The notes beneath the pieces were generated by a model. It saw only the letters and a list, made by a program, of their open reading frames with translations. It ran no database searches and was not told where the DNA came from. A DNA stretch of 57,494 nucleotides, taken from the NCBI GenBank assembly GCA_024305105.1, contig JAMWZA010000006.1, positions 17,768 to 75,261 of the forward strand. The letters are read 5' to 3'. Positions 1 through 57,494 of this stretch are shown one piece after another (position 1 is the first letter of the stretch; every line of letters starts with the position of its first letter). This DNA is from Marinoscillum sp. (GTDB taxonomy: Bacteria; Bacteroidota; Bacteroidia; Cytophagales; Cyclobacteriaceae). The position numbers and the translations under genes were made by a program.

Positions 1-10
1 AGTGCTGCAT
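1..10 (-). CDS. Possible 5' end of a second GIY-YIG gene (cut by window edge)
   Basis: Read on the minus strand, positions 10 to 1 give ATG-CAG-CAC-T. These are the same ten bases that start the complete GIY-YIG gene ending at 386. They follow an identical terminator copy at the same distance. I infer that the tandem array continues beyond the window with another GIY-YIG copy, but only three codons are visible. Confidence 0.35.
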
Positions 11-11
11 T

Positions 12-46
12 TGAAAAAAGCCGGTCATTTTTCAATAACCGGCTTT
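12..46 (-). terminator. Rho-independent terminator, copy A
   Basis: On the minus strand a 9-bp stem (AAAGCCGGT/ACCGGCTTT) with a 12-nt loop is followed by a run of T (positions 19 down to 14). It lies just downstream of the GIY-YIG gene and duplicates the tRNA terminator at 388-422. Confidence 0.75.
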
Positions 47-63
47 CTAGACTTTGAGGGGTG

Positions 64-91
64 CCCCGATAGCTATCGGGGACCTGGGCTC
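64..91 (-). pseudogene. Remnant of tRNA 3' end with inserted palindrome
   Basis: Positions 83-91 (CCTGGGCTC on +) repeat the T-arm of the intact tRNA at 446-454. The acceptor 3' strand that should follow is replaced by an 18-bp perfect palindrome at 64-81 with core CCCGATAGCTATCGGG. Beyond it the sequence matches the tRNA downstream flank again. The GIY-YIG stop codon (90-92) overlaps the remnant. This is a truncated tRNA copy, not a working gene. Confidence 0.7.
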
Positions 92-386
92 ATTCCATAA
101 ATTTTGTGGTTATTCTTTCTCTCATCTCAGGATATTTGATGAGGTTTTGAATGTAGGTGGAGCTTTTCATAGACTTGATATGTTTTTCAATGCGCTCTGC
201 TTGAGATGGTGAGATACATCTTATACTTAAGACAAGCTCCCAATCATCGGTCTTTGCTGTGAACTTTGTCTTCCCATAATATGATGTGAGGTGAAGTTTT
301 AATCTCTCATGAGGTTCAAGAGATGTTTTGCCAGTATAATACCTGCTAAGCATTTTACTATGGAGTATGTAAACGAAGTGCTGCAT
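90..386 (-). CDS. GIY-YIG nuclease family protein
   Basis: A 98-residue single-domain GIY-YIG protein of the small UPF0213/URI type. It opens with the beta-strand VYIL, then YYTGKT (the YIG position reads YTG), and has an Arg in ERLKLH and a Glu in the SQAERIEKHIKS helix that fit the fold. Such proteins are predicted metal-dependent DNA endonucleases; cellular roles are mostly unknown. I chose the ATG at 386 because the family starts directly with MxxFVYIL; an upstream ATG at 404 lies inside the tRNA terminator hairpin. The gene begins just after the terminator of the CAU tRNA and its stop codon falls in a tRNA remnant. It is therefore bracketed by duplicated tRNA 3' sequence, as a mobile or homing-like unit would be. 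No promoter is evident, so expression may depend on read-through. Confidence 0.85.
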   Translation of the reverse strand: MQHFVYILHSKMLSRYYTGKTSLEPHERLKLHLTSYYGKTKFTAKTDDWELVLSIRCISPSQAERIEKHIKSMKSSTYIQNLIKYPEMRERITTKFME

Positions 387-439
387 TTGAAAAAAGCCGG
401 TCATTTTTCAATAACCGGCTTTCTAGACTTTAAGGGGTG
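377..439. repeat. Direct repeat copy B (tRNA terminator region)
   Basis: Second copy of the 63-bp repeat at 1-63, here attached to the intact tRNA. Together the copies flank the GIY-YIG gene. Confidence 0.9.
388..422 (-). terminator. Rho-independent terminator of the CAU tRNA
   Basis: Minus-strand 9-bp stem (AAAGCCGGT/ACCGGCTTT) with a 12-nt loop and a T run at 395-390. It starts about 16 nt beyond the tRNA 3' end, so it should end the tRNA transcript. The GIY-YIG ATG at 386 follows directly. Confidence 0.8.
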
Positions 440-511
440 GGCCCACCTGGGCTCGAACCAGGGACCCCTTGATTATGAGTCAAGTGCTCTAACCAGCTGA
501 GCTATAGGCCC
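438..511 (-). tRNA. tRNA with CAU anticodon (elongator Met or Ile2)
   Basis: A complete cloverleaf can be drawn. The acceptor GGGCCTA pairs with TGGGCCC, the D-arm contains AGCTCAGCTGGTTAGAGC, the anticodon stem is CTTGA/TCAAG with loop CTCATAA (anticodon CAU), and the T-arm is CCTGG-TTCGAGC-CCAGG. The discriminator is A at 438 and CCA is not encoded. G1-C72 pairing and the lack of GGG/CCC in the anticodon stem argue against initiator tRNA. It is either elongator tRNA-Met or the lysidine-modified tRNA-Ile(CAU); sequence alone does not decide. Confidence 0.93.
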
Positions 512-535
512 TTGTGGTGAAATCATTCACCACAA
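512..535. repeat. Perfect inverted repeat abutting the tRNA 5' end
   Basis: Ten-base arms TTGTGGTGAA/TTCACCACAA with a 4-nt loop touch the first tRNA base on the tRNA's upstream side. A related hairpin (611-630) sits in the same place beside the truncated tRNA copy, with coordinated changes in both arms. Confidence 0.7.
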
Positions 536-578
536 TAATCGTTGAGGGTTGCTATATGCACTTGATAAGTGCCAAACC

Positions 579-609
579 TCCCGATAGCTATCGGGAGAGC
601 TATAGACCC
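579..609 (-). pseudogene. Truncated tRNA 5' end fused to the palindrome
   Basis: Positions 597-609 repeat the first 13 bases of the intact tRNA (499-511) with one change. The match stops in the D-arm, where an 18-bp palindrome TCCCGATAGCTATCGGGA (579-596) takes over. This is the counterpart of the truncated 3' end at 64-91: both deletions end in the same palindrome. Confidence 0.7.
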
Positions 610-610
610 T

Positions 611-630
611 TGTGGTGGTAAACCACCACA
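611..630. repeat. Inverted repeat beside the truncated tRNA copy
   Basis: TGTGGTGG-TAAA-CCACCACA, an 8-bp perfect stem. It occupies the same position relative to the tRNA fragment as the stem at 512-535 does to the intact tRNA. The inner arm bases differ but pairing is kept. Confidence 0.6.
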
Positions 631-801
631 TTAAAATTGCTGGACTTGCGTCCGTGTGGGATGTCTCTTTACTTTCCGAAATACATCAGTAAATTCTTAG
701 AGCCCCTACAGTTTTTTTATATCAGAGTTGCTAGCTCTAACCACCACTTTCTCGCTTTCGGCTCGATGTGATGTAAACAAGAGCACTGTTACCAGACTGC
801 C

Positions 802-832
802 TTTGTTTTGGGAGTGCAATATTAGATATTTG
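802..832 (+). promoter_or_regulatory. Candidate promoter for the HAD-protease pair
   Basis: TTTG (802-805), a 19-bp spacer, then GATATTTG (825-832), one base off the Bacteroidota -7 consensus TAnnTTTG. Transcription would start near 838, giving a leader of about 14 nt before the GTG at 852. Confidence 0.4.
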
Positions 833-851
833 CCGCTAATTATACAACGAA

Positions 852-1481
852 GTGAAGCAGAGACTAGCAGAATTAGAGACAATTATTTTTGACCTTGGAG
901 AAGTGGTGGTTGATTTGGACACTAAGGCGGTTCTTGAGCAGTTTTCCAAACTGACCAATGCAGCGGGTAGCCGACTGAAAGAGCTGCTGATGAGTACCCC
1001 TTTTTTATATGAGTACGAGACTGGTCAAATTGATAAGTACGCATTTGCCAATGAGATGGGAAAAGCTATGGGAGTGGAGATACGATTTGATGACTTTGAA
1101 TACGCCTGGAACTTGATGGTTAAGGACATTACAGTGAAACGACTCGAATTCATTCAACAACTTAAGAAAACCCATCAGGTGCTTATTCTTAGTAATACCA
1201 ATGACATGCATGAGGGTAAATTTGAATTGATCATGCAAGAGCGAATCGGTATGAAAATGACGGAACTTGCGCACAAGGCATATTATTCGCATCGAATTGG
1301 GTATCGAAAACCCAATCTTGATATTTATGAGTTTATCATTGAGGAGAATAATCTCAATCCACAAAAGTCATTGTTTTTAGACGATAGAGAGGATAACATA
1401 TTGGCAGCAAAAGAAGTTGGGTTACAAGCTCAGCAAGTCATGTTTCCGGATCAAATTTTTGAAATTCTTTCTTATGAATAA
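852..1481 (+). CDS. HAD-superfamily hydrolase, YihX-like
   Basis: A 209-residue cytoplasmic phosphatase of the HAD subfamily IA type. Motif I is IIFDLGEVVVDLD, with nucleophile Asp14 and the FDLGxVxVDL form typical of YihX-like sugar-phosphate phosphatases. Motif II is the Ser/Thr in VLILSNTND, motif III the Lys in YRKPNLDIY, and motif IV LFLDDREDNI. A helical cap lies between motifs I and II. The substrate cannot be told from sequence; glucose-1-phosphate is known for the E. coli relative. The start is a GTG, since no in-frame ATG precedes motif I. The last eight bases overlap the start of the site-2 protease gene (ATGAATAA), so the two are probably translationally coupled. Confidence 0.85.
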   Translation: MKQRLAELETIIFDLGEVVVDLDTKAVLEQFSKLTNAAGSRLKELLMSTPFLYEYETGQIDKYAFANEMGKAMGVEIRFDDFEYAWNLMVKDITVKRLEFIQQLKKTHQVLILSNTNDMHEGKFELIMQERIGMKMTELAHKAYYSHRIGYRKPNLDIYEFIIEENNLNPQKSLFLDDREDNILAAKEVGLQAQQVMFPDQIFEILSYE

Positions 1482-2637
1482 AAAGCAGAAGCAGCTTCTC
1501 ATTCACATCGCATTATTTTTAGTCACTTTTATTGCCACGACCATCGCAGGAGCGGAATGGATGTACTCCAAATATGTGCTCTGGGTGCCAGACGAGGCTC
1601 TGATGACCTGGTCTGACTTCATAGGTGGTCTTCATTTTTCCGTGCCTTTCTTATTGATACTTACCGTCCATGAATTTGGACATTATTTCACAGCCCGGTA
1701 TCACAAGATAGACGTTACACTGCCATTTTACATTCCTATGTGGCTTGGTTTTATTCTCGCTCCATCTTTCGGAACGATGGGGGCTTTTATTCGAATCAAG
1801 GACCGCATTATCTCATTGAAGCATTATTTTGATGTAGGTGTGAGTGGCCCGCTTGCTGGTTTTGTTGTTGCTATGGGCGTGATATGGTACGGTTTTGCCA
1901 ATTTGCCTGAGCCAGAGTATATCTTCCAAATCCACCCGGAGTATGAGCAGTATGGTCTCGACTATGCTGATCATGTGTATGATGAGGAACAGTTGATGGC
2001 ATATCAGTTTGGTGATAACATTATCTTCTGGTTTTTCAAGGAATATGTTGCGGACCCTGAGCGCCTTCCCAATGAGAATGAAATCATCCATTATCCCTAC
2101 ATACTGGCAGGTTATTTAGCACTTTTCTTTACTGCACTGAATTTGTTGCCTATTGGCCAATTGGATGGGGGTCACATCATATTTGGACTGTTTGGACCGA
2201 GACTGCATGAGATTATTTCCAAAGTGCTTTTTACACTCTTTATTTTTTATTCAGGTTTGGGTTTGGTAACTCTCGGAGACCTCAAAGATGTAGGTATGGA
2301 GAGTTCTCTTCAGTTTCTATTAATCATTTTTGCTTACCTGTACTTTCTTTATGTCAGTGCTTACTCCATGTTTGAACTTAAGCGCGATCGCTGGCTATTT
2401 GCTGCCGCGATTTTTGCTACTCAGTTCATGGCCAATTCGTTATTTGGAGTAGAGGGGTACTCTGGATGGTTGCTTTATGGATTTTTACTTGGACGTGTGC
2501 TAGGTGTAAATCATCCACCAGTCCTTGACCACAGATCATTGAGTGTGGGAAGACAGGTGCTAGGATGGATTGCCGTGGTGATCTTCATTTTGAGCTTTAG
2601 TCCAGAGCCATTCATTATTGCTTTTGGAGGCGAGTAG
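1474..2637 (+). CDS. Site-2 protease family (M50) membrane metalloprotease
   Basis: A 387-residue integral membrane protease. TVHEFGHYFTARYH gives the zinc ligands His66 and His70 with catalytic Glu67, and NLLPIGQLDGGH near residue 232 supplies the third zinc ligand in the LDG motif. Several hydrophobic helices surround both motifs. Family members cleave substrates inside the bilayer, for example anti-sigma factors; no PDZ domain is visible here, so the target is open. The start at 1474 overlaps the HAD stop; a longer reading from 1417 would lie inside the HAD gene and adds only a non-conserved peptide. The stop is two bases from the stop of the convergent gene at 2640, with no room for a terminator. 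Confidence 0.9.
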   Translation: MNKKQKQLLIHIALFLVTFIATTIAGAEWMYSKYVLWVPDEALMTWSDFIGGLHFSVPFLLILTVHEFGHYFTARYHKIDVTLPFYIPMWLGFILAPSFGTMGAFIRIKDRIISLKHYFDVGVSGPLAGFVVAMGVIWYGFANLPEPEYIFQIHPEYEQYGLDYADHVYDEEQLMAYQFGDNIIFWFFKEYVADPERLPNENEIIHYPYILAGYLALFFTALNLLPIGQLDGGHIIFGLFGPRLHEIISKVLFTLFIFYSGLGLVTLGDLKDVGMESSLQFLLIIFAYLYFLYVSAYSMFELKRDRWLFAAAIFATQFMANSLFGVEGYSGWLLYGFLLGRVLGVNHPPVLDHRSLSVGRQVLGWIAVVIFILSFSPEPFIIAFGGE

Positions 2638-2639
2638 TC

Positions 2640-4637
2640 CTATATCTTTCGTAAGACCTTACTCACAGTGCCTTCATTTGTGCTGACTTTAATGATGTAG
2701 AAACCTTTTCCGAGCTCATTGATTCTAAAATATTCAATGCCAGCCTCTTTTGGGAATGACTTAATAAGCTCTCCTGATAAAGCGTATATGCTGAGTTTTC
2801 CGCTTCGCTCAGAGTAAATGTTGACATAATTTCCGGCTGGATTGGGATACAAACGGAGCGATTTTGATTGCTCTGTCGTACCAGTAACGATATGAGCTGT
2901 TTTGGTGACGCTATTTTCCCCACACGAGCTGTACACAATAAGTGTCACTTCAAATGTTCCATATTCAAACTGATGAGATGGGTTCTCCTCGGTGGAGGTA
3001 TTTCCATCCCCAAAGTCCCAAAAGTACGTATCTACATTTTTTGACGAGTTAGTGAACTGGGTGAAACCCTCTGCGGTGGTACTGAAGGTAAAATCAGCAA
3101 TAGGAAAAGGTTCCATTTTACTAGAATCGGCTAAATACGTATAGAATAGCTCTCCATTGGTATTGGTCATTTTACAGCGATAGCGCAAGTCGGCCGTGGC
3201 TTCTGTTAGCATGATGGTGAGCGTTGGAGTGGTTGTACCACTGTAGTTTTCGTTAGCAGCAAGATCTCCGTAAACAAAGCCGTCAAACCATTGCCATTGA
3301 TAGGTGAGATTGTCTTTGGTTTCCACAGTTAGTTCGTATCTATCCTCATTCATGCACTTCGGAGCGTCACCCGGCATTTTGATGATTTGTTCCTCCTGTA
3401 AATTAAGTCTGAGTAAAAAGAGGCCATTATTCATGTCGGATACGATAATGGTGCCACTTTCGAAATAGGGATAGTTGCTCCATGCGCCTCCAAAGTGAAT
3501 GCCATCTCCTTGAGGGTAGGTATCGAAGAAAGCAAGTTCTCTGAGTTTACCTGAGGCAATACTATCTGTACCTAAAACTCTAAGTCCACTCCAATAATTG
3601 GATTCGTAGACCATATTTTGGTGGATGTACAGGTTATGATCTATTGACGGAGCATTGTTGACATAACTACCTATAAGCTCAGGAGCGTCAAGATCAGCAA
3701 TATTCCAAACCAACGTCTTAGCATTATGACCAAACGCATCTTCGTCTAGTTCGTCATTCATTAAGAAGAATTTATGATCCTCAGTTAACCATCCTTGATG
3801 TGAATACGTGGCATTGCTATATCCGTTTCGGCTGATCATCACTGGGTTTTCCGGATCTTCGAGGTTGGCAATGGTAAAGGTGTCTTCGTTTGAATTGAAG
3901 CAAATAGACTTTCCCTGATAGTCCGTATCTGTACCATCATAAACCACACATTGCGCATCATGCGTGTAGCCATCTTCATCGAAACACCCGACAAACATAG
4001 GGTTTTTTGGATCCTGTATATTAATGATATGTAAGCCACCAGAACAAAGCGTTCCGCCCTGAGACATTCCTGTTACGAAAGCATAGCCTGTTTCTTCATT
4101 TATGGCAATATTATGCGCCGAGCCAAAATCGGTATAAAGTTGATCATGTGAGAAGGTTGATGGCGTAGATCCATCCAATGCTCTCAACTTAGTCAGGTCA
4201 AAAACCTGCATACCGTGTGCAGCATTCAGATCACTTACAATAAAGGCATGATCTTTATAGGTCTTGATGTCTCTCCAGGTGGATTTGCCATGTTGTATTT
4301 CACTTACTCTTTTTGCCGCATTATTGGCTGATTCGGGTTCTGGCAACTTGCCAAGAAAAACCGGAGAAGTGGGAGTGGAGATGTCGACAAACGCTACGCC
4401 ATCTACTAAACCTACAAGGGCGTATTCTTTTCCGGATTCAGCGTCAGTCCAGCCCCAGATGTCGTTAAGTAGATACCCATTGTGTTCTATGGCTTCCATC
4501 TCATCAGGGGACATATGAGCCAATAGTGTGATTTGGTTACATGGGTAGTCTCCTGCCATTCCATTTTCACAGGGAGTTTGAGCAATTAGGTTGAAGTATG
4601 CGAGTATCGAAAGGGCTAATAAAATGGAGTGCTTCAT
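2640..4637 (-). CDS. Choice-of-anchor B protein with PKD and T9SS sorting domain
   Basis: A 665-residue secreted protein. Residues 1-19 form a signal peptide ending LIAQ. Residues about 40-420 are a propeller-like array of LVIVD-type repeats (for example VGLVDGVAFVDIS), the hallmark of choice-of-anchor B proteins. An Ig-like stretch follows (about 420-500), then a PKD domain with YFWDFGDGNTSTEENPSH (about 505-580), and from about residue 590 a T9SS type A sorting domain starting LRLYPNPAGNYVNI. It should be exported by Sec and then by T9SS to the cell surface or medium. The molecular role is unknown. It is the last gene of the minus-strand block, 29 bp after the rhodanese gene. Confidence 0.85.
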   Translation of the reverse strand: MKHSILLALSILAYFNLIAQTPCENGMAGDYPCNQITLLAHMSPDEMEAIEHNGYLLNDIWGWTDAESGKEYALVGLVDGVAFVDISTPTSPVFLGKLPEPESANNAAKRVSEIQHGKSTWRDIKTYKDHAFIVSDLNAAHGMQVFDLTKLRALDGSTPSTFSHDQLYTDFGSAHNIAINEETGYAFVTGMSQGGTLCSGGLHIINIQDPKNPMFVGCFDEDGYTHDAQCVVYDGTDTDYQGKSICFNSNEDTFTIANLEDPENPVMISRNGYSNATYSHQGWLTEDHKFFLMNDELDEDAFGHNAKTLVWNIADLDAPELIGSYVNNAPSIDHNLYIHQNMVYESNYWSGLRVLGTDSIASGKLRELAFFDTYPQGDGIHFGGAWSNYPYFESGTIIVSDMNNGLFLLRLNLQEEQIIKMPGDAPKCMNEDRYELTVETKDNLTYQWQWFDGFVYGDLAANENYSGTTTPTLTIMLTEATADLRYRCKMTNTNGELFYTYLADSSKMEPFPIADFTFSTTAEGFTQFTNSSKNVDTYFWDFGDGNTSTEENPSHQFEYGTFEVTLIVYSSCGENSVTKTAHIVTGTTEQSKSLRLYPNPAGNYVNIYSERSGKLSIYALSGELIKSFPKEAGIEYFRINELGKGFYIIKVSTNEGTVSKVLRKI

Positions 4638-4666
4638 GAACTTGTAAATCTCAATAATAATGCCAG

Positions 4667-4963
4667 TTAATCCTGAAGGTAGGCATTGAGGCCTCCATGG
4701 AGTGAGCGAACTTTCATGAACCCGTGCTGTTGAAGGAATTTTTTGGCTTGTCCACTGCGCTTACCCGATTGGCAATGTACAATGATTTCTGTTTCCTTTA
4801 GGGAATTAAGCTTTTCGAGTTGCTGTGGAAGGTCGTACAAAGGGAAAGGCTTAGCACCAATGTTTACTTCTTCGAATTCCCAGGACTCCCGCACATCGAT
4901 TAGGGTTAATTTTTCTCCTTTTTTGATGCGTTGTTTCAGTTCTTCGGGGTGGATGTCATTCAT
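4667..4963 (-). CDS. Rhodanese-like domain protein
   Basis: A 98-residue single rhodanese domain. It has LIDVRESWEFEEVNIGA near the N-terminus and the active loop HCQSGKRS with Cys64, so it can probably form a persulfide. Length and lack of signal peptide fit the stand-alone cytoplasmic sulfurtransferases (GlpE-like) used in sulfur trafficking. Its start overlaps the end of the preceding T9SS gene by eight bases, suggesting coupling. Iron-sulfur assembly genes (mrp, nfu) lie upstream in the same long block, but a functional link is only an inference. Confidence 0.9.
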   Translation of the reverse strand: MNDIHPEELKQRIKKGEKLTLIDVRESWEFEEVNIGAKPFPLYDLPQQLEKLNSLKETEIIVHCQSGKRSGQAKKFLQQHGFMKVRSLHGGLNAYLQD

Positions 4964-6779
4964 TTCTGATGATCAGTTTTTGGGTAACAATATTGCTCTT
5001 ATGGGTGATTTTCAGCAAATATATTCCATCCTCAAGAATTAATTGGTGTTCTTCCTGATCCTCTGAAGCATATAACAAGTCTCCTGATAAGTTAAATATA
5101 GCAATGTGATCGTACGGATTGTTTATCTGAACAACCCCAGGAGATGGGTTGGGGTATGCCAGAAGGCTTTTTGGTTTTGGTTTGGTGCTTAAATAAAAAG
5201 CTGAGTCAAATGAAAACACTGGTCTAAGCATTAGTGCACCAACATGTTGGGTATTTTGATCCCAGGTTCCTGTTGTATTGGTGTATATCTTATCAGTAGC
5301 CTCCAAATTACTTCGGTCAAATCCTATGCCGATATAGTTTTCTGTGACCTGTTCGAAACCAATGTAAATCGTGTCGCTAACAAGTAATGGCGATGAAAGT
5401 GGTACTCTTATGAATTTGTTTACTCCTTCAGATTGTCGTATAGTGAAGGTCTGTCTTGTGAGAATTCCTGTATTATCCAGATCAGTCCATACTATCAAGT
5501 CAATAGCTGTGCCGGTGCTTTCAGGAGATATGCTTGGAAAATAAACATCGAAATGAGTTAAGGTATCTGCTTCTGCTATCGCATACTTTACAGCTAATTG
5601 CCCTCCATTAATTCCGACCGCAAACTCAGCAGTACCATCGTCATAAGCATAATAGTTTTGAAGTAAGTAAGATGTACGAAGCGTATCATTTAGCCTTAAA
5701 TCAATGGGATAAGAAATCGCATTTCCACCAGCGGTGGTTTCTATTAATAAGTTGTTTTCAGAGGCGAAACGAAAAGTGCTTTGAATGACTTGCGAGTCCA
5801 ACGGGTCGGATTGCTCTGGGATAACTATTGAATTAAACCCCGGACTGTTTACTTCCCTTATTTCAAGAGCGTTTAATGAATTAGTACCTCCACTTTGGTA
5901 GGTTCCAAAATTTTCACCTGTAGTAAGGTTTTCAATGGAGTAAAAAAAGTTGTCGGGCTCTATTTCATTTTCCAGGTTACTAATGAGAAACCGTTGATTG
6001 CTCAAATACCTGGATGGATTTTTGAAAAAGACATTGGCTGGTAATTCGTAATAAGGCGAAAATAAAGAGGATGGTGAGCCTGATATGGCTTGATCTAATT
6101 CGTAAAAGTCATTTTCATCTCTGTGCTGATTCAAGTAAATGTAGTCGATATTCCAGGTATCAAAAGGGCCTTGTAAACTGCTGTACGAAACAAATTTAAA
6201 CTGAAACTGATCGTGGAAATAGGCCATACTATCCACGTGTACCAACACCTGTTCGAAGGGTTGTGTTGGGTTACCGCCAATTCGAGACCACTTGACATCC
6301 CATCGGAAGGTACTATCGGTGACCGCCTTGCTGAAATAAAGCACCAACGAATCGGTCTCATTGGGTTGTTCGCCATTACCACCTTCCTGCCAGTAAAAGC
6401 TGAGATATACAGAGTTTATGTTTCCAGGAGCTACTTTCGATAAATCGATTGGCTGACTCACCAGACTATCACCAGGTCCTCCATTTTCATTTTCGATTTG
6501 GTAAGCCAACCCCAACGCATTCAAGCCATCAAAAGTAGCCGTCTTGTAGGTAGGAGGGTTGTGACTAATGGTTGCATTTACATAAATATCCGGTCCATAT
6601 AACCAAAGCGTCGTATCTGGAGTGTCTCCAGATCTACTAAAATCATCCCAAAACGGCAGATCAATCACTTGGCGCGTGACTGAGTCTTGCTGAGGACTGG
6701 CTTGCAATGGCAATACACGTAGCTGAGCATTGACTATTGCAAATCCAAGAATGAGTATGGTTGATAAACTAAATTTCAC
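4956..6779 (-). CDS. Large secreted protein with T9SS type A sorting domain
   Basis: A 607-residue protein with signal peptide (residues 1-18, cleavage after VNA) and a C-terminal T9SS domain from about residue 535 (LLAYPNPSPGVVQI, then GDLLYA and GIYLLKI). The N-terminal third has a jelly-roll look, with an early PFWDDFSRSGDTPD motif and WNIDYIYLNQ, as seen in MAM/LamG-like domains of Bacteroidota secreted proteins. The middle part is not recognised. It is likely a surface or extracellular protein of unknown function. It sits between the PASTA gene (one-base overlap) and the rhodanese gene (eight-base overlap), so it is part of a transcription unit that makes cell-wall proteins. Confidence 0.8.
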   Translation of the reverse strand: MKFSLSTILILGFAIVNAQLRVLPLQASPQQDSVTRQVIDLPFWDDFSRSGDTPDTTLWLYGPDIYVNATISHNPPTYKTATFDGLNALGLAYQIENENGGPGDSLVSQPIDLSKVAPGNINSVYLSFYWQEGGNGEQPNETDSLVLYFSKAVTDSTFRWDVKWSRIGGNPTQPFEQVLVHVDSMAYFHDQFQFKFVSYSSLQGPFDTWNIDYIYLNQHRDENDFYELDQAISGSPSSLFSPYYELPANVFFKNPSRYLSNQRFLISNLENEIEPDNFFYSIENLTTGENFGTYQSGGTNSLNALEIREVNSPGFNSIVIPEQSDPLDSQVIQSTFRFASENNLLIETTAGGNAISYPIDLRLNDTLRTSYLLQNYYAYDDGTAEFAVGINGGQLAVKYAIAEADTLTHFDVYFPSISPESTGTAIDLIVWTDLDNTGILTRQTFTIRQSEGVNKFIRVPLSSPLLVSDTIYIGFEQVTENYIGIGFDRSNLEATDKIYTNTTGTWDQNTQHVGALMLRPVFSFDSAFYLSTKPKPKSLLAYPNPSPGVVQINNPYDHIAIFNLSGDLLYASEDQEEHQLILEDGIYLLKITHKSNIVTQKLIIRNE

Positions 6780-7627
6780 TATTGATCTAGCAGTGTTGGC
6801 TTAGTGTTCAGTGAGTCCGGGCTATAAATCCATAGGTCTACCATTTGACCCAATCGCATGTTTGTACCAGGTTCTGGTCGTTGTTTGAAAACGGCACCAG
6901 GTGAAACTGATTCTTTTCGATAGGCTATTTCTCCATCGCTCTTTTCTACCTTGATAACGGCCATGCCTTCTTTCTCGTATTTTATCTCGCCAATTTTTAA
7001 TCCCGAACCGACGATAGCAAATTCCGCACTTTCTTTGTCGAGTTGGATGAGGTTTGGTGAGTTTAATGCCTGATTTCCCAATCCATTTCCAGCGACCACA
7101 TCCACGATCGATCCTTTAGGAATTCGTTCTCCCTCTAGCACCTGTCTGCCGCCTAGTCGCTGCTCCAATACATAGTTCAATGCCAGATCATCTACATATT
7201 GAATGTCACCCAGTACTAAATCATAGGTTTTCAGAACTAGTTGTGCATTTTTCACTGATCCACCAACAAGCTTTGGCATTCTTACTAGAGGTGGCTTTTC
7301 GGCATTTAACGTGATGTATATTTTTCGGTTTTCCTTCACTTTACTATTAGCCATGGGAAACTGCTTGAGAACTGTAAGCGGAGGTTGTGTAGCTGAGAAT
7401 CCAGAGTCTGGAGTCACTTCATAGCGTAGGGCCCTAACCTCTAAGAACTCGTCTAAATCCTCCAAAGCAACACCTTGAACGTTCGGTACGGTGATGGTTT
7501 CGCCATGATTGGTGGAATAAGGCAGGTACACATAAAAAAAGCCAAAAAGCAACACACATCCAATGGTAATGATTATACCAATGTGTATAAGTGCGTCTTT
7601 CCAGGTGTTAATTTTCAATATCGACAT
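6779..7627 (-). CDS. PASTA domain-containing membrane protein
   Basis: A 282-residue bitopic protein with a cytoplasmic N-terminus, one membrane helix (about residues 14-34) and three PASTA domains outside. Domain starts are visible as VPNVQGVALEDLDEFL, MPKLVGGSVKNAQLVL and SPNLIQLDKESAEFAI. PASTA domains bind peptidoglycan or muropeptides in kinases and penicillin-binding proteins; here no kinase or transpeptidase domain is attached. The gene follows the D-Ala-D-Ala ligase gene after 64 bp. That pairing fits a role in envelope assembly, although the precise task is not known. Confidence 0.88.
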   Translation of the reverse strand: MSILKINTWKDALIHIGIIITIGCVLLFGFFYVYLPYSTNHGETITVPNVQGVALEDLDEFLEVRALRYEVTPDSGFSATQPPLTVLKQFPMANSKVKENRKIYITLNAEKPPLVRMPKLVGGSVKNAQLVLKTYDLVLGDIQYVDDLALNYVLEQRLGGRQVLEGERIPKGSIVDVVAGNGLGNQALNSPNLIQLDKESAEFAIVGSGLKIGEIKYEKEGMAVIKVEKSDGEIAYRKESVSPGAVFKQRPEPGTNMRLGQMVDLWIYSPDSLNTKPTLLDQ

Positions 7628-7691
7628 GTGGTGCGATCAATCTGGTTTCTAGAAGTTTCGAAGATAATCAAAAGACAGTGGATCTATTCCA

Positions 7692-10343
7692 TCAAATGCT
7701 TGCATGCTGTGATTTCGTGAACCCATAAGTTATTATTCCATCAATAAACTCATAAGGCTTCATATTATTGAGTGCTGACTGATGAAAAATTGCGGTGGCT
7801 GGAGTCATTCCTGGTAAGGAGTTGATTTCAATTATGACGGTTTCTACTCTGTCTTTAAATATTCTAACAAAAGCATCGATTCTACAGTAGCCTTCCACGT
7901 TGATTACCCGAGCAGTTTTCTCCAGAGTTGCTTTTACTTCTTTGGCAATGCGGTCGTATGCTTCTGGTGAATCTCCAAACCGCGCAGGTGTAATGTTCTG
8001 GCCTTCTCCAGCTAGAAATTTCTCTTCCAGGGACAAGACTTCCCCTGATGCCAATGCTTCGGATGGCTCAAACACTTCATATTCGATACCACCTTGATCA
8101 TTGATTTTAGTGAGCATGCCACCTGTGATTTCCAGAAACTGATCTGCTCCTTTGGCATCTATCAGTGTTTCTACCAGGAAAAAGTTTTTCTGAGGGAACT
8201 CCTCGTTGGCTTTCAGGTTAAGAGTTTTCATCGGCTGCTCCAAAAAGTCCGGTTCCGGCCTAAACATCATTTCACAGAAAGCGACCAACTCTTCTCTGGT
8301 TTTAATCTTCTTTACTGCAGATGAGCACCCATCATCAGCAGGTTTGGCGATTAGTGGTAGCGAAAATCGGTCGATGAGTTCATCTATACAGCTTTCCGGA
8401 GATTCTTCAAAGTCTTTTTGAAAGACCATGGCGTGATCTGCGACTAGTATTCCAGCCTTTTTTAACTGCTCATTGGTTTCGTATTTGTTGATAGAAACCT
8501 GTGAGCTGGCAACTCCAGACCCATTGTAAGGCAAACCAAATTTTTCTAGTTCTTGCTGCACAGCACCATCTTCACCTGGTCGGCCATGCAGGGCGATAAA
8601 GGCAAAATCTACTCTGTCCGCCAGCTCGGCGTAGGTAAGCTTTTCAAGAGTAGTCGCCTCGCTATTAGCAAATAGCTCGATTATTTCAGTAGCCTCTTTT
8701 CGCACTTGACTTGTTATGGGGTGAACCGGCCCATTATGAAGTACCTTTTCCTTAATGTCGTCGGCATTGTCTTTCAGCATGATGTTAATAGGGAGCTGAT
8801 AGAGCAGGTGCTCAGATTCATTACCCGTCAGGAAGACTGGAATGGGATGGTACTTCTCAGAAGAGGCCAGTTTCTCATAAATATTTCGACCACTTTCCAC
8901 ACTGATGTGGCGCTCGGATGAGAACCCACCCATAATCACCGCCACCTTGATCTTGTCTGCCGTCTGATTGGCAGCTTTAGTGATTAATTCATCTAGTGAA
9001 TTTTTTAAACTATTCAGTTTAAATAGCTGTTTTCCTGAACTTATCCTGGCTGAAATGCTTTGGGAAACAATATAGGTCAGAAACTGAGAAGGATTTAAAC
9101 CTATTTCTGCTGCCTGGTGGAAGAAAAAGGAGGATGGAAGCATCCCGGAAGTGGTGTTTGGGTCATTCAGGAAAATCTCTCCCGATTCTGTATAAAACCC
9201 ATCCAACCGAGCATATACCTGGCTGTGCAGGGAAGAGAATAACCGCTTACATTGCTCCATTATCTTTACAATTGCGTCCCCCGGTAGGTCAATGGGTGTA
9301 ATTTTCCGGCTGATACCCGGCAGGTATTTGGACCGGTAATCAAACAGATCGGTGGACTTTCTGATTTCTGTAGGAGGAAGTGCGATTGGTTGGCCATTTT
9401 CACCTTCTATGACAATACACGAAAACTCCTTTCCGGAAATAAATGACTCTACTAAAACGAGATTTTCTCCATCTGGTGACTGAAGGTCAACCACATCGGA
9501 GGCATTGTCAAGTAGTGTCCATAAGTCCTCGGGATGCAGGATCGTTTCTCCATTAGCAAAAACAGGAAAGCCTAGTCCCTCACGGATGTCGGTAAATGAA
9601 ACCAAAAAGCTTCGTTTTTCAGCGTCGGGTTTCTTCTGCCATTCTTTCGGATCTATTTTTTGAATGAAAAAAGACCGGTTAAAACCAGATAATAACTCCT
9701 CTCGATTGGAAGCAATGGACACTCCGATAGAGGACCCCTGGTGTGGTGCTTTGATAACTACTGGGTAGCTAAAATCATTCTCAACAGTCTTAATTGTTAA
9801 ATTTGGGTCATTTTTCCAGCTATTTCTATTGACTGTAAGGTGTTTAGGCGTTTCAAAACCTGCTTCAGCCAGTACTCTTTTCTGAATTTCTTTATCAATA
9901 CCAATGCTACTTGGGAGAATGCCAGCGCCGGAATAGGGGATTTCGTACCATTCCAAAATACCTTGAATGTTCCCATCTTCTCCAAAAGGCCCATGAAGTG
10001 TCAAAAACGCAAAATCGATTAGTTCTTTGAGTTCTTCAGGTTGGGTTTTGCGGCCTATGGATTCGATGCTCTTTGCTATTGCATTCGGATCTGTAAGGGA
10101 CTCAGCATATACCTGAAAAAAGTGTGGGCTGGGAGGGAGTGTTTCAGCTGCAGGGTAAAAATCTCTTATGGTTCCTTTGTATAGGTATTTCCAATCCAGA
10201 TGGATGAAGTTACCAAGGCTATCTATAAAAATAGGAACAGGAGTGAAGAGTGCTTTATTTAGATTGTCGTATACAGTTCTACCTCCAGCAAAAGAGATCT
10301 CACGCTCACGTGATTGACCTCCAAAAATGATTCCTATTCTCAT
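7692..10343 (-). CDS. ddl: Double-length D-alanine-D-alanine ligase (tandem fusion)
   Basis: An 883-residue protein made of two consecutive Ddl-type ATP-grasp ligases, against about 300-360 residues for a usual Ddl. Half one (1-460) starts IGIIFGGQSREREIS, has HGPFGEDGNIQ, KAPHQGSSIGVS and ends NDPNTTSGM. Half two (about 465-883) starts VAVIMGGFSSERHIS, has HGRPGEDGAVQ, the divergent KPADDGCSSAV and ends with the classical IEINSLPGMTPA. Known Ddl enzymes join two D-Ala for peptidoglycan. The catalytic Glu of the ER-E-(V/I)S motif is kept in half one (Glu15) but is His in half two; the metal-binding Glu of ExN is kept in half two but is Asp in half one. One half may be structural or use another substrate. 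No stop or frameshift separates the halves. Confidence 0.88.
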   Translation of the reverse strand: MRIGIIFGGQSREREISFAGGRTVYDNLNKALFTPVPIFIDSLGNFIHLDWKYLYKGTIRDFYPAAETLPPSPHFFQVYAESLTDPNAIAKSIESIGRKTQPEELKELIDFAFLTLHGPFGEDGNIQGILEWYEIPYSGAGILPSSIGIDKEIQKRVLAEAGFETPKHLTVNRNSWKNDPNLTIKTVENDFSYPVVIKAPHQGSSIGVSIASNREELLSGFNRSFFIQKIDPKEWQKKPDAEKRSFLVSFTDIREGLGFPVFANGETILHPEDLWTLLDNASDVVDLQSPDGENLVLVESFISGKEFSCIVIEGENGQPIALPPTEIRKSTDLFDYRSKYLPGISRKITPIDLPGDAIVKIMEQCKRLFSSLHSQVYARLDGFYTESGEIFLNDPNTTSGMLPSSFFFHQAAEIGLNPSQFLTYIVSQSISARISSGKQLFKLNSLKNSLDELITKAANQTADKIKVAVIMGGFSSERHISVESGRNIYEKLASSEKYHPIPVFLTGNESEHLLYQLPINIMLKDNADDIKEKVLHNGPVHPITSQVRKEATEIIELFANSEATTLEKLTYAELADRVDFAFIALHGRPGEDGAVQQELEKFGLPYNGSGVASSQVSINKYETNEQLKKAGILVADHAMVFQKDFEESPESCIDELIDRFSLPLIAKPADDGCSSAVKKIKTREELVAFCEMMFRPEPDFLEQPMKTLNLKANEEFPQKNFFLVETLIDAKGADQFLEITGGMLTKINDQGGIEYEVFEPSEALASGEVLSLEEKFLAGEGQNITPARFGDSPEAYDRIAKEVKATLEKTARVINVEGYCRIDAFVRIFKDRVETVIIEINSLPGMTPATAIFHQSALNNMKPYEFIDGIITYGFTKSQHASI

Positions 10344-10376
10344 GGGAGGTAAAATTAATGGGATTTGGAAAATCTT

Positions 10377-13349
10377 CTACCTGATATAGATTCTTTTCGA
10401 TTGGTTTATATCACCACCCGTAATATTCAGTATGTAAAACCCACTTTGAGCAGGGGTCACGAAGGTGATTTTATCATTTAGGATGTTGTTGTAGAGCTCT
10501 TTAAATACAATGCGGCCACTCATGTCTGCAAGCTGAATGGACAGTTGCTGTCTTTGTGAAAAGTTGAAGGCTACAGAAAACTGATCAGTTGCCGGATTAG
10601 GGAAGACCGCCATGGTTGTGACAAGAGCATCTAAGTCTGGTATGGCAGGATCGTTGGTGGTATACAGGTTAATGTCGTCGATAAACAACCGATTCCCATT
10701 GCCATTAGAAAACACAAAGGCAATTCGCAACTCTGGATAGTTTATATACTCTGTCAGATCTATGTATTGGGACTTCCAGTCTTCTTTGCTCTGGGGCTGC
10801 CACTCTGAGCTGCTATTAACGATTGCTAACTGCTCAGCATTGAACCGCTCCAGTTCAATATCAAAAGTTCTTCCGCAATTCAATGATAGCAAAACTCTTA
10901 ATTCATCATTCCGGCCTAGTCGTTGAGCGTAAGAGTATTTGAACTGCATGGACGCTTCAGTAAGATCGTTGGTTTGAAGTGACGGAGAGACCAGGTAGCT
11001 TTGGGTAAGCTCAGTACTTGTGTAGTTATCTGTATAAAGTACCGTATCACCCCTGATGGACATGGTTTTGAATTGATTGGTGCCAGTGGGAGAGAAAGTG
11101 ATCCAGTCCTGATTGGAAAAATCTTCCTGTGTTGGGAATATGTCTTCAGAATCGTCAATTAATGTATAAAAAAGCTGCGAATTGTTGGACTTTCGTTCAT
11201 CGTTCATGTCATCTACCTGATCTATTTCCAGATAGAACTCGTTCAGACCCGTTTGGAGGTATTCGCTGATGTCCAGTGTAAACTCATCAGAATCACCAGA
11301 CGCTAAATCAAGGTCGTCAAGCACCAGGCTATTGGTGGTTTTATTTCCTGTAATTTGTAATGTGAGATGGTCTATCGTTTGATAACCGTAGTTTTTAATC
11401 TCAAGAATTGGTCTTGATGTCAGATCACAGCTCACTACTGGAGTGTTTCGGAATTCCTTAATTCCAACATCATACGCCAGGCGTTTACCACTATTCACTG
11501 TGAGGTCATCCACAAAAATGTTATTTCCACCACCATTTACACCTATTATCGCAATTTGTACTTGTGGTTCTCTGGCGAATCGAGTGATGTTTAATGTAAT
11601 TTCATCCCAGGAAGTTCGACTGATTGGATCAAACGAATCATCTGATGGATTTACTGTCCCTAAACTACTACCATAGCGCTCAAAAACAATCTGATCAATC
11701 GGATAGCTGGCTCCACAGTCTGTAGATACGGCGATGATTAACCCATCCAGATAGTAATTATTAGTACCATCAATTCTTCGAGGTGCATAGGCGTATTTGA
11801 ATGATAGGTCTGCAGAGGTTAGCGTTGTTAAGTCCAGTGTTTGTGTTAGCAGCATGTCCCTATCTCCGAAATTCACTTGTTGATTATAAAAAGGAGCCAT
11901 AGCCGCAATATTCTCCGTAGTGATGTATGGAGCCGTTTGAAAAGTCCAGGTGCTTTCATCGCCCGTTTCGGTTGTTCGGAAGTAATTCTGGTTGGTTTCG
12001 AATTCCTCGGTATATGGAGTGTTTGTTTCCATAAAAGGGGATACAGTTTTGCAAATTGTATTGTTAGTTGCGTTGTTGTCGACCAGTCCATTTACTCCTT
12101 CTACTGTGAATTCTATTTCGTTGGCCTGAGAAGCGTTGATGGCAAATGGAGCAAAGCTGATGACGGCTGTTTCACTTGTTGTTAAAGGAATATTGCTCTC
12201 TTTTGATTCGATTAGCGTGCTGTTTAGTAGGAAGTTTATCCTAAACGAGGTGATGTTATTGCTTCCATAGTTTCTGACCTCTACACGTGGAGTTACATCA
12301 GAGGAGCAGTCTGCTTGAATAGGAGAGACTACCGATCTCAGGCCCAGATCATTGGTAAGTAGCATAGGATCTTCCAGCGCATGAGATGTAAGCAAGGAGC
12401 GTCTTCTTGGACTCTGTTCTAAAACAGTTCTCATCCGTTCGCGCTGACAAACGGTAAATAGATTCATGCAGACATCATCGGTATAATCCATATAGTTTTG
12501 GATCATGTCTTTGGTGTCACAGCTCACAGCATTGGTAGAACACCCAGAGTTGGATGAATCTGCCAGTGGCGTATCATTACAAAAGTCATCAAATCCACAT
12601 CCGCCATCTCCCCAGATGTGTCTAAGACCCAAATAGTGACCAATTTCATGCGTTGCGGTCCGTCCGTAGCTATCAAAACTCCCAGTCGATTCATTTATTC
12701 CTACCCACTTATAGTCGAGCACCACACCGTCTGTGATGGCGTAATTTTCAAATTCCGTGGCGATTCCCGGTAGGTTGGAAAATGGGAATTGTGCAAAACC
12801 AAGGTTGGAGCCAGATAAATCTGTCACATATATATTGAGGTATTCATGATGAGGCCAGTAGCTCTCAGCCATCAGAATGCGATCATCTGACGGTTCATAG
12901 ACATCCTTAGATCCTTTAATTCGGACGATTCCATTTGTTGGCAAGCCTTCAGGATCTTGTTTAGCAAGCACAAACTCAATCTCCGTATCTGAAGCTACAT
13001 TTCTAAATTGGGACGGGGTATCATCGGCATCAGGGTTGGTACGTCTAAAATCCTGGTTCAAAATTTCGATTTGCTCGAAAATTCGTTCTTCATTTATATT
13101 AGTGCCAAACCCTTCGTTGCTTCCGCTATGGATGACGTGAAAAACGACCGGAATTTGGTAAACAGCTTGCTGCTGAGTTAAAGCCCTTCGTGATAACCGT
13201 TCGTTTTTAGCTTGTTTAAGCCATGTTTCAAATTGCTGTGCTGATTCTTTTCGGTTTAGGTTTTGTGGGAGCTGCATTGTAGCACAGCGCTCCTGTGAGT
13301 TTGCAGTAAATGAAAAAAATGCTATTATCAGAACAAGTATGCTCCTCAT
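10377..13349 (-). CDS. Secreted M43-type zinc metalloprotease with T9SS sorting domain
   Basis: A 990-residue protein. A signal peptide (about 1-18) is followed by a pro-region and a catalytic domain of the M43 (pappalysin/ulilysin) family. HEIGHYLGLRHIWGD near residue 234 carries the three zinc-binding His and catalytic Glu, and NYMDY forms the Met-turn. Two MAM-like jelly-roll modules follow (each with an FVDDL or FIDDI strand), separated by CARDB-like segments built around NYG. The C-terminus is a T9SS type A domain starting VFPNPATDQFSV. It is probably an extracellular protease for nutrient proteins or for maturation of other secreted proteins. One base separates it from nfu upstream and 33 bp from ddl downstream. 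Confidence 0.88.
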   Translation of the reverse strand: MRSILVLIIAFFSFTANSQERCATMQLPQNLNRKESAQQFETWLKQAKNERLSRRALTQQQAVYQIPVVFHVIHSGSNEGFGTNINEERIFEQIEILNQDFRRTNPDADDTPSQFRNVASDTEIEFVLAKQDPEGLPTNGIVRIKGSKDVYEPSDDRILMAESYWPHHEYLNIYVTDLSGSNLGFAQFPFSNLPGIATEFENYAITDGVVLDYKWVGINESTGSFDSYGRTATHEIGHYLGLRHIWGDGGCGFDDFCNDTPLADSSNSGCSTNAVSCDTKDMIQNYMDYTDDVCMNLFTVCQRERMRTVLEQSPRRRSLLTSHALEDPMLLTNDLGLRSVVSPIQADCSSDVTPRVEVRNYGSNNITSFRINFLLNSTLIESKESNIPLTTSETAVISFAPFAINASQANEIEFTVEGVNGLVDNNATNNTICKTVSPFMETNTPYTEEFETNQNYFRTTETGDESTWTFQTAPYITTENIAAMAPFYNQQVNFGDRDMLLTQTLDLTTLTSADLSFKYAYAPRRIDGTNNYYLDGLIIAVSTDCGASYPIDQIVFERYGSSLGTVNPSDDSFDPISRTSWDEITLNITRFAREPQVQIAIIGVNGGGNNIFVDDLTVNSGKRLAYDVGIKEFRNTPVVSCDLTSRPILEIKNYGYQTIDHLTLQITGNKTTNSLVLDDLDLASGDSDEFTLDISEYLQTGLNEFYLEIDQVDDMNDERKSNNSQLFYTLIDDSEDIFPTQEDFSNQDWITFSPTGTNQFKTMSIRGDTVLYTDNYTSTELTQSYLVSPSLQTNDLTEASMQFKYSYAQRLGRNDELRVLLSLNCGRTFDIELERFNAEQLAIVNSSSEWQPQSKEDWKSQYIDLTEYINYPELRIAFVFSNGNGNRLFIDDINLYTTNDPAIPDLDALVTTMAVFPNPATDQFSVAFNFSQRQQLSIQLADMSGRIVFKELYNNILNDKITFVTPAQSGFYILNITGGDINQSKRIYIR

Positions 13350-13350
13350 T

Positions 13351-13638
13351 CTACATCATGGTTTCGGGAAGTTTGGCATTGGGGTCATCAGGAGACGTTA
13401 AGTTGATAGCTTCTACACCAGTAATTTCAGGAACTACCCGTTTGATTGCTTCTTCTACCCCAGCTTTCAGGGTCATTGTCGACATAGGGCAACTTCCACA
13501 GCTTCCTAATAACTCCAATTTGACCACATTATTGCTATCAACTTCCAGAAATCTCACATCTCCTCCATCTGCTTCCAGATAAGGCCTAATGGTATCAAGA
13601 GCCGATTCAATTTGCTGATGTAATTCTTTAGATTCCAT
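13351..13638 (-). CDS. NifU-type iron-sulfur carrier (Nfu domain)
   Basis: A 95-residue protein consisting only of the NifU C-terminal domain. LEADGGDVRFLEV and GSCGSCPMSTMTLKAGVEEAI include the CxxC (Cys47, Cys50) that binds a transferable 4Fe-4S cluster between two subunits. It delivers clusters to apo-proteins in the cytoplasm. It lies two bases downstream of the Mrp-type ATPase gene, the usual pairing for a carrier and its P-loop partner. Confidence 0.93.
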   Translation of the reverse strand: MESKELHQQIESALDTIRPYLEADGGDVRFLEVDSNNVVKLELLGSCGSCPMSTMTLKAGVEEAIKRVVPEITGVEAINLTSPDDPNAKLPETMM

Positions 13639-13640
13639 AA

Positions 13641-14735
13641 TTAGGTGTTGATTTCAACTTTTTGGGTCTTCGCTTGATTGGCATTTCTGATGGCTACTTG
13701 CTGCGCTACTGATTCGGCAAGGTTTCTAAAAGCTTCTGCTGTAACATCATCCTTGAGCACAGCAGGGTATCCTGCATCACCACTTTCACGAATACTCTGG
13801 ACGATAGGAATCTGCCCCAGTAGTGGTACATCGTTCTTCTCAGCCAGCTTTCGACCGCCATTCTCCCCAAAAATATAGTATTTATTGTCAGGAAGCTCCT
13901 CAGGTGTGAAATAAGCCATGTTTTCCACTATTCCCAATACGGGCACGTTGATTTGTGGCTGTTTAAACATACCCACACCTTTTTGCGCATCTGCCAATGC
14001 TACTTTTTGAGGTGTGGTGACAATGACCGCCCCAGTCACCGGAACGCTTTGAACTAGCGTCAGGTGAATGTCACTTGTCCCGGGAGGCAGGTCAATCAGC
14101 AAATAATCGAGCTCTCCCCAAACAGCGTCACTCAGAAATTGCTTTAGTGCTGAGCTGGCCATTGGGCCTCTCCAAACCACGGCATTATCAGGAGGAGATA
14201 AAAAGCCAATAGACATAAGTTTCACTCCGTATTGCTGTATCGGCATGATTTTGTTCTTACCATCTACCGGCGTTACTGTCGGTTGCTCATGCTCGCAATT
14301 AAACATGGTGGGAACAGAAGGCCCAAATATATCCGCATCAATAAGCCCAACTTCAGCACCTGTTTTAGCCAATGCAACTGCCAGGTTTGCTGCCACGGTA
14401 GATTTGCCCACACCGCCTTTGCCAGACGCGATGGCAATAATGTTTTTAACCCCTGGTAGTAATGGTGTATTTGTACGAACGGTCGTTACATTACTAGACA
14501 TCTCAATGTCCGTTTGAACCTCGTCTCCAAAATGCTTAGTAATTGCTTTTTCGCAATCTTTCCGAATAATCTCCTTCAAAGGACAGGCAGGAGTAGTCAA
14601 CATGACTGTGAATTTGATCACATCATTCGAAGTTTGAATGTTTTGAATCATATTAAGGGTTACAAGATCTTTTTTTAGATCCGGATCTTGTACTTCACTT
14701 AATGCAATTAGGATGTTGTCTCTGGTAATTTCCAT
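13641..14735 (-). CDS. mrp: Mrp/NBP35-family iron-sulfur carrier ATPase
   Basis: A 364-residue cytoplasmic protein. Residues 1-90 form a MIP18/DUF59 domain (with ACPLKEIIRKDCE); residues 97-350 form the P-loop ATPase with deviant Walker A GKGGVGKST (105-113), LIDADIFGPSVP and LLIDLPPGTSD. The family (ApbC/Nbp35) carries Fe-S clusters. The CxxC near the C-terminal third, which bridges the cluster in ApbC, is absent: that stretch reads ELPDNKYYIFGENGG. Loss of this pair is something I recall in other Bacteroidota Mrp proteins. It is the first gene of the minus-strand block, with a promoter at 14757-14786. Confidence 0.92.
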   Translation of the reverse strand: MEITRDNILIALSEVQDPDLKKDLVTLNMIQNIQTSNDVIKFTVMLTTPACPLKEIIRKDCEKAITKHFGDEVQTDIEMSSNVTTVRTNTPLLPGVKNIIAIASGKGGVGKSTVAANLAVALAKTGAEVGLIDADIFGPSVPTMFNCEHEQPTVTPVDGKNKIMPIQQYGVKLMSIGFLSPPDNAVVWRGPMASSALKQFLSDAVWGELDYLLIDLPPGTSDIHLTLVQSVPVTGAVIVTTPQKVALADAQKGVGMFKQPQINVPVLGIVENMAYFTPEELPDNKYYIFGENGGRKLAEKNDVPLLGQIPIVQSIRESGDAGYPAVLKDDVTAEAFRNLAESVAQQVAIRNANQAKTQKVEINT

Positions 14736-14756
14736 TCACTTATATCTATCTAGTTG

Positions 14757-14786
14757 CAATGTTAATCAAGGTAAGCCCCATGTCAA
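14757..14786 (-). promoter_or_regulatory. Promoter for the mrp-nfu block
   Basis: On the minus strand TTG (14786-14784), exactly 19 bp, then TAACATTG (14764-14757), one base off TAnnTTTG. Transcription would start near 14750, about 15 nt before the mrp ATG. It is divergent from the promoter of the 7TM regulator. Confidence 0.55.
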
Positions 14787-14870
14787 AAGATTTGTTGTGG
14801 TGCACTGTTATAATATCATGTTGGTTAAAATGGTTTTCAATTAAGAAAATAATTGCAATTCAGTGTTGAT

Positions 14871-14878
14871 TATCTTTG
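14871..14878 (+). promoter_or_regulatory. -7 promoter element of the 7TM regulator
   Basis: TATCTTTG, a perfect TAnnTTTG. No good -33 TTTG lies 19-21 bp upstream, so activation or a weak promoter is possible. A start near 14885 leaves about 12 nt before the ATG at 14897 and excludes the in-frame TTG at 14876 as start codon. Confidence 0.5.
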
Positions 14879-14896
14879 GTCAAGCAACTTAAGCAG

Positions 14897-16693
14897 ATGA
14901 TCCAACTTCTATACTTTATTCTCCTTTATTCCGCCCCGGTTCTAATTACACCTACCACAGAGGAAATCGAATTGAAGATTACTGATCTGGAGTTTGTCGA
15001 AGATTTTGACCGGATGCTGAGTATTGAAAGAGTGGTAGAGCCGTCATTTCAACCACGTTTCAATAAGGACCTGAATTTTGTACCTCAAGACTATAATACC
15101 AATTCTGCTTATTGGGTTAAACTGAAGCTTGTTGTGCAAGAGGCTAATAATGGTTACTTACTCGAGTTTTTTGATCAGACCATTGATTCACTTAATGTAT
15201 ATATCAAGCATGAGTCGGATAGCACGTTTAGCGCTTATGAAATGGGAGATATGCTCCCTTTCAAGGAAAAGCCAATGGCTCACAAGAACTTTGAAATTCA
15301 GCTGCAGCAGTCAGGTAACTACCTGGTTTACTTTCGAGTAGTCAGTCATGAGTATGCAGATATTCGGGTGGCTGTAAGAAGTTATGGCTGGTTTGTAGAG
15401 TATGCGCTGGCCGAGTATTATTTGTACGGCATCTTCTATGGAATGATCCTGATCATCTCGCTCTACAATATGCTGATTTATTCAGCCATGCGAGAGATTA
15501 AGTATTTATACTACACTTTTTATATAGTGAGTGTTGGGTTATTTGCGATTAGCATTGATGGAATAGGATATCAGTATTTATGGAGAAATAGTCCCTCATG
15601 GAACCAGATTGCTCATGGCGTGGCGCTCTTTCTGATCATTTTCTGGGCGATTCTTTTCTCTAAAAAGTTCTTGAATCTAAAAATACGATCACCTCGGATT
15701 AACCAGCTACTGAACTGGGTTTTGGGGTTTCGCGTGGCGCTTTTCCTTTATGCGTTGTTTTTTGATAACGGGCTGTTTCAGTTTCGGAATATTGAATTGA
15801 TTCCTCTGGTCACCATTTTCGTTGGGAGTATTTCTGTTTTTATGCGTGGGTATAAGCCTGCAAGATTCTTTATTGTGGCTTTTGGCTTCCTGTTTTTAGG
15901 GTTTATACTAAAAGCACTTTTGATGCTGTCAATCATACCTTTCTATATACTGAGTTACTACAGTTTGCATATCTGTTTTGTATTCGAGATGCTGTTTTTG
16001 TCCTTTGCATTGAGCGATCGTGTCCGTATTCTGAAAGCCAATAGGGATAGAGCTTTAAAGCGTATCATTTCTCAACATGAAGAGAACGCTAAACTGAAGG
16101 ATCGTATGAATGCCCGTCTGGAGTCTTTAGTAGAAATTCGTACGGTTGAACTACAAGAGAAGAATGAGCTATTATCTCAGCAGAAACAAGATATCTCTGA
16201 GATTAACTCGCTTCTTGATTTAGATAATTACCGCCTTAGGAATGATATTAAATCTATCCAAAGAGAGCGACTTCAAAACAAGGAATTATCCTATGACGAG
16301 TTCAAAGAAGTCTTTTCTGATAAAGCGGCTTGCTTGTTGGCATTGAGTAAACGCAAATGGAGTGAAAGCTTCAACTGTATCAAATGTGGTAATGATCACT
16401 ACAGTGAAGGCAATACGCTGTATAGCAGAAGGTGTAGTAAGTGTGGTTACCAGGAATCCCCAACCACGAACACTCTTTTTCATGGGATTCGCTTTCCTTT
16501 AGAGAAGGCATTCTATATTCTTTATGAAACGCTAAATCAAAATCAATATACACTCGCAGAGCTCTCGCAAATCCTTGATCTTAGGAAAAACACTATTTCA
16601 GATTTCAAAAAGCGTATCCATTCAAAAAATGATGATGAGAAAGGAGATCTTAGAGAAATTTTCAAAAATCTTGAAGATGTACCTGAGAGGTGA
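14897..16693 (+). CDS. 7TMR-DISM receptor fused to IS1595-type zinc-ribbon/HTH module
   Basis: A 598-residue predicted membrane-bound regulator. A signal peptide (about 1-18) is followed by an extracytoplasmic 7TMR-DISM sensor domain (to about 175, with AYWVKLKL and YLVYFRVVSHEYADI), seven membrane helices (about 178-375), and a coiled coil (about 380-465). The last 130 residues match the N-terminal part of IS1595-family transposases: EFKEVFSDKAACLLALSKRKW, then a zinc ribbon with CIKCG and CSKCG (near 494-515), TLFHGIRFPLEKAFYILYE, and an HTH-like LAELSQILDLRKNTISDFKK. There is no DDE/DDN catalytic domain and no kinase domain. I infer a membrane-tethered DNA-binding protein controlling the adjacent PUL. 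ATG 14897 was chosen because of the -7 element at 14871 and the signal peptide. Confidence 0.8.
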   Translation: MIQLLYFILLYSAPVLITPTTEEIELKITDLEFVEDFDRMLSIERVVEPSFQPRFNKDLNFVPQDYNTNSAYWVKLKLVVQEANNGYLLEFFDQTIDSLNVYIKHESDSTFSAYEMGDMLPFKEKPMAHKNFEIQLQQSGNYLVYFRVVSHEYADIRVAVRSYGWFVEYALAEYYLYGIFYGMILIISLYNMLIYSAMREIKYLYYTFYIVSVGLFAISIDGIGYQYLWRNSPSWNQIAHGVALFLIIFWAILFSKKFLNLKIRSPRINQLLNWVLGFRVALFLYALFFDNGLFQFRNIELIPLVTIFVGSISVFMRGYKPARFFIVAFGFLFLGFILKALLMLSIIPFYILSYYSLHICFVFEMLFLSFALSDRVRILKANRDRALKRIISQHEENAKLKDRMNARLESLVEIRTVELQEKNELLSQQKQDISEINSLLDLDNYRLRNDIKSIQRERLQNKELSYDEFKEVFSDKAACLLALSKRKWSESFNCIKCGNDHYSEGNTLYSRRCSKCGYQESPTTNTLFHGIRFPLEKAFYILYETLNQNQYTLAELSQILDLRKNTISDFKKRIHSKNDDEKGDLREIFKNLEDVPER

Positions 16694-16739
16694 AATTTTT
16701 TATTGTATTAAATAAAGAATTTTTATACCGTCATTTAGC

Positions 16740-16755
16740 TGCTATTCAAGCGATA
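16740..16755 (+). repeat. 16-bp direct repeat, copy 1 (candidate operator)
   Basis: TGCTATTCAAGCGATA. The same 16 bases recur at 16803-16818, 63 bp downstream, or about six helical turns. Both lie in the 233-bp gap between the 7TM regulator and the first PUL gene. Confidence 0.75.
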
Positions 16756-16776
16756 CACTAGTGTTAAAAAATATAT

Positions 16777-16827
16777 AAATGAATTTATTCAAAAATTATT
16801 ATTGCTATTCAAGCGATAAATTCATTT
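16777..16827. repeat. Inverted repeat in the PUL upstream region
   Basis: Arms AAATGAATTTAT (16777-16788) and ATAAATTCATTT (16816-16827) are perfectly complementary over 12 bp with a 27-nt loop. The right arm overlaps the end of the second direct repeat. It may be an operator or an RNA hairpin in the region before the PUL. Confidence 0.6.
16803..16818 (+). repeat. 16-bp direct repeat, copy 2 (candidate operator)
   Basis: A second exact copy of TGCTATTCAAGCGATA. It lies about 75 bp before the candidate -33 element of the PUL promoter, a position suited to an activator. Confidence 0.75.
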
Positions 16828-16892
16828 GTTGATCCCTTTAATTTAATCCTATACATATTGTATTATTCTAATATATGAAATTCGAAAAATTT

Positions 16893-16922
16893 TTGAATTG
16901 AGTTTGTAAAGCTCTAAAGTTG
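16893..16922 (+). promoter_or_regulatory. Candidate PUL promoter
   Basis: TTG (16893-16895), exactly 19 bp, then TAAAGTTG (16915-16922), one base off TAnnTTTG. The predicted transcription start is at or next to the ATG at 16927, so the first PUL message may be leaderless. Confidence 0.5.
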
Positions 16923-16926
16923 CATC

Positions 16927-18438
16927 ATGCAATCGTTATCAAATCGTAAGGTTCAGGATTACCTAAAGGGCTTAGTTATACCATATGTGGCAATAACTTT
17001 ACTCGTTTTTGGCTGTACAGATTCGACGGATGATGCGGATATAAATCCCATCAATGAGCCTGAGGTCAATTGGCGGGAAACACATACGATATCAGAACTC
17101 AAGGATTCGTATGCAGCAGGAAACGTCATTGAGGATACCGTCATTTTTACTGGTAAGGTGAGCAGCAGTAACACAAGTGGTAATTTTAGCAAAATCGTTT
17201 ACCTCCAGAGTTCTGAAGCCATTGCGATTCCTTTAGCCGTTGAAAATTTATCTGACGATTATGAGCTTGGTAAAGAATTTTTGGTTTTGGCTAGTGGATT
17301 AAAATATGATCTGGCAACAAATACCCTCGTAACGGACGATGGGGAGTTGTTGTCTTCTGAAGAAGCTGGGGAACATTTTTATGTTATCGACAGCAATCGT
17401 ACCGTAAATTTTAAAGTCGTTACCGATTTAATGGATATTGAAGCTTCCGACGATTCCAGACTTGTTAAGATCTATGGTATACAGTTTGAGGAATCATTGA
17501 CAGACGAAAACTACAATGAAGTGGCATCCAGTGGACGGCTTAACCTGAAAGACAAAAACGGAAATGAAATCACTTTACAGATTGTTCCTGAAGCCACTTT
17601 AAGTGATCTGTCGATACCATATGAGTCGGGATCCATCGAAGGAATCGTAAAACTTGAGGGTGAAAAAAAAGTCATTATTCCCAGAACACCTGAAGATCTT
17701 GATTTTACCAGAGAACGACATTCCATGTACGCTAAGGCAGTTTTTTCTGCTAACGGAAATTCGCTTCCCTATCAGATCATGTTTCCCAGAAATTACAACG
17801 CACAAGAGGAATACCCATTGGTGATATTTCTTCATGGAGCAGGAGAGCGGGGTACCGACAATGAACGCCAGATGGCTTATGGTTCACAGACTTTTAGTAG
17901 TCAATATAGTCGTGAGAATCATCCCGCTATCGTGGTGTTTCCGCAATGTCCTAATACAGACATGTGGTCAAGAAGAACCAAGGAGACCATTGATGGGGAA
18001 TTGATTTTTGAATTTCCGGTAGAAACCTCAGCCAACACGCCAATGCAGCTAGTCATTGATTTGACTAATGAATTGGTTGCCACAGAAGCAGTTGATGAAT
18101 CAAGAATTTATGTGATGGGCTTATCCATGGGTGGAATTGGAACATTGGAATACCTGTACTACGCGTCTGATATTCCAGCAGCAGCAATTTCCATAGCTGG
18201 CGGACATGATGCTGATTTAGTACAGACATATGGTGAAAAAGTATCGATTCGCCTCTATCATGGAGGCAATGATGGTGTGGTTCCACCAAGATACAGTGAG
18301 AATTTATTTACAGCATTAGACGCTTTAAGCGGTGCTGATGTGGAGTTCTATTTAGATGAAAATAAAGGACATGAGTGGAATTACGTTCTGAATGAAGCAG
18401 AGAATCTACTGCCATGGCTTTGGAGCAAAACAAAATAA
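16927..18438 (+). CDS. Lipoprotein esterase with DUF5689-like domain
   Basis: A 503-residue lipoprotein with lipobox LVFGC (Cys30) followed by acidic TDSTDD, consistent with surface export. Residues about 50-265 resemble DUF5689, an OB-like domain of Bacteroidota surface proteins. Residues about 270-503 form an alpha/beta-hydrolase of the COG4099 predicted-peptidase/esterase type. FLHGAGERGTDNE forms the oxyanion region, GLSMGG holds nucleophile Ser400, HGGNDGVVPP the Asp and KGHEWN the His. It probably removes ester substituents from the PUL substrate. The catalytic part is closely related to the esterase at 27682. It is the first PUL gene, 32 bp before susC. The signal sequence starts with an unusually long polar stretch. 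Confidence 0.82.
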   Translation: MQSLSNRKVQDYLKGLVIPYVAITLLVFGCTDSTDDADINPINEPEVNWRETHTISELKDSYAAGNVIEDTVIFTGKVSSSNTSGNFSKIVYLQSSEAIAIPLAVENLSDDYELGKEFLVLASGLKYDLATNTLVTDDGELLSSEEAGEHFYVIDSNRTVNFKVVTDLMDIEASDDSRLVKIYGIQFEESLTDENYNEVASSGRLNLKDKNGNEITLQIVPEATLSDLSIPYESGSIEGIVKLEGEKKVIIPRTPEDLDFTRERHSMYAKAVFSANGNSLPYQIMFPRNYNAQEEYPLVIFLHGAGERGTDNERQMAYGSQTFSSQYSRENHPAIVVFPQCPNTDMWSRRTKETIDGELIFEFPVETSANTPMQLVIDLTNELVATEAVDESRIYVMGLSMGGIGTLEYLYYASDIPAAAISIAGGHDADLVQTYGEKVSIRLYHGGNDGVVPPRYSENLFTALDALSGADVEFYLDENKGHEWNYVLNEAENLLPWLWSKTK

Positions 18439-18470
18439 CAAGATACAATCAATCAACAAATGAGAGGAAA

Positions 18471-21400
18471 ATGAAGAAAGTCTACACTACGATTTTATTG
18501 ACCTTTTTGGCCTTTAACCTAATGGCTCAGGAGGTGACGATAAGTGGGACCATCAAAGATTCTGAAGATGGAGAACCACTGATCGGTGCAAATGTCATTG
18601 AGAAGGGTACAACGAATGGTACTATTACTGATTTCGACGGGAATTATAAATTGACTGTCTCTAGTAAAGATGTGACACTCATATTTTCTTATGTGGGGTA
18701 TAAGCGCAAGGAAATTGACGTCAACAATCAAACGACCATAGATGTTGACCTAACATTGGATATGTCTGAGCTTGACGAAGTGGTAGTTGTAGGGTATGGT
18801 TCCGTTCGGAAAAGTGATTTGACTGGATCTGTAGCTTCCATTAAAAGTGAAGATTTGGTTAAGGTGCCAAACGCTAATCCAGTACAGGCATTACAAGGAA
18901 AAGTATCTGGATTACAGGTGTTGAACACCAGTGGTGATCCAGGGTCTACTCCAGTAGTCCGACTAAGAGGGATTACTACTTTGAATAACAACAACCCCAT
19001 ATTCGTAGTGGACGGGGTGATTATCGAGGAAGGTAACTCTTTAGACTTCCTTAATGCCAACGATATTGAATCTGTGGAGGTACTTAAGGATGCGTCAGCT
19101 ACAGCCATTTTTGGATCTCGAGGGAGTAATGGAGTAATCATTGTCACGACCAAGCGGGGTAAAAAAGGAGATGTTCGAGTAAACGTTTCCATGGATCATA
19201 GCTGGGAAAGTGTTTCAAAGCGTATTGAAATGATGAATGGACGTGAGTTCGCACAATACGTCAATGACATAGAACCTGGAACCTATAATAATCTGGATGT
19301 TTTGGATGATACTGATTGGCAAGACCTCATTTATGAGGACATGCGGCCAATTCGGAATGTTTCTGCCTCAATTAGCAGCGCCACTGATAAGATTGATTAT
19401 TATTTCGGATTGGGATATTTCTATCAGGAAGGACTTCTCGGTGTAGGTGAAGGATCTAACTTTGATCCACAATCTGAATTCGAACGAGTCACTGCAAAGA
19501 TCAATACCACCTATAAGGTGACCGAAGCTTTTGATATTGGTTTAAACCTATCATTGGCACTCAGAGATAAACAAAACGCACCAGGGGTTATTAATACAGC
19601 GCTTAGGGCATGGCCTATAAGTGTTCCTTTCAATGATGACGGCACGTTTGCTGAGGTAAGAGGTAGTGCGAATGCACTGGCGGCTATGGAATATTCCAAT
19701 AGCTATCGCAAGTCATTTGAGAGTGTAGGAAATTTTTACCTGGAGTATGACTTCCTTGATGGGTTTACAGCTAAGTCTAGTTTTCAGTTTACTGCTGGGG
19801 CAGGTCGAAGCAAGAGTTTCACACCAGCATTTTATGTAGCGCCGTTGCAGCAAAATGAAACAAGTGACATCAGTGTCAACTACAGCGATAATTCGTTTGT
19901 ACTATGGGAAAACACCATTTCTTACCAAAAGGAATTTGGCATCCACAGAGTGAATTCAGTGGCTGGATATACGATACAGCGGGAAAGCAGTGAGTTTCTA
20001 AGTGGTAGTGGCCAAAACCTGCTTCGTGAAAATGAAAATTACTGGTACATCAATGCGAGCGATGGGGATCCACTGTTACAAAATGTATCGAATAATGGCG
20101 GCTATGGATCCATGGTTTCGTTCCTCTTCAGAGCCAACTATACCTTGCTTGATCGCTACTTGTTCACAGCAACATTTAGAAGAGATGGTTCTTCCAATTT
20201 TGGTTCTAGAAACCGATACGGAAATTTTCCATCATTCGCACTAGGTTGGAATGTGAGCGAAGAGTCATTTTTCCCAACGACACGATTCATCGATAACCTG
20301 AAAGTGAGAGCCAGTTGGGGAATTGTAGGTAATGAAAAAATTGGCGGGGGAGCACAGTTTTCCACTATTGGAACTGGCTTTGGAGCAGTTTTTGGAGTCA
20401 ATGAAACCCTTAATTCTGGAGCTACTTTAGCTAGCGCGGGTAACCCGGATCTCAGATGGGAAGAAACCGAACAGTTTGATGTTGGAATTAACATGGACTT
20501 GCTTCAGGGAAGACTGATCGCGGAGTTTGATTACTATGTTAAAACGACTAATGATATTTTGGTTCGATTGGAACCAGCAGGATATCTGGGTGTGGGAGCC
20601 TTCCAAAGCATCACCTATAATGTGGCCAATGTTCAGAATAAAGGGTTTGAGTTTAATCTGACTTGGAGAGACAAAATTGGCGACTTCAACTATCAGGTTG
20701 GCGGGCTTGGATCATTCGTAGAAAACGAAGTGCTTAACCTTGGAGCAAATATCGGAGCTGACTCAGTGATCACAGGAGGAGATTTGGGTAATGGCCAGCG
20801 GGTCGCACAAACTGTTGTTGGGTATCCTATTGGGTTCTTCTATGGATACAAAGTTGCCGGAGTTTTCCAAAACGAAGCCCAACTGGAAGAATTTCCAAGC
20901 TTGTCAGCTCAAAGGGCAGGTGACTTCATTTATGAAGATACTAATGAGGATGGCATCTTGAATGCTGAGGACCGAACAGTCATTGGAAATTCAATTCCTG
21001 ATTTCATTTATGGATTCAATGCTTCAGTTGGTTACAAAAACATCAATCTAAGCTGTGATTTTCAGGGACAGACAGGAGTGGATATCTACAATGGCAAACA
21101 GGCAATCACATCTTCTCTATACAATAGAGAGGCAAAGTTCAACAATCGATGGACAGGAGAAGGGTCCACCAATGAACATCCTCGAGCTACTCAAGGTGGT
21201 GTGAACTATTCTCCGAGTGACTATTTCGTTGAAGATGGTTCCTTTTTACGACTGAGGACATTGACACTGAGCTATGACATTCCATCTGGTTTGCTTGAAT
21301 CTGTTAAAGCTCAGTCTCTGAGGTTTTATGTGAGAGGGACGAACCTTGTCACCTTCACGAAATACTCTGGTTATTCACCGGATTTGGGAGCTGGCAGTCC

Positions 21401-21476
21401 TCTGGATGGTGTGATCGATCGAGGAGTTTACCCAATCTCAAAAGTTTATAGTGCTGGTTTGAATTTAACATTTTGA
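18471..21476 (+). CDS. SusC/RagA-family TonB-linked outer membrane transporter
   Basis: A 1001-residue TonB-dependent transporter. The signal peptide ends LMAQ (about residue 20). A CarboxypepD_reg-like domain follows (VTISGTIKDSEDGEPLIGANV), then the SusC signature DEVVVVGYG, a plug domain with VDGVIIEEGNS and ATAIFGSRGSNGVIIVTTKRG, and a 22-strand barrel to the terminal Phe of SAGLNLTF. It imports oligosaccharides through the outer membrane with the SusD lipoprotein as lid. No STN signalling domain precedes the plug, so it is not an anti-sigma-coupled receptor. The ATG at 18471 gives a clean signal peptide; an earlier in-frame ATG at 18414 lies in the previous gene. The susD ATG begins two bases after the stop. 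Confidence 0.95.
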   Translation: MKKVYTTILLTFLAFNLMAQEVTISGTIKDSEDGEPLIGANVIEKGTTNGTITDFDGNYKLTVSSKDVTLIFSYVGYKRKEIDVNNQTTIDVDLTLDMSELDEVVVVGYGSVRKSDLTGSVASIKSEDLVKVPNANPVQALQGKVSGLQVLNTSGDPGSTPVVRLRGITTLNNNNPIFVVDGVIIEEGNSLDFLNANDIESVEVLKDASATAIFGSRGSNGVIIVTTKRGKKGDVRVNVSMDHSWESVSKRIEMMNGREFAQYVNDIEPGTYNNLDVLDDTDWQDLIYEDMRPIRNVSASISSATDKIDYYFGLGYFYQEGLLGVGEGSNFDPQSEFERVTAKINTTYKVTEAFDIGLNLSLALRDKQNAPGVINTALRAWPISVPFNDDGTFAEVRGSANALAAMEYSNSYRKSFESVGNFYLEYDFLDGFTAKSSFQFTAGAGRSKSFTPAFYVAPLQQNETSDISVNYSDNSFVLWENTISYQKEFGIHRVNSVAGYTIQRESSEFLSGSGQNLLRENENYWYINASDGDPLLQNVSNNGGYGSMVSFLFRANYTLLDRYLFTATFRRDGSSNFGSRNRYGNFPSFALGWNVSEESFFPTTRFIDNLKVRASWGIVGNEKIGGGAQFSTIGTGFGAVFGVNETLNSGATLASAGNPDLRWEETEQFDVGINMDLLQGRLIAEFDYYVKTTNDILVRLEPAGYLGVGAFQSITYNVANVQNKGFEFNLTWRDKIGDFNYQVGGLGSFVENEVLNLGANIGADSVITGGDLGNGQRVAQTVVGYPIGFFYGYKVAGVFQNEAQLEEFPSLSAQRAGDFIYEDTNEDGILNAEDRTVIGNSIPDFIYGFNASVGYKNINLSCDFQGQTGVDIYNGKQAITSSLYNREAKFNNRWTGEGSTNEHPRATQGGVNYSPSDYFVEDGSFLRLRTLTLSYDIPSGLLESVKAQSLRFYVRGTNLVTFTKYSGYSPDLGAGSPLDGVIDRGVYPISKVYSAGLNLTF

Positions 21477-21478
21477 TC

Positions 21479-22960
21479 ATGAAGATTTTAAAACATTTAA
21501 GCGTCGCAATCATCGCAATAATTGCTTTTTCCTGTGATGAAGATTTTCTAGACAGACCGCCTCAGTCGGAATTAACTGTTGGGACTTTTCCTGAAACTCC
21601 AGAAGATGCCCGATTAGCGATAAATGGAGCGTATAATTCGTTAAGGCAATGGAATTTAGCAGCTGGAGGGTTTCCAATTTTTGACATCATGTCTGATGAG
21701 TGTACTAAAGGTACAAACCCAGGTGACGGTGCTTCTACAGCAGTATTCGAAGACTTTTCTTTTGATTCTTTTGATGGAGCCTTTGAGCGGTACTACAAGA
21801 CTCTTTATCAGGCAGTTCGTCGTGCAAACCTGGTCATTCAGGAAACCCCAAAAATTCAAATGGATGAAAGTTTGAAATCACGTTACATCGCAGAAGCACG
21901 TTTCTTAAGAGCTTATTACTACTCAGTATTGGTAAGGTCTTTTGGTGGTGTACCAATGGTGACTACTATTAATCCGCCTGTAGATTTAGCTAGAGAAGAT
22001 GCACAGGTGATTTGGGATGAAATTGTCTTTCCTGATTTGGAGTATGCAAGTGAAAACCTGCCTGAAAAGTCGGAATATGCTGCTGCTGATCTTGGCAGAG
22101 TTACCCGCGGTGGAGCTAAGGCATTAGCCGCCAGACTTCACTTGTATTTGGGAAATTTTTCGGAGGCTGAAAGTTTGGCTATGGAGGTGATTAATTCTGG
22201 TCAATACGATCTGGAAGCAAATTTTGGTGATGCATTTAGTTCAGAGAATGAAGGAGGAATAGAATCCGTTTGGGAAGTACCAGCACTGCCGTTAGCTTTT
22301 GGTAATGGTGGTAACCAGTATGCCAATACCTGGGGAATTCGAGGAACACCAAACCGCGGTTGGGGATTTGGACGACCGGCGTACCCTTGGATCGAAAAAA
22401 TGCAGGCTAATGACGACCCACGCCTTGATGCAAGCGTCATATTCTTAAACGAAGAGCTTGGTGGTGTAATTACCGAAGGAGAAGCTGATACACCTGATAC
22501 CACGTACAACGATAGCAACGAAATTATTGAAATTGAGTGTTACAACCAGAAAGTATGGCACCCAGGTACAAATTCTCAGGAATCTTTTGGTCATAACAGA
22601 AGACTGATTCGTTTTGCTGATGTATTGCTGATGGCAGCCGAAGCTTTAAATGAAAACAACAAACCTGCTCAAGCGCTGACAGAACTTAACAAAGTGCGAG
22701 CAAGAGCTCGGAGAGGTGCAGCAATATTGCCTGATATCACTACTACAGATAAAGCTGAATTGCGCCAGGCAATTGCGAACGAAAGAAACTACGAACTCGC
22801 TTTTGAAGGTCTCAGGTACTGGGATTTGGTACGAACCGGACGCGCCGCAGAAGTAATGGGCCCACTCGGTTATGTCGAGGGCAAGCATGAGCTGATGCCC
22901 ATCCCTCAATCTGAGGTAGATATTTCAGAAGGAAGAATCAAACAAAATCCCGAATACTAA
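21479..22960 (+). CDS. RagB/SusD-family glycan-binding lipoprotein
   Basis: A 493-residue surface lipoprotein. The lipobox is IAFSC (Cys19), followed by DEDFLDRPPQSE, typical of SusD N-termini. TPR-like segments include RLAINGAYNSLRQW, RFLRAYYYSVLVRSFGGVPMVT and RLHLYLGNFSEAESLAMEVI; the C-terminus has LAFEGLRYWDLVRTG and HELMPIPQSEVDISEGRIKQNP. With SusC it forms the pedal-bin import complex that captures oligosaccharides. The ATG at 21479 is used; a TTG two codons upstream overlaps the susC stop. Substrate specificity cannot be deduced from SusD. Confidence 0.95.
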   Translation: MKILKHLSVAIIAIIAFSCDEDFLDRPPQSELTVGTFPETPEDARLAINGAYNSLRQWNLAAGGFPIFDIMSDECTKGTNPGDGASTAVFEDFSFDSFDGAFERYYKTLYQAVRRANLVIQETPKIQMDESLKSRYIAEARFLRAYYYSVLVRSFGGVPMVTTINPPVDLAREDAQVIWDEIVFPDLEYASENLPEKSEYAAADLGRVTRGGAKALAARLHLYLGNFSEAESLAMEVINSGQYDLEANFGDAFSSENEGGIESVWEVPALPLAFGNGGNQYANTWGIRGTPNRGWGFGRPAYPWIEKMQANDDPRLDASVIFLNEELGGVITEGEADTPDTTYNDSNEIIEIECYNQKVWHPGTNSQESFGHNRRLIRFADVLLMAAEALNENNKPAQALTELNKVRARARRGAAILPDITTTDKAELRQAIANERNYELAFEGLRYWDLVRTGRAAEVMGPLGYVEGKHELMPIPQSEVDISEGRIKQNPEY

Positions 22961-22995
22961 AAACAATAATTCTCAATCTTAAAAATGAAAGAAGT

Positions 22996-24300
22996 ATGAA
23001 AACAATCAAGTATTTATTTGGCCTAGTGCTGATGGCAGCTATTGTAACATTTACAAGCTGTAATAAAGATGATGAACCAGACGATTTGACCATCCTAAGT
23101 ATAACTGCTTCTGGTGATGATGTATTATCTGGCGACGCAACGGAAGTTGATTTGAATGGTGCTACCTCTGCAGAAGGTGTGCCTGTTGAGCCTGTCATTG
23201 TAGTTACTTTCAGCACAGAAGTGGATGAAACGTCTGTTACCACCTCTACTATTTCTTTAGAAGGAGTGGAGTCTACTGTAAGTGTAACTGGAGCAGCTGT
23301 TACCATTACTCCAAGTGCAGAATTACAAAGAGGAACGGTTTATAACCTGGTAATTGGTGCTGTGTCTGGAGCTAATGGTGGTGGATTCACTGCATCATCA
23401 AGATCATTCAAAACAGGTGGTCGTGCACCGGTGGTTGCTCCTCAGGAAGCAGCTCAGATTGCGTTTTGGAAGTTTGATGGTGATGCTACAGACGAAACAG
23501 GTGTTTACAATCCTGATTACGAGCACATGATCGAGTATGTAGAGGATCGTCATGGACAAGCTATGAGTACGGCACTTTTTGACGGAGATGCAAGTATCAT
23601 CGAAGTAAACGATGCTGGTGATTTAATGGTGGAAAGAAGCGGATGGACCATCAGTTTCTGGATGAAACCTGATACGACTGACAACCTTAATGCTAGTGGA
23701 ACAGGACCTGCAGGTCAGTTTCCATTCGGTTTAGGTGCCTTCTATGGTTTCAGAATGGAAGCTAATGGCGTCTATGGAGATTTTAGTCTGTCGACAAGAT
23801 GGGAAATCGACCCTGAAGGTGAAGATGCTTACACACGTGGAGAGGGATTTAGTTTCAATGGTGATGGTAATTACAACGCTACGGGCGGTTGGAGAGGCCA
23901 TACATTCGAAGCAGACCTGGAGTCTCAAGGTGGCTTGAGTGCACTTTTAGTTGACAAGTGGTCACATGTGATTTTCACTTATGATGCTTCTACATTGACC
24001 GCATCCATTTTTATCAATGGAGAGTTGATGAAAGAGCAGCAATACCTTGAGTACGATCCGCATCCGCAAACAGATTGTGTAGGATGGAAGTATTCTGGTG
24101 AAGAGCCAACGGTATACCCTGACTTGGCATTTGGTTTTGTGCAGTCTAGACGTGGTACATTATGGGATACAGAGTCTTATGGTAACTATGATTCTCCTAC
24201 ATCAAACCACTTCAAAGGTATGTTGGATGACTTTAGAATCTTCAGCGCAGCTTATACTGCTGAAGACGCTTCAGATCTTTATGATGCTGAAAAACCTTGA
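22996..24300 (+). CDS. Surface lipoprotein with Ig-like and LamG domains (putative SGBP)
   Basis: A 434-residue lipoprotein in the slot after SusD usually held by a surface glycan-binding protein. The lipobox is FTSC (Cys22), with acidic NKDDEPDD following. Residues about 35-140 look like a bacterial Ig-like (Big_5) domain, with VVTFSTEVDETSVTTSTISL. Residues about 150-430 form a LamG/concanavalin A-like jelly roll: AFWKFDGDATDETG, ATALFDGD-type STALFDGDASIIEV, WTISFWMKPD and a closing MLDDFRIFSAAYTAEDASDLYD. No glycosidase residues are evident. The role in binding the PUL substrate at the cell surface is inferred from position and fold. Confidence 0.82.
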   Translation: MKTIKYLFGLVLMAAIVTFTSCNKDDEPDDLTILSITASGDDVLSGDATEVDLNGATSAEGVPVEPVIVVTFSTEVDETSVTTSTISLEGVESTVSVTGAAVTITPSAELQRGTVYNLVIGAVSGANGGGFTASSRSFKTGGRAPVVAPQEAAQIAFWKFDGDATDETGVYNPDYEHMIEYVEDRHGQAMSTALFDGDASIIEVNDAGDLMVERSGWTISFWMKPDTTDNLNASGTGPAGQFPFGLGAFYGFRMEANGVYGDFSLSTRWEIDPEGEDAYTRGEGFSFNGDGNYNATGGWRGHTFEADLESQGGLSALLVDKWSHVIFTYDASTLTASIFINGELMKEQQYLEYDPHPQTDCVGWKYSGEEPTVYPDLAFGFVQSRRGTLWDTESYGNYDSPTSNHFKGMLDDFRIFSAAYTAEDASDLYDAEKP

Positions 24301-24326
24301 TTAAGCAAATAGTCAATTACTAATCA

Positions 24327-24355
24327 AATGGGTCGAGGAGCTTCCTCGGCCCATT
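24327..24355 (+). terminator. Strong intra-operon hairpin (attenuator or processing site)
   Basis: A 13-bp stem with one G-U pair and a 3-nt loop (AATGGGTCGAGGA/TCCTCGGCCCATT). Only a weak U-rich tract follows. It lies between the SusCD/surface-binding genes and the enzyme genes, and ends 15 nt before the next ATG. It may partly stop transcription or protect the upstream mRNA end, giving more SusCD than enzymes. Confidence 0.65.
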
Positions 24356-24370
24356 TATCAATCTCTCTTA

Positions 24371-26347
24371 ATGAATATCAAACTCGTTATACTACTCACT
24401 TCTCTACTTACTTTTTGTGCTTGTGGACAAGAAGAGCCAGAGGAAACACCCGTATCAATGCAGCTCACTGCGCTGAGAGTGGGCACAGTGAGTATTTTAT
24501 CCCAATCAGAAACAACTCCCAATAACCAACCAATCATTATATCATTCAACGTACCTCTTAATAGTAGTACTGTTGAACAAGCTATCACCTTAATAAACGA
24601 AGAGGCGGCACCAATTCCGCTGACTTTTTCTTATTTAGACAATGACAAAACAATTTCAGCCAGCCCGGGGGCAAACCTCGATATTGATAAGAGCTATACC
24701 ATCACTATCTCTGATGCCATTCGAGGAGTTTCTGGAGAAGTTTTTCCAGGTGTGGCAATCACTTTTACCACATCCAACCCTCCAATAGTGATTACAGGAA
24801 CTAAAATCAATGACAAACTCATAGATAAGAATACTCGCATTCAAAACATTGATTTGAGACCAACCATTGATATTGCCTTTTCTGAGGCAGTAACTGTTAG
24901 CGAGGTTACTGATTTTATGAGTTTAAACCTTGGCGGAGCTAAGGTGTCGACTACCAATTCTCAATTGATGGACTCGATCATTCGACTTCAACCGGATAAT
25001 GACCTACAGGGATGGAGGAGGTACAACTTTTTGATTGGATCAGGTTTTGGATCAGCGAAAGAAAGACCTTTTGATGGCTATCAATTACCCTTCTACACCA
25101 AATTAGATTCCACATTGAAGTTTCCAGAGATCTCTGACGAAGAATTGCTGACCAAGGTGCAGGAGCAGACATTTAAATATTTTTGGGACTTTGGTCATCC
25201 GGTCAGCGGATTGGCGAGGGAAAGAAATACGAGTCAGGAAACTGTCACAATTGGTGGTTCAGGTTTTGGAATAATGGCCATTCTTGTAGGAATAGAAAGA
25301 GGATTTGTGACTCATCAGGAAGGAATAGACCGACTGGATAAAATCATCACTTTTTTAGGGGATGATGCTGACCGTTTTCATGGCGTATGGTCTCATTGGC
25401 TAAATGGAACCTCAGGACAGGTTGTACCCTTTAGTGCGAACGATGACGGAGGCGATTTAGTGGAGACAGCTTTCATGATACAGGGATTAATCACAGTTAG
25501 GCAGTATCTGGATACATCCGATCCACAGGAAGCAGAAATAATTGATAAGATCAATGATCTGGTCGATGAGGTGGAGTGGGATTGGTACACTCAAAATGAT
25601 CAGAATGTACTTTATTGGCATTGGTCACCTAATTTTGGATGGGAAAAATATCATAGGATAACTGGGTGGAATGAAGCCATGATCGTCTATGTAATGGCCG
25701 CAGCATCTACTACTCACAGCATTGAAAAAGAAGTGTATCAGAGCGGATGGTCTAGAGACGGAGATATGGTGAATAGTGGTAATACGTCACATTATGGATA
25801 TACCTTGCCTTTACGAACAGATAGAGGCGGACCCTTGTTTTTTGCCCATTATTCGTTTCTTGGGCTTGATCCACGAAACTTGTCAGACCAGTTTGCTAAT
25901 TACTGGACACAGAATGTGACGCATAGCCAGATCAATCAGGCTTATTGCATCGCCAACCCACAAAGGTATGTTGGATACACTGACTATTCGTGGGGGCTAA
26001 CTGCCAGCGATGGAGATTCTGGATACTCTGCCCATTCACCTAATAATGATCGTGGAGTGATCACGCCTACAGCGGCCCTTTCATCCATCCCATATACCCC
26101 TGAAGAATCAATAAAAGCGATGCGTCATTTCTATTTTATCCTTGGAGATAGACTGTGGGGTGAATACGGGTTTTACGATTCATTTAATCCGACAGAAAAC
26201 TGGTATGCATCATCTTACCTTGCAATAGATCAGGGACCAATTATTTTAATGATAGAAAATTACAGAACTGGTTTGCTTTGGGACTTATTTATGTCAGCAC
26301 CTGAGGTACAAAGTGGACTAGAAAAGCTTGAAATAACCTATGAATAA
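24371..26347 (+). CDS. GH144-type (PF10091) glucanase with N-terminal Ig-like domains
   Basis: A 658-residue lipoprotein, lipidated at Cys16 or Cys18; the following GQEEPEE is acidic, as in exported surface lipoproteins. Residues about 30-135 form a Big_5 Ig-like domain and about 138-250 a second beta-rich module. The catalytic PF10091 domain starts near residue 255 (LLTKVQEQTFKYFWDFGHPVSGLARER) and includes the conserved GGSGFGIMAILVGIERGF and acidic NDDGGDLVETAFMIQG. Characterised family members (GH144, Chitinophaga and Bacteroides) are endo-beta-1,2-glucanases releasing sophorooligosaccharides. I infer this is the cell-surface endo-enzyme of the PUL. Its stop overlaps the start of its paralogue by eight bases (ATGAATAA). 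Confidence 0.85.
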   Translation: MNIKLVILLTSLLTFCACGQEEPEETPVSMQLTALRVGTVSILSQSETTPNNQPIIISFNVPLNSSTVEQAITLINEEAAPIPLTFSYLDNDKTISASPGANLDIDKSYTITISDAIRGVSGEVFPGVAITFTTSNPPIVITGTKINDKLIDKNTRIQNIDLRPTIDIAFSEAVTVSEVTDFMSLNLGGAKVSTTNSQLMDSIIRLQPDNDLQGWRRYNFLIGSGFGSAKERPFDGYQLPFYTKLDSTLKFPEISDEELLTKVQEQTFKYFWDFGHPVSGLARERNTSQETVTIGGSGFGIMAILVGIERGFVTHQEGIDRLDKIITFLGDDADRFHGVWSHWLNGTSGQVVPFSANDDGGDLVETAFMIQGLITVRQYLDTSDPQEAEIIDKINDLVDEVEWDWYTQNDQNVLYWHWSPNFGWEKYHRITGWNEAMIVYVMAAASTTHSIEKEVYQSGWSRDGDMVNSGNTSHYGYTLPLRTDRGGPLFFAHYSFLGLDPRNLSDQFANYWTQNVTHSQINQAYCIANPQRYVGYTDYSWGLTASDGDSGYSAHSPNNDRGVITPTAALSSIPYTPEESIKAMRHFYFILGDRLWGEYGFYDSFNPTENWYASSYLAIDQGPIILMIENYRTGLLWDLFMSAPEVQSGLEKLEITYE

Positions 26348-27689
26348 GTACCACCAATTAATCTGTGCATTGGTTTTGACCATGGTAGTCAGTAGTTGTG
26401 CATCTACACAAAAGCCTGAGGCAGAAACCGAAGTGTCTAAGGTGACTGAAGATTCCTTACTGGATAAAGTCCAATACCAGACCTTTCAGTATTTCTGGGA
26501 AGGAGCAGAGCCCACTTCTGGTCTCGCAAGAGAGCGAATCCATATGGATAATATTTATCCGAGCAATGACCGCAATGTTGTTACTTCAGGTGGATCGGGC
26601 TTTGGGGTAATGGCCATTCTGGTTGGAATAGAGCGTGGCTTTGTGTCAAGACAAGAAGCGGTTAGTCGGTATGAAAAGATCCTGAATTTTCTAGAAACAG
26701 CAGACCGTTTTCATGGTGTATATCCTCACTGGTGGTATGGAGATACCGGAAAAGTAAAGCCGTTCAGTAAAAAGGATGATGGCGGTGACCTGGTAGAAAC
26801 TGCCTTTCTTATGCAAGGTTTACTTGCCGTAAGAGAATATTTTAAAGACGGCAATGAAGGTGAAAAGGAGATAGCTCGACGGATTGATACCATCTGGAAG
26901 GAAGTAGAATGGGATTGGCATACCAAAGGAGGCGAAAATGTCCTCTATTGGCACTGGTCACCAAATGTTGGTTGGGAGATGAATTTTCCTGTCGGCGGAT
27001 ACAACGAATGTTTGATCATGTACGTCCTGGCTGCTTCATCGCCTACGCATGGCGTGAAACCTGAGGTATATCATCAGGGATGGGCTAAGAATGGTAAAAT
27101 TGAATCCAATCAGGTTTATTATGGACAAGATTTGGTTTTAAATCATTACGAGCACGACGAAGCGAAAGTAGGTCCACTTTTTTGGGCGCATTATTCGTAT
27201 TTGGGTTTGAACCCTAAAGGCCTGAAGGATCAATATGGTGAGTTTTGGAAACTGAATCAAAGTCATGCCAAAGTACATTATGAGTACAGCCTGGAAAACC
27301 CAGAAGGATATGAAGGTTATGGAAAGGAGAACTGGGGTCTCACGTCGAGTTACAGTTTGCGGGGTTATGCAGGTCATCGTCCTGGTCGGGACCTGGGTGT
27401 AATTTCTCCAACTGCAGCTCTATCGTCATTTCCTTACACACCTACTGAAAGCATGCAAATGCTTAGCTGGTTGTATGCCCCAGAGAGAGATTCTTTGGTA
27501 GGAAAGTATGGTCCGTATGATGCGTTTAGTCGAAGCAGCAATTGGTATTTACCCAGATACCTGGCTATTGATCAGGGACCAATTCCGGTTATGATCGAGA
27601 ACTATCGAAGTGGGTTACTATGGGACCTGTTTATGTCAGCACCAGAAGTGCAGGCTGGTCTAAAGAAATTAGGTTTTAGTTATGAATAG
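26340..27689 (+). CDS. GH144-type (PF10091) glucanase, short form
   Basis: A 449-residue lipoprotein (lipobox VSSC, Cys20) with the same catalytic domain as the preceding gene but no Ig-like modules; the domain starts about residue 40 with LLDKVQYQTFQYFWEGAEPTSGLARER. GGSGFGVMAILVGIERGFV, KDDGGDLVETAFLMQG and the C-terminal LAIDQGPIPVMIENYRSGLLWDLFMSAPEVQ are conserved between the two. The Cys is followed by ASTQKPE, without a dense acidic export signal, so a periplasmic location is more likely. It could shorten imported oligosaccharides before the GH3 enzyme. It overlaps both neighbours by eight bases (ATGAATAA and ATGAATAG). Confidence 0.85.
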   Translation: MNKYHQLICALVLTMVVSSCASTQKPEAETEVSKVTEDSLLDKVQYQTFQYFWEGAEPTSGLARERIHMDNIYPSNDRNVVTSGGSGFGVMAILVGIERGFVSRQEAVSRYEKILNFLETADRFHGVYPHWWYGDTGKVKPFSKKDDGGDLVETAFLMQGLLAVREYFKDGNEGEKEIARRIDTIWKEVEWDWHTKGGENVLYWHWSPNVGWEMNFPVGGYNECLIMYVLAASSPTHGVKPEVYHQGWAKNGKIESNQVYYGQDLVLNHYEHDEAKVGPLFWAHYSYLGLNPKGLKDQYGEFWKLNQSHAKVHYEYSLENPEGYEGYGKENWGLTSSYSLRGYAGHRPGRDLGVISPTAALSSFPYTPTESMQMLSWLYAPERDSLVGKYGPYDAFSRSSNWYLPRYLAIDQGPIPVMIENYRSGLLWDLFMSAPEVQAGLKKLGFSYE

Positions 27690-28470
27690 ATTGTTTTCAT
27701 CATTTTTAGTTTTAGGTTTCACTTTGGTTGGCTGGTCTCAGCCAACCAAGGATTCTTTCAAAGAAGCCAGCTATTCTCAAGATGGAAAGTCATTAAATTA
27801 TAGAATTCTCTACCCTGAGAATTTCAATAAAAATAAACAGTATCCCGTCGTTCTATTTTTACATGGTGCAGGTGAGCGTGGCAGCGATAATAAGAAGCAA
27901 CTAGCTCATGGAAGCTCGCTTTTTCTAAGTGACAGTTTTAGAGAAACGTATCCGGCAGTGGTGATTTTTCCACAGTGTCCCAAAGAAAGCTATTGGGCCA
28001 ATGTGGATGTAGATCGAAGTAGCTTTCCTCTGACATTTAATTTCAAAAACGGAGGAGAGCCGACTTATGCCATGAAGTTGGTGATGGGGTTAATGGATTC
28101 CGTCAAATCATTGAGCTATAGTCAGGATGATCGACTCTATCTTGGAGGCTTGTCGATGGGTGGTTTTGGGACTTATGAACTGCTATCTCGAAAGCCGAAC
28201 ATGTTTGCAGCTGCTTTTGCGATATGTGGTGGTGCTCATCCGGCTACCGCTTCGAACTATGCTTCTTTTGTGCCAATGTGGGTATTTCATGGAGGAAAAG
28301 ACAATGTAGTCTTACCGTCTTACTCAACCGAAATGGTGATTGCATTGCGGAAGGCAGGAGGGTCTGTTAAATACACGCTGTATAAAGATGCCAATCATAA
28401 TAGCTGGGATTCAGCATTTGCTGAACCAGGACTTATGGACTGGTTATTTTCTCACAAGAATTCCAATTAA
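27682..28470 (+). CDS. Secreted alpha/beta-hydrolase (esterase)
   Basis: A 262-residue protein with a signal peptide (about 1-19, cleavage near WSQ) and a single alpha/beta-hydrolase domain. FLHGAGERGSDNKKQLAHGSS, FPQCPKESYW, GLSMGGFG with nucleophile Ser158, HGGKDNVVLP and DANHNSWD complete the triad. It is closely related to the esterase domain of the first PUL gene (16927) but lacks lipidation and DUF5689, so it is probably periplasmic. A matched surface/periplasm pair implies that the glycan carries ester groups. The family is sometimes annotated as predicted peptidase; the esterase role is inferred from context. Confidence 0.82.
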   Translation: MNRLFSSFLVLGFTLVGWSQPTKDSFKEASYSQDGKSLNYRILYPENFNKNKQYPVVLFLHGAGERGSDNKKQLAHGSSLFLSDSFRETYPAVVIFPQCPKESYWANVDVDRSSFPLTFNFKNGGEPTYAMKLVMGLMDSVKSLSYSQDDRLYLGGLSMGGFGTYELLSRKPNMFAAAFAICGGAHPATASNYASFVPMWVFHGGKDNVVLPSYSTEMVIALRKAGGSVKYTLYKDANHNSWDSAFAEPGLMDWLFSHKNSN

Positions 28471-28473
28471 AAA

Positions 28474-30255
28474 ATGCGCACAATATTTTTAGTTATAAGC
28501 TCACTTTTGGTTCTTGGAGTTGATGCCCAATCGGTCAAGACTTATTGTAATCCGATTGACATTGATTATACCTATATGTCGCATTATCGAGCGCGAAATG
28601 ACGTTTCTTACCGATCTGGAGCAGATCCTGCAGTGGTCAATTTCAAAGGAAAATACTATTTATTTGTCACCAGATCTCACGGCTATTGGGTATCCGATGA
28701 TATGAGTAATTGGAAATTCATCAAACCTCAATCCTGGTATTTCAATGGATGCAATGCTCCAGCGGCTGTCGTAAAGGATGGTAAAATCCTTGTTTTGGGT
28801 GATCCATCGGGAAGAGGAGCCGTTATTGAGACAGACAATCCTGAACTCGGGGATTGGAAAACGAATTATGCAGTAATTAACGTGCCACGTGGTGTACAAG
28901 ATCCCGCCTTGTTTGTAGATGATGATAGCAAGGTATACCTCTATGAAGAGTCTTCTAATAAATGGCCGATACATGGTATTGAGCTTGATGCAGAGAATTT
29001 CTATATACCAGTGGGCGAGCAGTCAGATCTTTTTAATCTGGATCCGGAAAATCACGGATGGGAGCGATTTGGTCAAAATCACAAGTCCGATATTAAGCCC
29101 TTTATTGAGGGGCCATGGATGAGCAAACATGGTAATACCTACTACCTGGAGTATAGCGCACCTGGTACTCAGTGGAACGTATACGCAGATGGCGTTTATA
29201 CATCGAAAGATCCATTAGGTCCATTTGAGTATGCTCCATACAATCCCGTGTCTTATAAACCAGGAGGTTTTCTAACCGGAGCAGGTCATGGGAGTACTGT
29301 AAGGGATATTCATGGTAATTACTGGCACTATGCCAGCATGACCATTTCCGTTAATTTCAAATTTGAGCGAAGAATCGGAATGTTCCCAACAGGATTTGAA
29401 GAGGGGCAGATGTATGTAAATACGGCTTATGGAGATTATCCACATTATTTACCAGATGTTAAGGTAGAAAACCATAAAAACAGATTCACTGGATGGATGC
29501 TGCTATCGAAAGATAAGCCTGTTAAAACAAATGCAGTAATCAGCGGAGTAGACCGGAATGTGGTTGATGAAAACGATTCAGGAAATATGCTGGAGCAGGA
29601 AAAGCCAGATTACAGTGCGAATAAAATCAACGATGAGAACCTGAGAACTCAATGGGTGGCACCAAACAACAGTGACTCACTTTATGTGGAATTGGACCTT
29701 CAACGAAAAATGACCATCCATGCGGTTCAGGTCAATTTTCAAGACTTCAATGCGAACATATTCGGCAAGCCAGATTCCCTGAGACAACAATTCGTCATTC
29801 TCACTTCTGTTGATGGGGAAACCTGGCAAAAGACTGTGGACTACTCGGAGAATACGAATGACCAACCTCATGCATACATCGAGCTATCCAGGCCTGTGGA
29901 TGCCAGGTATGTAAAGTACCAAAACGTTTATTATCCCAATCAGTACCTGGCTATTGGTGAGTTTCGTGTTTTCGGTAAGGGAAATGGCCTACAGCCGAAA
30001 ACTCCTAAGGACTTTTCATCCATACGTCAGCGTGATGAACGAAATGCGTCAATCGAATGGAAATCTGTCAAGGACGCTCAGGGATATGTGTTGTACTGGG
30101 GGATTGCACCAAATAGGCTCAATAACTCTGTGATGATCTACGAGGAGAATGAATATGAACTACGTGCCCTCAATGTAGGGCAGACGTACTACTATCAGGT
30201 AGAATCGTTTAATGAAAATGGAATTTCAGAGAAATCGAAAATTGTAAAGAACTAA
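28474..30255 (+). CDS. GH43-like beta-propeller enzyme with F5/8C and FN3 domains
   Basis: A 593-residue secreted protein with signal peptide ending VDA (about residue 18). Residues about 25-350 form a five-bladed propeller as in GH43/GH117-type hydrolases: SGADPAVVNFKGKYYLF, VQDPALFVDDDSKVYLYEE and PFIEGPWM are candidate sites for the Asp base, the Asp modulator and the Glu acid. Residues about 375-505 look like an F5/8 type C (discoidin) domain with YVELDLQ and DARYVKYQNVYYP. Residues about 510-593 form a fibronectin type III domain. GH43 enzymes act mostly on arabinose, xylose or galactose linkages, so this gene points to a substrate more complex than a plain glucan. The subfamily is not clear to me. 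Confidence 0.75.
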   Translation: MRTIFLVISSLLVLGVDAQSVKTYCNPIDIDYTYMSHYRARNDVSYRSGADPAVVNFKGKYYLFVTRSHGYWVSDDMSNWKFIKPQSWYFNGCNAPAAVVKDGKILVLGDPSGRGAVIETDNPELGDWKTNYAVINVPRGVQDPALFVDDDSKVYLYEESSNKWPIHGIELDAENFYIPVGEQSDLFNLDPENHGWERFGQNHKSDIKPFIEGPWMSKHGNTYYLEYSAPGTQWNVYADGVYTSKDPLGPFEYAPYNPVSYKPGGFLTGAGHGSTVRDIHGNYWHYASMTISVNFKFERRIGMFPTGFEEGQMYVNTAYGDYPHYLPDVKVENHKNRFTGWMLLSKDKPVKTNAVISGVDRNVVDENDSGNMLEQEKPDYSANKINDENLRTQWVAPNNSDSLYVELDLQRKMTIHAVQVNFQDFNANIFGKPDSLRQQFVILTSVDGETWQKTVDYSENTNDQPHAYIELSRPVDARYVKYQNVYYPNQYLAIGEFRVFGKGNGLQPKTPKDFSSIRQRDERNASIEWKSVKDAQGYVLYWGIAPNRLNNSVMIYEENEYELRALNVGQTYYYQVESFNENGISEKSKIVKN

Positions 30256-30262
30256 GGCGAAC

Positions 30263-32575
30263 ATGAAAAAGTTAAGCAAGATATATGTGGTGTTGGTATT
30301 GGCGATTTCAGCATGCCAACAACCGGTAAATAAACCAACCAAGTCATCACATGACGCGAGAGTAGATTCTGTGATGGCGCTCATGACTCTTGAAGAGAAA
30401 ATCGGGCAATTAAACCTACCGGCAGCTGGTGATATCAATACAGGTATTGCGGAGAACAAAGGTATCGTGCCTAATATAAAAGCGGGTAAAGTAGGAGGTC
30501 TATTCAACATTCAAGGGATTGATAAAGTGCGAAAAGCCCAGAAAGTAGCTGTAGAAGATAGCCGTTTGGGAATCCCTTTGATTTTTGCAATGGATGTGAT
30601 TCATGGATACAAAACGGTTTTCCCAATTCCACTGGGACTATCCACGACCTGGGACATGGACTTAATTGAAAAAGCCGCGCGAATGTCGGCTCAGGAAGCT
30701 ACTGCAGACGGTATTGCCTGGACGTTTTCTCCAATGACTGACATCACCAGAGATCCACGTTGGGGACGTGTTTCTGAAGGATTTGGAGAAGATCCCTATT
30801 TAGGAGGTCAGTTAGCAAAAGCGATGGTTCGAGGCTATCAGGGAGACGACCTTGGGGCCAATAATACACTGCTGGCTTGCGTTAAGCACTTTGCGCTGTA
30901 TGGTGCATCCGAAGCAGGTAGAGATTATAATACGGTAGACATGAGTCGTTTAAGGATGTTTAACGACTACCTACCTCCATACAAAGCAGCAGTAGACGCT
31001 GGTGTACGAACGGTAATGGCTTCTTTCAATGAAATAGACGGTGTTCCTGCTACGGGTAACAGGTGGCTACTGACCGAAGTGCTTCGTAATCAATGGGGTT
31101 TTGATGGTTTTGTGGTAAGTGATTACACAGGTATCAATGAAATGATTGCTCATGGAATGGGAAACCTACAGGAAGTATCGGCACTTGCTTTGAAAGCTGG
31201 CAATGACATGGACATGGTCGGTGAAGGTTTTCTGCGGACATTACAAAAGTCTCTTGAAGAAGGTAGAATTACGGAAGCCGATATCGATCAGGCCTGTCGC
31301 CGAATACTCAAAGCCAAATTCGAACTTGGTTTGTTTGATGATCCCTATAGATACTGTGATCTGGAAAGAGCCAAAAATGACATCTTTACAGATGAGAATC
31401 GCCAGTTTGCTCGTAAAGTAGCTGGTGAATCGTATGTTCTATTGAAAAATGAAAACATACTTCCACTAAAAAAATCAGGCACCATAGCTGTGATTGGACC
31501 CCTGGCTAACAATGGAGAAAATGTGACGGGTACGTGGAGTGTAGCGGCTGATTTTAAACAGTCCGTTTCTATTTATGATGGGATAAAAAATGCTTTGGGA
31601 GACAAAGGCAGCGTGTTACATGCAAAAGGTTCCAATGTCGTAGCTGATCAGGAACTCGAAAAGCGCTTCAGTATTTTCGGCAAACCGACAGGAAGGGACG
31701 AACGCTCCGAGGTGCAGCTACGAAGTGAGGCAGTCGCAGTAGCTGGTAAATCTGATGTAGTAGTCGCTGTGTTGGGTGAAGCCGCAGAGATGTCTGGAGA
31801 GAGTTCTAGCCGGTCTGATATTAGCTTACCCGAAACCCAAAGAAAACTTTTAGAAGAGCTCTTGAAAACAGGAAAACCTGTTGTGGTGGTGCTTTTAGCA
31901 GGACGTCCGCTAGAGATGGAGTGGACCGCAAAAAATGCTCCGGCAATCATCAATACGTGGTTTGGAGGAACAGAAGCGGGAAATGCTACTGCTGATGTAT
32001 TATTTGGTGATGTGAATCCATCCGGTAAGCTGAGCATGACCTTCCCACGAAATGTGGGACAGGTGCCTATTTATTATTCGTATAAAAATACAGGAAGACC
32101 ATTGCCTGAGGACGCATGGTTTCAAAAATTCAAATCCAACTACCTGGATGTTCCCAATGAGCCGCTATACCCATTTGGTTATGGTTTGAGTTATACATCA
32201 TTTAGCTACGGACAACCAAGCGTAAGCGAGGATTCACTTAATGGTGATCAGGAATTGGTCCTGAAAATCCCAGTCACCAATACAGGAAAAATTGCTGGTA
32301 AAGAAGTGGTGCAACTATACATTAGAGATGTTGTTGGCTCGGCTACACGTCCACTGAAAGAACTAAAGGGATTTCAGAAAATTGAAATTCCTGCAGGCGA
32401 AACGCAAACTGTTTCCTTTCAGATAACTCCTGAGGACCTCAAATACTATCGATATGATCTTTCAGGCAAATCACAGGACATTATTTATGACTGGGAGCCT
32501 GGCCAGTTCGAATTAATGGTGGGTACCAATTCTGCTGATGTACAATCAGTAAGTGTACATTGGGCGAAGGAGTGA
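30263..32575 (+). CDS. GH3 beta-glucosidase, BglX-like lipoprotein
   Basis: A 770-residue glycoside hydrolase family 3 protein with lipobox AISAC (Cys18) and no acidic run after it, consistent with periplasmic anchoring. The N-terminal TIM barrel has MTLEEKIGQL, TDITRDPRWGRVSEGFGEDPYL and CVKHFALYGASEAGRDYN. The nucleophile is Asp287 in VVSDYTGINE (SDY instead of the common SDW). The alpha/beta sandwich (about 400-620) has GESSSRSDISLP, and a C-terminal FnIII-like domain starts near 660. GH3 enzymes release terminal beta-glucose; known relatives in GH144 loci cut sophorose and short beta-1,2-glucans. It should perform the last step in the periplasm. Confidence 0.92.
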   Translation: MKKLSKIYVVLVLAISACQQPVNKPTKSSHDARVDSVMALMTLEEKIGQLNLPAAGDINTGIAENKGIVPNIKAGKVGGLFNIQGIDKVRKAQKVAVEDSRLGIPLIFAMDVIHGYKTVFPIPLGLSTTWDMDLIEKAARMSAQEATADGIAWTFSPMTDITRDPRWGRVSEGFGEDPYLGGQLAKAMVRGYQGDDLGANNTLLACVKHFALYGASEAGRDYNTVDMSRLRMFNDYLPPYKAAVDAGVRTVMASFNEIDGVPATGNRWLLTEVLRNQWGFDGFVVSDYTGINEMIAHGMGNLQEVSALALKAGNDMDMVGEGFLRTLQKSLEEGRITEADIDQACRRILKAKFELGLFDDPYRYCDLERAKNDIFTDENRQFARKVAGESYVLLKNENILPLKKSGTIAVIGPLANNGENVTGTWSVAADFKQSVSIYDGIKNALGDKGSVLHAKGSNVVADQELEKRFSIFGKPTGRDERSEVQLRSEAVAVAGKSDVVVAVLGEAAEMSGESSSRSDISLPETQRKLLEELLKTGKPVVVVLLAGRPLEMEWTAKNAPAIINTWFGGTEAGNATADVLFGDVNPSGKLSMTFPRNVGQVPIYYSYKNTGRPLPEDAWFQKFKSNYLDVPNEPLYPFGYGLSYTSFSYGQPSVSEDSLNGDQELVLKIPVTNTGKIAGKEVVQLYIRDVVGSATRPLKELKGFQKIEIPAGETQTVSFQITPEDLKYYRYDLSGKSQDIIYDWEPGQFELMVGTNSADVQSVSVHWAKE

Positions 32576-32806
32576 CCCCCGAATAGTCAATAAAGAAACA
32601 AAGCCTACTTTGATTTATTTTACTTCTTCATACGAATATCTCGGTAGGGCACCATCGAAGGACTGTCAGCATGAATCATGGGGACGTAACAAGAATGCTG
32701 ATCAGACTGAAGTCCAATCAAAATTCCCCCAATATGGAATGCGGCAGATCTTTTGATGATGAAATCAATTTCTGAACAGAATTAATCGAATAAAAGCCAA
32801 CTGAAA

Positions 32807-34315
32807 ATGAAAGGATACTTATTTTTAATACTAACAGGACTGGTGATGCTATCATGCACCTCCGAACAAGATTCAAATCAACCTGCAAAATCCATGGTTG
32901 ATAAATCCAATCAGAAGAACGTGATTTTCATCCTAAGTGACGATCACCGTTATGACTTTATGGGATTCACTGGTAAGGTGCCATTTTTAGAAACACCTAA
33001 TATGGACCGCATGGCACAGCAAGGTGTTCATGTGGAGAATGCATTTGTCAGTACATCTCTTTGCTCACCCAGCCGTGCGAGTATACTCACAGGTCAATAT
33101 GCGCACAACCACCGTGTAGTAGATAATCAATCCCTAGTCCCCGAAAGCACAGTGTTCTTTCCTCAATACTTACAGGATGAAGCCGGCTATCAGACGGGTT
33201 ATATTGGGAAATGGCATATGGGAGAGCACCATAGTGGTAAACGTCCTGGCTTTGATTTTTGGGCCAGCTTTAAAGGACAAGGTGTTTACTTTAACCCCAC
33301 CATCAATTTCAATGGCACGGAGGAGGCTTACACGGATTCAGCTTATGTAACCGATGTGTTGACGGATTATGCCATCGACTTTCTGGAAACCAGAGATCAG
33401 GAAAAACCATTCTTTTTATACCTTTCACATAAAGGAGTACATGCAGATTTTAAACCTGCGCCTCGTCACATGGGTAGGTATGACAATGAAGAAGTAGCAT
33501 ATCCACCAAGTATGTTTCCTCCAGGGCACCCACGGAGTACTGTTACCGAGGAGGAGTATAACTATGATCTCTTACCAAACTGGGCCAAAGCCCAGCGCAA
33601 CAGCTGGCATGGAGTAGACTACATGTACCATGGTCAAATTACCTTTGAAGACTTTTACAAGCGATACTGCGAAACGTTGCTTTCTGTAGATGAGAGTATC
33701 GGTACGGTTATTGACTATCTGGAAGAAAAAGATTTGTTGGAGAACACCATAGTGATTTACATGGGAGATAATGGTTTTTCTTTTGGGGAGCATGGACTGA
33801 TAGATAAGCGACAGGCTTATGAAGAGTCTATGCGTGTGCCAATGCTAGCAATGGGAGCAGACCTTCCAAAAGGAACAAAGCTGAGTGAGGTAGTTCAGAA
33901 TGTGGACATTGCACCTACAGTAATGGACTTTGCTGGGTTAGGAACAAAAGACCACATGAACGGAAACTCTTTCAAACCATTACTTTATAATCAGCAGATT
34001 GCCTGGAGAGATACCGTATATTATGAATATTTCTGGGAACGACCTTTCCCACAGACACCCACAGTACATGCTGTTCGCACATCTAAGTACAAGTTTATCC
34101 GGTATCATGGGATTTGGGATACCAACGAGTTGTATGATATTGAAAATGATCCCAATGAAATGCGTAATCTAATTCGTGATCCGCAATACGCACAAGTTGC
34201 CAAGGACCTTAGAGATGCCTTGTTTACCTGGTTGGAGAACACTGGAGGTGAATCCATGCCACTGAAACCTGATCATGGAAAACGATTTGATCACATTTAT
34301 CGAGGAACTTATTAG
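32807..34315 (+). CDS. Type I (formylglycine) sulfatase, lipoprotein
   Basis: A 502-residue S1-family sulfatase with lipobox VMLSC (Cys17). The active-site motif CSPSRASILTG begins at Cys86, the residue converted to formylglycine by a maturase not encoded in this window. IFILSDDHRYDFMG gives the metal-binding Asp pair, GYIGKWHMG and MGDNGFSFGEHG are also family motifs. The N-terminal pattern resembles the mucin-type hexosamine-6-sulfatases, but assignment to a subfamily needs comparison. Presence in the locus suggests a sulfated sugar in the substrate, common in marine glycans. A 231-bp gap upstream has no clear promoter or gene, so it may start its own transcription unit. Confidence 0.88.
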   Translation: MKGYLFLILTGLVMLSCTSEQDSNQPAKSMVDKSNQKNVIFILSDDHRYDFMGFTGKVPFLETPNMDRMAQQGVHVENAFVSTSLCSPSRASILTGQYAHNHRVVDNQSLVPESTVFFPQYLQDEAGYQTGYIGKWHMGEHHSGKRPGFDFWASFKGQGVYFNPTINFNGTEEAYTDSAYVTDVLTDYAIDFLETRDQEKPFFLYLSHKGVHADFKPAPRHMGRYDNEEVAYPPSMFPPGHPRSTVTEEEYNYDLLPNWAKAQRNSWHGVDYMYHGQITFEDFYKRYCETLLSVDESIGTVIDYLEEKDLLENTIVIYMGDNGFSFGEHGLIDKRQAYEESMRVPMLAMGADLPKGTKLSEVVQNVDIAPTVMDFAGLGTKDHMNGNSFKPLLYNQQIAWRDTVYYEYFWERPFPQTPTVHAVRTSKYKFIRYHGIWDTNELYDIENDPNEMRNLIRDPQYAQVAKDLRDALFTWLENTGGESMPLKPDHGKRFDHIYRGTY

Positions 34316-34386
34316 TTATTGTCTTGAAGGCCTTATTTGAATAGTAGAAAAAATTATATTAGAGGTAACGAATAGTTTCTGAAGAT

Positions 34387-36714
34387 TTGATAACCTCTGC
34401 CTTGAAGATTTGCCCAAAGATTGTTACCCTCATTCTATTAGCTCTAATGTATTGTGGGCTTGGATTAAATACGTCTAAGGCCAATAATAAGGATTTTCTG
34501 GACCTTAGTGGGAACCATCGTGAAATGAAACTAGACGGTCAATGGAAGTTTACCTGGAATCGACTAACCAATGACCCGTCAGTTTTATCGAACATCAGTA
34601 AAACCATTTGGTTTCCTGAGTTTTGGATAGACTCAGTGGGTGCTGCGACTTACAGCATTAGGTTTCTAATTGATAATGACAAAGATTGGGCTTTACAATT
34701 TCCACCTGCTTATAGTGCCTATCGCGCGTATCTTAACGGGGAGCTTATAAGTCAAAGTGGCGTTGTTGCAAAAAAGAAAGAACTATATGAACCCAAGTGG
34801 GTGCATAGAACAGTTTCCATTAGTAAAGAACAGCTCTCAGATACCAATCAGTTAGTCCTTCAAGTGGCCAACTTTGATCACTATAAAGGAGGTCCAACTA
34901 ACAGTATAATTATTGGACCCAGCGAATGGATGCACAAAAAGCATACGTTGGTTGAAAGTCTCGATATTTTTTTATCGGGAGCGATGGTGATGGGTGGTAT
35001 GTTTTTCCTTGGCATGTTTCTTTATGGCAGACAACAAAAAAATATACTGTATTTCTCACTACTCTGTATTTCCTTTTCTTATTACGTCATTGGCAGTGGC
35101 AATCACGCCTTGCACTCCCTTTTTTCGGAGTTGTCATGGTATTTGACTATTCGTCTGGAGTACAGCTCGCTCTACCTTGCCGTATTTTTTCTTACCAAGT
35201 TTATTGAGCACACGTATCCGAGTGAAGTAAATAGGCTTTACGTCAGGACATTGGCTGCCACAAACGTGTTATTTTTAGTAATTGCCATTTTTGGCCCGGT
35301 ATCGTTTTTCACCTGGATTCATAAATACTATTTAGTTATAACAGCGGTGATGACTGTATCGGCACTTTATGTAAATACGTTGGCAGTTATCCGCCGGCGT
35401 ACTGGTGCTGAGTATTCGTTGATTGCCATTGTTTTGCTATTGGGAGCACTAGCGTTTCGAGCGCTTAACGTAATTGGACTAGTGGATTACTCTATCTATT
35501 TGGTTCCACTTGGATACTTGTCGTTTTTCTTTTTACACTCACTGACACTTTCTCATCAGTTCGCGAAAGTTTGGAAAAAAGCCCAAGAAGATGCCGAGTC
35601 TTCCTTGAAGGCAAAGTCTGACTTCTTATCTGTGATGTCTCATGAGATCCGTACACCATTAAATGCTGTCACAGGAATGACTCACCATTTAAAACTAGGC
35701 AACCCCAGACCCGATCAGATCGAAACCATCGATGGACTTCAGTTCTCAGCGGATAACCTTTTGACATTGATCAATAACATACTGGATTTCAATAAAATAG
35801 AGGCCGGGAAAATTGAGTTTTCCAATTCTGTTTTTGAACTGAAGGAGTTGGGTGAAAAATTGTTATCAGGTTTTAAATCACAAGCTCAGAGTAAAGGAAA
35901 TGACTTGTTGTTCGATTGTGGTTTTGATAAGATAAATGTGGTTGCAGACAAAGGTAAATTGTCTCAAGTGCTTTTCAATTTGGTAGGTAATGCTATAAAA
36001 TTCACAAAAAATGGCCAGATCACACTGGTAATGAATCAAGTGGCAGATAGCGTGACTTCTACGACTATAGAATTCAAGGTTATTGATACAGGAATAGGCA
36101 TAGAAGAAGCTCAAATCGAGCGAATATTCGAAACGTTCAGCCAGGCAGACGCGGAGATACATGAGAAATACGGTGGGTCAGGACTCGGACTATCCATTTG
36201 CAGAAATCTGTTGAAACTTCAGGGAGTAGAATTACAGGTAAGTAGTCAGGTCGGTATAGGTTCAGCGTTTAGTTTTACCCAGCAATTCGACAAATCCTCT
36301 AAAGCTGATAAAAGGAGTGTTAAAAATAAGTCGACCAAGCATGATGCGATTCTGGAAAATAAAGTAGTGCTTTTGGTAGAAGACAATGCAATGAATGTCC
36401 TGGTGGTGGAGCGCTTTTTGAAACTCTGGGGGATGAATATTCTCTACGCCAATAATGGAAATGAAGCGCTTGAAATGCTACACCTTCCTTTTGATATCGT
36501 TTTGATGGATATCCAAATGCCCGGAATTTCAGGAATAGAGCTTTCTAGAGTATACCGTGATAAAGGTATAACTGTGCCGATTATAGCATTAACTGCAGCA
36601 GCTTCAGGTGTACTGGTGGATAATATTCAGCAAGCAGGAATGAATGATTTTGTCATTAAACCTTTTCATCCGGACGAGCTACAACAAAAGATGAAAACAC
36701 ACTTAACCAATTAG
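34387..36714 (+). CDS. 7TMR-DISM hybrid histidine kinase-response regulator
   Basis: A 775-residue sensor kinase. A signal peptide and a jelly-roll ligand-binding domain (about 35-190, with LDGQWKF and YSIRFLID, sugar-binding-like) precede seven membrane helices (about 195-385). HisKA follows with SHEIRTPLNAV (phospho-His about 419), then HATPase with NLVGNAIKFT, DTGIGI and GGSGLGLSI, and a C-terminal receiver with LVEDNAMN, DIVLMDIQMPG (phospho-Asp about 707) and IKPF. Unlike Bacteroides HTCS regulators it has no AraC-type output domain, so it needs a partner. No ATG gives a full signal peptide; the frame must start at TTG 34387 or TTG 34402 (the first ATG, 34447, would cut the signal). Confidence 0.85.
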   Translation: MITSALKICPKIVTLILLALMYCGLGLNTSKANNKDFLDLSGNHREMKLDGQWKFTWNRLTNDPSVLSNISKTIWFPEFWIDSVGAATYSIRFLIDNDKDWALQFPPAYSAYRAYLNGELISQSGVVAKKKELYEPKWVHRTVSISKEQLSDTNQLVLQVANFDHYKGGPTNSIIIGPSEWMHKKHTLVESLDIFLSGAMVMGGMFFLGMFLYGRQQKNILYFSLLCISFSYYVIGSGNHALHSLFSELSWYLTIRLEYSSLYLAVFFLTKFIEHTYPSEVNRLYVRTLAATNVLFLVIAIFGPVSFFTWIHKYYLVITAVMTVSALYVNTLAVIRRRTGAEYSLIAIVLLLGALAFRALNVIGLVDYSIYLVPLGYLSFFFLHSLTLSHQFAKVWKKAQEDAESSLKAKSDFLSVMSHEIRTPLNAVTGMTHHLKLGNPRPDQIETIDGLQFSADNLLTLINNILDFNKIEAGKIEFSNSVFELKELGEKLLSGFKSQAQSKGNDLLFDCGFDKINVVADKGKLSQVLFNLVGNAIKFTKNGQITLVMNQVADSVTSTTIEFKVIDTGIGIEEAQIERIFETFSQADAEIHEKYGGSGLGLSICRNLLKLQGVELQVSSQVGIGSAFSFTQQFDKSSKADKRSVKNKSTKHDAILENKVVLLVEDNAMNVLVVERFLKLWGMNILYANNGNEALEMLHLPFDIVLMDIQMPGISGIELSRVYRDKGITVPIIALTAAASGVLVDNIQQAGMNDFVIKPFHPDELQQKMKTHLTN

Positions 36715-36718
36715 GTAA

Positions 36719-37663
36719 ATGAGAACCACTGATAAGACAAGAATTCTAAATGTAAAGCACGCCTTTCTATCCCTTTGTATACTTACGGCGAACCTCCTGT
36801 TCGCACAAAAAGTACAGAAGGAAACGGTTATTTATGAAGATACGCTGGGAATGGATTTGTTCATTCCCATGACTAAAAATGCCAACAAACCCGTTTTGAT
36901 TTACGTGCATGGAGGAGGCTTTTCTGGAGGGGAAAGAGATCTGCCGGAGCATATCAAGTTTTGTGAGCGATATGCTTCTGAAGGTTGGGTTACAGCGACG
37001 ATATCATATCACCTCACGATGAAAGGGCAATCGTTTAGTTGTGATCAGGCTGCCCAGAATAAAGTGCGTACCATCTTTGAGGCTGCCAAAAATATTCACC
37101 AGTCGGTGGCCTATCTTCTAGGACGTAAATCAGAGCTTGGAATTGACCCTGGTAAGATTGTGCTGGTAGGAAGTAGTGCCGGAGCGGAAGCGGTGATGCA
37201 TGCCGTATATTGGAAAAAAACTTCAGAAGGAATATTGCCACCGGAGTTTAAGTATGGAGGCATGGCCAGCATGGCTGGTGCTCTGCTCGATCAGCGATGG
37301 GTCACGGCTGAGACAGCCGTACCTTCAGCATTTTTTCATGGTACTTGTGATAATCTGGTGCCATATGCGAATGCACCTCACCACTATTGCGAAGCAGATG
37401 AGACAGGCTTTATGATGTTATATGGTTCGTATTCCATTGCTGAAAAGATGAAAGAATTAAACAAACCATATTATCTGCTTACTGATTGTGGAGGAGGACA
37501 TGAGTGGGCCTCAAAACCAATTTGGGAAGAACATATCACCCATATGGACTACTTTCTAAATACAATGGTGAGGCAAAATGGTTTTGCTCAGATTCATACC
37601 ATCGTTCAGGAGGGTGAAGGCACATGTGCTTATGAAGAGTTTGGCTTCTGCAGTAGCGAGTAG
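36719..37663 (+). CDS. Secreted alpha/beta-hydrolase of the esterase/lipase (BD-FAE-like) type
   Basis: A 314-residue protein with a signal peptide ending LLFAQ (about residue 29). YVHGGGFSGGERD is the oxyanion-hole HGGG motif, VGSSAGAEA holds nucleophile Ser153, and GTCDNLVPY and GGGHEW supply Asp and His. This is the bacterial feruloyl/acetyl-esterase-like branch, different from the two COG4099-type esterases upstream. Four bases separate it from the hybrid kinase gene, so the two are cotranscribed. It is the third esterase of the locus, but its assignment to the PUL rests on position. An extra Cys-rich tail (GEGTCAYEEFGFCSS) is of unknown use. Confidence 0.8.
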   Translation: MRTTDKTRILNVKHAFLSLCILTANLLFAQKVQKETVIYEDTLGMDLFIPMTKNANKPVLIYVHGGGFSGGERDLPEHIKFCERYASEGWVTATISYHLTMKGQSFSCDQAAQNKVRTIFEAAKNIHQSVAYLLGRKSELGIDPGKIVLVGSSAGAEAVMHAVYWKKTSEGILPPEFKYGGMASMAGALLDQRWVTAETAVPSAFFHGTCDNLVPYANAPHHYCEADETGFMMLYGSYSIAEKMKELNKPYYLLTDCGGGHEWASKPIWEEHITHMDYFLNTMVRQNGFAQIHTIVQEGEGTCAYEEFGFCSSE

Positions 37664-37704
37664 ACTAACTTAACTTTTTCGGGAAACCTTCTTACGAAAT
37701 CGCT

Positions 37705-37712
37705 TAGATTTG
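37705..37712 (+). promoter_or_regulatory. -7 promoter element before dnaG
   Basis: TAGATTTG, a perfect TAnnTTTG, about 30 bp before the dnaG ATG. No clear -33 TTTG at the right distance. It separates the PUL region from the housekeeping block. Confidence 0.45.
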
Positions 37713-37741
37713 CGATCTCAAACCGCAATTGTGAAGAAGCG

Positions 37742-39673
37742 ATGATTAGTCCAGCTACCATAGAAGAAATAAAAAGCCGCATGGATATTGTGGAGGTGGT
37801 GGGTGATTTTGTCACGTTAAAGCGCTCTGGCTCAAGTTACAAAGCGCTGAGTCCCTTCACCAATGAAAAGACCCCTTCATTTTACGTAGTACCTTCCAAG
37901 GGCATATTTAAAGATTTTAGTAGTGGTAAAGGAGGCGACTCCATTACTTTTCTGATGGAAGTTGATGGGTTGTCCTATGTGGAGGCGTTGAAATTTCTCG
38001 CACAGCGTTATGGAATTGAGGTTGTAGAAGAAGAACAGACTGACGAGCAGCAGGAAGCACAAAATAAGCGGGAAAGCTTGTTTATCCTGTTGGGTTTTGC
38101 GAAGGATCGGTTTGTTGATTTACTCTGGAATCACGAAGAAGGGAAATCCATTGGATTAAGCTACTTCAAGGAGCGTGGATTCACCGATGAATCAGTCAAA
38201 GAGTTTGAACTTGGGTACACCATTGATTCATGGGACGATTTACTGAAGCAAGCGGAAAAGAAAGGCTATAAAAAAGAACTTTTAGAAGAAGCCGGATTGG
38301 TCATATCTAAAGAGGGCGGCAAAGTCTATGATCGGTTTCGCAATCGGGTCATTTTTCCTATTCACAATATTTCCGGTAAGGTAGTAGCGTTTGGAGCGCG
38401 TACACTCTCCAAAGACAAGAAGCAGCCAAAATACATTAACTCTCCTGAGACGGAGCTGTACAACAAGAGTAGGATTCTTTACGGGTTGTATCAGGCCAAG
38501 CAGGAAGTACGCAAAGAAGATAACATTTATCTTGTTGAAGGGTACACCGATGTGATATCCATGCACCAGACGGGGATAAAGAACGTCGTTTCTTCTTCTG
38601 GAACAGCCCTTACAGAGGATCAAATCAAATTGATTCGTCGGTATACGGAGAATGTTACGGTTATTTTTGATGGAGATGCTGCAGGTATCAAAGCGTCCAT
38701 CCGTGGAATCGACATGCTTTTAGAAGGCGGTCTTAATGTTAAAGCAGTGGCTTTGCCAGAAGGTGAAGACCCGGATAGTTATGCCAAGAAGCTGGGCACC
38801 AGTGCATTCGCTCATTACATACAGGAAGAGTCGCAAGATATCATTCGGTTCAAGACGAAGCTATTTTTAGATGAAGCACAGGACGATCCGGTAAAAAAAG
38901 CTGGATTAATCAAAGACATTGTCCGGTCGATCACCAAGATAGAAGATCCTGTAAAACGAACCGTTTACCTAAAGGAGTGCAGTGATTTATTGGGTATCCA
39001 GGAGTCAGTGCTGATTTCCGAACAAAATAAGATTCTTATCCAGCAGAATCGGGAGCGCGGCTCCATGCCTGAGCGCCCTCCGGTAATGCCCGAGGATCTG
39101 GTCAATATGGAGCCAGATCAGGTAGAAGGTATTGATATTCTCAAAGTTATCGAACTGCAGGAGATGGAGAGTATACGTGTGTTAGTGAATTATGGAAAAC
39201 ACAGTATACTTAATCAGGAATCCATTGACCAGGATCTGATTTCGTATTTTTTGACTGAGGTGGATGAAGTCCAATTCACCAATCCTGTATATAGAGAGAT
39301 TCTGGACTTGTTTAAAACCAAGCTAAATGAAGGATATATCATCGATGGCGATTACTTACTGGATCATGGCAGTGAGCAGGTAAAACGGGTGGTTGTGGAC
39401 ATGATGACTCCCAGACACGAAGTGAGTGAAAACTGGGACAAAAAATTCCAGATTTATGTACCGAAGGAGACAGATAAGTTGCGGGATATAACTTATTCCA
39501 ATATTTTGAGGTTAAAGTTTAGAATTGTGCAGCATCTGGTGGAAGAGGAAACCAGAAAATTAAAGAGTGCGAGTGATCACGATGAAATCGATTTGATTTT
39601 GGATGAGGTCAATGAGCTGAAAAAAATTGAAATGAGCATTGCTAAGATGCTTGGGAACGTGACGACCAAGTAA
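37742..39673 (+). CDS. dnaG: DNA primase
   Basis: A 643-residue primase that makes RNA primers at the replication fork. The N-terminal CHC2-type domain keeps its fold signature ([30 protein letters not shown]) but all zinc ligands are replaced: Ser37, Thr40, Asp58 and Ser61 stand where Cys, His, Cys, Cys are expected. The TOPRIM core is intact, with [13 protein letters not shown] and [12 protein letters not shown]. The C-terminal part (about 440-643) is the helicase-interacting region. Zinc loss is, to my knowledge, general in Bacteroidota primases, so this is lineage biology rather than a pseudogene. Confidence 0.95.
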
Positions 39674-39701
39674 ATTGTATATAGATAGTAAATAAACAAC
39701 A

Positions 39702-40925
39702 ATGAGTAGAGACCACTTGCTGGACCCAATAGAAGACGCGATTGAGGCGATTAAAAATGGAGAGATCATCATCGTAGTAGATGACGAAGATCGAGAAAAC
39801 GAAGGTGACTTCATTTGTGCCGCGGAGAAAGTAACGCCCGATGTGATCAATTTTATGGCGAAAGAAGGCCGCGGATTGATTTGTGCATCTCTTCTTGAAG
39901 AACGCTGTGAAGAGTTAGGGCTGGACCTGATGGTAGGTAAGAATACGGCAACACACGAAACCCCGTTTACGGTATCTGTAGACTTATTAGGTCATGGAAC
40001 CACTACAGGAATTAGTACGGCAGATAGAGCTAAAACAGTTCAGGCTTTGGTAGACCCCAACACAAAGCCAGAAGACCTGGGAAGACCAGGACACATTTTT
40101 CCACTAAAAGCCAAGTCAGGAGGAGTGCTGCGTAGAACAGGGCATACCGAAGCAACGGTTGATTTTGCTCGGTTGGCTGGATTGCAGCCAGCTGGAGTAT
40201 TGGTAGAAATCCTGAAAGAGGATGGTGACATGGCCAGACTTCCTGATCTAAGAGAGATTGCAGACAAACACAATCTAAAGCTAGTATCAATCAAAGATCT
40301 AATTTCCTACCGTCTGGAAAAGGAATCGTTAGTTACTGAAGAAATAACTGTAGACATGCCAACGGAGCATGGAATGTTTAAACTAAAGGCATTTAAACAG
40401 ACCACTTCAGGAGAAACGCATTTAGCTTTGTTTAAAGGAGAGTGGGAAGAAGGTGAGCCAGTATTGGTTCGAGTACACTCGAGCTGTGTGACTGGAGATA
40501 TATTTGGTTCGTTCCGATGCGATTGTGGCAACCAACTTCATAGTGCCATGCAGATGGTGGAGCAAGAAGGAAAAGGAGTGGTCCTTTACATGAATCAGGA
40601 AGGCCGGGGCATTGGTTTGGTAAATAAATTGAAAGCGTACAAGCTTCAGGAAGAAGGCATGGACACTGTAGAAGCCAATTTGAAACTTGGTTTTAAAATG
40701 GACCAAAGAGATTATGGTGTAGGAGCTCAAATTCTACGAAAGATGAAGGTTACTAAATTGAAGTTAATCACTAATAACCCTAAAAAAAGAGTTGGCCTGA
40801 TGGGATATGGCCTGGAAATTGTTGAGAATGTAGCGATAGAAGTTACCCCAAATGTCCATAACAAAAAGTATCTTGAAACCAAACGCGATAAGATGGGGCA
40901 TGAAATACTAAAGATGAAGCACTAA
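39702..40925 (+). CDS. ribBA: Bifunctional 3,4-DHBP synthase / GTP cyclohydrolase II
   Basis: A 407-residue fusion that provides both early precursors of riboflavin. Residues 1-205 form the RibB domain, converting ribulose 5-phosphate to dihydroxybutanone phosphate, with [12 protein letters not shown]. Residues about 210-405 form the RibA domain, opening the GTP imidazole ring, with the zinc site [20 protein letters not shown] and NQEGRGIGL. Both active sites look complete. It starts 28 bp after dnaG; no FMN riboswitch is visible in that gap, so it is probably cotranscribed or uses a promoter inside dnaG. Confidence 0.95.
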
Positions 40926-41528
40926 ATGAGAAAAGCATTTTCCCTCATTTTCTTATGCATTTGTTCGTTAACCGTAGTTAGCCAGGAGTTCTCTAGTGAG
41001 ATATGGCATGATGGATTTATGGTTACCTCCGATCAGGACACCTTGGAAGGGTTGGTTAAGTATGATATGCAGGCCAATGTCGTACAGGTGATTCAAAATC
41101 AGGTAGTTAAGACATACAGCAGTCACAAAGTGTTTTACTTTGAGATTTATGACAAGGTCGTAAATAGCTACCGTCAGTTTTATTCTATCCCATATAATGT
41201 AAACTACAATTACAAGATTCCAATTTTATTTGAAGTCTTGTATGAAGGGCCATTATCGTTATTGTCCCGAGAAGCTGTGGTACAGGAAACGGTTTCTAAT
41301 AGTTCTGCATACTGGGGTGGTTCTTTCGTTAGGGATGTGGTGAGTTATACCTTTTATTTTCTGGATAAGGAAGGAAAAATTGATAGCTATACGGGTAAGA
41401 AAGCTGATTTACTGACTATAATGGCCAAACATAGCCGAAAAGTTAAAGATTACATCAAACAAAATAAATTGGATACGGATGAGGTACGAGACCTCATTCG
41501 CGTCACAGCATTTTACAATTCACTATAA
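40926..41528 (+). CDS. Secreted protein of unknown function
   Basis: A 200-residue protein I do not recognise beyond a general type seen in Bacteroidota. It has a signal peptide (1-19, ending VVSQ), then a beta-rich part (DGFMVTSDQDTLEGLVKYD, VFYFEIYDKVVNSYRQFYSI) and a lysine-rich helical C-terminus (AKHSRKVKDYIKQNK). The opening phrase 'gives a thing to a surface description' of DTLEG-type strands resembles small periplasmic or outer-membrane-associated proteins. The ATG directly follows the ribBA stop and the surE gene starts 11 bp after its end, so it lies in a ribBA-surE operon. Confidence 0.7.
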   Translation: MRKAFSLIFLCICSLTVVSQEFSSEIWHDGFMVTSDQDTLEGLVKYDMQANVVQVIQNQVVKTYSSHKVFYFEIYDKVVNSYRQFYSIPYNVNYNYKIPILFEVLYEGPLSLLSREAVVQETVSNSSAYWGGSFVRDVVSYTFYFLDKEGKIDSYTGKKADLLTIMAKHSRKVKDYIKQNKLDTDEVRDLIRVTAFYNSL

Positions 41529-41539
41529 AAAATCACTCT

Positions 41540-42313
41540 ATGTCCAAGCCACTAATCCTTGTTTCCAATGACGATGGTATCACCTCTAATGGGATCAGGA
41601 AGTTAGTCGAATTGATGTCCACGCTAGGTGAAGTGATCGTCGTGGCGCCTAACAGCCCTCAATCAGGAATGGGGCATGCGATTACCGTCGGAGATACACT
41701 CCGGCTCACAGAGAATCGACTATTTGGACCTGAGATCAAGGCTTATGAATGCAGCGGTACCCCGGCGGATTGTGTGAAACTTGCCAAGCATCATTTGCTG
41801 AAAGATAGAAAGCCTGATTTGGTCGTAAGTGGAATCAATCATGGAAGTAATACGTCTATAAGTGTGCTTTACTCAGGGACGATGAGTGCCGCCATAGAAG
41901 CCGCCATAGAAGGGACTCCAGCTATTGGCTTTTCTTTATGCGATTATGATTCAGATGCTCTTTTAGAACATTTCGACGAACAAATCATAAAAATTACCAA
42001 GGAGACATTGACCAAAGGGATGCCGAAAGGAATAGCCCTCAATGTGAACATTCCTGCTAAGCAGAACCAATCGATTAAAGGAATTAAAGTTTGTAGACAA
42101 GCCAATGCGCGATGGGAAGAAGAATTTGACCAACGTGTGGACCCACATGGGCGCAAGTATTTTTGGATGGTGGGCAATTTTGTTAATCACGATAAAGGCG
42201 AAGACAATGACGAGTGGGCGATTGCCAACAACTACGTTTCACTGGTTCCATGTCAGTTTGATTTAACAGGCCATCATGTGATCAGCCAGCTAAATGACGA
42301 TTGGGATCTTTAA
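41540..42313 (+). CDS. surE: 5'/3'-nucleotidase SurE
   Basis: A 257-residue cytoplasmic metal-dependent nucleotidase. ILVSNDDGITSNGI carries the metal-binding Asp11-Asp12, followed by VVAPNSPQSGMGHAIT, YECSGTPADCVKLA and VSGINHGSNTSISVLYSGTMSAAIEA. The family dephosphorylates nucleoside monophosphates in stationary-phase survival. Its TAA overlaps the stop codon of the convergent gene at 42310 in a shared TTAA. Confidence 0.95.
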   Translation: MSKPLILVSNDDGITSNGIRKLVELMSTLGEVIVVAPNSPQSGMGHAITVGDTLRLTENRLFGPEIKAYECSGTPADCVKLAKHHLLKDRKPDLVVSGINHGSNTSISVLYSGTMSAAIEAAIEGTPAIGFSLCDYDSDALLEHFDEQIIKITKETLTKGMPKGIALNVNIPAKQNQSIKGIKVCRQANARWEEEFDQRVDPHGRKYFWMVGNFVNHDKGEDNDEWAIANNYVSLVPCQFDLTGHHVISQLNDDWDL

Positions 42314-43056
42314 AATGGAGTGATCCTAAGGTGTAGATTCAGAGCAGGGTTGGGGTTATTGACTGTTCGACCATAGCCTGGAATGGCATAGGTGTCATAA
42401 GTAGGGTACCGATCATAAGAAGATAAGAATCTAAATCGGACATGAAAACCAAGTGAGAACAGGTGATTGATTTTATTGTCTGGATTTTCTTTGTCAAAAA
42501 TCAATCGGCTTTCAGAAGTTAAAACCACTTCTACCCATCGGGCTTCTGATTTTCTAGGTCCAAATGTCGTTTCGTACCCTTCCTGAATACCAGAGGAGCT
42601 TTCAATGAAAATCTCACCTTCATCAGTAAAGCTACTTTGACCATATCTGACACTTAGTCCAAGTTTACTTTTAGGGCCTATATTGTTGAGGTAACCACCA
42701 CCTACCCGGAAGTAATTTCCTTCGGCATAATAGTTGCCGTTTTGCAAAGCATTTCGTGGATGAAGACTGGCAAAACCGTACTCACCAATGATGGAATAAT
42801 GGTCAAAAAAGAGCAGGTTGAGGCCACCTTCATAACGGGTTTCATCGGATAAAAATGAAATTGCTGGTTTGCCATAATCAACAATAAATGAAAAGCTGAA
42901 GGGCTGTGCGGGTTCTTTAGGCACATCAGCTACCGTCACTGTATCTGAAGCTACAGCGGCTGTGGTGTCCTTGGGAGCCTGCTGCAATGTAGGAACCTGG
43001 GCCATCAAGTAGCTGAAAGCGAGTATGCTAAAAATATACAGTAACGGTCGTTTCAT
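42310..43056 (-). CDS. DUF6048-like outer membrane beta-barrel protein
   Basis: A 248-residue protein with a signal peptide ending LMAQ (about residue 19), a Thr/Pro-rich linker (about 25-50), and alternating beta-strands up to the terminal LHLRITPF with final Phe, typical of small outer membrane barrels. Strand-like segments include GGLNLLFFDHYSIIGEYGF and YFRVGGGYLNNIGPKSKLGL. It fits the DUF6048 family, which I recall next to DUF6452 proteins in Bacteroidota. Function is unknown. The start lies inside the end of the preceding lipoprotein gene (29-bp overlap). Confidence 0.75.
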   Translation of the reverse strand: MKRPLLYIFSILAFSYLMAQVPTLQQAPKDTTAAVASDTVTVADVPKEPAQPFSFSFIVDYGKPAISFLSDETRYEGGLNLLFFDHYSIIGEYGFASLHPRNALQNGNYYAEGNYFRVGGGYLNNIGPKSKLGLSVRYGQSSFTDEGEIFIESSSGIQEGYETTFGPRKSEARWVEVVLTSESRLIFDKENPDNKINHLFSLGFHVRFRFLSSYDRYPTYDTYAIPGYGRTVNNPNPALNLHLRITPF

Positions 43057-43765
43057 CGCTGATGCAGTCTGTCGTTCGGCAATTTACATTAAGTGAGTCA
43101 AACGTACTATGAGTAATGTCGGTAGCTCGAGCTCTGACCCGTGCAAGACGCGCTTCATTAATAATTTCGTACGTTTCATACCCAATCCCAATTTCATAAA
43201 AAGACTGATCGATCTTTATGGAGTAATTGGATTCCGTATACGCACCAACAGTTCCCAGAAGTAACGGCAAAGCAAAAGCAGACATGGTATCCTCATAGAT
43301 AAGTTCAGTACCATTGTTTTGGAGAATGACCTCAAGTAACTGAACTTTTCCATTGTTCATAACCGTGATAATCGCATTGAGGGTTTTATTAATCTCTGTG
43401 ACCTGGCTGGAGTAGGAGGTGACACTGTCTCTCACCACACCAATCGAATCAGAGATTAGAGTAAACCGATCGAGCTCATCTTGATACTCGGTACTGCCAT
43501 CGTCAATCAACTCCTGAAGCGCATTAATCGTATCCGTTAATTGACGAATACTATCCACAGCAGTGGTTTTGATGGTGCTTAATTGCTTAATGGAATCTTT
43601 GTTTTTATTTACGCTATCCGTCAATTGACTGATGCTGTCCTGATTGATGAAAACCAGTCGCACTGTGGGGTCGTAAACGAGCGGTTCACCACAGTCCGCA
43701 CAGGGGTCACACCCCACAGCGATCAGCACCCAAACAGTTAATATGATTAAGAATCTATTGATCAT
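43028..43765 (-). CDS. DUF6452-like lipoprotein with coiled coil
   Basis: A 245-residue lipoprotein. The lipobox is IAVGC (Cys19), followed by a Cys-containing segment (DPCADCGEP). Residues about 40-135 are rich in DSI/DSV repeats (DSISQLTDSVNKNKDSIKQL) that predict a coiled coil. The C-terminal part (about 140-245) is beta-rich and shares features with the short DUF6452 proteins usually found beside DUF6048; here the coiled coil makes it longer. It could partner with the barrel protein encoded next, but no function is known. The start shares one base with the priA stop (TGATG-like overlap). Confidence 0.7.
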   Translation of the reverse strand: MINRFLIILTVWVLIAVGCDPCADCGEPLVYDPTVRLVFINQDSISQLTDSVNKNKDSIKQLSTIKTTAVDSIRQLTDTINALQELIDDGSTEYQDELDRFTLISDSIGVVRDSVTSYSSQVTEINKTLNAIITVMNNGKVQLLEVILQNNGTELIYEDTMSAFALPLLLGTVGAYTESNYSIKIDQSFYEIGIGYETYEIINEARLARVRARATDITHSTFDSLNVNCRTTDCISDETTVTVYF

Positions 43766-46236
43766 CAGATGGCATCTACATCGAATATTACTCGCACGCT
43801 TTTATAGGAACGTTGGCTTAGCAATATATTACGCGAATTAAGTAGGAATTCTTTTAATGCAGTGAGATTTATTCCTTGTTTTTCAATTTTTATAAAAATT
43901 TCAAATAAGTATTGGTTGCGAATTCTGCCAATAAGCGGTTCTATTGGTCCGTTTACACGGGCATCGCCCAGATGTTTTCGTATTTCCATACTATAAAACC
44001 TGGCTGCATCTCCCGCCACCTGTTTGTCTACGTCTTTAAATGTAATATTGATGATGCGATTGAAAGGAGGGTATTGAAATTGCTGCCGTTCTAGAATTTC
44101 GTTTTGATAAAAACCTAAATAGTCTTGATATCGCAAACGTTGTAGTAGGGGTTGGTCAGGATCAGTGGTTTGTATGATCACCTCGCCCTGGTTGGCCCTG
44201 CGTCCCGCTCTTCCGCTTACCTGATGGATGAGTTGATATGCCCGCTCGTGTGACCTAAAATCGGGAAAATGAATGATGCGGTCGGCATCAAATACCCCGA
44301 CCAGTTCTACACCAGCAAAGTCCAATCCTTTACTCACCATTTGGGTGCCAACAAGTATATCTATTTCTCCATTCTCAAATTCATCTATGATCTTTTGATA
44401 GCTGTATTTGCTTCGGGTAGAATCAAGGTCCATCCGTCTTATTCGTGCTTCTGGAATCAAATTTTCCAGTTCCTCTTCAATTTTCTCTGTGCCAAAGTTC
44501 ATTGTTTTAATGTCATTGCTTTGGCATTGTGCACATTCGGTGAGCATTTCCGATTTATATCCGCAATAGTGACAAACCAGCAGATTTTGGAAGCTGTGAA
44601 ACGTCAGACTTACATCGCATTGAGCGCATTTAGGAATATAGCCACAGTTATGGCAGGTGATGTATGGGGCATAACCTCTTCTGTTTTGAAAAAGAATTAC
44701 TTGTTTGTTCCTATTCAGCGTATTGTTAATAGCATCCAGGAGTTTTCGGCTGAAATTGCCCTTCATCTTGTTTTGCTTACGCTCTAGCAATAGGTTGGCA
44801 AAAGTGATGTTTGGAATGGAAACCTGTCCATATCTTTCTTCCAGCTTTACTAGTCCATATTTGCCTTCCAGCGCATTGTGATAAGTCTCTAGAGCTGGAG
44901 TGGCGGTGCCAAGAAGGGTTTTGGCATGAAACATAGATGCTAAATAGACGGATGCATCTCTGGCATGATATCTTGGTGCAGGCTCGTGCTGTTTAAAACT
45001 AGGCTCGTGTTCCTCATCGATTATTATGAGAGACAGATCGTCGAACGGGAGAAACACTGCGCTCCGTACGCCTACCACGAAATTGTATTCACCATTCTGT
45101 ACTTTTTGCCAGACTTCTACACGTTCATTGTCAGAGTATCTGGAATGAAATACACCAAACCCATCCCCAAATACTTTAGATAGTCGTTTGATGATCTGGG
45201 TAGTTAGCGCAATTTCAGGTAAAAGGTAAAGCACCTGACCTCCATTGTCTAAGATGCTTTTGATTAATGAGATGTAAACTTCAGTTTTGCCACTGCCAGT
45301 AATGCCATGAAGGAGTACTGTAGATTTGCTTTCAAAAGCTTTTAGAATCTCTTCTCGTGCGGTGTTTTGAGCCGGAGACAAGTCAATTCCTGAAGTGTCC
45401 GCAGAACCTAAAATGCCATCAAGACGAGAGACTTTTTTCTCCCATTCCTCGAAAAATCTATTTTTGGTTAATGTCCTCAGGGATGAAGGACTTATTTCCT
45501 CATTGAGTAGTTGTTTTTTGGAAACTCCTTCTTTGTTTTTACTTGGGTATTCGAAGAGGGGAACGAGCCTTAGGTAGGCCAAGAGAACTTCCAGTTGTTT
45601 GCTTTTTCCTTCTAGTGACTCACTCAGCTGATCCAGTGTGTCCTCATTATTGTAGACTTCATTAAGCCGTATCCATGTTTCTTTTTTTGGACTGTATTTG
45701 TCCTTTACCTGTTCAAAAACCTGAATGGCGTTCTTTTCTTTTAGCTTCTTGACATAATTGTAGGGAGATTTAATGTCTAGAATAGGGCCTACGTCATTGA
45801 GTTTTACATCACCGGAGAGTAGGTGTCGTATGACAATCTCTTCTTTTTCACCCAGATCAAGATCATCCAGATCTATATCCGGATTTATGGAAAGATAGGA
45901 CTCACTGGAGATCTTAAGCCCGGCAGGTAGTGCCGCGTTCATTACCTCACCAATGGTACACATGTAATACTGGCTGATCCAGTTGAAGAAATTCAATTGG
46001 GTCTGATTAACAATTGGTGTGCTGTCTACAAGATCAATGATTTCCTTTGGGTCATACCCGGAAGGAGTATCAGAGTGGATATCTGCAATGATTCCTGTAT
46101 AGATTTTTCGTTTGCCGAACTGCACAATGACGCGAGCTCCCACTTTGGGGTCAGGGTAAAGTACGGATGAAAAACGGTAGGTAAATGTCCCGGGAAGGGG
46201 AAGGGGTAGTATGATTTCTAGGAAGCTCAAGTGCAC
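43765..46236 (-). CDS. priA: Primosomal protein N' (replication restart helicase)
   Basis: An 823-residue 3'-to-5' helicase that reloads the replisome at stalled forks. The N-terminal DNA-binding domain starts EIILPLPLPGTFTYRF. The helicase core has Walker A GITGSGKTEVY, DEEHEPSFKQ, LGTATPALETY and QVSGRAGRR. The zinc site between the lobes shows CHNCGYIPKCAQCDVSLTFH and CHYCGY. The frame starts with GTG at 46236. A perfect TAnnTTTG element lies on the minus strand at 46243-46236, over that GTG, so the real start may instead be the TTG at 46230. All eight zinc cysteines appear present. Confidence 0.95.
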   Translation of the reverse strand: MHLSFLEIILPLPLPGTFTYRFSSVLYPDPKVGARVIVQFGKRKIYTGIIADIHSDTPSGYDPKEIIDLVDSTPIVNQTQLNFFNWISQYYMCTIGEVMNAALPAGLKISSESYLSINPDIDLDDLDLGEKEEIVIRHLLSGDVKLNDVGPILDIKSPYNYVKKLKEKNAIQVFEQVKDKYSPKKETWIRLNEVYNNEDTLDQLSESLEGKSKQLEVLLAYLRLVPLFEYPSKNKEGVSKKQLLNEEISPSSLRTLTKNRFFEEWEKKVSRLDGILGSADTSGIDLSPAQNTAREEILKAFESKSTVLLHGITGSGKTEVYISLIKSILDNGGQVLYLLPEIALTTQIIKRLSKVFGDGFGVFHSRYSDNERVEVWQKVQNGEYNFVVGVRSAVFLPFDDLSLIIIDEEHEPSFKQHEPAPRYHARDASVYLASMFHAKTLLGTATPALETYHNALEGKYGLVKLEERYGQVSIPNITFANLLLERKQNKMKGNFSRKLLDAINNTLNRNKQVILFQNRRGYAPYITCHNCGYIPKCAQCDVSLTFHSFQNLLVCHYCGYKSEMLTECAQCQSNDIKTMNFGTEKIEEELENLIPEARIRRMDLDSTRSKYSYQKIIDEFENGEIDILVGTQMVSKGLDFAGVELVGVFDADRIIHFPDFRSHERAYQLIHQVSGRAGRRANQGEVIIQTTDPDQPLLQRLRYQDYLGFYQNEILERQQFQYPPFNRIINITFKDVDKQVAGDAARFYSMEIRKHLGDARVNGPIEPLIGRIRNQYLFEIFIKIEKQGINLTALKEFLLNSRNILLSQRSYKSVRVIFDVDAI

Positions 46237-46274
46237 AAATTTAAATCAGAATGTGCACAGCGTATTAAAATTGA

Positions 46275-46499
46275 CTAGTTCTTCTTTATGGTGGCTACTT
46301 CTTTTTGACTGTCTTGTTTCAGACGGTCAATGTTATTCATCAGGCGATCGATTATTTTAACAGTTACGCTAGTCATCTCTACTACGTCTTCAAATTTAGT
46401 GATCATTTCCAAAAGGTCTTCCTTGGTAATCTCAACATCTCTGTTAACCTTCTTCTTGAACTCTTTTAGATACGCTTTCTCCTCGTGATATAACTTCAT
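46275..46499 (-). CDS. Small coiled-coil protein of unknown function
   Basis: A 74-residue, highly charged, almost entirely helical protein (KKKVNRDVEITKEDLLEMI, KIIDRLMNNIDRLKQD) with no cysteine, signal peptide or membrane segment. Its coding pattern is regular and the ATG is well placed. It lies 38 bp upstream of priA on the same strand. I do not recognise a family. It is more likely real than a chance frame because of its amino acid make-up and isolation from other frames. Confidence 0.6.
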   Translation of the reverse strand: MKLYHEEKAYLKEFKKKVNRDVEITKEDLLEMITKFEDVVEMTSVTVKIIDRLMNNIDRLKQDSQKEVATIKKN

Positions 46500-46600
46500 T
46501 GCTAGGGTGCCTTTACTTTAACTACAAGATGAAATTAGAGATATTCTTCCAACTATCATATCCAATTTGGTCGAAACCGAAAAACTGACGGATGAACTTG

Positions 46601-48691
46601 TCATTTGGCCTCATGAACCTTTTCGAGAACTTCTGAAACTAAATGAACTGGTCGCTTGCATATTTTGTCGTAGCAAACGAAGAAAGTAGTTTGTTGATTA
46701 ACAGGTTCTTTGTACTCAAATAACGGAAGTTGGCTTGTACCGGTTGATGACATGTATACTACATTTGGTAAGTAGTGTTGCTGCAGTTCTTTCATCTGCC
46801 CTTTTGCTGAATCTCCCACACAAAGAATTTCAGCGGTAGGTAGAATCATTTTTAATGAGATAGCAGCCCAGTTTGATAAGTACTCTGGCTCTTGCTTGAT
46901 GAGCTTGTTTACCATGAGTACCATTTGTAAAGCCGTCTTTTTGTACACATCATTGTCATACATTAACCCAAGCTTATATAGATTGTGAGCCATGATAGAG
47001 TTGGAAGCGGGAATTACATTATCAAAAATTTCCTTCTTACGAGCAATCAGTTCTTCTGATTGATTACTCGTGTAATAGAAAAGTTTCTCTTTTTCATCAT
47101 AATACTCTGCAAGCACTAGGTCTGTTAAACGCTTTGCCAGAGATAGATAACGCTCGTCATGGAAGGTTTCATAACAAAGGATAAATGCTTCAATAACAGC
47201 AGCATAGTCTTCAAGATAGCCTTTGATCTCCTCATTTTTCACTCTTAGTAACTCATCTCCAGAGATAAGTTCCTTTTGTATAAAGGCGGCGTTTTGTATC
47301 GCCAACTCACGTATCTCATCATTTCCAGTGGCCTGATAAGCTTTACATAACCCTGAGAGCATTAACCCATTCCATCCAGAAAGAATCTTGGAGTCAAGTC
47401 CTGGCCTTACCCGTTTACTCCGCTCACTTATTGCTTTTGCCTTGAACTGATCAATTATTTTGTCCAATTCAGATACTGGGATTTCCATATCTTCCGCGAA
47501 TGCCTCTTTGGACTCTAACATACGAAGGACATTTTTTCCTTCTTCCCAATTTCCTTTATTGGTTACATCAAAGTACTCGGCTAATAGCAAAAAATCTTTT
47601 CCGGCAACGTCTTTATACTCTTGGAATCTCCAAACATAGAATTTGCCTTCTTCGCCTTCACTGTCAGCATCCAGTGCACTGTAAAACCCACCCGATTCAT
47701 CCGTCATTTCATTTTGAAGCCAGGTAACTATGCCGTTCATAACCTCTTTGTAGAGAGGCTTTTGAGTGAGTTTGTATGCATCAGCATACAGAGAAAGTAA
47801 CTGGCCATTATCATAGAGCATTTTCTCAAAGTGAGGAACATGCCACTCACTATCTACCGAATACCTCGAAAATCCACCGCCAAGGTGATCATAGATTCCT
47901 CCATGAGCCATTTTATCTAATGTAAACTGGAGGTGTTCCAATGCTTCGCTTGATTGAGATAATTGGGAGTAGACGAGTAAGTAATTCCAAACGGCAGGCA
48001 TGGGGAATTTGGGTGCACGCTGAAAGCCACCCCAGTTGGTATCGAAGCGTTTACTGAAAGTTTCGTAGCTACTGTCAAAATCGACTGTACCCAGTTGCTC
48101 CTCTGCATATAAAAGTCCATATTTCTCAGCCTCACTTTGGTTCAAGTTTTCAGCAAATTGTTGAGCAGACTGTGCTAGTTGTTCGTATTTGTTGGTATAA
48201 GCTTCTGAAACTGACTGTAGTAGTTTGGACCATTGTTCAGGAGGGAAGTAAGTACCACCATAAAAAGGCTTCTGGTCAGGAGTGAGAAAAACATTGAGTG
48301 GCCATCCACCAAGCAACCCCATGACTTGAACTGCATCCATGTAGATATTATCAATATCCGGACGCTCTTCGCGATCGAGTTTGATGTTGATGAAGTTTTC
48401 ATTCATCAGTTTTGCGATCTCCTCATTCTCGAATGACTCATGAGCCATGACATGGCACCAATGACAAGAGGAATAGCCAATACTCAAAAGAATAGGTTTG
48501 TTTTCTTCTTTGGCTTTATTAAGAGCTTCTTCTCCCCAGGGATACCAGTTTACAGGATTATCCGCATGTTGTAATAGATAGGGACTTGATGAATTGGCGA
48601 GTTTGTTTTGATTGTTCTCAGTTCGATCTGATGACATTTGCTGGCAATTAATTAATAGGACAATTGGAATTAAACGAACAAGACGTTTCAT
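46601..48691 (-). CDS. Thioredoxin-domain (DUF255/YyaL-like) lipoprotein
   Basis: A 696-residue protein of the DUF255 family (bacterial YyaL, human SPATA20). Residues about 30-190 have a thioredoxin fold with [24 protein letters not shown] and the active-site-like [14 protein letters not shown] (CxxC). Residues about 200-690 form an alpha/alpha-toroid as in mannose epimerases, with [25 protein letters not shown] and [12 protein letters not shown]. Unusually for this family it begins with a lipobox (LLINC, Cys16), so it should act in the periplasm. Biochemical function is uncertain. It overlaps the upstream GSCFA gene by four bases (ATGA). Confidence 0.88.
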
Positions 48692-49659
48692 TCAATTATC
48701 TGTCTTTTTACATGATTGATTTCTTCTGTAACATCTACTTTGTCTTCAAGTTCCTCCAGTTTACCAATAGTAGAGGTGAGGAATTTTTGATGTTCAGCAG
48801 TGTTGGGGTGGAATGGTCGGTGGCTCAATGACTTTAATATTTTGGACCAGTTGGATATAAATTTGATAGTTTCCTGATCGAAATAGACTTGGGAAAACTT
48901 GTTCCAGATGTATCTGATGGCCTGCTGAGAAGGATGAATCATATCGCTTTTGTAAAAACGATAGTCTCTCAGTTCATCGATCATTATTTCATACGATGGA
49001 AAATAGGAGCAGGCGTTATCGGATTTAACAATTTCATTAACAGCTTGCAAAAGAATTGCTTTACTAATGTTGTTTTCTACTAGTCCATCTCGAATATGGC
49101 GGACAGGGCTCACGGTCAGAATCACCTTGATATTGGGATTGATGGTTCGTACCACTTCCATGGTCTCATGGTAATCTTCCACGATTTCCTCGCGTGTTAG
49201 AGTTTGCTTTTCAAATTCTTTCTGAGGAACCTTGTGGCAGTTTGCTACGATCTTATCGTTGCCTTTGTAACGATAGGCATAGACGGTCCCAAAAGTGATT
49301 ATTAACCATTCCGCAGCTACCAGACTTCTTTTTGAAATCCTGCTTTTCTCTTCCAGCAGCTCTTTAAAGTGATTAAAATTGGTTCCTGAGATGGCACTAT
49401 GCGTATCCCAGTGAAAGTAGACATCTCCATTTTTGATGAAATTATTTGGGTCTAACCCTTCACTCAATAGCAATTTGAGGTTCTTGAAAATAGAGTAGGG
49501 GTTGTAGATAATTCCAAGAGGATTGGTGACAACATCAAATTTATGCTCTCGGAGTTTTGAGCCCATGTGATCCGAAAAGCAAGACCCAATGCTGAATATG
49601 GGATCTTTTAATCTGATTTTGACAGAATTGGGCGGAATGTCAAATGGAAGTGTGAACAC
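48688..49659 (-). CDS. GSCFA domain protein
   Basis: A 323-residue cytoplasmic protein of the GSCFA family, named after the motif seen here as [15 protein letters not shown] near residue 22. [27 protein letters not shown] and [14 protein letters not shown] resemble the SGNH/GDSL hydrolase blocks, with Ser/Gly at the start and DxxH at the end. An esterase or acyltransferase activity is possible but not proved. It is cotranscribed with the thioredoxin-domain lipoprotein and separated from the ribosomal operon upstream by a strong terminator. Confidence 0.85.
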
Positions 49660-49684
49660 AGCCTCAATTTAAATAAGAACAAAC

Positions 49685-49720
49685 AAAAAACCCTGATCTC
49701 GTTAGAAATCAGGGTTTTTG
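49685..49720 (-). terminator. Rho-independent terminator of the ribosomal operon
   Basis: A 12-bp perfect stem (AAAAACCCTGAT/ATCAGGGTTTTT) with a 10-nt loop, followed by T on the minus strand. It lies 20 bp after the rplI stop. The A-rich left arm would also let it act from the other side. Confidence 0.9.
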
Positions 49721-49740
49721 TTAATGATTGACTTTCAGAA

Positions 49741-50184
49741 TTACTCAGGAACTACGTTCAGAGTAATTTCGTGATGTACTTCTTTGTGAAGGTCAAGAAT
49801 AGCCTTGTGCTCACCAAGTTCTTTGATAGTACCAACTATGTTGATTTTCTTTCTATCAATTTCAAAACCTTTAGCTGCAAGCGCGTCTGCTACTTGTAGT
49901 GCTGTGATAGCGCCAAAGATTTTACCAGATTCACCCGCTTTGGTTTTGATCTCCAATGAAGTATCTCCGATGTTCTTAGCGATCTCTTCAGCATCACCTT
50001 TAACCTTTTCAGCCTTGTGAGCTGCTTGTCTTACGTTTTCAGCAATCATTTTTCTATTGCTATCGCTAGCAATGATTGCTACGCCTTGAGGGATAAGGAA
50101 ATTTCTACCGTATCCTGGCTTTACGCTCACGATATCGTTCTTATATCCCAGACCTTTAATATCTTCTCTTAATATAATCTCCAT
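49741..50184 (-). CDS. rplI: 50S ribosomal protein L9
   Basis: A 147-residue protein of normal length. The N-terminal RNA-binding domain has MEIILREDIKGLGYKNDIVSVKPGYGRNFLIPQGVA; a long helix (about 45-78) links to the C-terminal domain with GKIFGAITALQVADALAAKGFEIDRKKI. It binds 23S rRNA. Last gene of the rpsF-rpsR-rplI operon. Confidence 0.97.
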   Translation of the reverse strand: MEIILREDIKGLGYKNDIVSVKPGYGRNFLIPQGVAIIASDSNRKMIAENVRQAAHKAEKVKGDAEEIAKNIGDTSLEIKTKAGESGKIFGAITALQVADALAAKGFEIDRKKINIVGTIKELGEHKAILDLHKEVHHEITLNVVPE

Positions 50185-50191
50185 CCTTCGC

Positions 50192-50443
50192 TTACTTTAA
50201 AGAGTCCGTAACATATGGTAATAACGCAAGATGTCTTGCTCTTTTAACAGCCTGAGATACTTTTCTTTGGTATTTCAGACTTGTTCCAGTAATTCTTCTT
50301 GGAAGAAGTTTACCTTGCTCATTTACAAATGACAACAAGAAATCAGGGTTCTTGTAATCAATGTATTTGATACCATTTTTCTTGAATCGGCAGTACTTTT
50401 CTTTTTTCTGCTCTCTGTTGATAGGTTCGTTCTGTAATGTCAT
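50192..50443 (-). CDS. rpsR: 30S ribosomal protein S18
   Basis: An 83-residue protein. [21 protein letters not shown] and the basic [32 protein letters not shown] are diagnostic. Only one Cys is present, so it is the zinc-free form. It overlaps the rpsF stop by four bases and pairs with S6 in the small-subunit platform. Confidence 0.97.
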
Positions 50444-50799
50444 GACGCTACCTCCTCTTTTTTCTTGTTGAATGCACCTTTTCTTCTTCTCTCATTGTAA
50501 ACAACTGCGTGTTTGTTAAGAGCTGTTGTCAGGAATCTCATGATCTTCTCATCCCTTCTGTATTCTGTCTCAAGCTTATCGATCACGGATGTTTCTGCTT
50601 TGAATTCAAAAAGGTTGTAGAACCCTGTGGTCTTACTTTCAATGTTGTAAGCCAGCTTTTTCAAGCCCCAGATTTCTTCGTTTATGATTTCTGCACCTGC
50701 ATCAATCAAAACTTTTTTGAATTTTTCAACAGCATCCTTCATCTGAGCCTCAGACAAAACGGGAGTTAAAATGAATACTGTTTCGTAATCTCGTTTCAT
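50440..50799 (-). CDS. rpsF: 30S ribosomal protein S6
   Basis: A 119-residue protein, with [15 protein letters not shown] at the start, [23 protein letters not shown] in the middle and a lysine/glutamate-rich tail. It binds S18 and 16S rRNA. First gene of the operon; a well-formed promoter lies 35-65 bp upstream. In many bacteria this operon leader binds S6-S18 for feedback control; I cannot confirm such a structure here. Confidence 0.97.
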
Positions 50800-50834
50800 A
50801 ATTGATTTTATATGAACTATAAAAATTTGAAGTG

Positions 50835-50864
50835 CAAAATTAGCTAAAAGAAATCAGAAAACAA
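50835..50864 (-). promoter_or_regulatory. Promoter of the rpsF operon
   Basis: On the minus strand TTG (50864-50862), exactly 19 bp, then TAATTTTG (50842-50835), a perfect TAnnTTTG. This is the best-formed Bacteroidota housekeeping promoter in the window. Confidence 0.75.
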
Positions 50865-50871
50865 GGGGTTA

Positions 50872-51798
50872 TTACTTCACTATAAAAAATCCAGATCCCA
50901 TTAGGTACTCATCAGTGTAAACTTCCACGATGTGTCGACCTTCTGCGTACTCACTTCCCTTATCATAGAAGATGGTGACTTCCTGGCTGTTCTTGTCGTA
51001 GAGGATTTCTTGCTTGGCAGTATAAAAGAGCTCTCTGGCTTCAAACATAAACGATCCGGATCCTCTGGTTACATCAAATAGGACGTTACCATCAGGAGCC
51101 ACTATGCGTATTAATATGTCTTTTCCTTCGATAGGGGCCACTTTGTTTTCACCAATAGTGAACTTCACTTTGAGCTGATCGATGTGTCGGTTTCTGAACT
51201 CATTTTCTCGCTCTTTACCTCCTTCATTAACCGCATATACGGTCATACCCGATATTTTCAGTCGCGAAGCAAAAGCGACTTTTTCGGCCAGCTGATCTTT
51301 GGCTTTATTAACCTCACTAAGTGATTCGTTGAGCTGCTGCTTTTCGGTTTTTAGTTCAGAGTTCTCGGTCATTAACTGATCGTTGATCTCTCGGAGTTTT
51401 TCGATTTCAACGTCCTTAGCAAGAAGTAACTCACGGTAACCATCTACACGGTCTCTGAGCTCTGAAATCATGTTTTTACGGTTGCTTATCTCCGTTAGTA
51501 AAAGTTTGCGTTCAGCCTGAAGCTTTTCTTTCACTTTGACCAGAGTGTCTATTTCACCACCCAGCTCTCTGATGGTGACTATCTTGCTATCAAGCTCTGT
51601 AGAAACACTGTCTAGTCTAAGTAGCGTATTGTTAAGCTCTATTGCCTGTGCCTCTTTATCAGCTTTGAGGTTGTCATAAGTATAGTATAAGAAAATAACT
51701 GCTGCCAATAATAAAACCACAATTCCTATGAATAATGGCGTTCTGTCTTTCGGCTTGTTGGTTTCAGGGATGCCCTGGTGTTGCTGATCGTTTTCCAT
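50872..51798 (-). CDS. Membrane-anchored coiled-coil protein of unknown function
   Basis: A 308-residue protein. A short cytoplasmic start is followed by one membrane helix (about residues 23-43), then a long coiled coil (about 45-175) built of LRLDSVSTELDSKIVTIREL-like heptads, and a globular beta-rich end (about 178-308) with LKISGMTVYAVNEGGKE and HIVEVYTDEYLMGSGFF. It is a conserved type in Bacteroidota, sometimes labelled chromosome-partitioning protein, for which I see no support. The C-terminal domain is probably periplasmic. It is co-directional with the downstream rpsF operon but the rpsF promoter lies in between. Confidence 0.75.
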   Translation of the reverse strand: MENDQQHQGIPETNKPKDRTPLFIGIVVLLLAAVIFLYYTYDNLKADKEAQAIELNNTLLRLDSVSTELDSKIVTIRELGGEIDTLVKVKEKLQAERKLLLTEISNRKNMISELRDRVDGYRELLLAKDVEIEKLREINDQLMTENSELKTEKQQLNESLSEVNKAKDQLAEKVAFASRLKISGMTVYAVNEGGKERENEFRNRHIDQLKVKFTIGENKVAPIEGKDILIRIVAPDGNVLFDVTRGSGSFMFEARELFYTAKQEILYDKNSQEVTIFYDKGSEYAEGRHIVEVYTDEYLMGSGFFIVK

Positions 51799-51863
51799 GG
51801 TATAAAATCAAAATTCCGTGCAAAAATAGAAGAATGAGCGAGAAATCACTAATAAAGGTGCGC

Positions 51864-52625
51864 TCAGAACTTAACGGTGAAGTGTTGCTTTTCTATTGGA
51901 TAGTTGGGGAAAATAATTCCAGCTTCAAAAATATCAATGGTCAAAGTGTACCGATCATCAGCCACAATTTTTTTCCATGCTTTATTCATGTCACGCGACC
52001 AGTAGATGTCGTGAATCACTATGCATTGAACCCGTACGTTCATTTCCTTAATGATGCGTAAGTACCAGAATATCGCCTCAGACCGGTGATCTGCATCAAT
52101 AAAGATTAAGTCTGGGTTTAACCCTAGCGAGTCTCGAAATGTGTGCTCTACCAAACCTTTAACTACCCGTACATGCTCAAATTCCAGTTTTTCAAAACGT
52201 TCGATAGCCAAATCAGCAATTTCTTCAATTCCCTCCATGGTCCAGACTCGTTTCGCTTTGCTGCTTCCCAAATACGATGCATTGATTCCGAGTGATGTGC
52301 CGGCTTCCAATATTCTTTCAAATCCCAGGTGATTGATGAGCTTGTGTAAGAAATAAGAAAACTTATGAGACGATGTGACCTTTCTGGCTAACCTACCGGT
52401 CGAAATGGTAATGTCTTCCAGGTATCTCGGGTCGGTGTATTTAATAACCTGATTCGGATTCTCGATTGTTCGAAACTGACGAAGTTTTTCACTTTCTTCT
52501 TCATCCCAGTGATGCATGACGAAATTGTACAACTCATACAGGAAAGGAGAATGCAATCCATGAGCATTTACAGCTTTGAATCGGTATAGGAGATAGGATG
52601 TAAAAGTAAAAAGGGGAGAAGCCAA
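51864..52625 (-). CDS. Class I SAM-dependent methyltransferase
   Basis: A 253-residue Rossmann-fold protein. Motif I is ILEAGTSLGINASYLG, a Glu follows in VWTMEGIEEIADLA, and LIFIDADHRSEAIFWYLRII corresponds to the post-motif acidic loop. The pattern resembles the Methyltransf_24 and O-methyltransferase groups. The N-terminal YLLYRFKAVNAHGLHSPFLYELY is a conserved Bacteroidota extension. Substrate unknown. It lies five bases downstream of apaG. Confidence 0.82.
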   Translation of the reverse strand: MASPLFTFTSYLLYRFKAVNAHGLHSPFLYELYNFVMHHWDEEESEKLRQFRTIENPNQVIKYTDPRYLEDITISTGRLARKVTSSHKFSYFLHKLINHLGFERILEAGTSLGINASYLGSSKAKRVWTMEGIEEIADLAIERFEKLEFEHVRVVKGLVEHTFRDSLGLNPDLIFIDADHRSEAIFWYLRIIKEMNVRVQCIVIHDIYWSRDMNKAWKKIVADDRYTLTIDIFEAGIIFPNYPIEKQHFTVKF

Positions 52626-52630
52626 AAAAA

Positions 52631-53023
52631 CTAGTTAAGCTTGAATGGAACCACCATTTCGAACTGTGGAATGTTTACTTTAAACTGTTTTCCATCCACA
52701 AGACGCTCCATGGTATAAAATCCATACATTTTACCAAATCCAGATTTCAGGTTACACCCGGAAACGTACTGATGCATTTGACCAGGTTCTAAAATGGGTT
52801 GCTTACCGACTACCCCTTCACCATCCACTTCCCGTTTAGGGAAGGTCAGATCGATGATATCCCAATGCCTTGAAATAAGTTGAATGGTTTTATCACTAAG
52901 GTTTTCGATTGTGATCTGATAGGTAAAAACATAGTGTTTCTGTACAGGATTGGAATATTCCTGCTGATACTCCGTATCAACGGTGACTTTGATTCCTTTT
53001 GTTGTGTCAGTAGTCATTGCCAT
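52631..53023 (-). CDS. apaG: ApaG domain protein
   Basis: A 130-residue protein with the FnIII-like ApaG fold: HYVFTYQITIENLSDKTIQLISRHW, GEGVVGKQPILEPGQMHQYVSGCNLKSGFGKMYG and a hydrophobic C-terminal strand. The full-length single-domain form is linked to Co2+/Mg2+ resistance phenotypes in enterobacteria, with unknown mechanism. Divergent from ung across 70 bp. Confidence 0.93.
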   Translation of the reverse strand: MAMTTDTTKGIKVTVDTEYQQEYSNPVQKHYVFTYQITIENLSDKTIQLISRHWDIIDLTFPKREVDGEGVVGKQPILEPGQMHQYVSGCNLKSGFGKMYGFYTMERLVDGKQFKVNIPQFEMVVPFKLN

Positions 53024-53093
53024 GTTTTCAAGGGAAATTTATAGCATTTCTCTGTTAAATTGCCACAAAAACTGAAAGTTTTCTTTTCTAACA

Positions 53094-53756
53094 ATGGATG
53101 TACGCATAGAACCGAGCTGGAAGATTTTGCTTCAAGAGGAGTTTGAAAAAGATTATTTCAAAAATCTTGCTCTTTTTGTCAAAGAAGAATATAAAAAACA
53201 TCGGATATTCCCTCCCGGAAGCCAAATTTTCAATGCCTTCAATTTTTGTTCATTGGACCAAACTAAAGTGGTTATCATTGGACAGGATCCTTACCATGGG
53301 CCTGGTCAGGCCAATGGGCTTTGCTTTTCTGTAGCTGAAGGTGTGAGAATGCCTCCATCTCTGGTTAATATATTCAAAGAATTAAAGAACGACCTGGATA
53401 AGGATATACCTCCACATGGTAGCTTGGAGCGATGGGCCAAACAAGGAGTACTGTTATTGAATGCAACACTGACCGTAAGGGCAAGCACGCCAGGCTCGCA
53501 TCAAAACAAAGGATGGGAAGATTTTACGGATACGGTGATTAAAAAACTATCAGAAGAGAAAGAAGGGTTGGTTTTTATTCTATGGGGTGCATATGCACAA
53601 AAGAAAGGAAGTGTTATAGATCAAGGCAAACACTATATAATAGAGTCAGCGCACCCATCGCCATTTGCAGCTCATCGAGGTTTTTTTGGAAGCAAACCGT
53701 TTTCTAAAACCAATGCATACCTTTTGAAAAATGGCAAAGAGGCAATAAATTGGTGA
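53094..53756 (+). CDS. ung: Uracil-DNA glycosylase
   Basis: A 220-residue family 1 UDG that starts base-excision repair of uracil in DNA. The water-activating loop is GQDPYHGPGQANGLCFSV with Asp65; LLLNATLTVRASTPGSHQNKGWEDFTD and the leucine-loop HPSPFAAHRGFFGSKPFSKTN with its His are complete. Normal length. 180 bp without a gene or an obvious terminator separate it from the convergent antiporter gene. Confidence 0.97.
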   Translation: MDVRIEPSWKILLQEEFEKDYFKNLALFVKEEYKKHRIFPPGSQIFNAFNFCSLDQTKVVIIGQDPYHGPGQANGLCFSVAEGVRMPPSLVNIFKELKNDLDKDIPPHGSLERWAKQGVLLLNATLTVRASTPGSHQNKGWEDFTDTVIKKLSEEKEGLVFILWGAYAQKKGSVIDQGKHYIIESAHPSPFAAHRGFFGSKPFSKTNAYLLKNGKEAINW

Positions 53757-53936
53757 GATGAATAATAATTCCGATCGATATAGTTCACATTTATTTAGAT
53801 AACCTCCTCATTATGAGAAATATGACAGCATTAAATCCTGACTTATAATGATAGTTAAGACTTCTTTTTTTGCATGATTCCTGCTGATTGTAGTGGGCTT
53901 AGTTATTTTTTTACCGGGCTCAAAAACTCAAAATAG

Positions 53937-55799
53937 CTACTCCTCTACATTTTCATCATTTGTATCGCTTTCTTCTGATTCTTCCTCGGTTTCCAGCATG
54001 ACTCCTGGCTTAGTTAAGTAGATGAGCGTTTCATCTTTCTCACTACGCTTGGTCAACCCTGAAATCAATGAGATATGGTTCTCTCCTTTGAAAAACAATG
54101 GGATGATTTTGGTCTCGTGCTTGTTGATAAACTCCTCGTATTCAGCGCTGCTCTCAAAGTCCATTTCATGATATGCTTCTTTATGTCGGAGTATTTGTAT
54201 TAACAAAACAAAGTCAACACGCGTATGGAACAGCACATTGTCCGGCAATGGAAGGTTTGCATTGTCTGATTCTTCCTTACTGGCAAGCCGGAATACGTTG
54301 TCTTCTCCAAGTTCTTTTTCAAACCACTTACAGGCCAGGTCATTCAGGCCTGAGTTGGAGGTGATTGCCGCTAATTTGCCAATTTTAGACAAGTCAATGT
54401 CATCAAAAATAGACTCAGACAGGATGTTGGCTTGCACGGCCTTTAGGCCATTTTTCTTGGCCTCCTTGATATTTGGAGCAGAAGTATCCACCAATAAAAC
54501 GTAAATGCCATGTTCTTTGAGTTTTTGAGCAATCTTGCGTGCCAGTTCATTTGCTCCTACTATGATGAAGCCTGTAGGCTCTTTTCTAACGACCCCAAGC
54601 CATTTAGCGATAAGCTTAGCAGAGGAACCCTGGAGCACCACCGTACCAACAATAATTGAGAATACCAGAGGAAGAAGCATCTCTGCTTCACGTGTATCCA
54701 CGTGACTGCCTTCATTGAGTAAATCCAATGAAAATAGAGAGGCCACTGCAGCAGCCACAATTCCTTTTGGTCCGATCCATGAAATGAATGTAATTTCCTT
54801 CCAGTTGAGGTTGGAGTTAAACGTACTCAATATTACTCCAAGCGGTCGAATAATCAGTATTACGACCAAAAACAGTACAATACTTGATAGTCCAAGTTTT
54901 TGGATTTGAATAAAGTCGATTCGAGAGGAGAGTAGTATGAACAATACAGAGATTAGAATCACTGATATGTCTTCTTTGAAGGACAATATTTTCTTAAGCT
55001 CCTCCAGTTTCACATTGGCCAGTACAATCCCCATCACTGTAGCTGCCATAAGGCCTGCTTCAGCGTGAATCAGTTCGGAAAACGCAAATGTGAAAATAAC
55101 AAGGGCTAGGGTGAAGACATTGCGCAAGTAATCTGGGAGCGCTTTGTTCTTAATGAGGTAATACAAAAAGAACGCCCCTAATCCACCTGCCACGATTCCA
55201 GCGGAAATCGTCACAAAGAAGTCTTGAAAAACCTCCATTGGATATTCGTTTCCATGCTTGGAAGACAGAATAAACTCATACATCAATACAGCTACCAATG
55301 CCCCTAATGGGTCAATTAGGATGCCTTCCCATTTTAGAACGGTATTTACATTAGAGTTTGGGCGCACATTTCGAAGAATAGGGATGACCACCGTAGGTCC
55401 TGATACGATGATCAATGCTCCGAAAAGAAATGACATTTGCCAACTAATGCCCATAATGTAATGAGCGGCCATTCCTCCACCCACAAATGTGACCAAAGCT
55501 CCTATGAGGAGCAGGTTTCTTACTGTACCTGCCAGGCTGCGTATTTCTTTGATGTTTAGCGTTAACCCTCCTTCAAAAAGAATGACACCAACAGCTATTG
55601 ATACGAATGAAAACAGTAGGTCACCGGTAAAGATGGCATCACCATCGATGAGTTTGGATCCATCAGGAGTGAAAAAAGTGGATAAAGGACCGATAGCTAG
55701 TCCTATTAAGATCAATGGAAGAATAGCCGGTTGTTTGATTTTCCAGGCCAACCATTGTGCAAATATTCCGAGTACAAAAATGCTTGCTAATTCTAACAT
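53937..55799 (-). CDS. Cation/proton antiporter with TrkA-N-like domain
   Basis: A 620-residue inner membrane protein. Residues 1-395 form a Na+/H+ exchanger domain of the CPA1/CPA2 type with about 12 helices; GGLTLNIKEIRSLAG, FLFGALIIVSGPTVVIPILRN and WEGILIDPLGAL include the acidic residues in the transport core. Residues about 400-520 form a Rossmann-like TrkA-N domain (GFIIVGANELARKIAQKLKEHGIYVLLVD), with the third Gly of GxGxxG missing. The acidic tail (EEESEESDTNDENVEE) is unstructured. It probably exchanges K+ or Na+ for protons. A large hairpin lies upstream, between it and lepB. Confidence 0.9.
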   Translation of the reverse strand: MLELASIFVLGIFAQWLAWKIKQPAILPLILIGLAIGPLSTFFTPDGSKLIDGDAIFTGDLLFSFVSIAVGVILFEGGLTLNIKEIRSLAGTVRNLLLIGALVTFVGGGMAAHYIMGISWQMSFLFGALIIVSGPTVVIPILRNVRPNSNVNTVLKWEGILIDPLGALVAVLMYEFILSSKHGNEYPMEVFQDFFVTISAGIVAGGLGAFFLYYLIKNKALPDYLRNVFTLALVIFTFAFSELIHAEAGLMAATVMGIVLANVKLEELKKILSFKEDISVILISVLFILLSSRIDFIQIQKLGLSSIVLFLVVILIIRPLGVILSTFNSNLNWKEITFISWIGPKGIVAAAVASLFSLDLLNEGSHVDTREAEMLLPLVFSIIVGTVVLQGSSAKLIAKWLGVVRKEPTGFIIVGANELARKIAQKLKEHGIYVLLVDTSAPNIKEAKKNGLKAVQANILSESIFDDIDLSKIGKLAAITSNSGLNDLACKWFEKELGEDNVFRLASKEESDNANLPLPDNVLFHTRVDFVLLIQILRHKEAYHEMDFESSAEYEEFINKHETKIIPLFFKGENHISLISGLTKRSEKDETLIYLTKPGVMLETEEESEESDTNDENVEE

Positions 55800-55818
55800 A
55801 CCAGTAACTATAAATAAC

Positions 55819-55864
55819 GAATCCCGAATATCGATATAAATGATGATATCGATACCCGGGATTC
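55819..55864 (-). terminator. Long inverted repeat between lepB and the antiporter gene
   Basis: Arms of 19 bp (55819-55837 and 55846-55864) pair with two adjacent mismatches and an 8-nt loop. It starts 18 bp after the lepB stop. On the minus strand it is followed by GTTATTTATAG, a modest U-rich tract. It may terminate or attenuate lepB transcription. Confidence 0.65.
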
Positions 55865-55882
55865 TTTAAAAATTCATTGAAT

Positions 55883-57343
55883 TTAATTGATTGGATTAAA
55901 AAGCCTGTTCCATCTGATTTTATTCAAGAAAGATCCTCTTTCATCCATTGACATCCAGATAAAGGATGCTTCACCCACTATATAGTCTTCAGGTACGAAG
56001 CCCCAATACCTTGAATCTTCTGAGTTATGGCGGTTATCGCCCATCATAAAGTAGTAGTCTTTTGTAAAGGTGTATTCTGAAACCTCCTGTCCATTAATCA
56101 CCAACTTGTCTACGTCGATTTGAACATCTTCCAGATCTTCATAATCCTGAATCGTCGAACCGTATTTAGCTAGATTGTACTCATCTACTTGAATAGTAAT
56201 TCCTCTACCTGGTATTTCCAATGGGCCGAAATTATCTGCGTTCCAAGGAAAATAACGGGAGTCTGGAAAAATCCGAGGTTCTGAATTCTCAGCATCCATG
56301 AACATTGGGTCAGCAGACTTAACAAAATCCAAAGCAGCGAGCTTAGCTGCCATGTTTGCAGTGGTCAGGGCAATATACCCCTTAGCTCCATCGGGTTTCA
56401 TGGCTGGACCATATTCCCAAATTTTATAATCACTGAATACTCGATCTCTTATAACCTGATCAGTTTCTATAAAGTAGCGGTGCTGCATAAGTTCTGGATC
56501 GACTCCTTTTTCACCATTGATGTATACTTCACCTCTTTTGACTTCTAAAACATCACCAGGGATAGCTACACAACGTTTGATATAGTGCGTTTTAAGATCT
56601 AGTGGATGGTAGTCCCCATCAGGTCGTTGATTGTAATTATCATTGACAGGATAGTTGAAAACAACCACATCGTTCCGCTCTACCTTGCCAAGGGAAGGAA
56701 GTCTAAACTGAGGTAATTCGATCCACTCCAGATACGAAGGCGTTTCCGTTCCCCAAATCTTTGCATGAGTTAATGGTATTTGAATCGGTGTTTTTGGCGT
56801 TCTCGGGCCATAGTTGATCTTGCTTACAAACAGGAAGTCACCTACCAACAATGAACGCTCCATGGATGGCGTAGGAATAACATAAGCTTCCATAAAGATC
56901 CATCGAATAAACGTAGCTGCAAATACAGCAAAGACAATCGCTTCAAACCATTCTTGCGAAAATGTCCGCTTCCGTTTAGGAAGTTCAGTTGCTTTACCAA
57001 GGTATTTGGTGTCACTCCAGGCCACATAGGTCATGTAAAAAGGAGCGAGTATAACACCAACGCTTTGATCGAAATAAGAATATTTACCAAATGACTTTAA
57101 CAGGTCTAGATGGATGGTCAAAGCAATGAAGAAATTTACGACCGGTACGAATAGAAGAAATACCCACCATTTAGGCCTTCCGACAATTTCGAGGTGGACG
57201 TAATAATTGTAAAATGGAATGAATCCAATCCAACCAGGTTTGTCAGCTTTTTCAAAAAACTTATAATATGAAATGGACTGCAACGCGTACCAGCCTATGA
57301 TGAAGACCAGGGTGAACGTTAGGCTAAAATCGTTTAAATACAT
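55883..57343 (-). CDS. lepB: Signal peptidase I, long Bacteroidota form
   Basis: A 486-residue membrane protease that removes signal peptides. Residues 1-115 carry three to four membrane helices (DUF5684-like start), then a further helix (about 131-152) leads into the catalytic domain. IPTPSMERSLLVGD holds nucleophile Ser160 and HYIKRCVAIPGD the general base Lys256; the C-terminal MMGDNRHNSEDSRYWGFV box is intact. About 150 extra residues between the Lys box and the final box make it much longer than E. coli LepB (324). It is three bases downstream of dapB. Confidence 0.95.
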   Translation of the reverse strand: MYLNDFSLTFTLVFIIGWYALQSISYYKFFEKADKPGWIGFIPFYNYYVHLEIVGRPKWWVFLLFVPVVNFFIALTIHLDLLKSFGKYSYFDQSVGVILAPFYMTYVAWSDTKYLGKATELPKRKRTFSQEWFEAIVFAVFAATFIRWIFMEAYVIPTPSMERSLLVGDFLFVSKINYGPRTPKTPIQIPLTHAKIWGTETPSYLEWIELPQFRLPSLGKVERNDVVVFNYPVNDNYNQRPDGDYHPLDLKTHYIKRCVAIPGDVLEVKRGEVYINGEKGVDPELMQHRYFIETDQVIRDRVFSDYKIWEYGPAMKPDGAKGYIALTTANMAAKLAALDFVKSADPMFMDAENSEPRIFPDSRYFPWNADNFGPLEIPGRGITIQVDEYNLAKYGSTIQDYEDLEDVQIDVDKLVINGQEVSEYTFTKDYYFMMGDNRHNSEDSRYWGFVPEDYIVGEASFIWMSMDERGSFLNKIRWNRLFNPIN

Positions 57344-57346
57344 TGA

Positions 57347-57494
57347 TTAATCTTGATTTAAAAAGTCTTTAATGGATAAAACACCGGTCTCGTTAGTCGC
57401 CCATTCGGCTACTTTTATTACACCCTCTGCAAAAACTTTTCGGTCATTTGCGATATGAGTGATTTCTATTGATTCCAGAGGTGAGTCATATCGG
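57347..57494 (-). CDS. dapB: 4-hydroxy-tetrahydrodipicolinate reductase, C-terminal end (partial)
   Basis: The last 48 codons of a frame that enters from the right edge. The visible residues SPLESIEITHIANDR, FAEGVIKVAEW and GVLSIKDFL match the C-terminal helix and strand of DapB, the NAD(P)H-dependent reductase of lysine and diaminopimelate synthesis. The start lies outside the window. dapB next to lepB is a common order in this phylum. Confidence 0.8.
   Translation of the reverse strand, partial: RYDSPLESIEITHIANDRKVFAEGVIKVAEWATNETGVLSIKDFLNQD

Follow-up and report, generated by a model that had tools for sequence, protein, structure and literature searches.

Known types of PUL regulator in Bacteroidota include SusR/HTCS, AraC and ECF-sigma. 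In the window analysed here (the whole stretch of 57,494 nucleotides from Marinoscillum sp., contig JAMWZA010000006.1, positions 17,768 to 75,261), the gene directly before a PUL encodes a 7TMR-DISM receptor whose C-terminal part resembles the beginning of an IS1595 transposase. The question raised by this locus is what such a protein does in front of a PUL, and which DNA, if any, it would read. The features discussed are collected in Table 1.

Table 1. Features of the fusion gene, the candidate operator and the adjacent PUL, in window coordinates.
Feature	Position	Strand	Basis
Fusion gene: 7TMR-DISM receptor with IS1595-derived zinc-ribbon/HTH output	14897..16693	+	ORF calls, Pfam
Periplasmic 7TMR-DISMED2 sensor, RetS-like fold	14984..15373	+	Pfam, E 4.3e-22; Foldseek, RetS 3jyb, E 2.4e-5
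Seven-helix 7TMR-DISM_7TM domain	15413..16021	+	Pfam, E 8.4e-43; AlphaFold2 helices
Signalling coiled coil, TM7 continued as one helix	16031..16261	+	AlphaFold2 helix 363-462
C4 zinc ribbon (C501, C504, C520, C523), PF12760	16325..16453	+	Pfam, alignment
Transposase N-terminus helix-turn-helix (HTH), last helix basic	16496..16621	+	Alignment, AlphaFold2 module model
Predicted operator repeat 1 (TGCTATTCAAGCGATACA)	16740..16757	+	Repeat scan, pair model
Predicted operator repeat 2 (TGCTATTCAAGCGATAAA), 63 bp downstream of repeat 1	16803..16820	+	Repeat scan, pair model
First PUL gene, DUF5689-esterase; 3' end overlaps susC ORF	16927..18438	+	Pfam
SusC-like TonB-dependent transporter	18414..21476	+	TIGR04056, 881.7 bits; Plug domain
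SusD-like protein	21473..22960	+	PF07980, 8e-34
LamG/Big_5 protein, probably surface glycan-binding	22996..24300	+	Domain search
Two Glycoamylase-family (PF10091) enzymes	24371..27689	+	Domain search
Remaining run: esterase, GH43, GH3, sulfatase	27682..34315	+	Domain search
Second 7TMR-DISM protein, hybrid histidine kinase (HisKA-HATPase-REC)	34387..36714	+	Domain search

The receptor and its C-terminal module

The reading frame is open on the forward strand from a TTG at 14876 or an ATG at 14897 through to 16693, the longest ORF being the one that starts at the TTG. In three other loci (L032, L034 and L037) the ORF starts where the window has its ATG, and the protein is therefore likely to be 598 amino acids long. 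Residue numbers given here count from the TTG; for the ATG start, 7 has to be subtracted.

The 7TMR-DISM receptors (PF07695/PF07696; RetS-type) were reportedly defined as a class in a 2003 paper, and their usual outputs are kinases, cyclases or phosphatases. The fusion shares with them the sensor, the seven helices and a coil after the last helix, whereas its output is a zinc-ribbon/HTH module of transposase origin. Pfam places 7TMR-DISMED2 (PF07696) at residues 37-166 and 7TMR-DISM_7TM (PF07695) at residues 180-382, and the two domains are also present in 20 and 21, respectively, of the 21 family members. Neither Pfam nor NCBIfam finds a kinase, a receiver, a DDE domain or an AraC-type HTH in the protein, and the same is true of cyclase, GGDEF and PP2C output domains. 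The initial annotation had described a sensor, seven helices and a coiled coil in one polypeptide that has no DDE nuclease and no kinase, and both parts of that description agree with the domain searches and with the long helix of the model.

The AlphaFold modelling proposed at that stage was carried out on 21 fusions (mean pLDDT 83.4), and the prediction contains a β-rich sensor, seven helices, a long coil, a zinc ribbon and an HTH. The seventh helix and the coil form a single helix (residues 363-462), and the joint between coil and module (residues 454-469) is modelled with low confidence. Modelled by itself, on 51 sequences, the C-terminal module has a pLDDT of 90.8 and a pTM of 0.82. In Foldseek, the sensor part of the model resembles the RetS periplasmic domain, the top match of the whole model is human WLS (E 1.2e-5, TM-score 0.2), and the module has nothing at E ≤ 0.001, its best weak matches being TrpR and other HTH proteins. 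A sequence search of the PDB with the full protein gave no match at E ≤ 1, and a profile of the module gave weak matches alone (best E 0.042).

Zn_ribbon_IS1595 (PF12760) matches the fusion at residues 484-526 with an E-value of 7.6e-4 and a score of 19.8 bits, which is lower than the curated cut-off (25.4); the last 142 residues searched separately give 8.6e-5 and 22.9 bits, still under that value. The profile check suggested in the initial annotation thus produces a match by E-value that falls short of the curated threshold. The zinc-ribbon homology is nevertheless real, because 19 of the 21 aligned family members match PF12760 at E ≤ 0.01 (best 1.2e-10), and because the C-terminus is 42% identical over 114 residues to a 315-residue transposase frame that carries both PF12760 (27.1 bits) and PF12762 (73 bits). 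Among relatives, three intact transposases (L058, L059 and L060) carry both domains and are 42, 36 and 30% identical to the last ~115 residues of the fusion; in L058, the homology stops at residue 140 and the DDE match starts at 150. The alignment with IS1595 transposases, at no more than 42% identity in intact frames, takes in the lead-in, the C4 zinc ribbon, the FHG...KAFY stretch and the HTH. Judged from these comparisons, the C-terminus of the fusion is the N-terminus of an IS1595 transposase (C4 zinc ribbon and HTH) without its DDE nuclease, much as had been proposed. It differs from the transposases also in that the module is C-terminal, behind a receptor, and is conserved beside PULs. 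The four cysteines are invariant in the 21 full-length fusion proteins, and both CxxC pairs are kept in 95 of 95 fusion modules and in 22 of 24 transposases.

In a tree of 127 modules (95 fusions and 32 transposase or other rows; 120 columns), all of the fusions lie on one side of one branch, beside the IS1595 transposases. The branch has a support of 96/74 and is present in 94% of bootstrap trees. This is consistent with one domestication, and it fits the earlier suggestion that a DNA-binding-type module was recruited from an insertion sequence. The clear transposase homology and the missing DDE part could also be taken as signs that an IS1595 element inserted recently into a 7TMR-DISM gene and that the C-terminus is its decaying remnant. 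We rule this out, and give it practically no chance of being correct: the same architecture is found in 95 distinct sequences on that single branch, no CxxC pair has been lost among them, and non-synonymous change is low, with pN of 0.13-0.23 against pS of 0.75-0.95 for the zinc-ribbon/HTH part among congeners (dS is saturated). Nor does PF12762 have a match at E ≤ 0.001 in the six genomes of the genus, which are the source genome and five congeners. The fusion gene is the sole PF12760 match of the source genome, and PF12762 matches occur in 15 of 59 genomes searched.

Distribution and gene neighbourhood

Full-length copies of the fusion are present in all five same-genus genomes searched, at 69-83% identity, and in a sample of the family 117 of 245 genomes match it at E ≤ 1e-60 with alignments that reach the module, so that the fusion is no chance event. 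Among the family matches listed, alignments extend to query residue 579 at least, and the open frames are 599-715 residues long. When the phylum was sampled evenly, the module had a match at E ≤ 1e-8 in 18 of 296 genomes. In nine of these the frames are as long as a fusion (607-718 residues); the remaining nine have only frames of 339 residues or fewer, which are transposases, fragments and short stand-alone forms. The genome sets of this survey overlap, some records being the same genomes. Named carriers include Marinoscillum, Marivirga, Fulvivirga, Roseivirga, Algoriphagus, Cyclobacterium, Echinicola and Pedobacter. One record, PBTY01000035.1 (L068), holds a fusion at 83% identity together with a PUL. 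In the four annotated public records that were opened, the gene is named only as a 7TM diverse intracellular signaling domain protein, and its DNA-binding half has thus gone unnoticed there.

The gene had been placed directly before a PUL, and the next genes in the run on the same strand are indeed those for the DUF5689-esterase, SusC and SusD. For a wider view, 81 loci were surveyed: that of the window and those of the 80 best among 558 confirmed relatives. The set therefore leans to close relatives, and the loci, being related by descent, are not independent of one another. In 71 of the 80 loci that have a downstream gene, the first co-directional gene after the fusion is SusC, and in 75 SusC lies somewhere in the co-directional run formed by the next six genes, which bears out for other genomes the association with PULs; the same run has SusD in 67 and PF10091-like genes in 54 (contig ends cut some of the runs). 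SusC is missing from the run in L076, L079, L084, L100 and L120, among which only L120 has a SusC, divergently oriented, in the available DNA. When families were counted over all 81 loci (ORFs of at least 100 amino acids, flanks up to 10 kb), those found in more than 14 loci were the fusion (81, by construction of the set), SusC (75), SusD (68), PF10091-like (58), GH3 (26) and LamG-like (26). There is no other regulator among these families, and the fusion is therefore the only candidate regulator common to most loci.

The initial annotation had described the PUL as lacking a recognised SARP, ECF sigma or AraC-hybrid regulator. This picture is incomplete, as a second 7TMR-DISM signalling protein, the hybrid histidine kinase, is encoded in the gene run. 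Being of the same receptor class and in the same run, this kinase might itself control the PUL and leave the fusion an accessory role. We consider that very improbable: a search for a DNA-binding domain in the kinase found none, and genes matching its kinase-receiver profile are present in 18 of the 81 loci (window included), against a fusion in every locus of the set. In ten Pedobacter loci and in L084 these matches come as a pair near the fusion, of about 420-440 codons and 226 codons; the shorter gene, tested in L134, encodes an OmpR-type response regulator (REC and Trans_reg_C). The response regulator (7816-8493 in L134) and a kinase-like gene lie directly before the fusion in L134 and nine other Pedobacter loci. 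Pedobacter loci also have a GH30 gene instead of PF10091 (one of 11 related proteins tested).

We take PF10091 to be the family of the GH144 enzymes, which are endo-β-1,2-glucanases. Because genes for this family and for GH3 occur together in the run, the locus suggests β-1,2-glucan or a related glucan as the substrate. Further upstream in the window (7692-10343) there is a protein of 883 amino acids with the D-Ala-D-Ala ligase domains twice in tandem, seen as two N-terminal and four C-terminal Pfam stretches.

More distant paralogues also adjoin genes for sugar use. In a group at 37-43% identity (L268-L277), SusC follows the fusion in nine of ten loci; L270 has as neighbours a protein without a Pfam match and a GH30 enzyme. 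A group at ~30% identity adjoins carbohydrate genes, which in the one locus tested (L281) are GH10, GH67, GH43 and GH97. There are also four plasmid copies, all with both CxxC pairs. Those on two Persicobacter plasmids adjoin SusCD, GH3 and GH16 genes, and that of Aureibacter adjoins GH43, GH97, GH3 and sulfatase genes. On plasmid p1 of Flammeovirga kamogawensis (L243, 9016-15017), the fusion paralogue is followed by an operon-like run of ribokinase, sugar-transporter and ADP-ribosylglycohydrolase genes, which suggests that the class extends beyond polysaccharides.

Paired repeats ahead of the PUL

The candidate operator consists of two direct repeats (approximately TGTTNTTNAAGCGNNA) ahead of the PUL. 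The gap that separates the fusion from the PUL contains the sequence TGCTATTCAAGCGATA twice, 63 bp apart, and this sequence has no further exact copy in the source genome. Both repeats fall within the region (16740-16827) that had been put forward as a target, and 106 nt separate the end of the second from the start codon that follows it in the window.

The pairing can be seen without a motif model. In a self-similarity analysis of 75 regions there is an excess at spacings of 64, 65, 66 and 92, in 6, 7, 6 and 10 regions respectively, where five shuffles lead one to expect 0.0-0.2 regions per spacing. The short motif TTNAAGCG is present on the coding strand of 35 of the 75 target regions and on the opposite strand of two; the same count over 247 other intergenic regions from these loci gives four and two.

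A free-running EM motif search drifted to poly-T, and a seeded two-site model was used for this reason, with spacings of 20-150 allowed and none preferred. The seed was picked after the repeats had been seen, and the controls and shuffles were run with the same seed. Of 77 regions, 55 have their pair placed by the model at a spacing of 63-66 and a further 12, 11 of them from Pedobacter, at 90-92. Control regions have a pair at 63-67 in 1-5 of 77 (five draws), and shuffles in 1-8 of 77 (ten). The minus-strand run gives 29 of 77 at 63-67, which is no independent control, because a direct repeat stays direct on both strands.

A pair score of at least 20 is reached in 53 of 75 target regions, an in-sample figure, and in one of the 247 other intergenic regions (21.4, the next being 11.6). 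No pair scores as high in the 81 regions upstream of the fusion itself, and autoregulation by the fusion was rejected on that ground. Upstream of 28 other susC genes of the source genome the best pair scores 10.0, against 32.1 here; 30 of the 56 TIGR04056 matches of that genome were retrieved for this control, in which L188, L196 and L208 have short upstream DNA at contig ends and L212 is unscored. A search of the source genome with the pair pattern gave five matches, one of them at the fusion locus, and two for the reversed control.

Fourteen loci outside the training set were searched at spacings limited to 60-70. Six score at least 12, all at spacings of 64-65, and eight score below; the six include close relatives of loci used in training. 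L120, likewise outside training, has its best pair (16.6) in the gap between the fusion and its divergent susC, and the pair points at susC. The four loci with no SusC in the available DNA (L076, L079, L084 and L100) have no pair above 12.1.

Among the distant paralogues, a good pair is found in four of the ten loci of the 37-43% group, at a spacing of 65 (L268), 78 (L274, L277) or 79 (L275); of the rest, L272 scores 14.2 at 65, L276 16.0 at 100, and the others 8.1 or less. The ten loci of the ~30% group have no convincing pair (L283 scores 15.5 at a spacing of 84, and the others 1.5 or less or have too short a gap), and the four plasmid copies have none. Spacing thus follows clade, at ~65, 78-79 (L274, L275, L277) and 92 (Pedobacter, L128-L146), and these steps are of ~13 bp rather than of whole helical turns. 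By eye, the operator has no clear likeness to the ends of the nearest IS1595 elements, for which candidate inverted repeats were listed.

The two copies within a locus resemble each other more than chance pairing allows, with 12.9 of 18 positions identical against 10.95 (sd 0.24) for shuffled partners; none of 5000 shuffles reached as high a value. In a genus-level set of seven loci, in which the pair of L034 was set by hand, 0.3% of permutations reach the observed within-locus likeness. Such co-variation is the trace that would be expected if one protein with drifting specificity reads both copies. In partial Mantel tests, operator distance follows HTH distance with a partial r of 0.19 and 7TM distance with the same value, so that co-evolution of HTH and operator is inseparable from shared descent.

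This equality would also fit a receptor that has some other cytoplasmic role, the repeats being read by a different regulator, either unlinked or, in Pedobacter, the neighbouring OmpR-type protein. The paralogues that have no detectable pair, namely the plasmid copies and most of the ~30% group, point the same way, as does the OmpR-type gene of the ten Pedobacter loci and L084; since that gene lies near the fusion, the 92-bp Pedobacter pair could belong to it. We nevertheless consider a different reader unlikely. Most loci have no second candidate regulator family in common, and the pair is absent from the 28 other susC upstream regions of the source genome. L143 has neither the response regulator nor the kinase-like gene, yet keeps a 91-bp pair. 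Finally, the N-terminal part of DDE transposases, to which the module corresponds, binds DNA ends.

Proposed mechanism and relation to known systems

On the basis of the domain order, the transposase-derived module, the place before SusC/SusD and the recurrent paired repeat, we hypothesise that the fusion is a membrane-tethered one-component transcription regulator of the adjacent PUL, most likely an activator, and we hold this to be quite probable. A glycan fragment would bind to the periplasmic DISMED2 domain, and the signal would travel through the seven helices to a dimeric coiled coil. Two zinc-ribbon/HTH modules would thereby be oriented so that they bind the two direct repeats, which at 63-66 bp are about six helical turns apart, and the bound modules would switch on the PUL operon.

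A variant of this mechanism is that the protein is a repressor released by its ligand, or that the module is freed by proteolysis, instead of acting as a tethered activator. The low-confidence joint at residues 454-469 could be a cleavage site, and sequence cannot tell activation from repression; set against this, the distance between the second repeat and the start codon is probably more usual for activators. We regard the variant as rather unlikely, and prefer the tethered activator.

Compared with known systems, the proposed regulator shares with the HTCS and SusR proteins of Bacteroides PULs a membrane-spanning glycan sensor and a DNA-binding output in one PUL-adjacent polypeptide; SusC lies in the co-directional run downstream of it in 75 of 80 loci, a placing that agrees with SusR-type and other PUL regulators. 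It has no kinase, receiver or AraC-type HTH, and differs from them in its receptor and DNA-binding modules and in having its own candidate operator. With the exapted TnpB factors of the TldR type it has in common the reuse of a nuclease-inactive mobile-element protein as a regulator; TldR is RNA-guided, whereas the zinc-ribbon/HTH would read DNA directly. Regulators of the ToxR/CadC type, and reportedly ChiS (PMC8092284), similarly hold a DNA-binding domain at the membrane by means of a receptor, and the fusion differs from these in its seven helices, its DISMED2 sensor and the transposase origin of its C-terminal module.

The fusion family is therefore best read, from its sequence features, as belonging with the PUL-linked, membrane-spanning, one-component regulators. 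In the searchable part of the open-access literature, we found no description of a 7TMR-DISM receptor fused to an IS1595 module, nor of a transposase origin for the DNA-binding module of any regulator of that kind. We lean, with some reserve, towards seeing these proteins as a further class of Bacteroidota PUL regulator, in which a 7TM receptor with a transposase zinc-ribbon/HTH would act at the membrane on spaced repeats. The class would have arisen by one domestication and then diversified with the glycan (PF10091/GH144-like, GH30, GH10/GH67 xylan-type, GH16/GH3 and ribose-type loci), with the spacing shifting by clade between about 65, 78 and 92 bp. If this is true, it is a clear bacterial case of the DNA-binding part of a transposase being captured as the output of a membrane receptor, and it supplies the glycan loci of environmental Bacteroidota, for example Cytophagales and Pedobacter, with a regulator and a likely operator.

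Two other relatives of the module were seen in the survey. A distant Bacteroidota genome encodes a stand-alone zinc-ribbon/HTH protein of 137 amino acids (L222, 1194-1607, reverse strand), which branches beside the fusions and may represent a domesticated version that exists on its own. Another genome (G218; loci L218, L231, L234 and L236-L242) has thirteen matches of transposase size that are among the closest relatives of the fusion module, and these perhaps belong to a relative of the donor element that was active recently.
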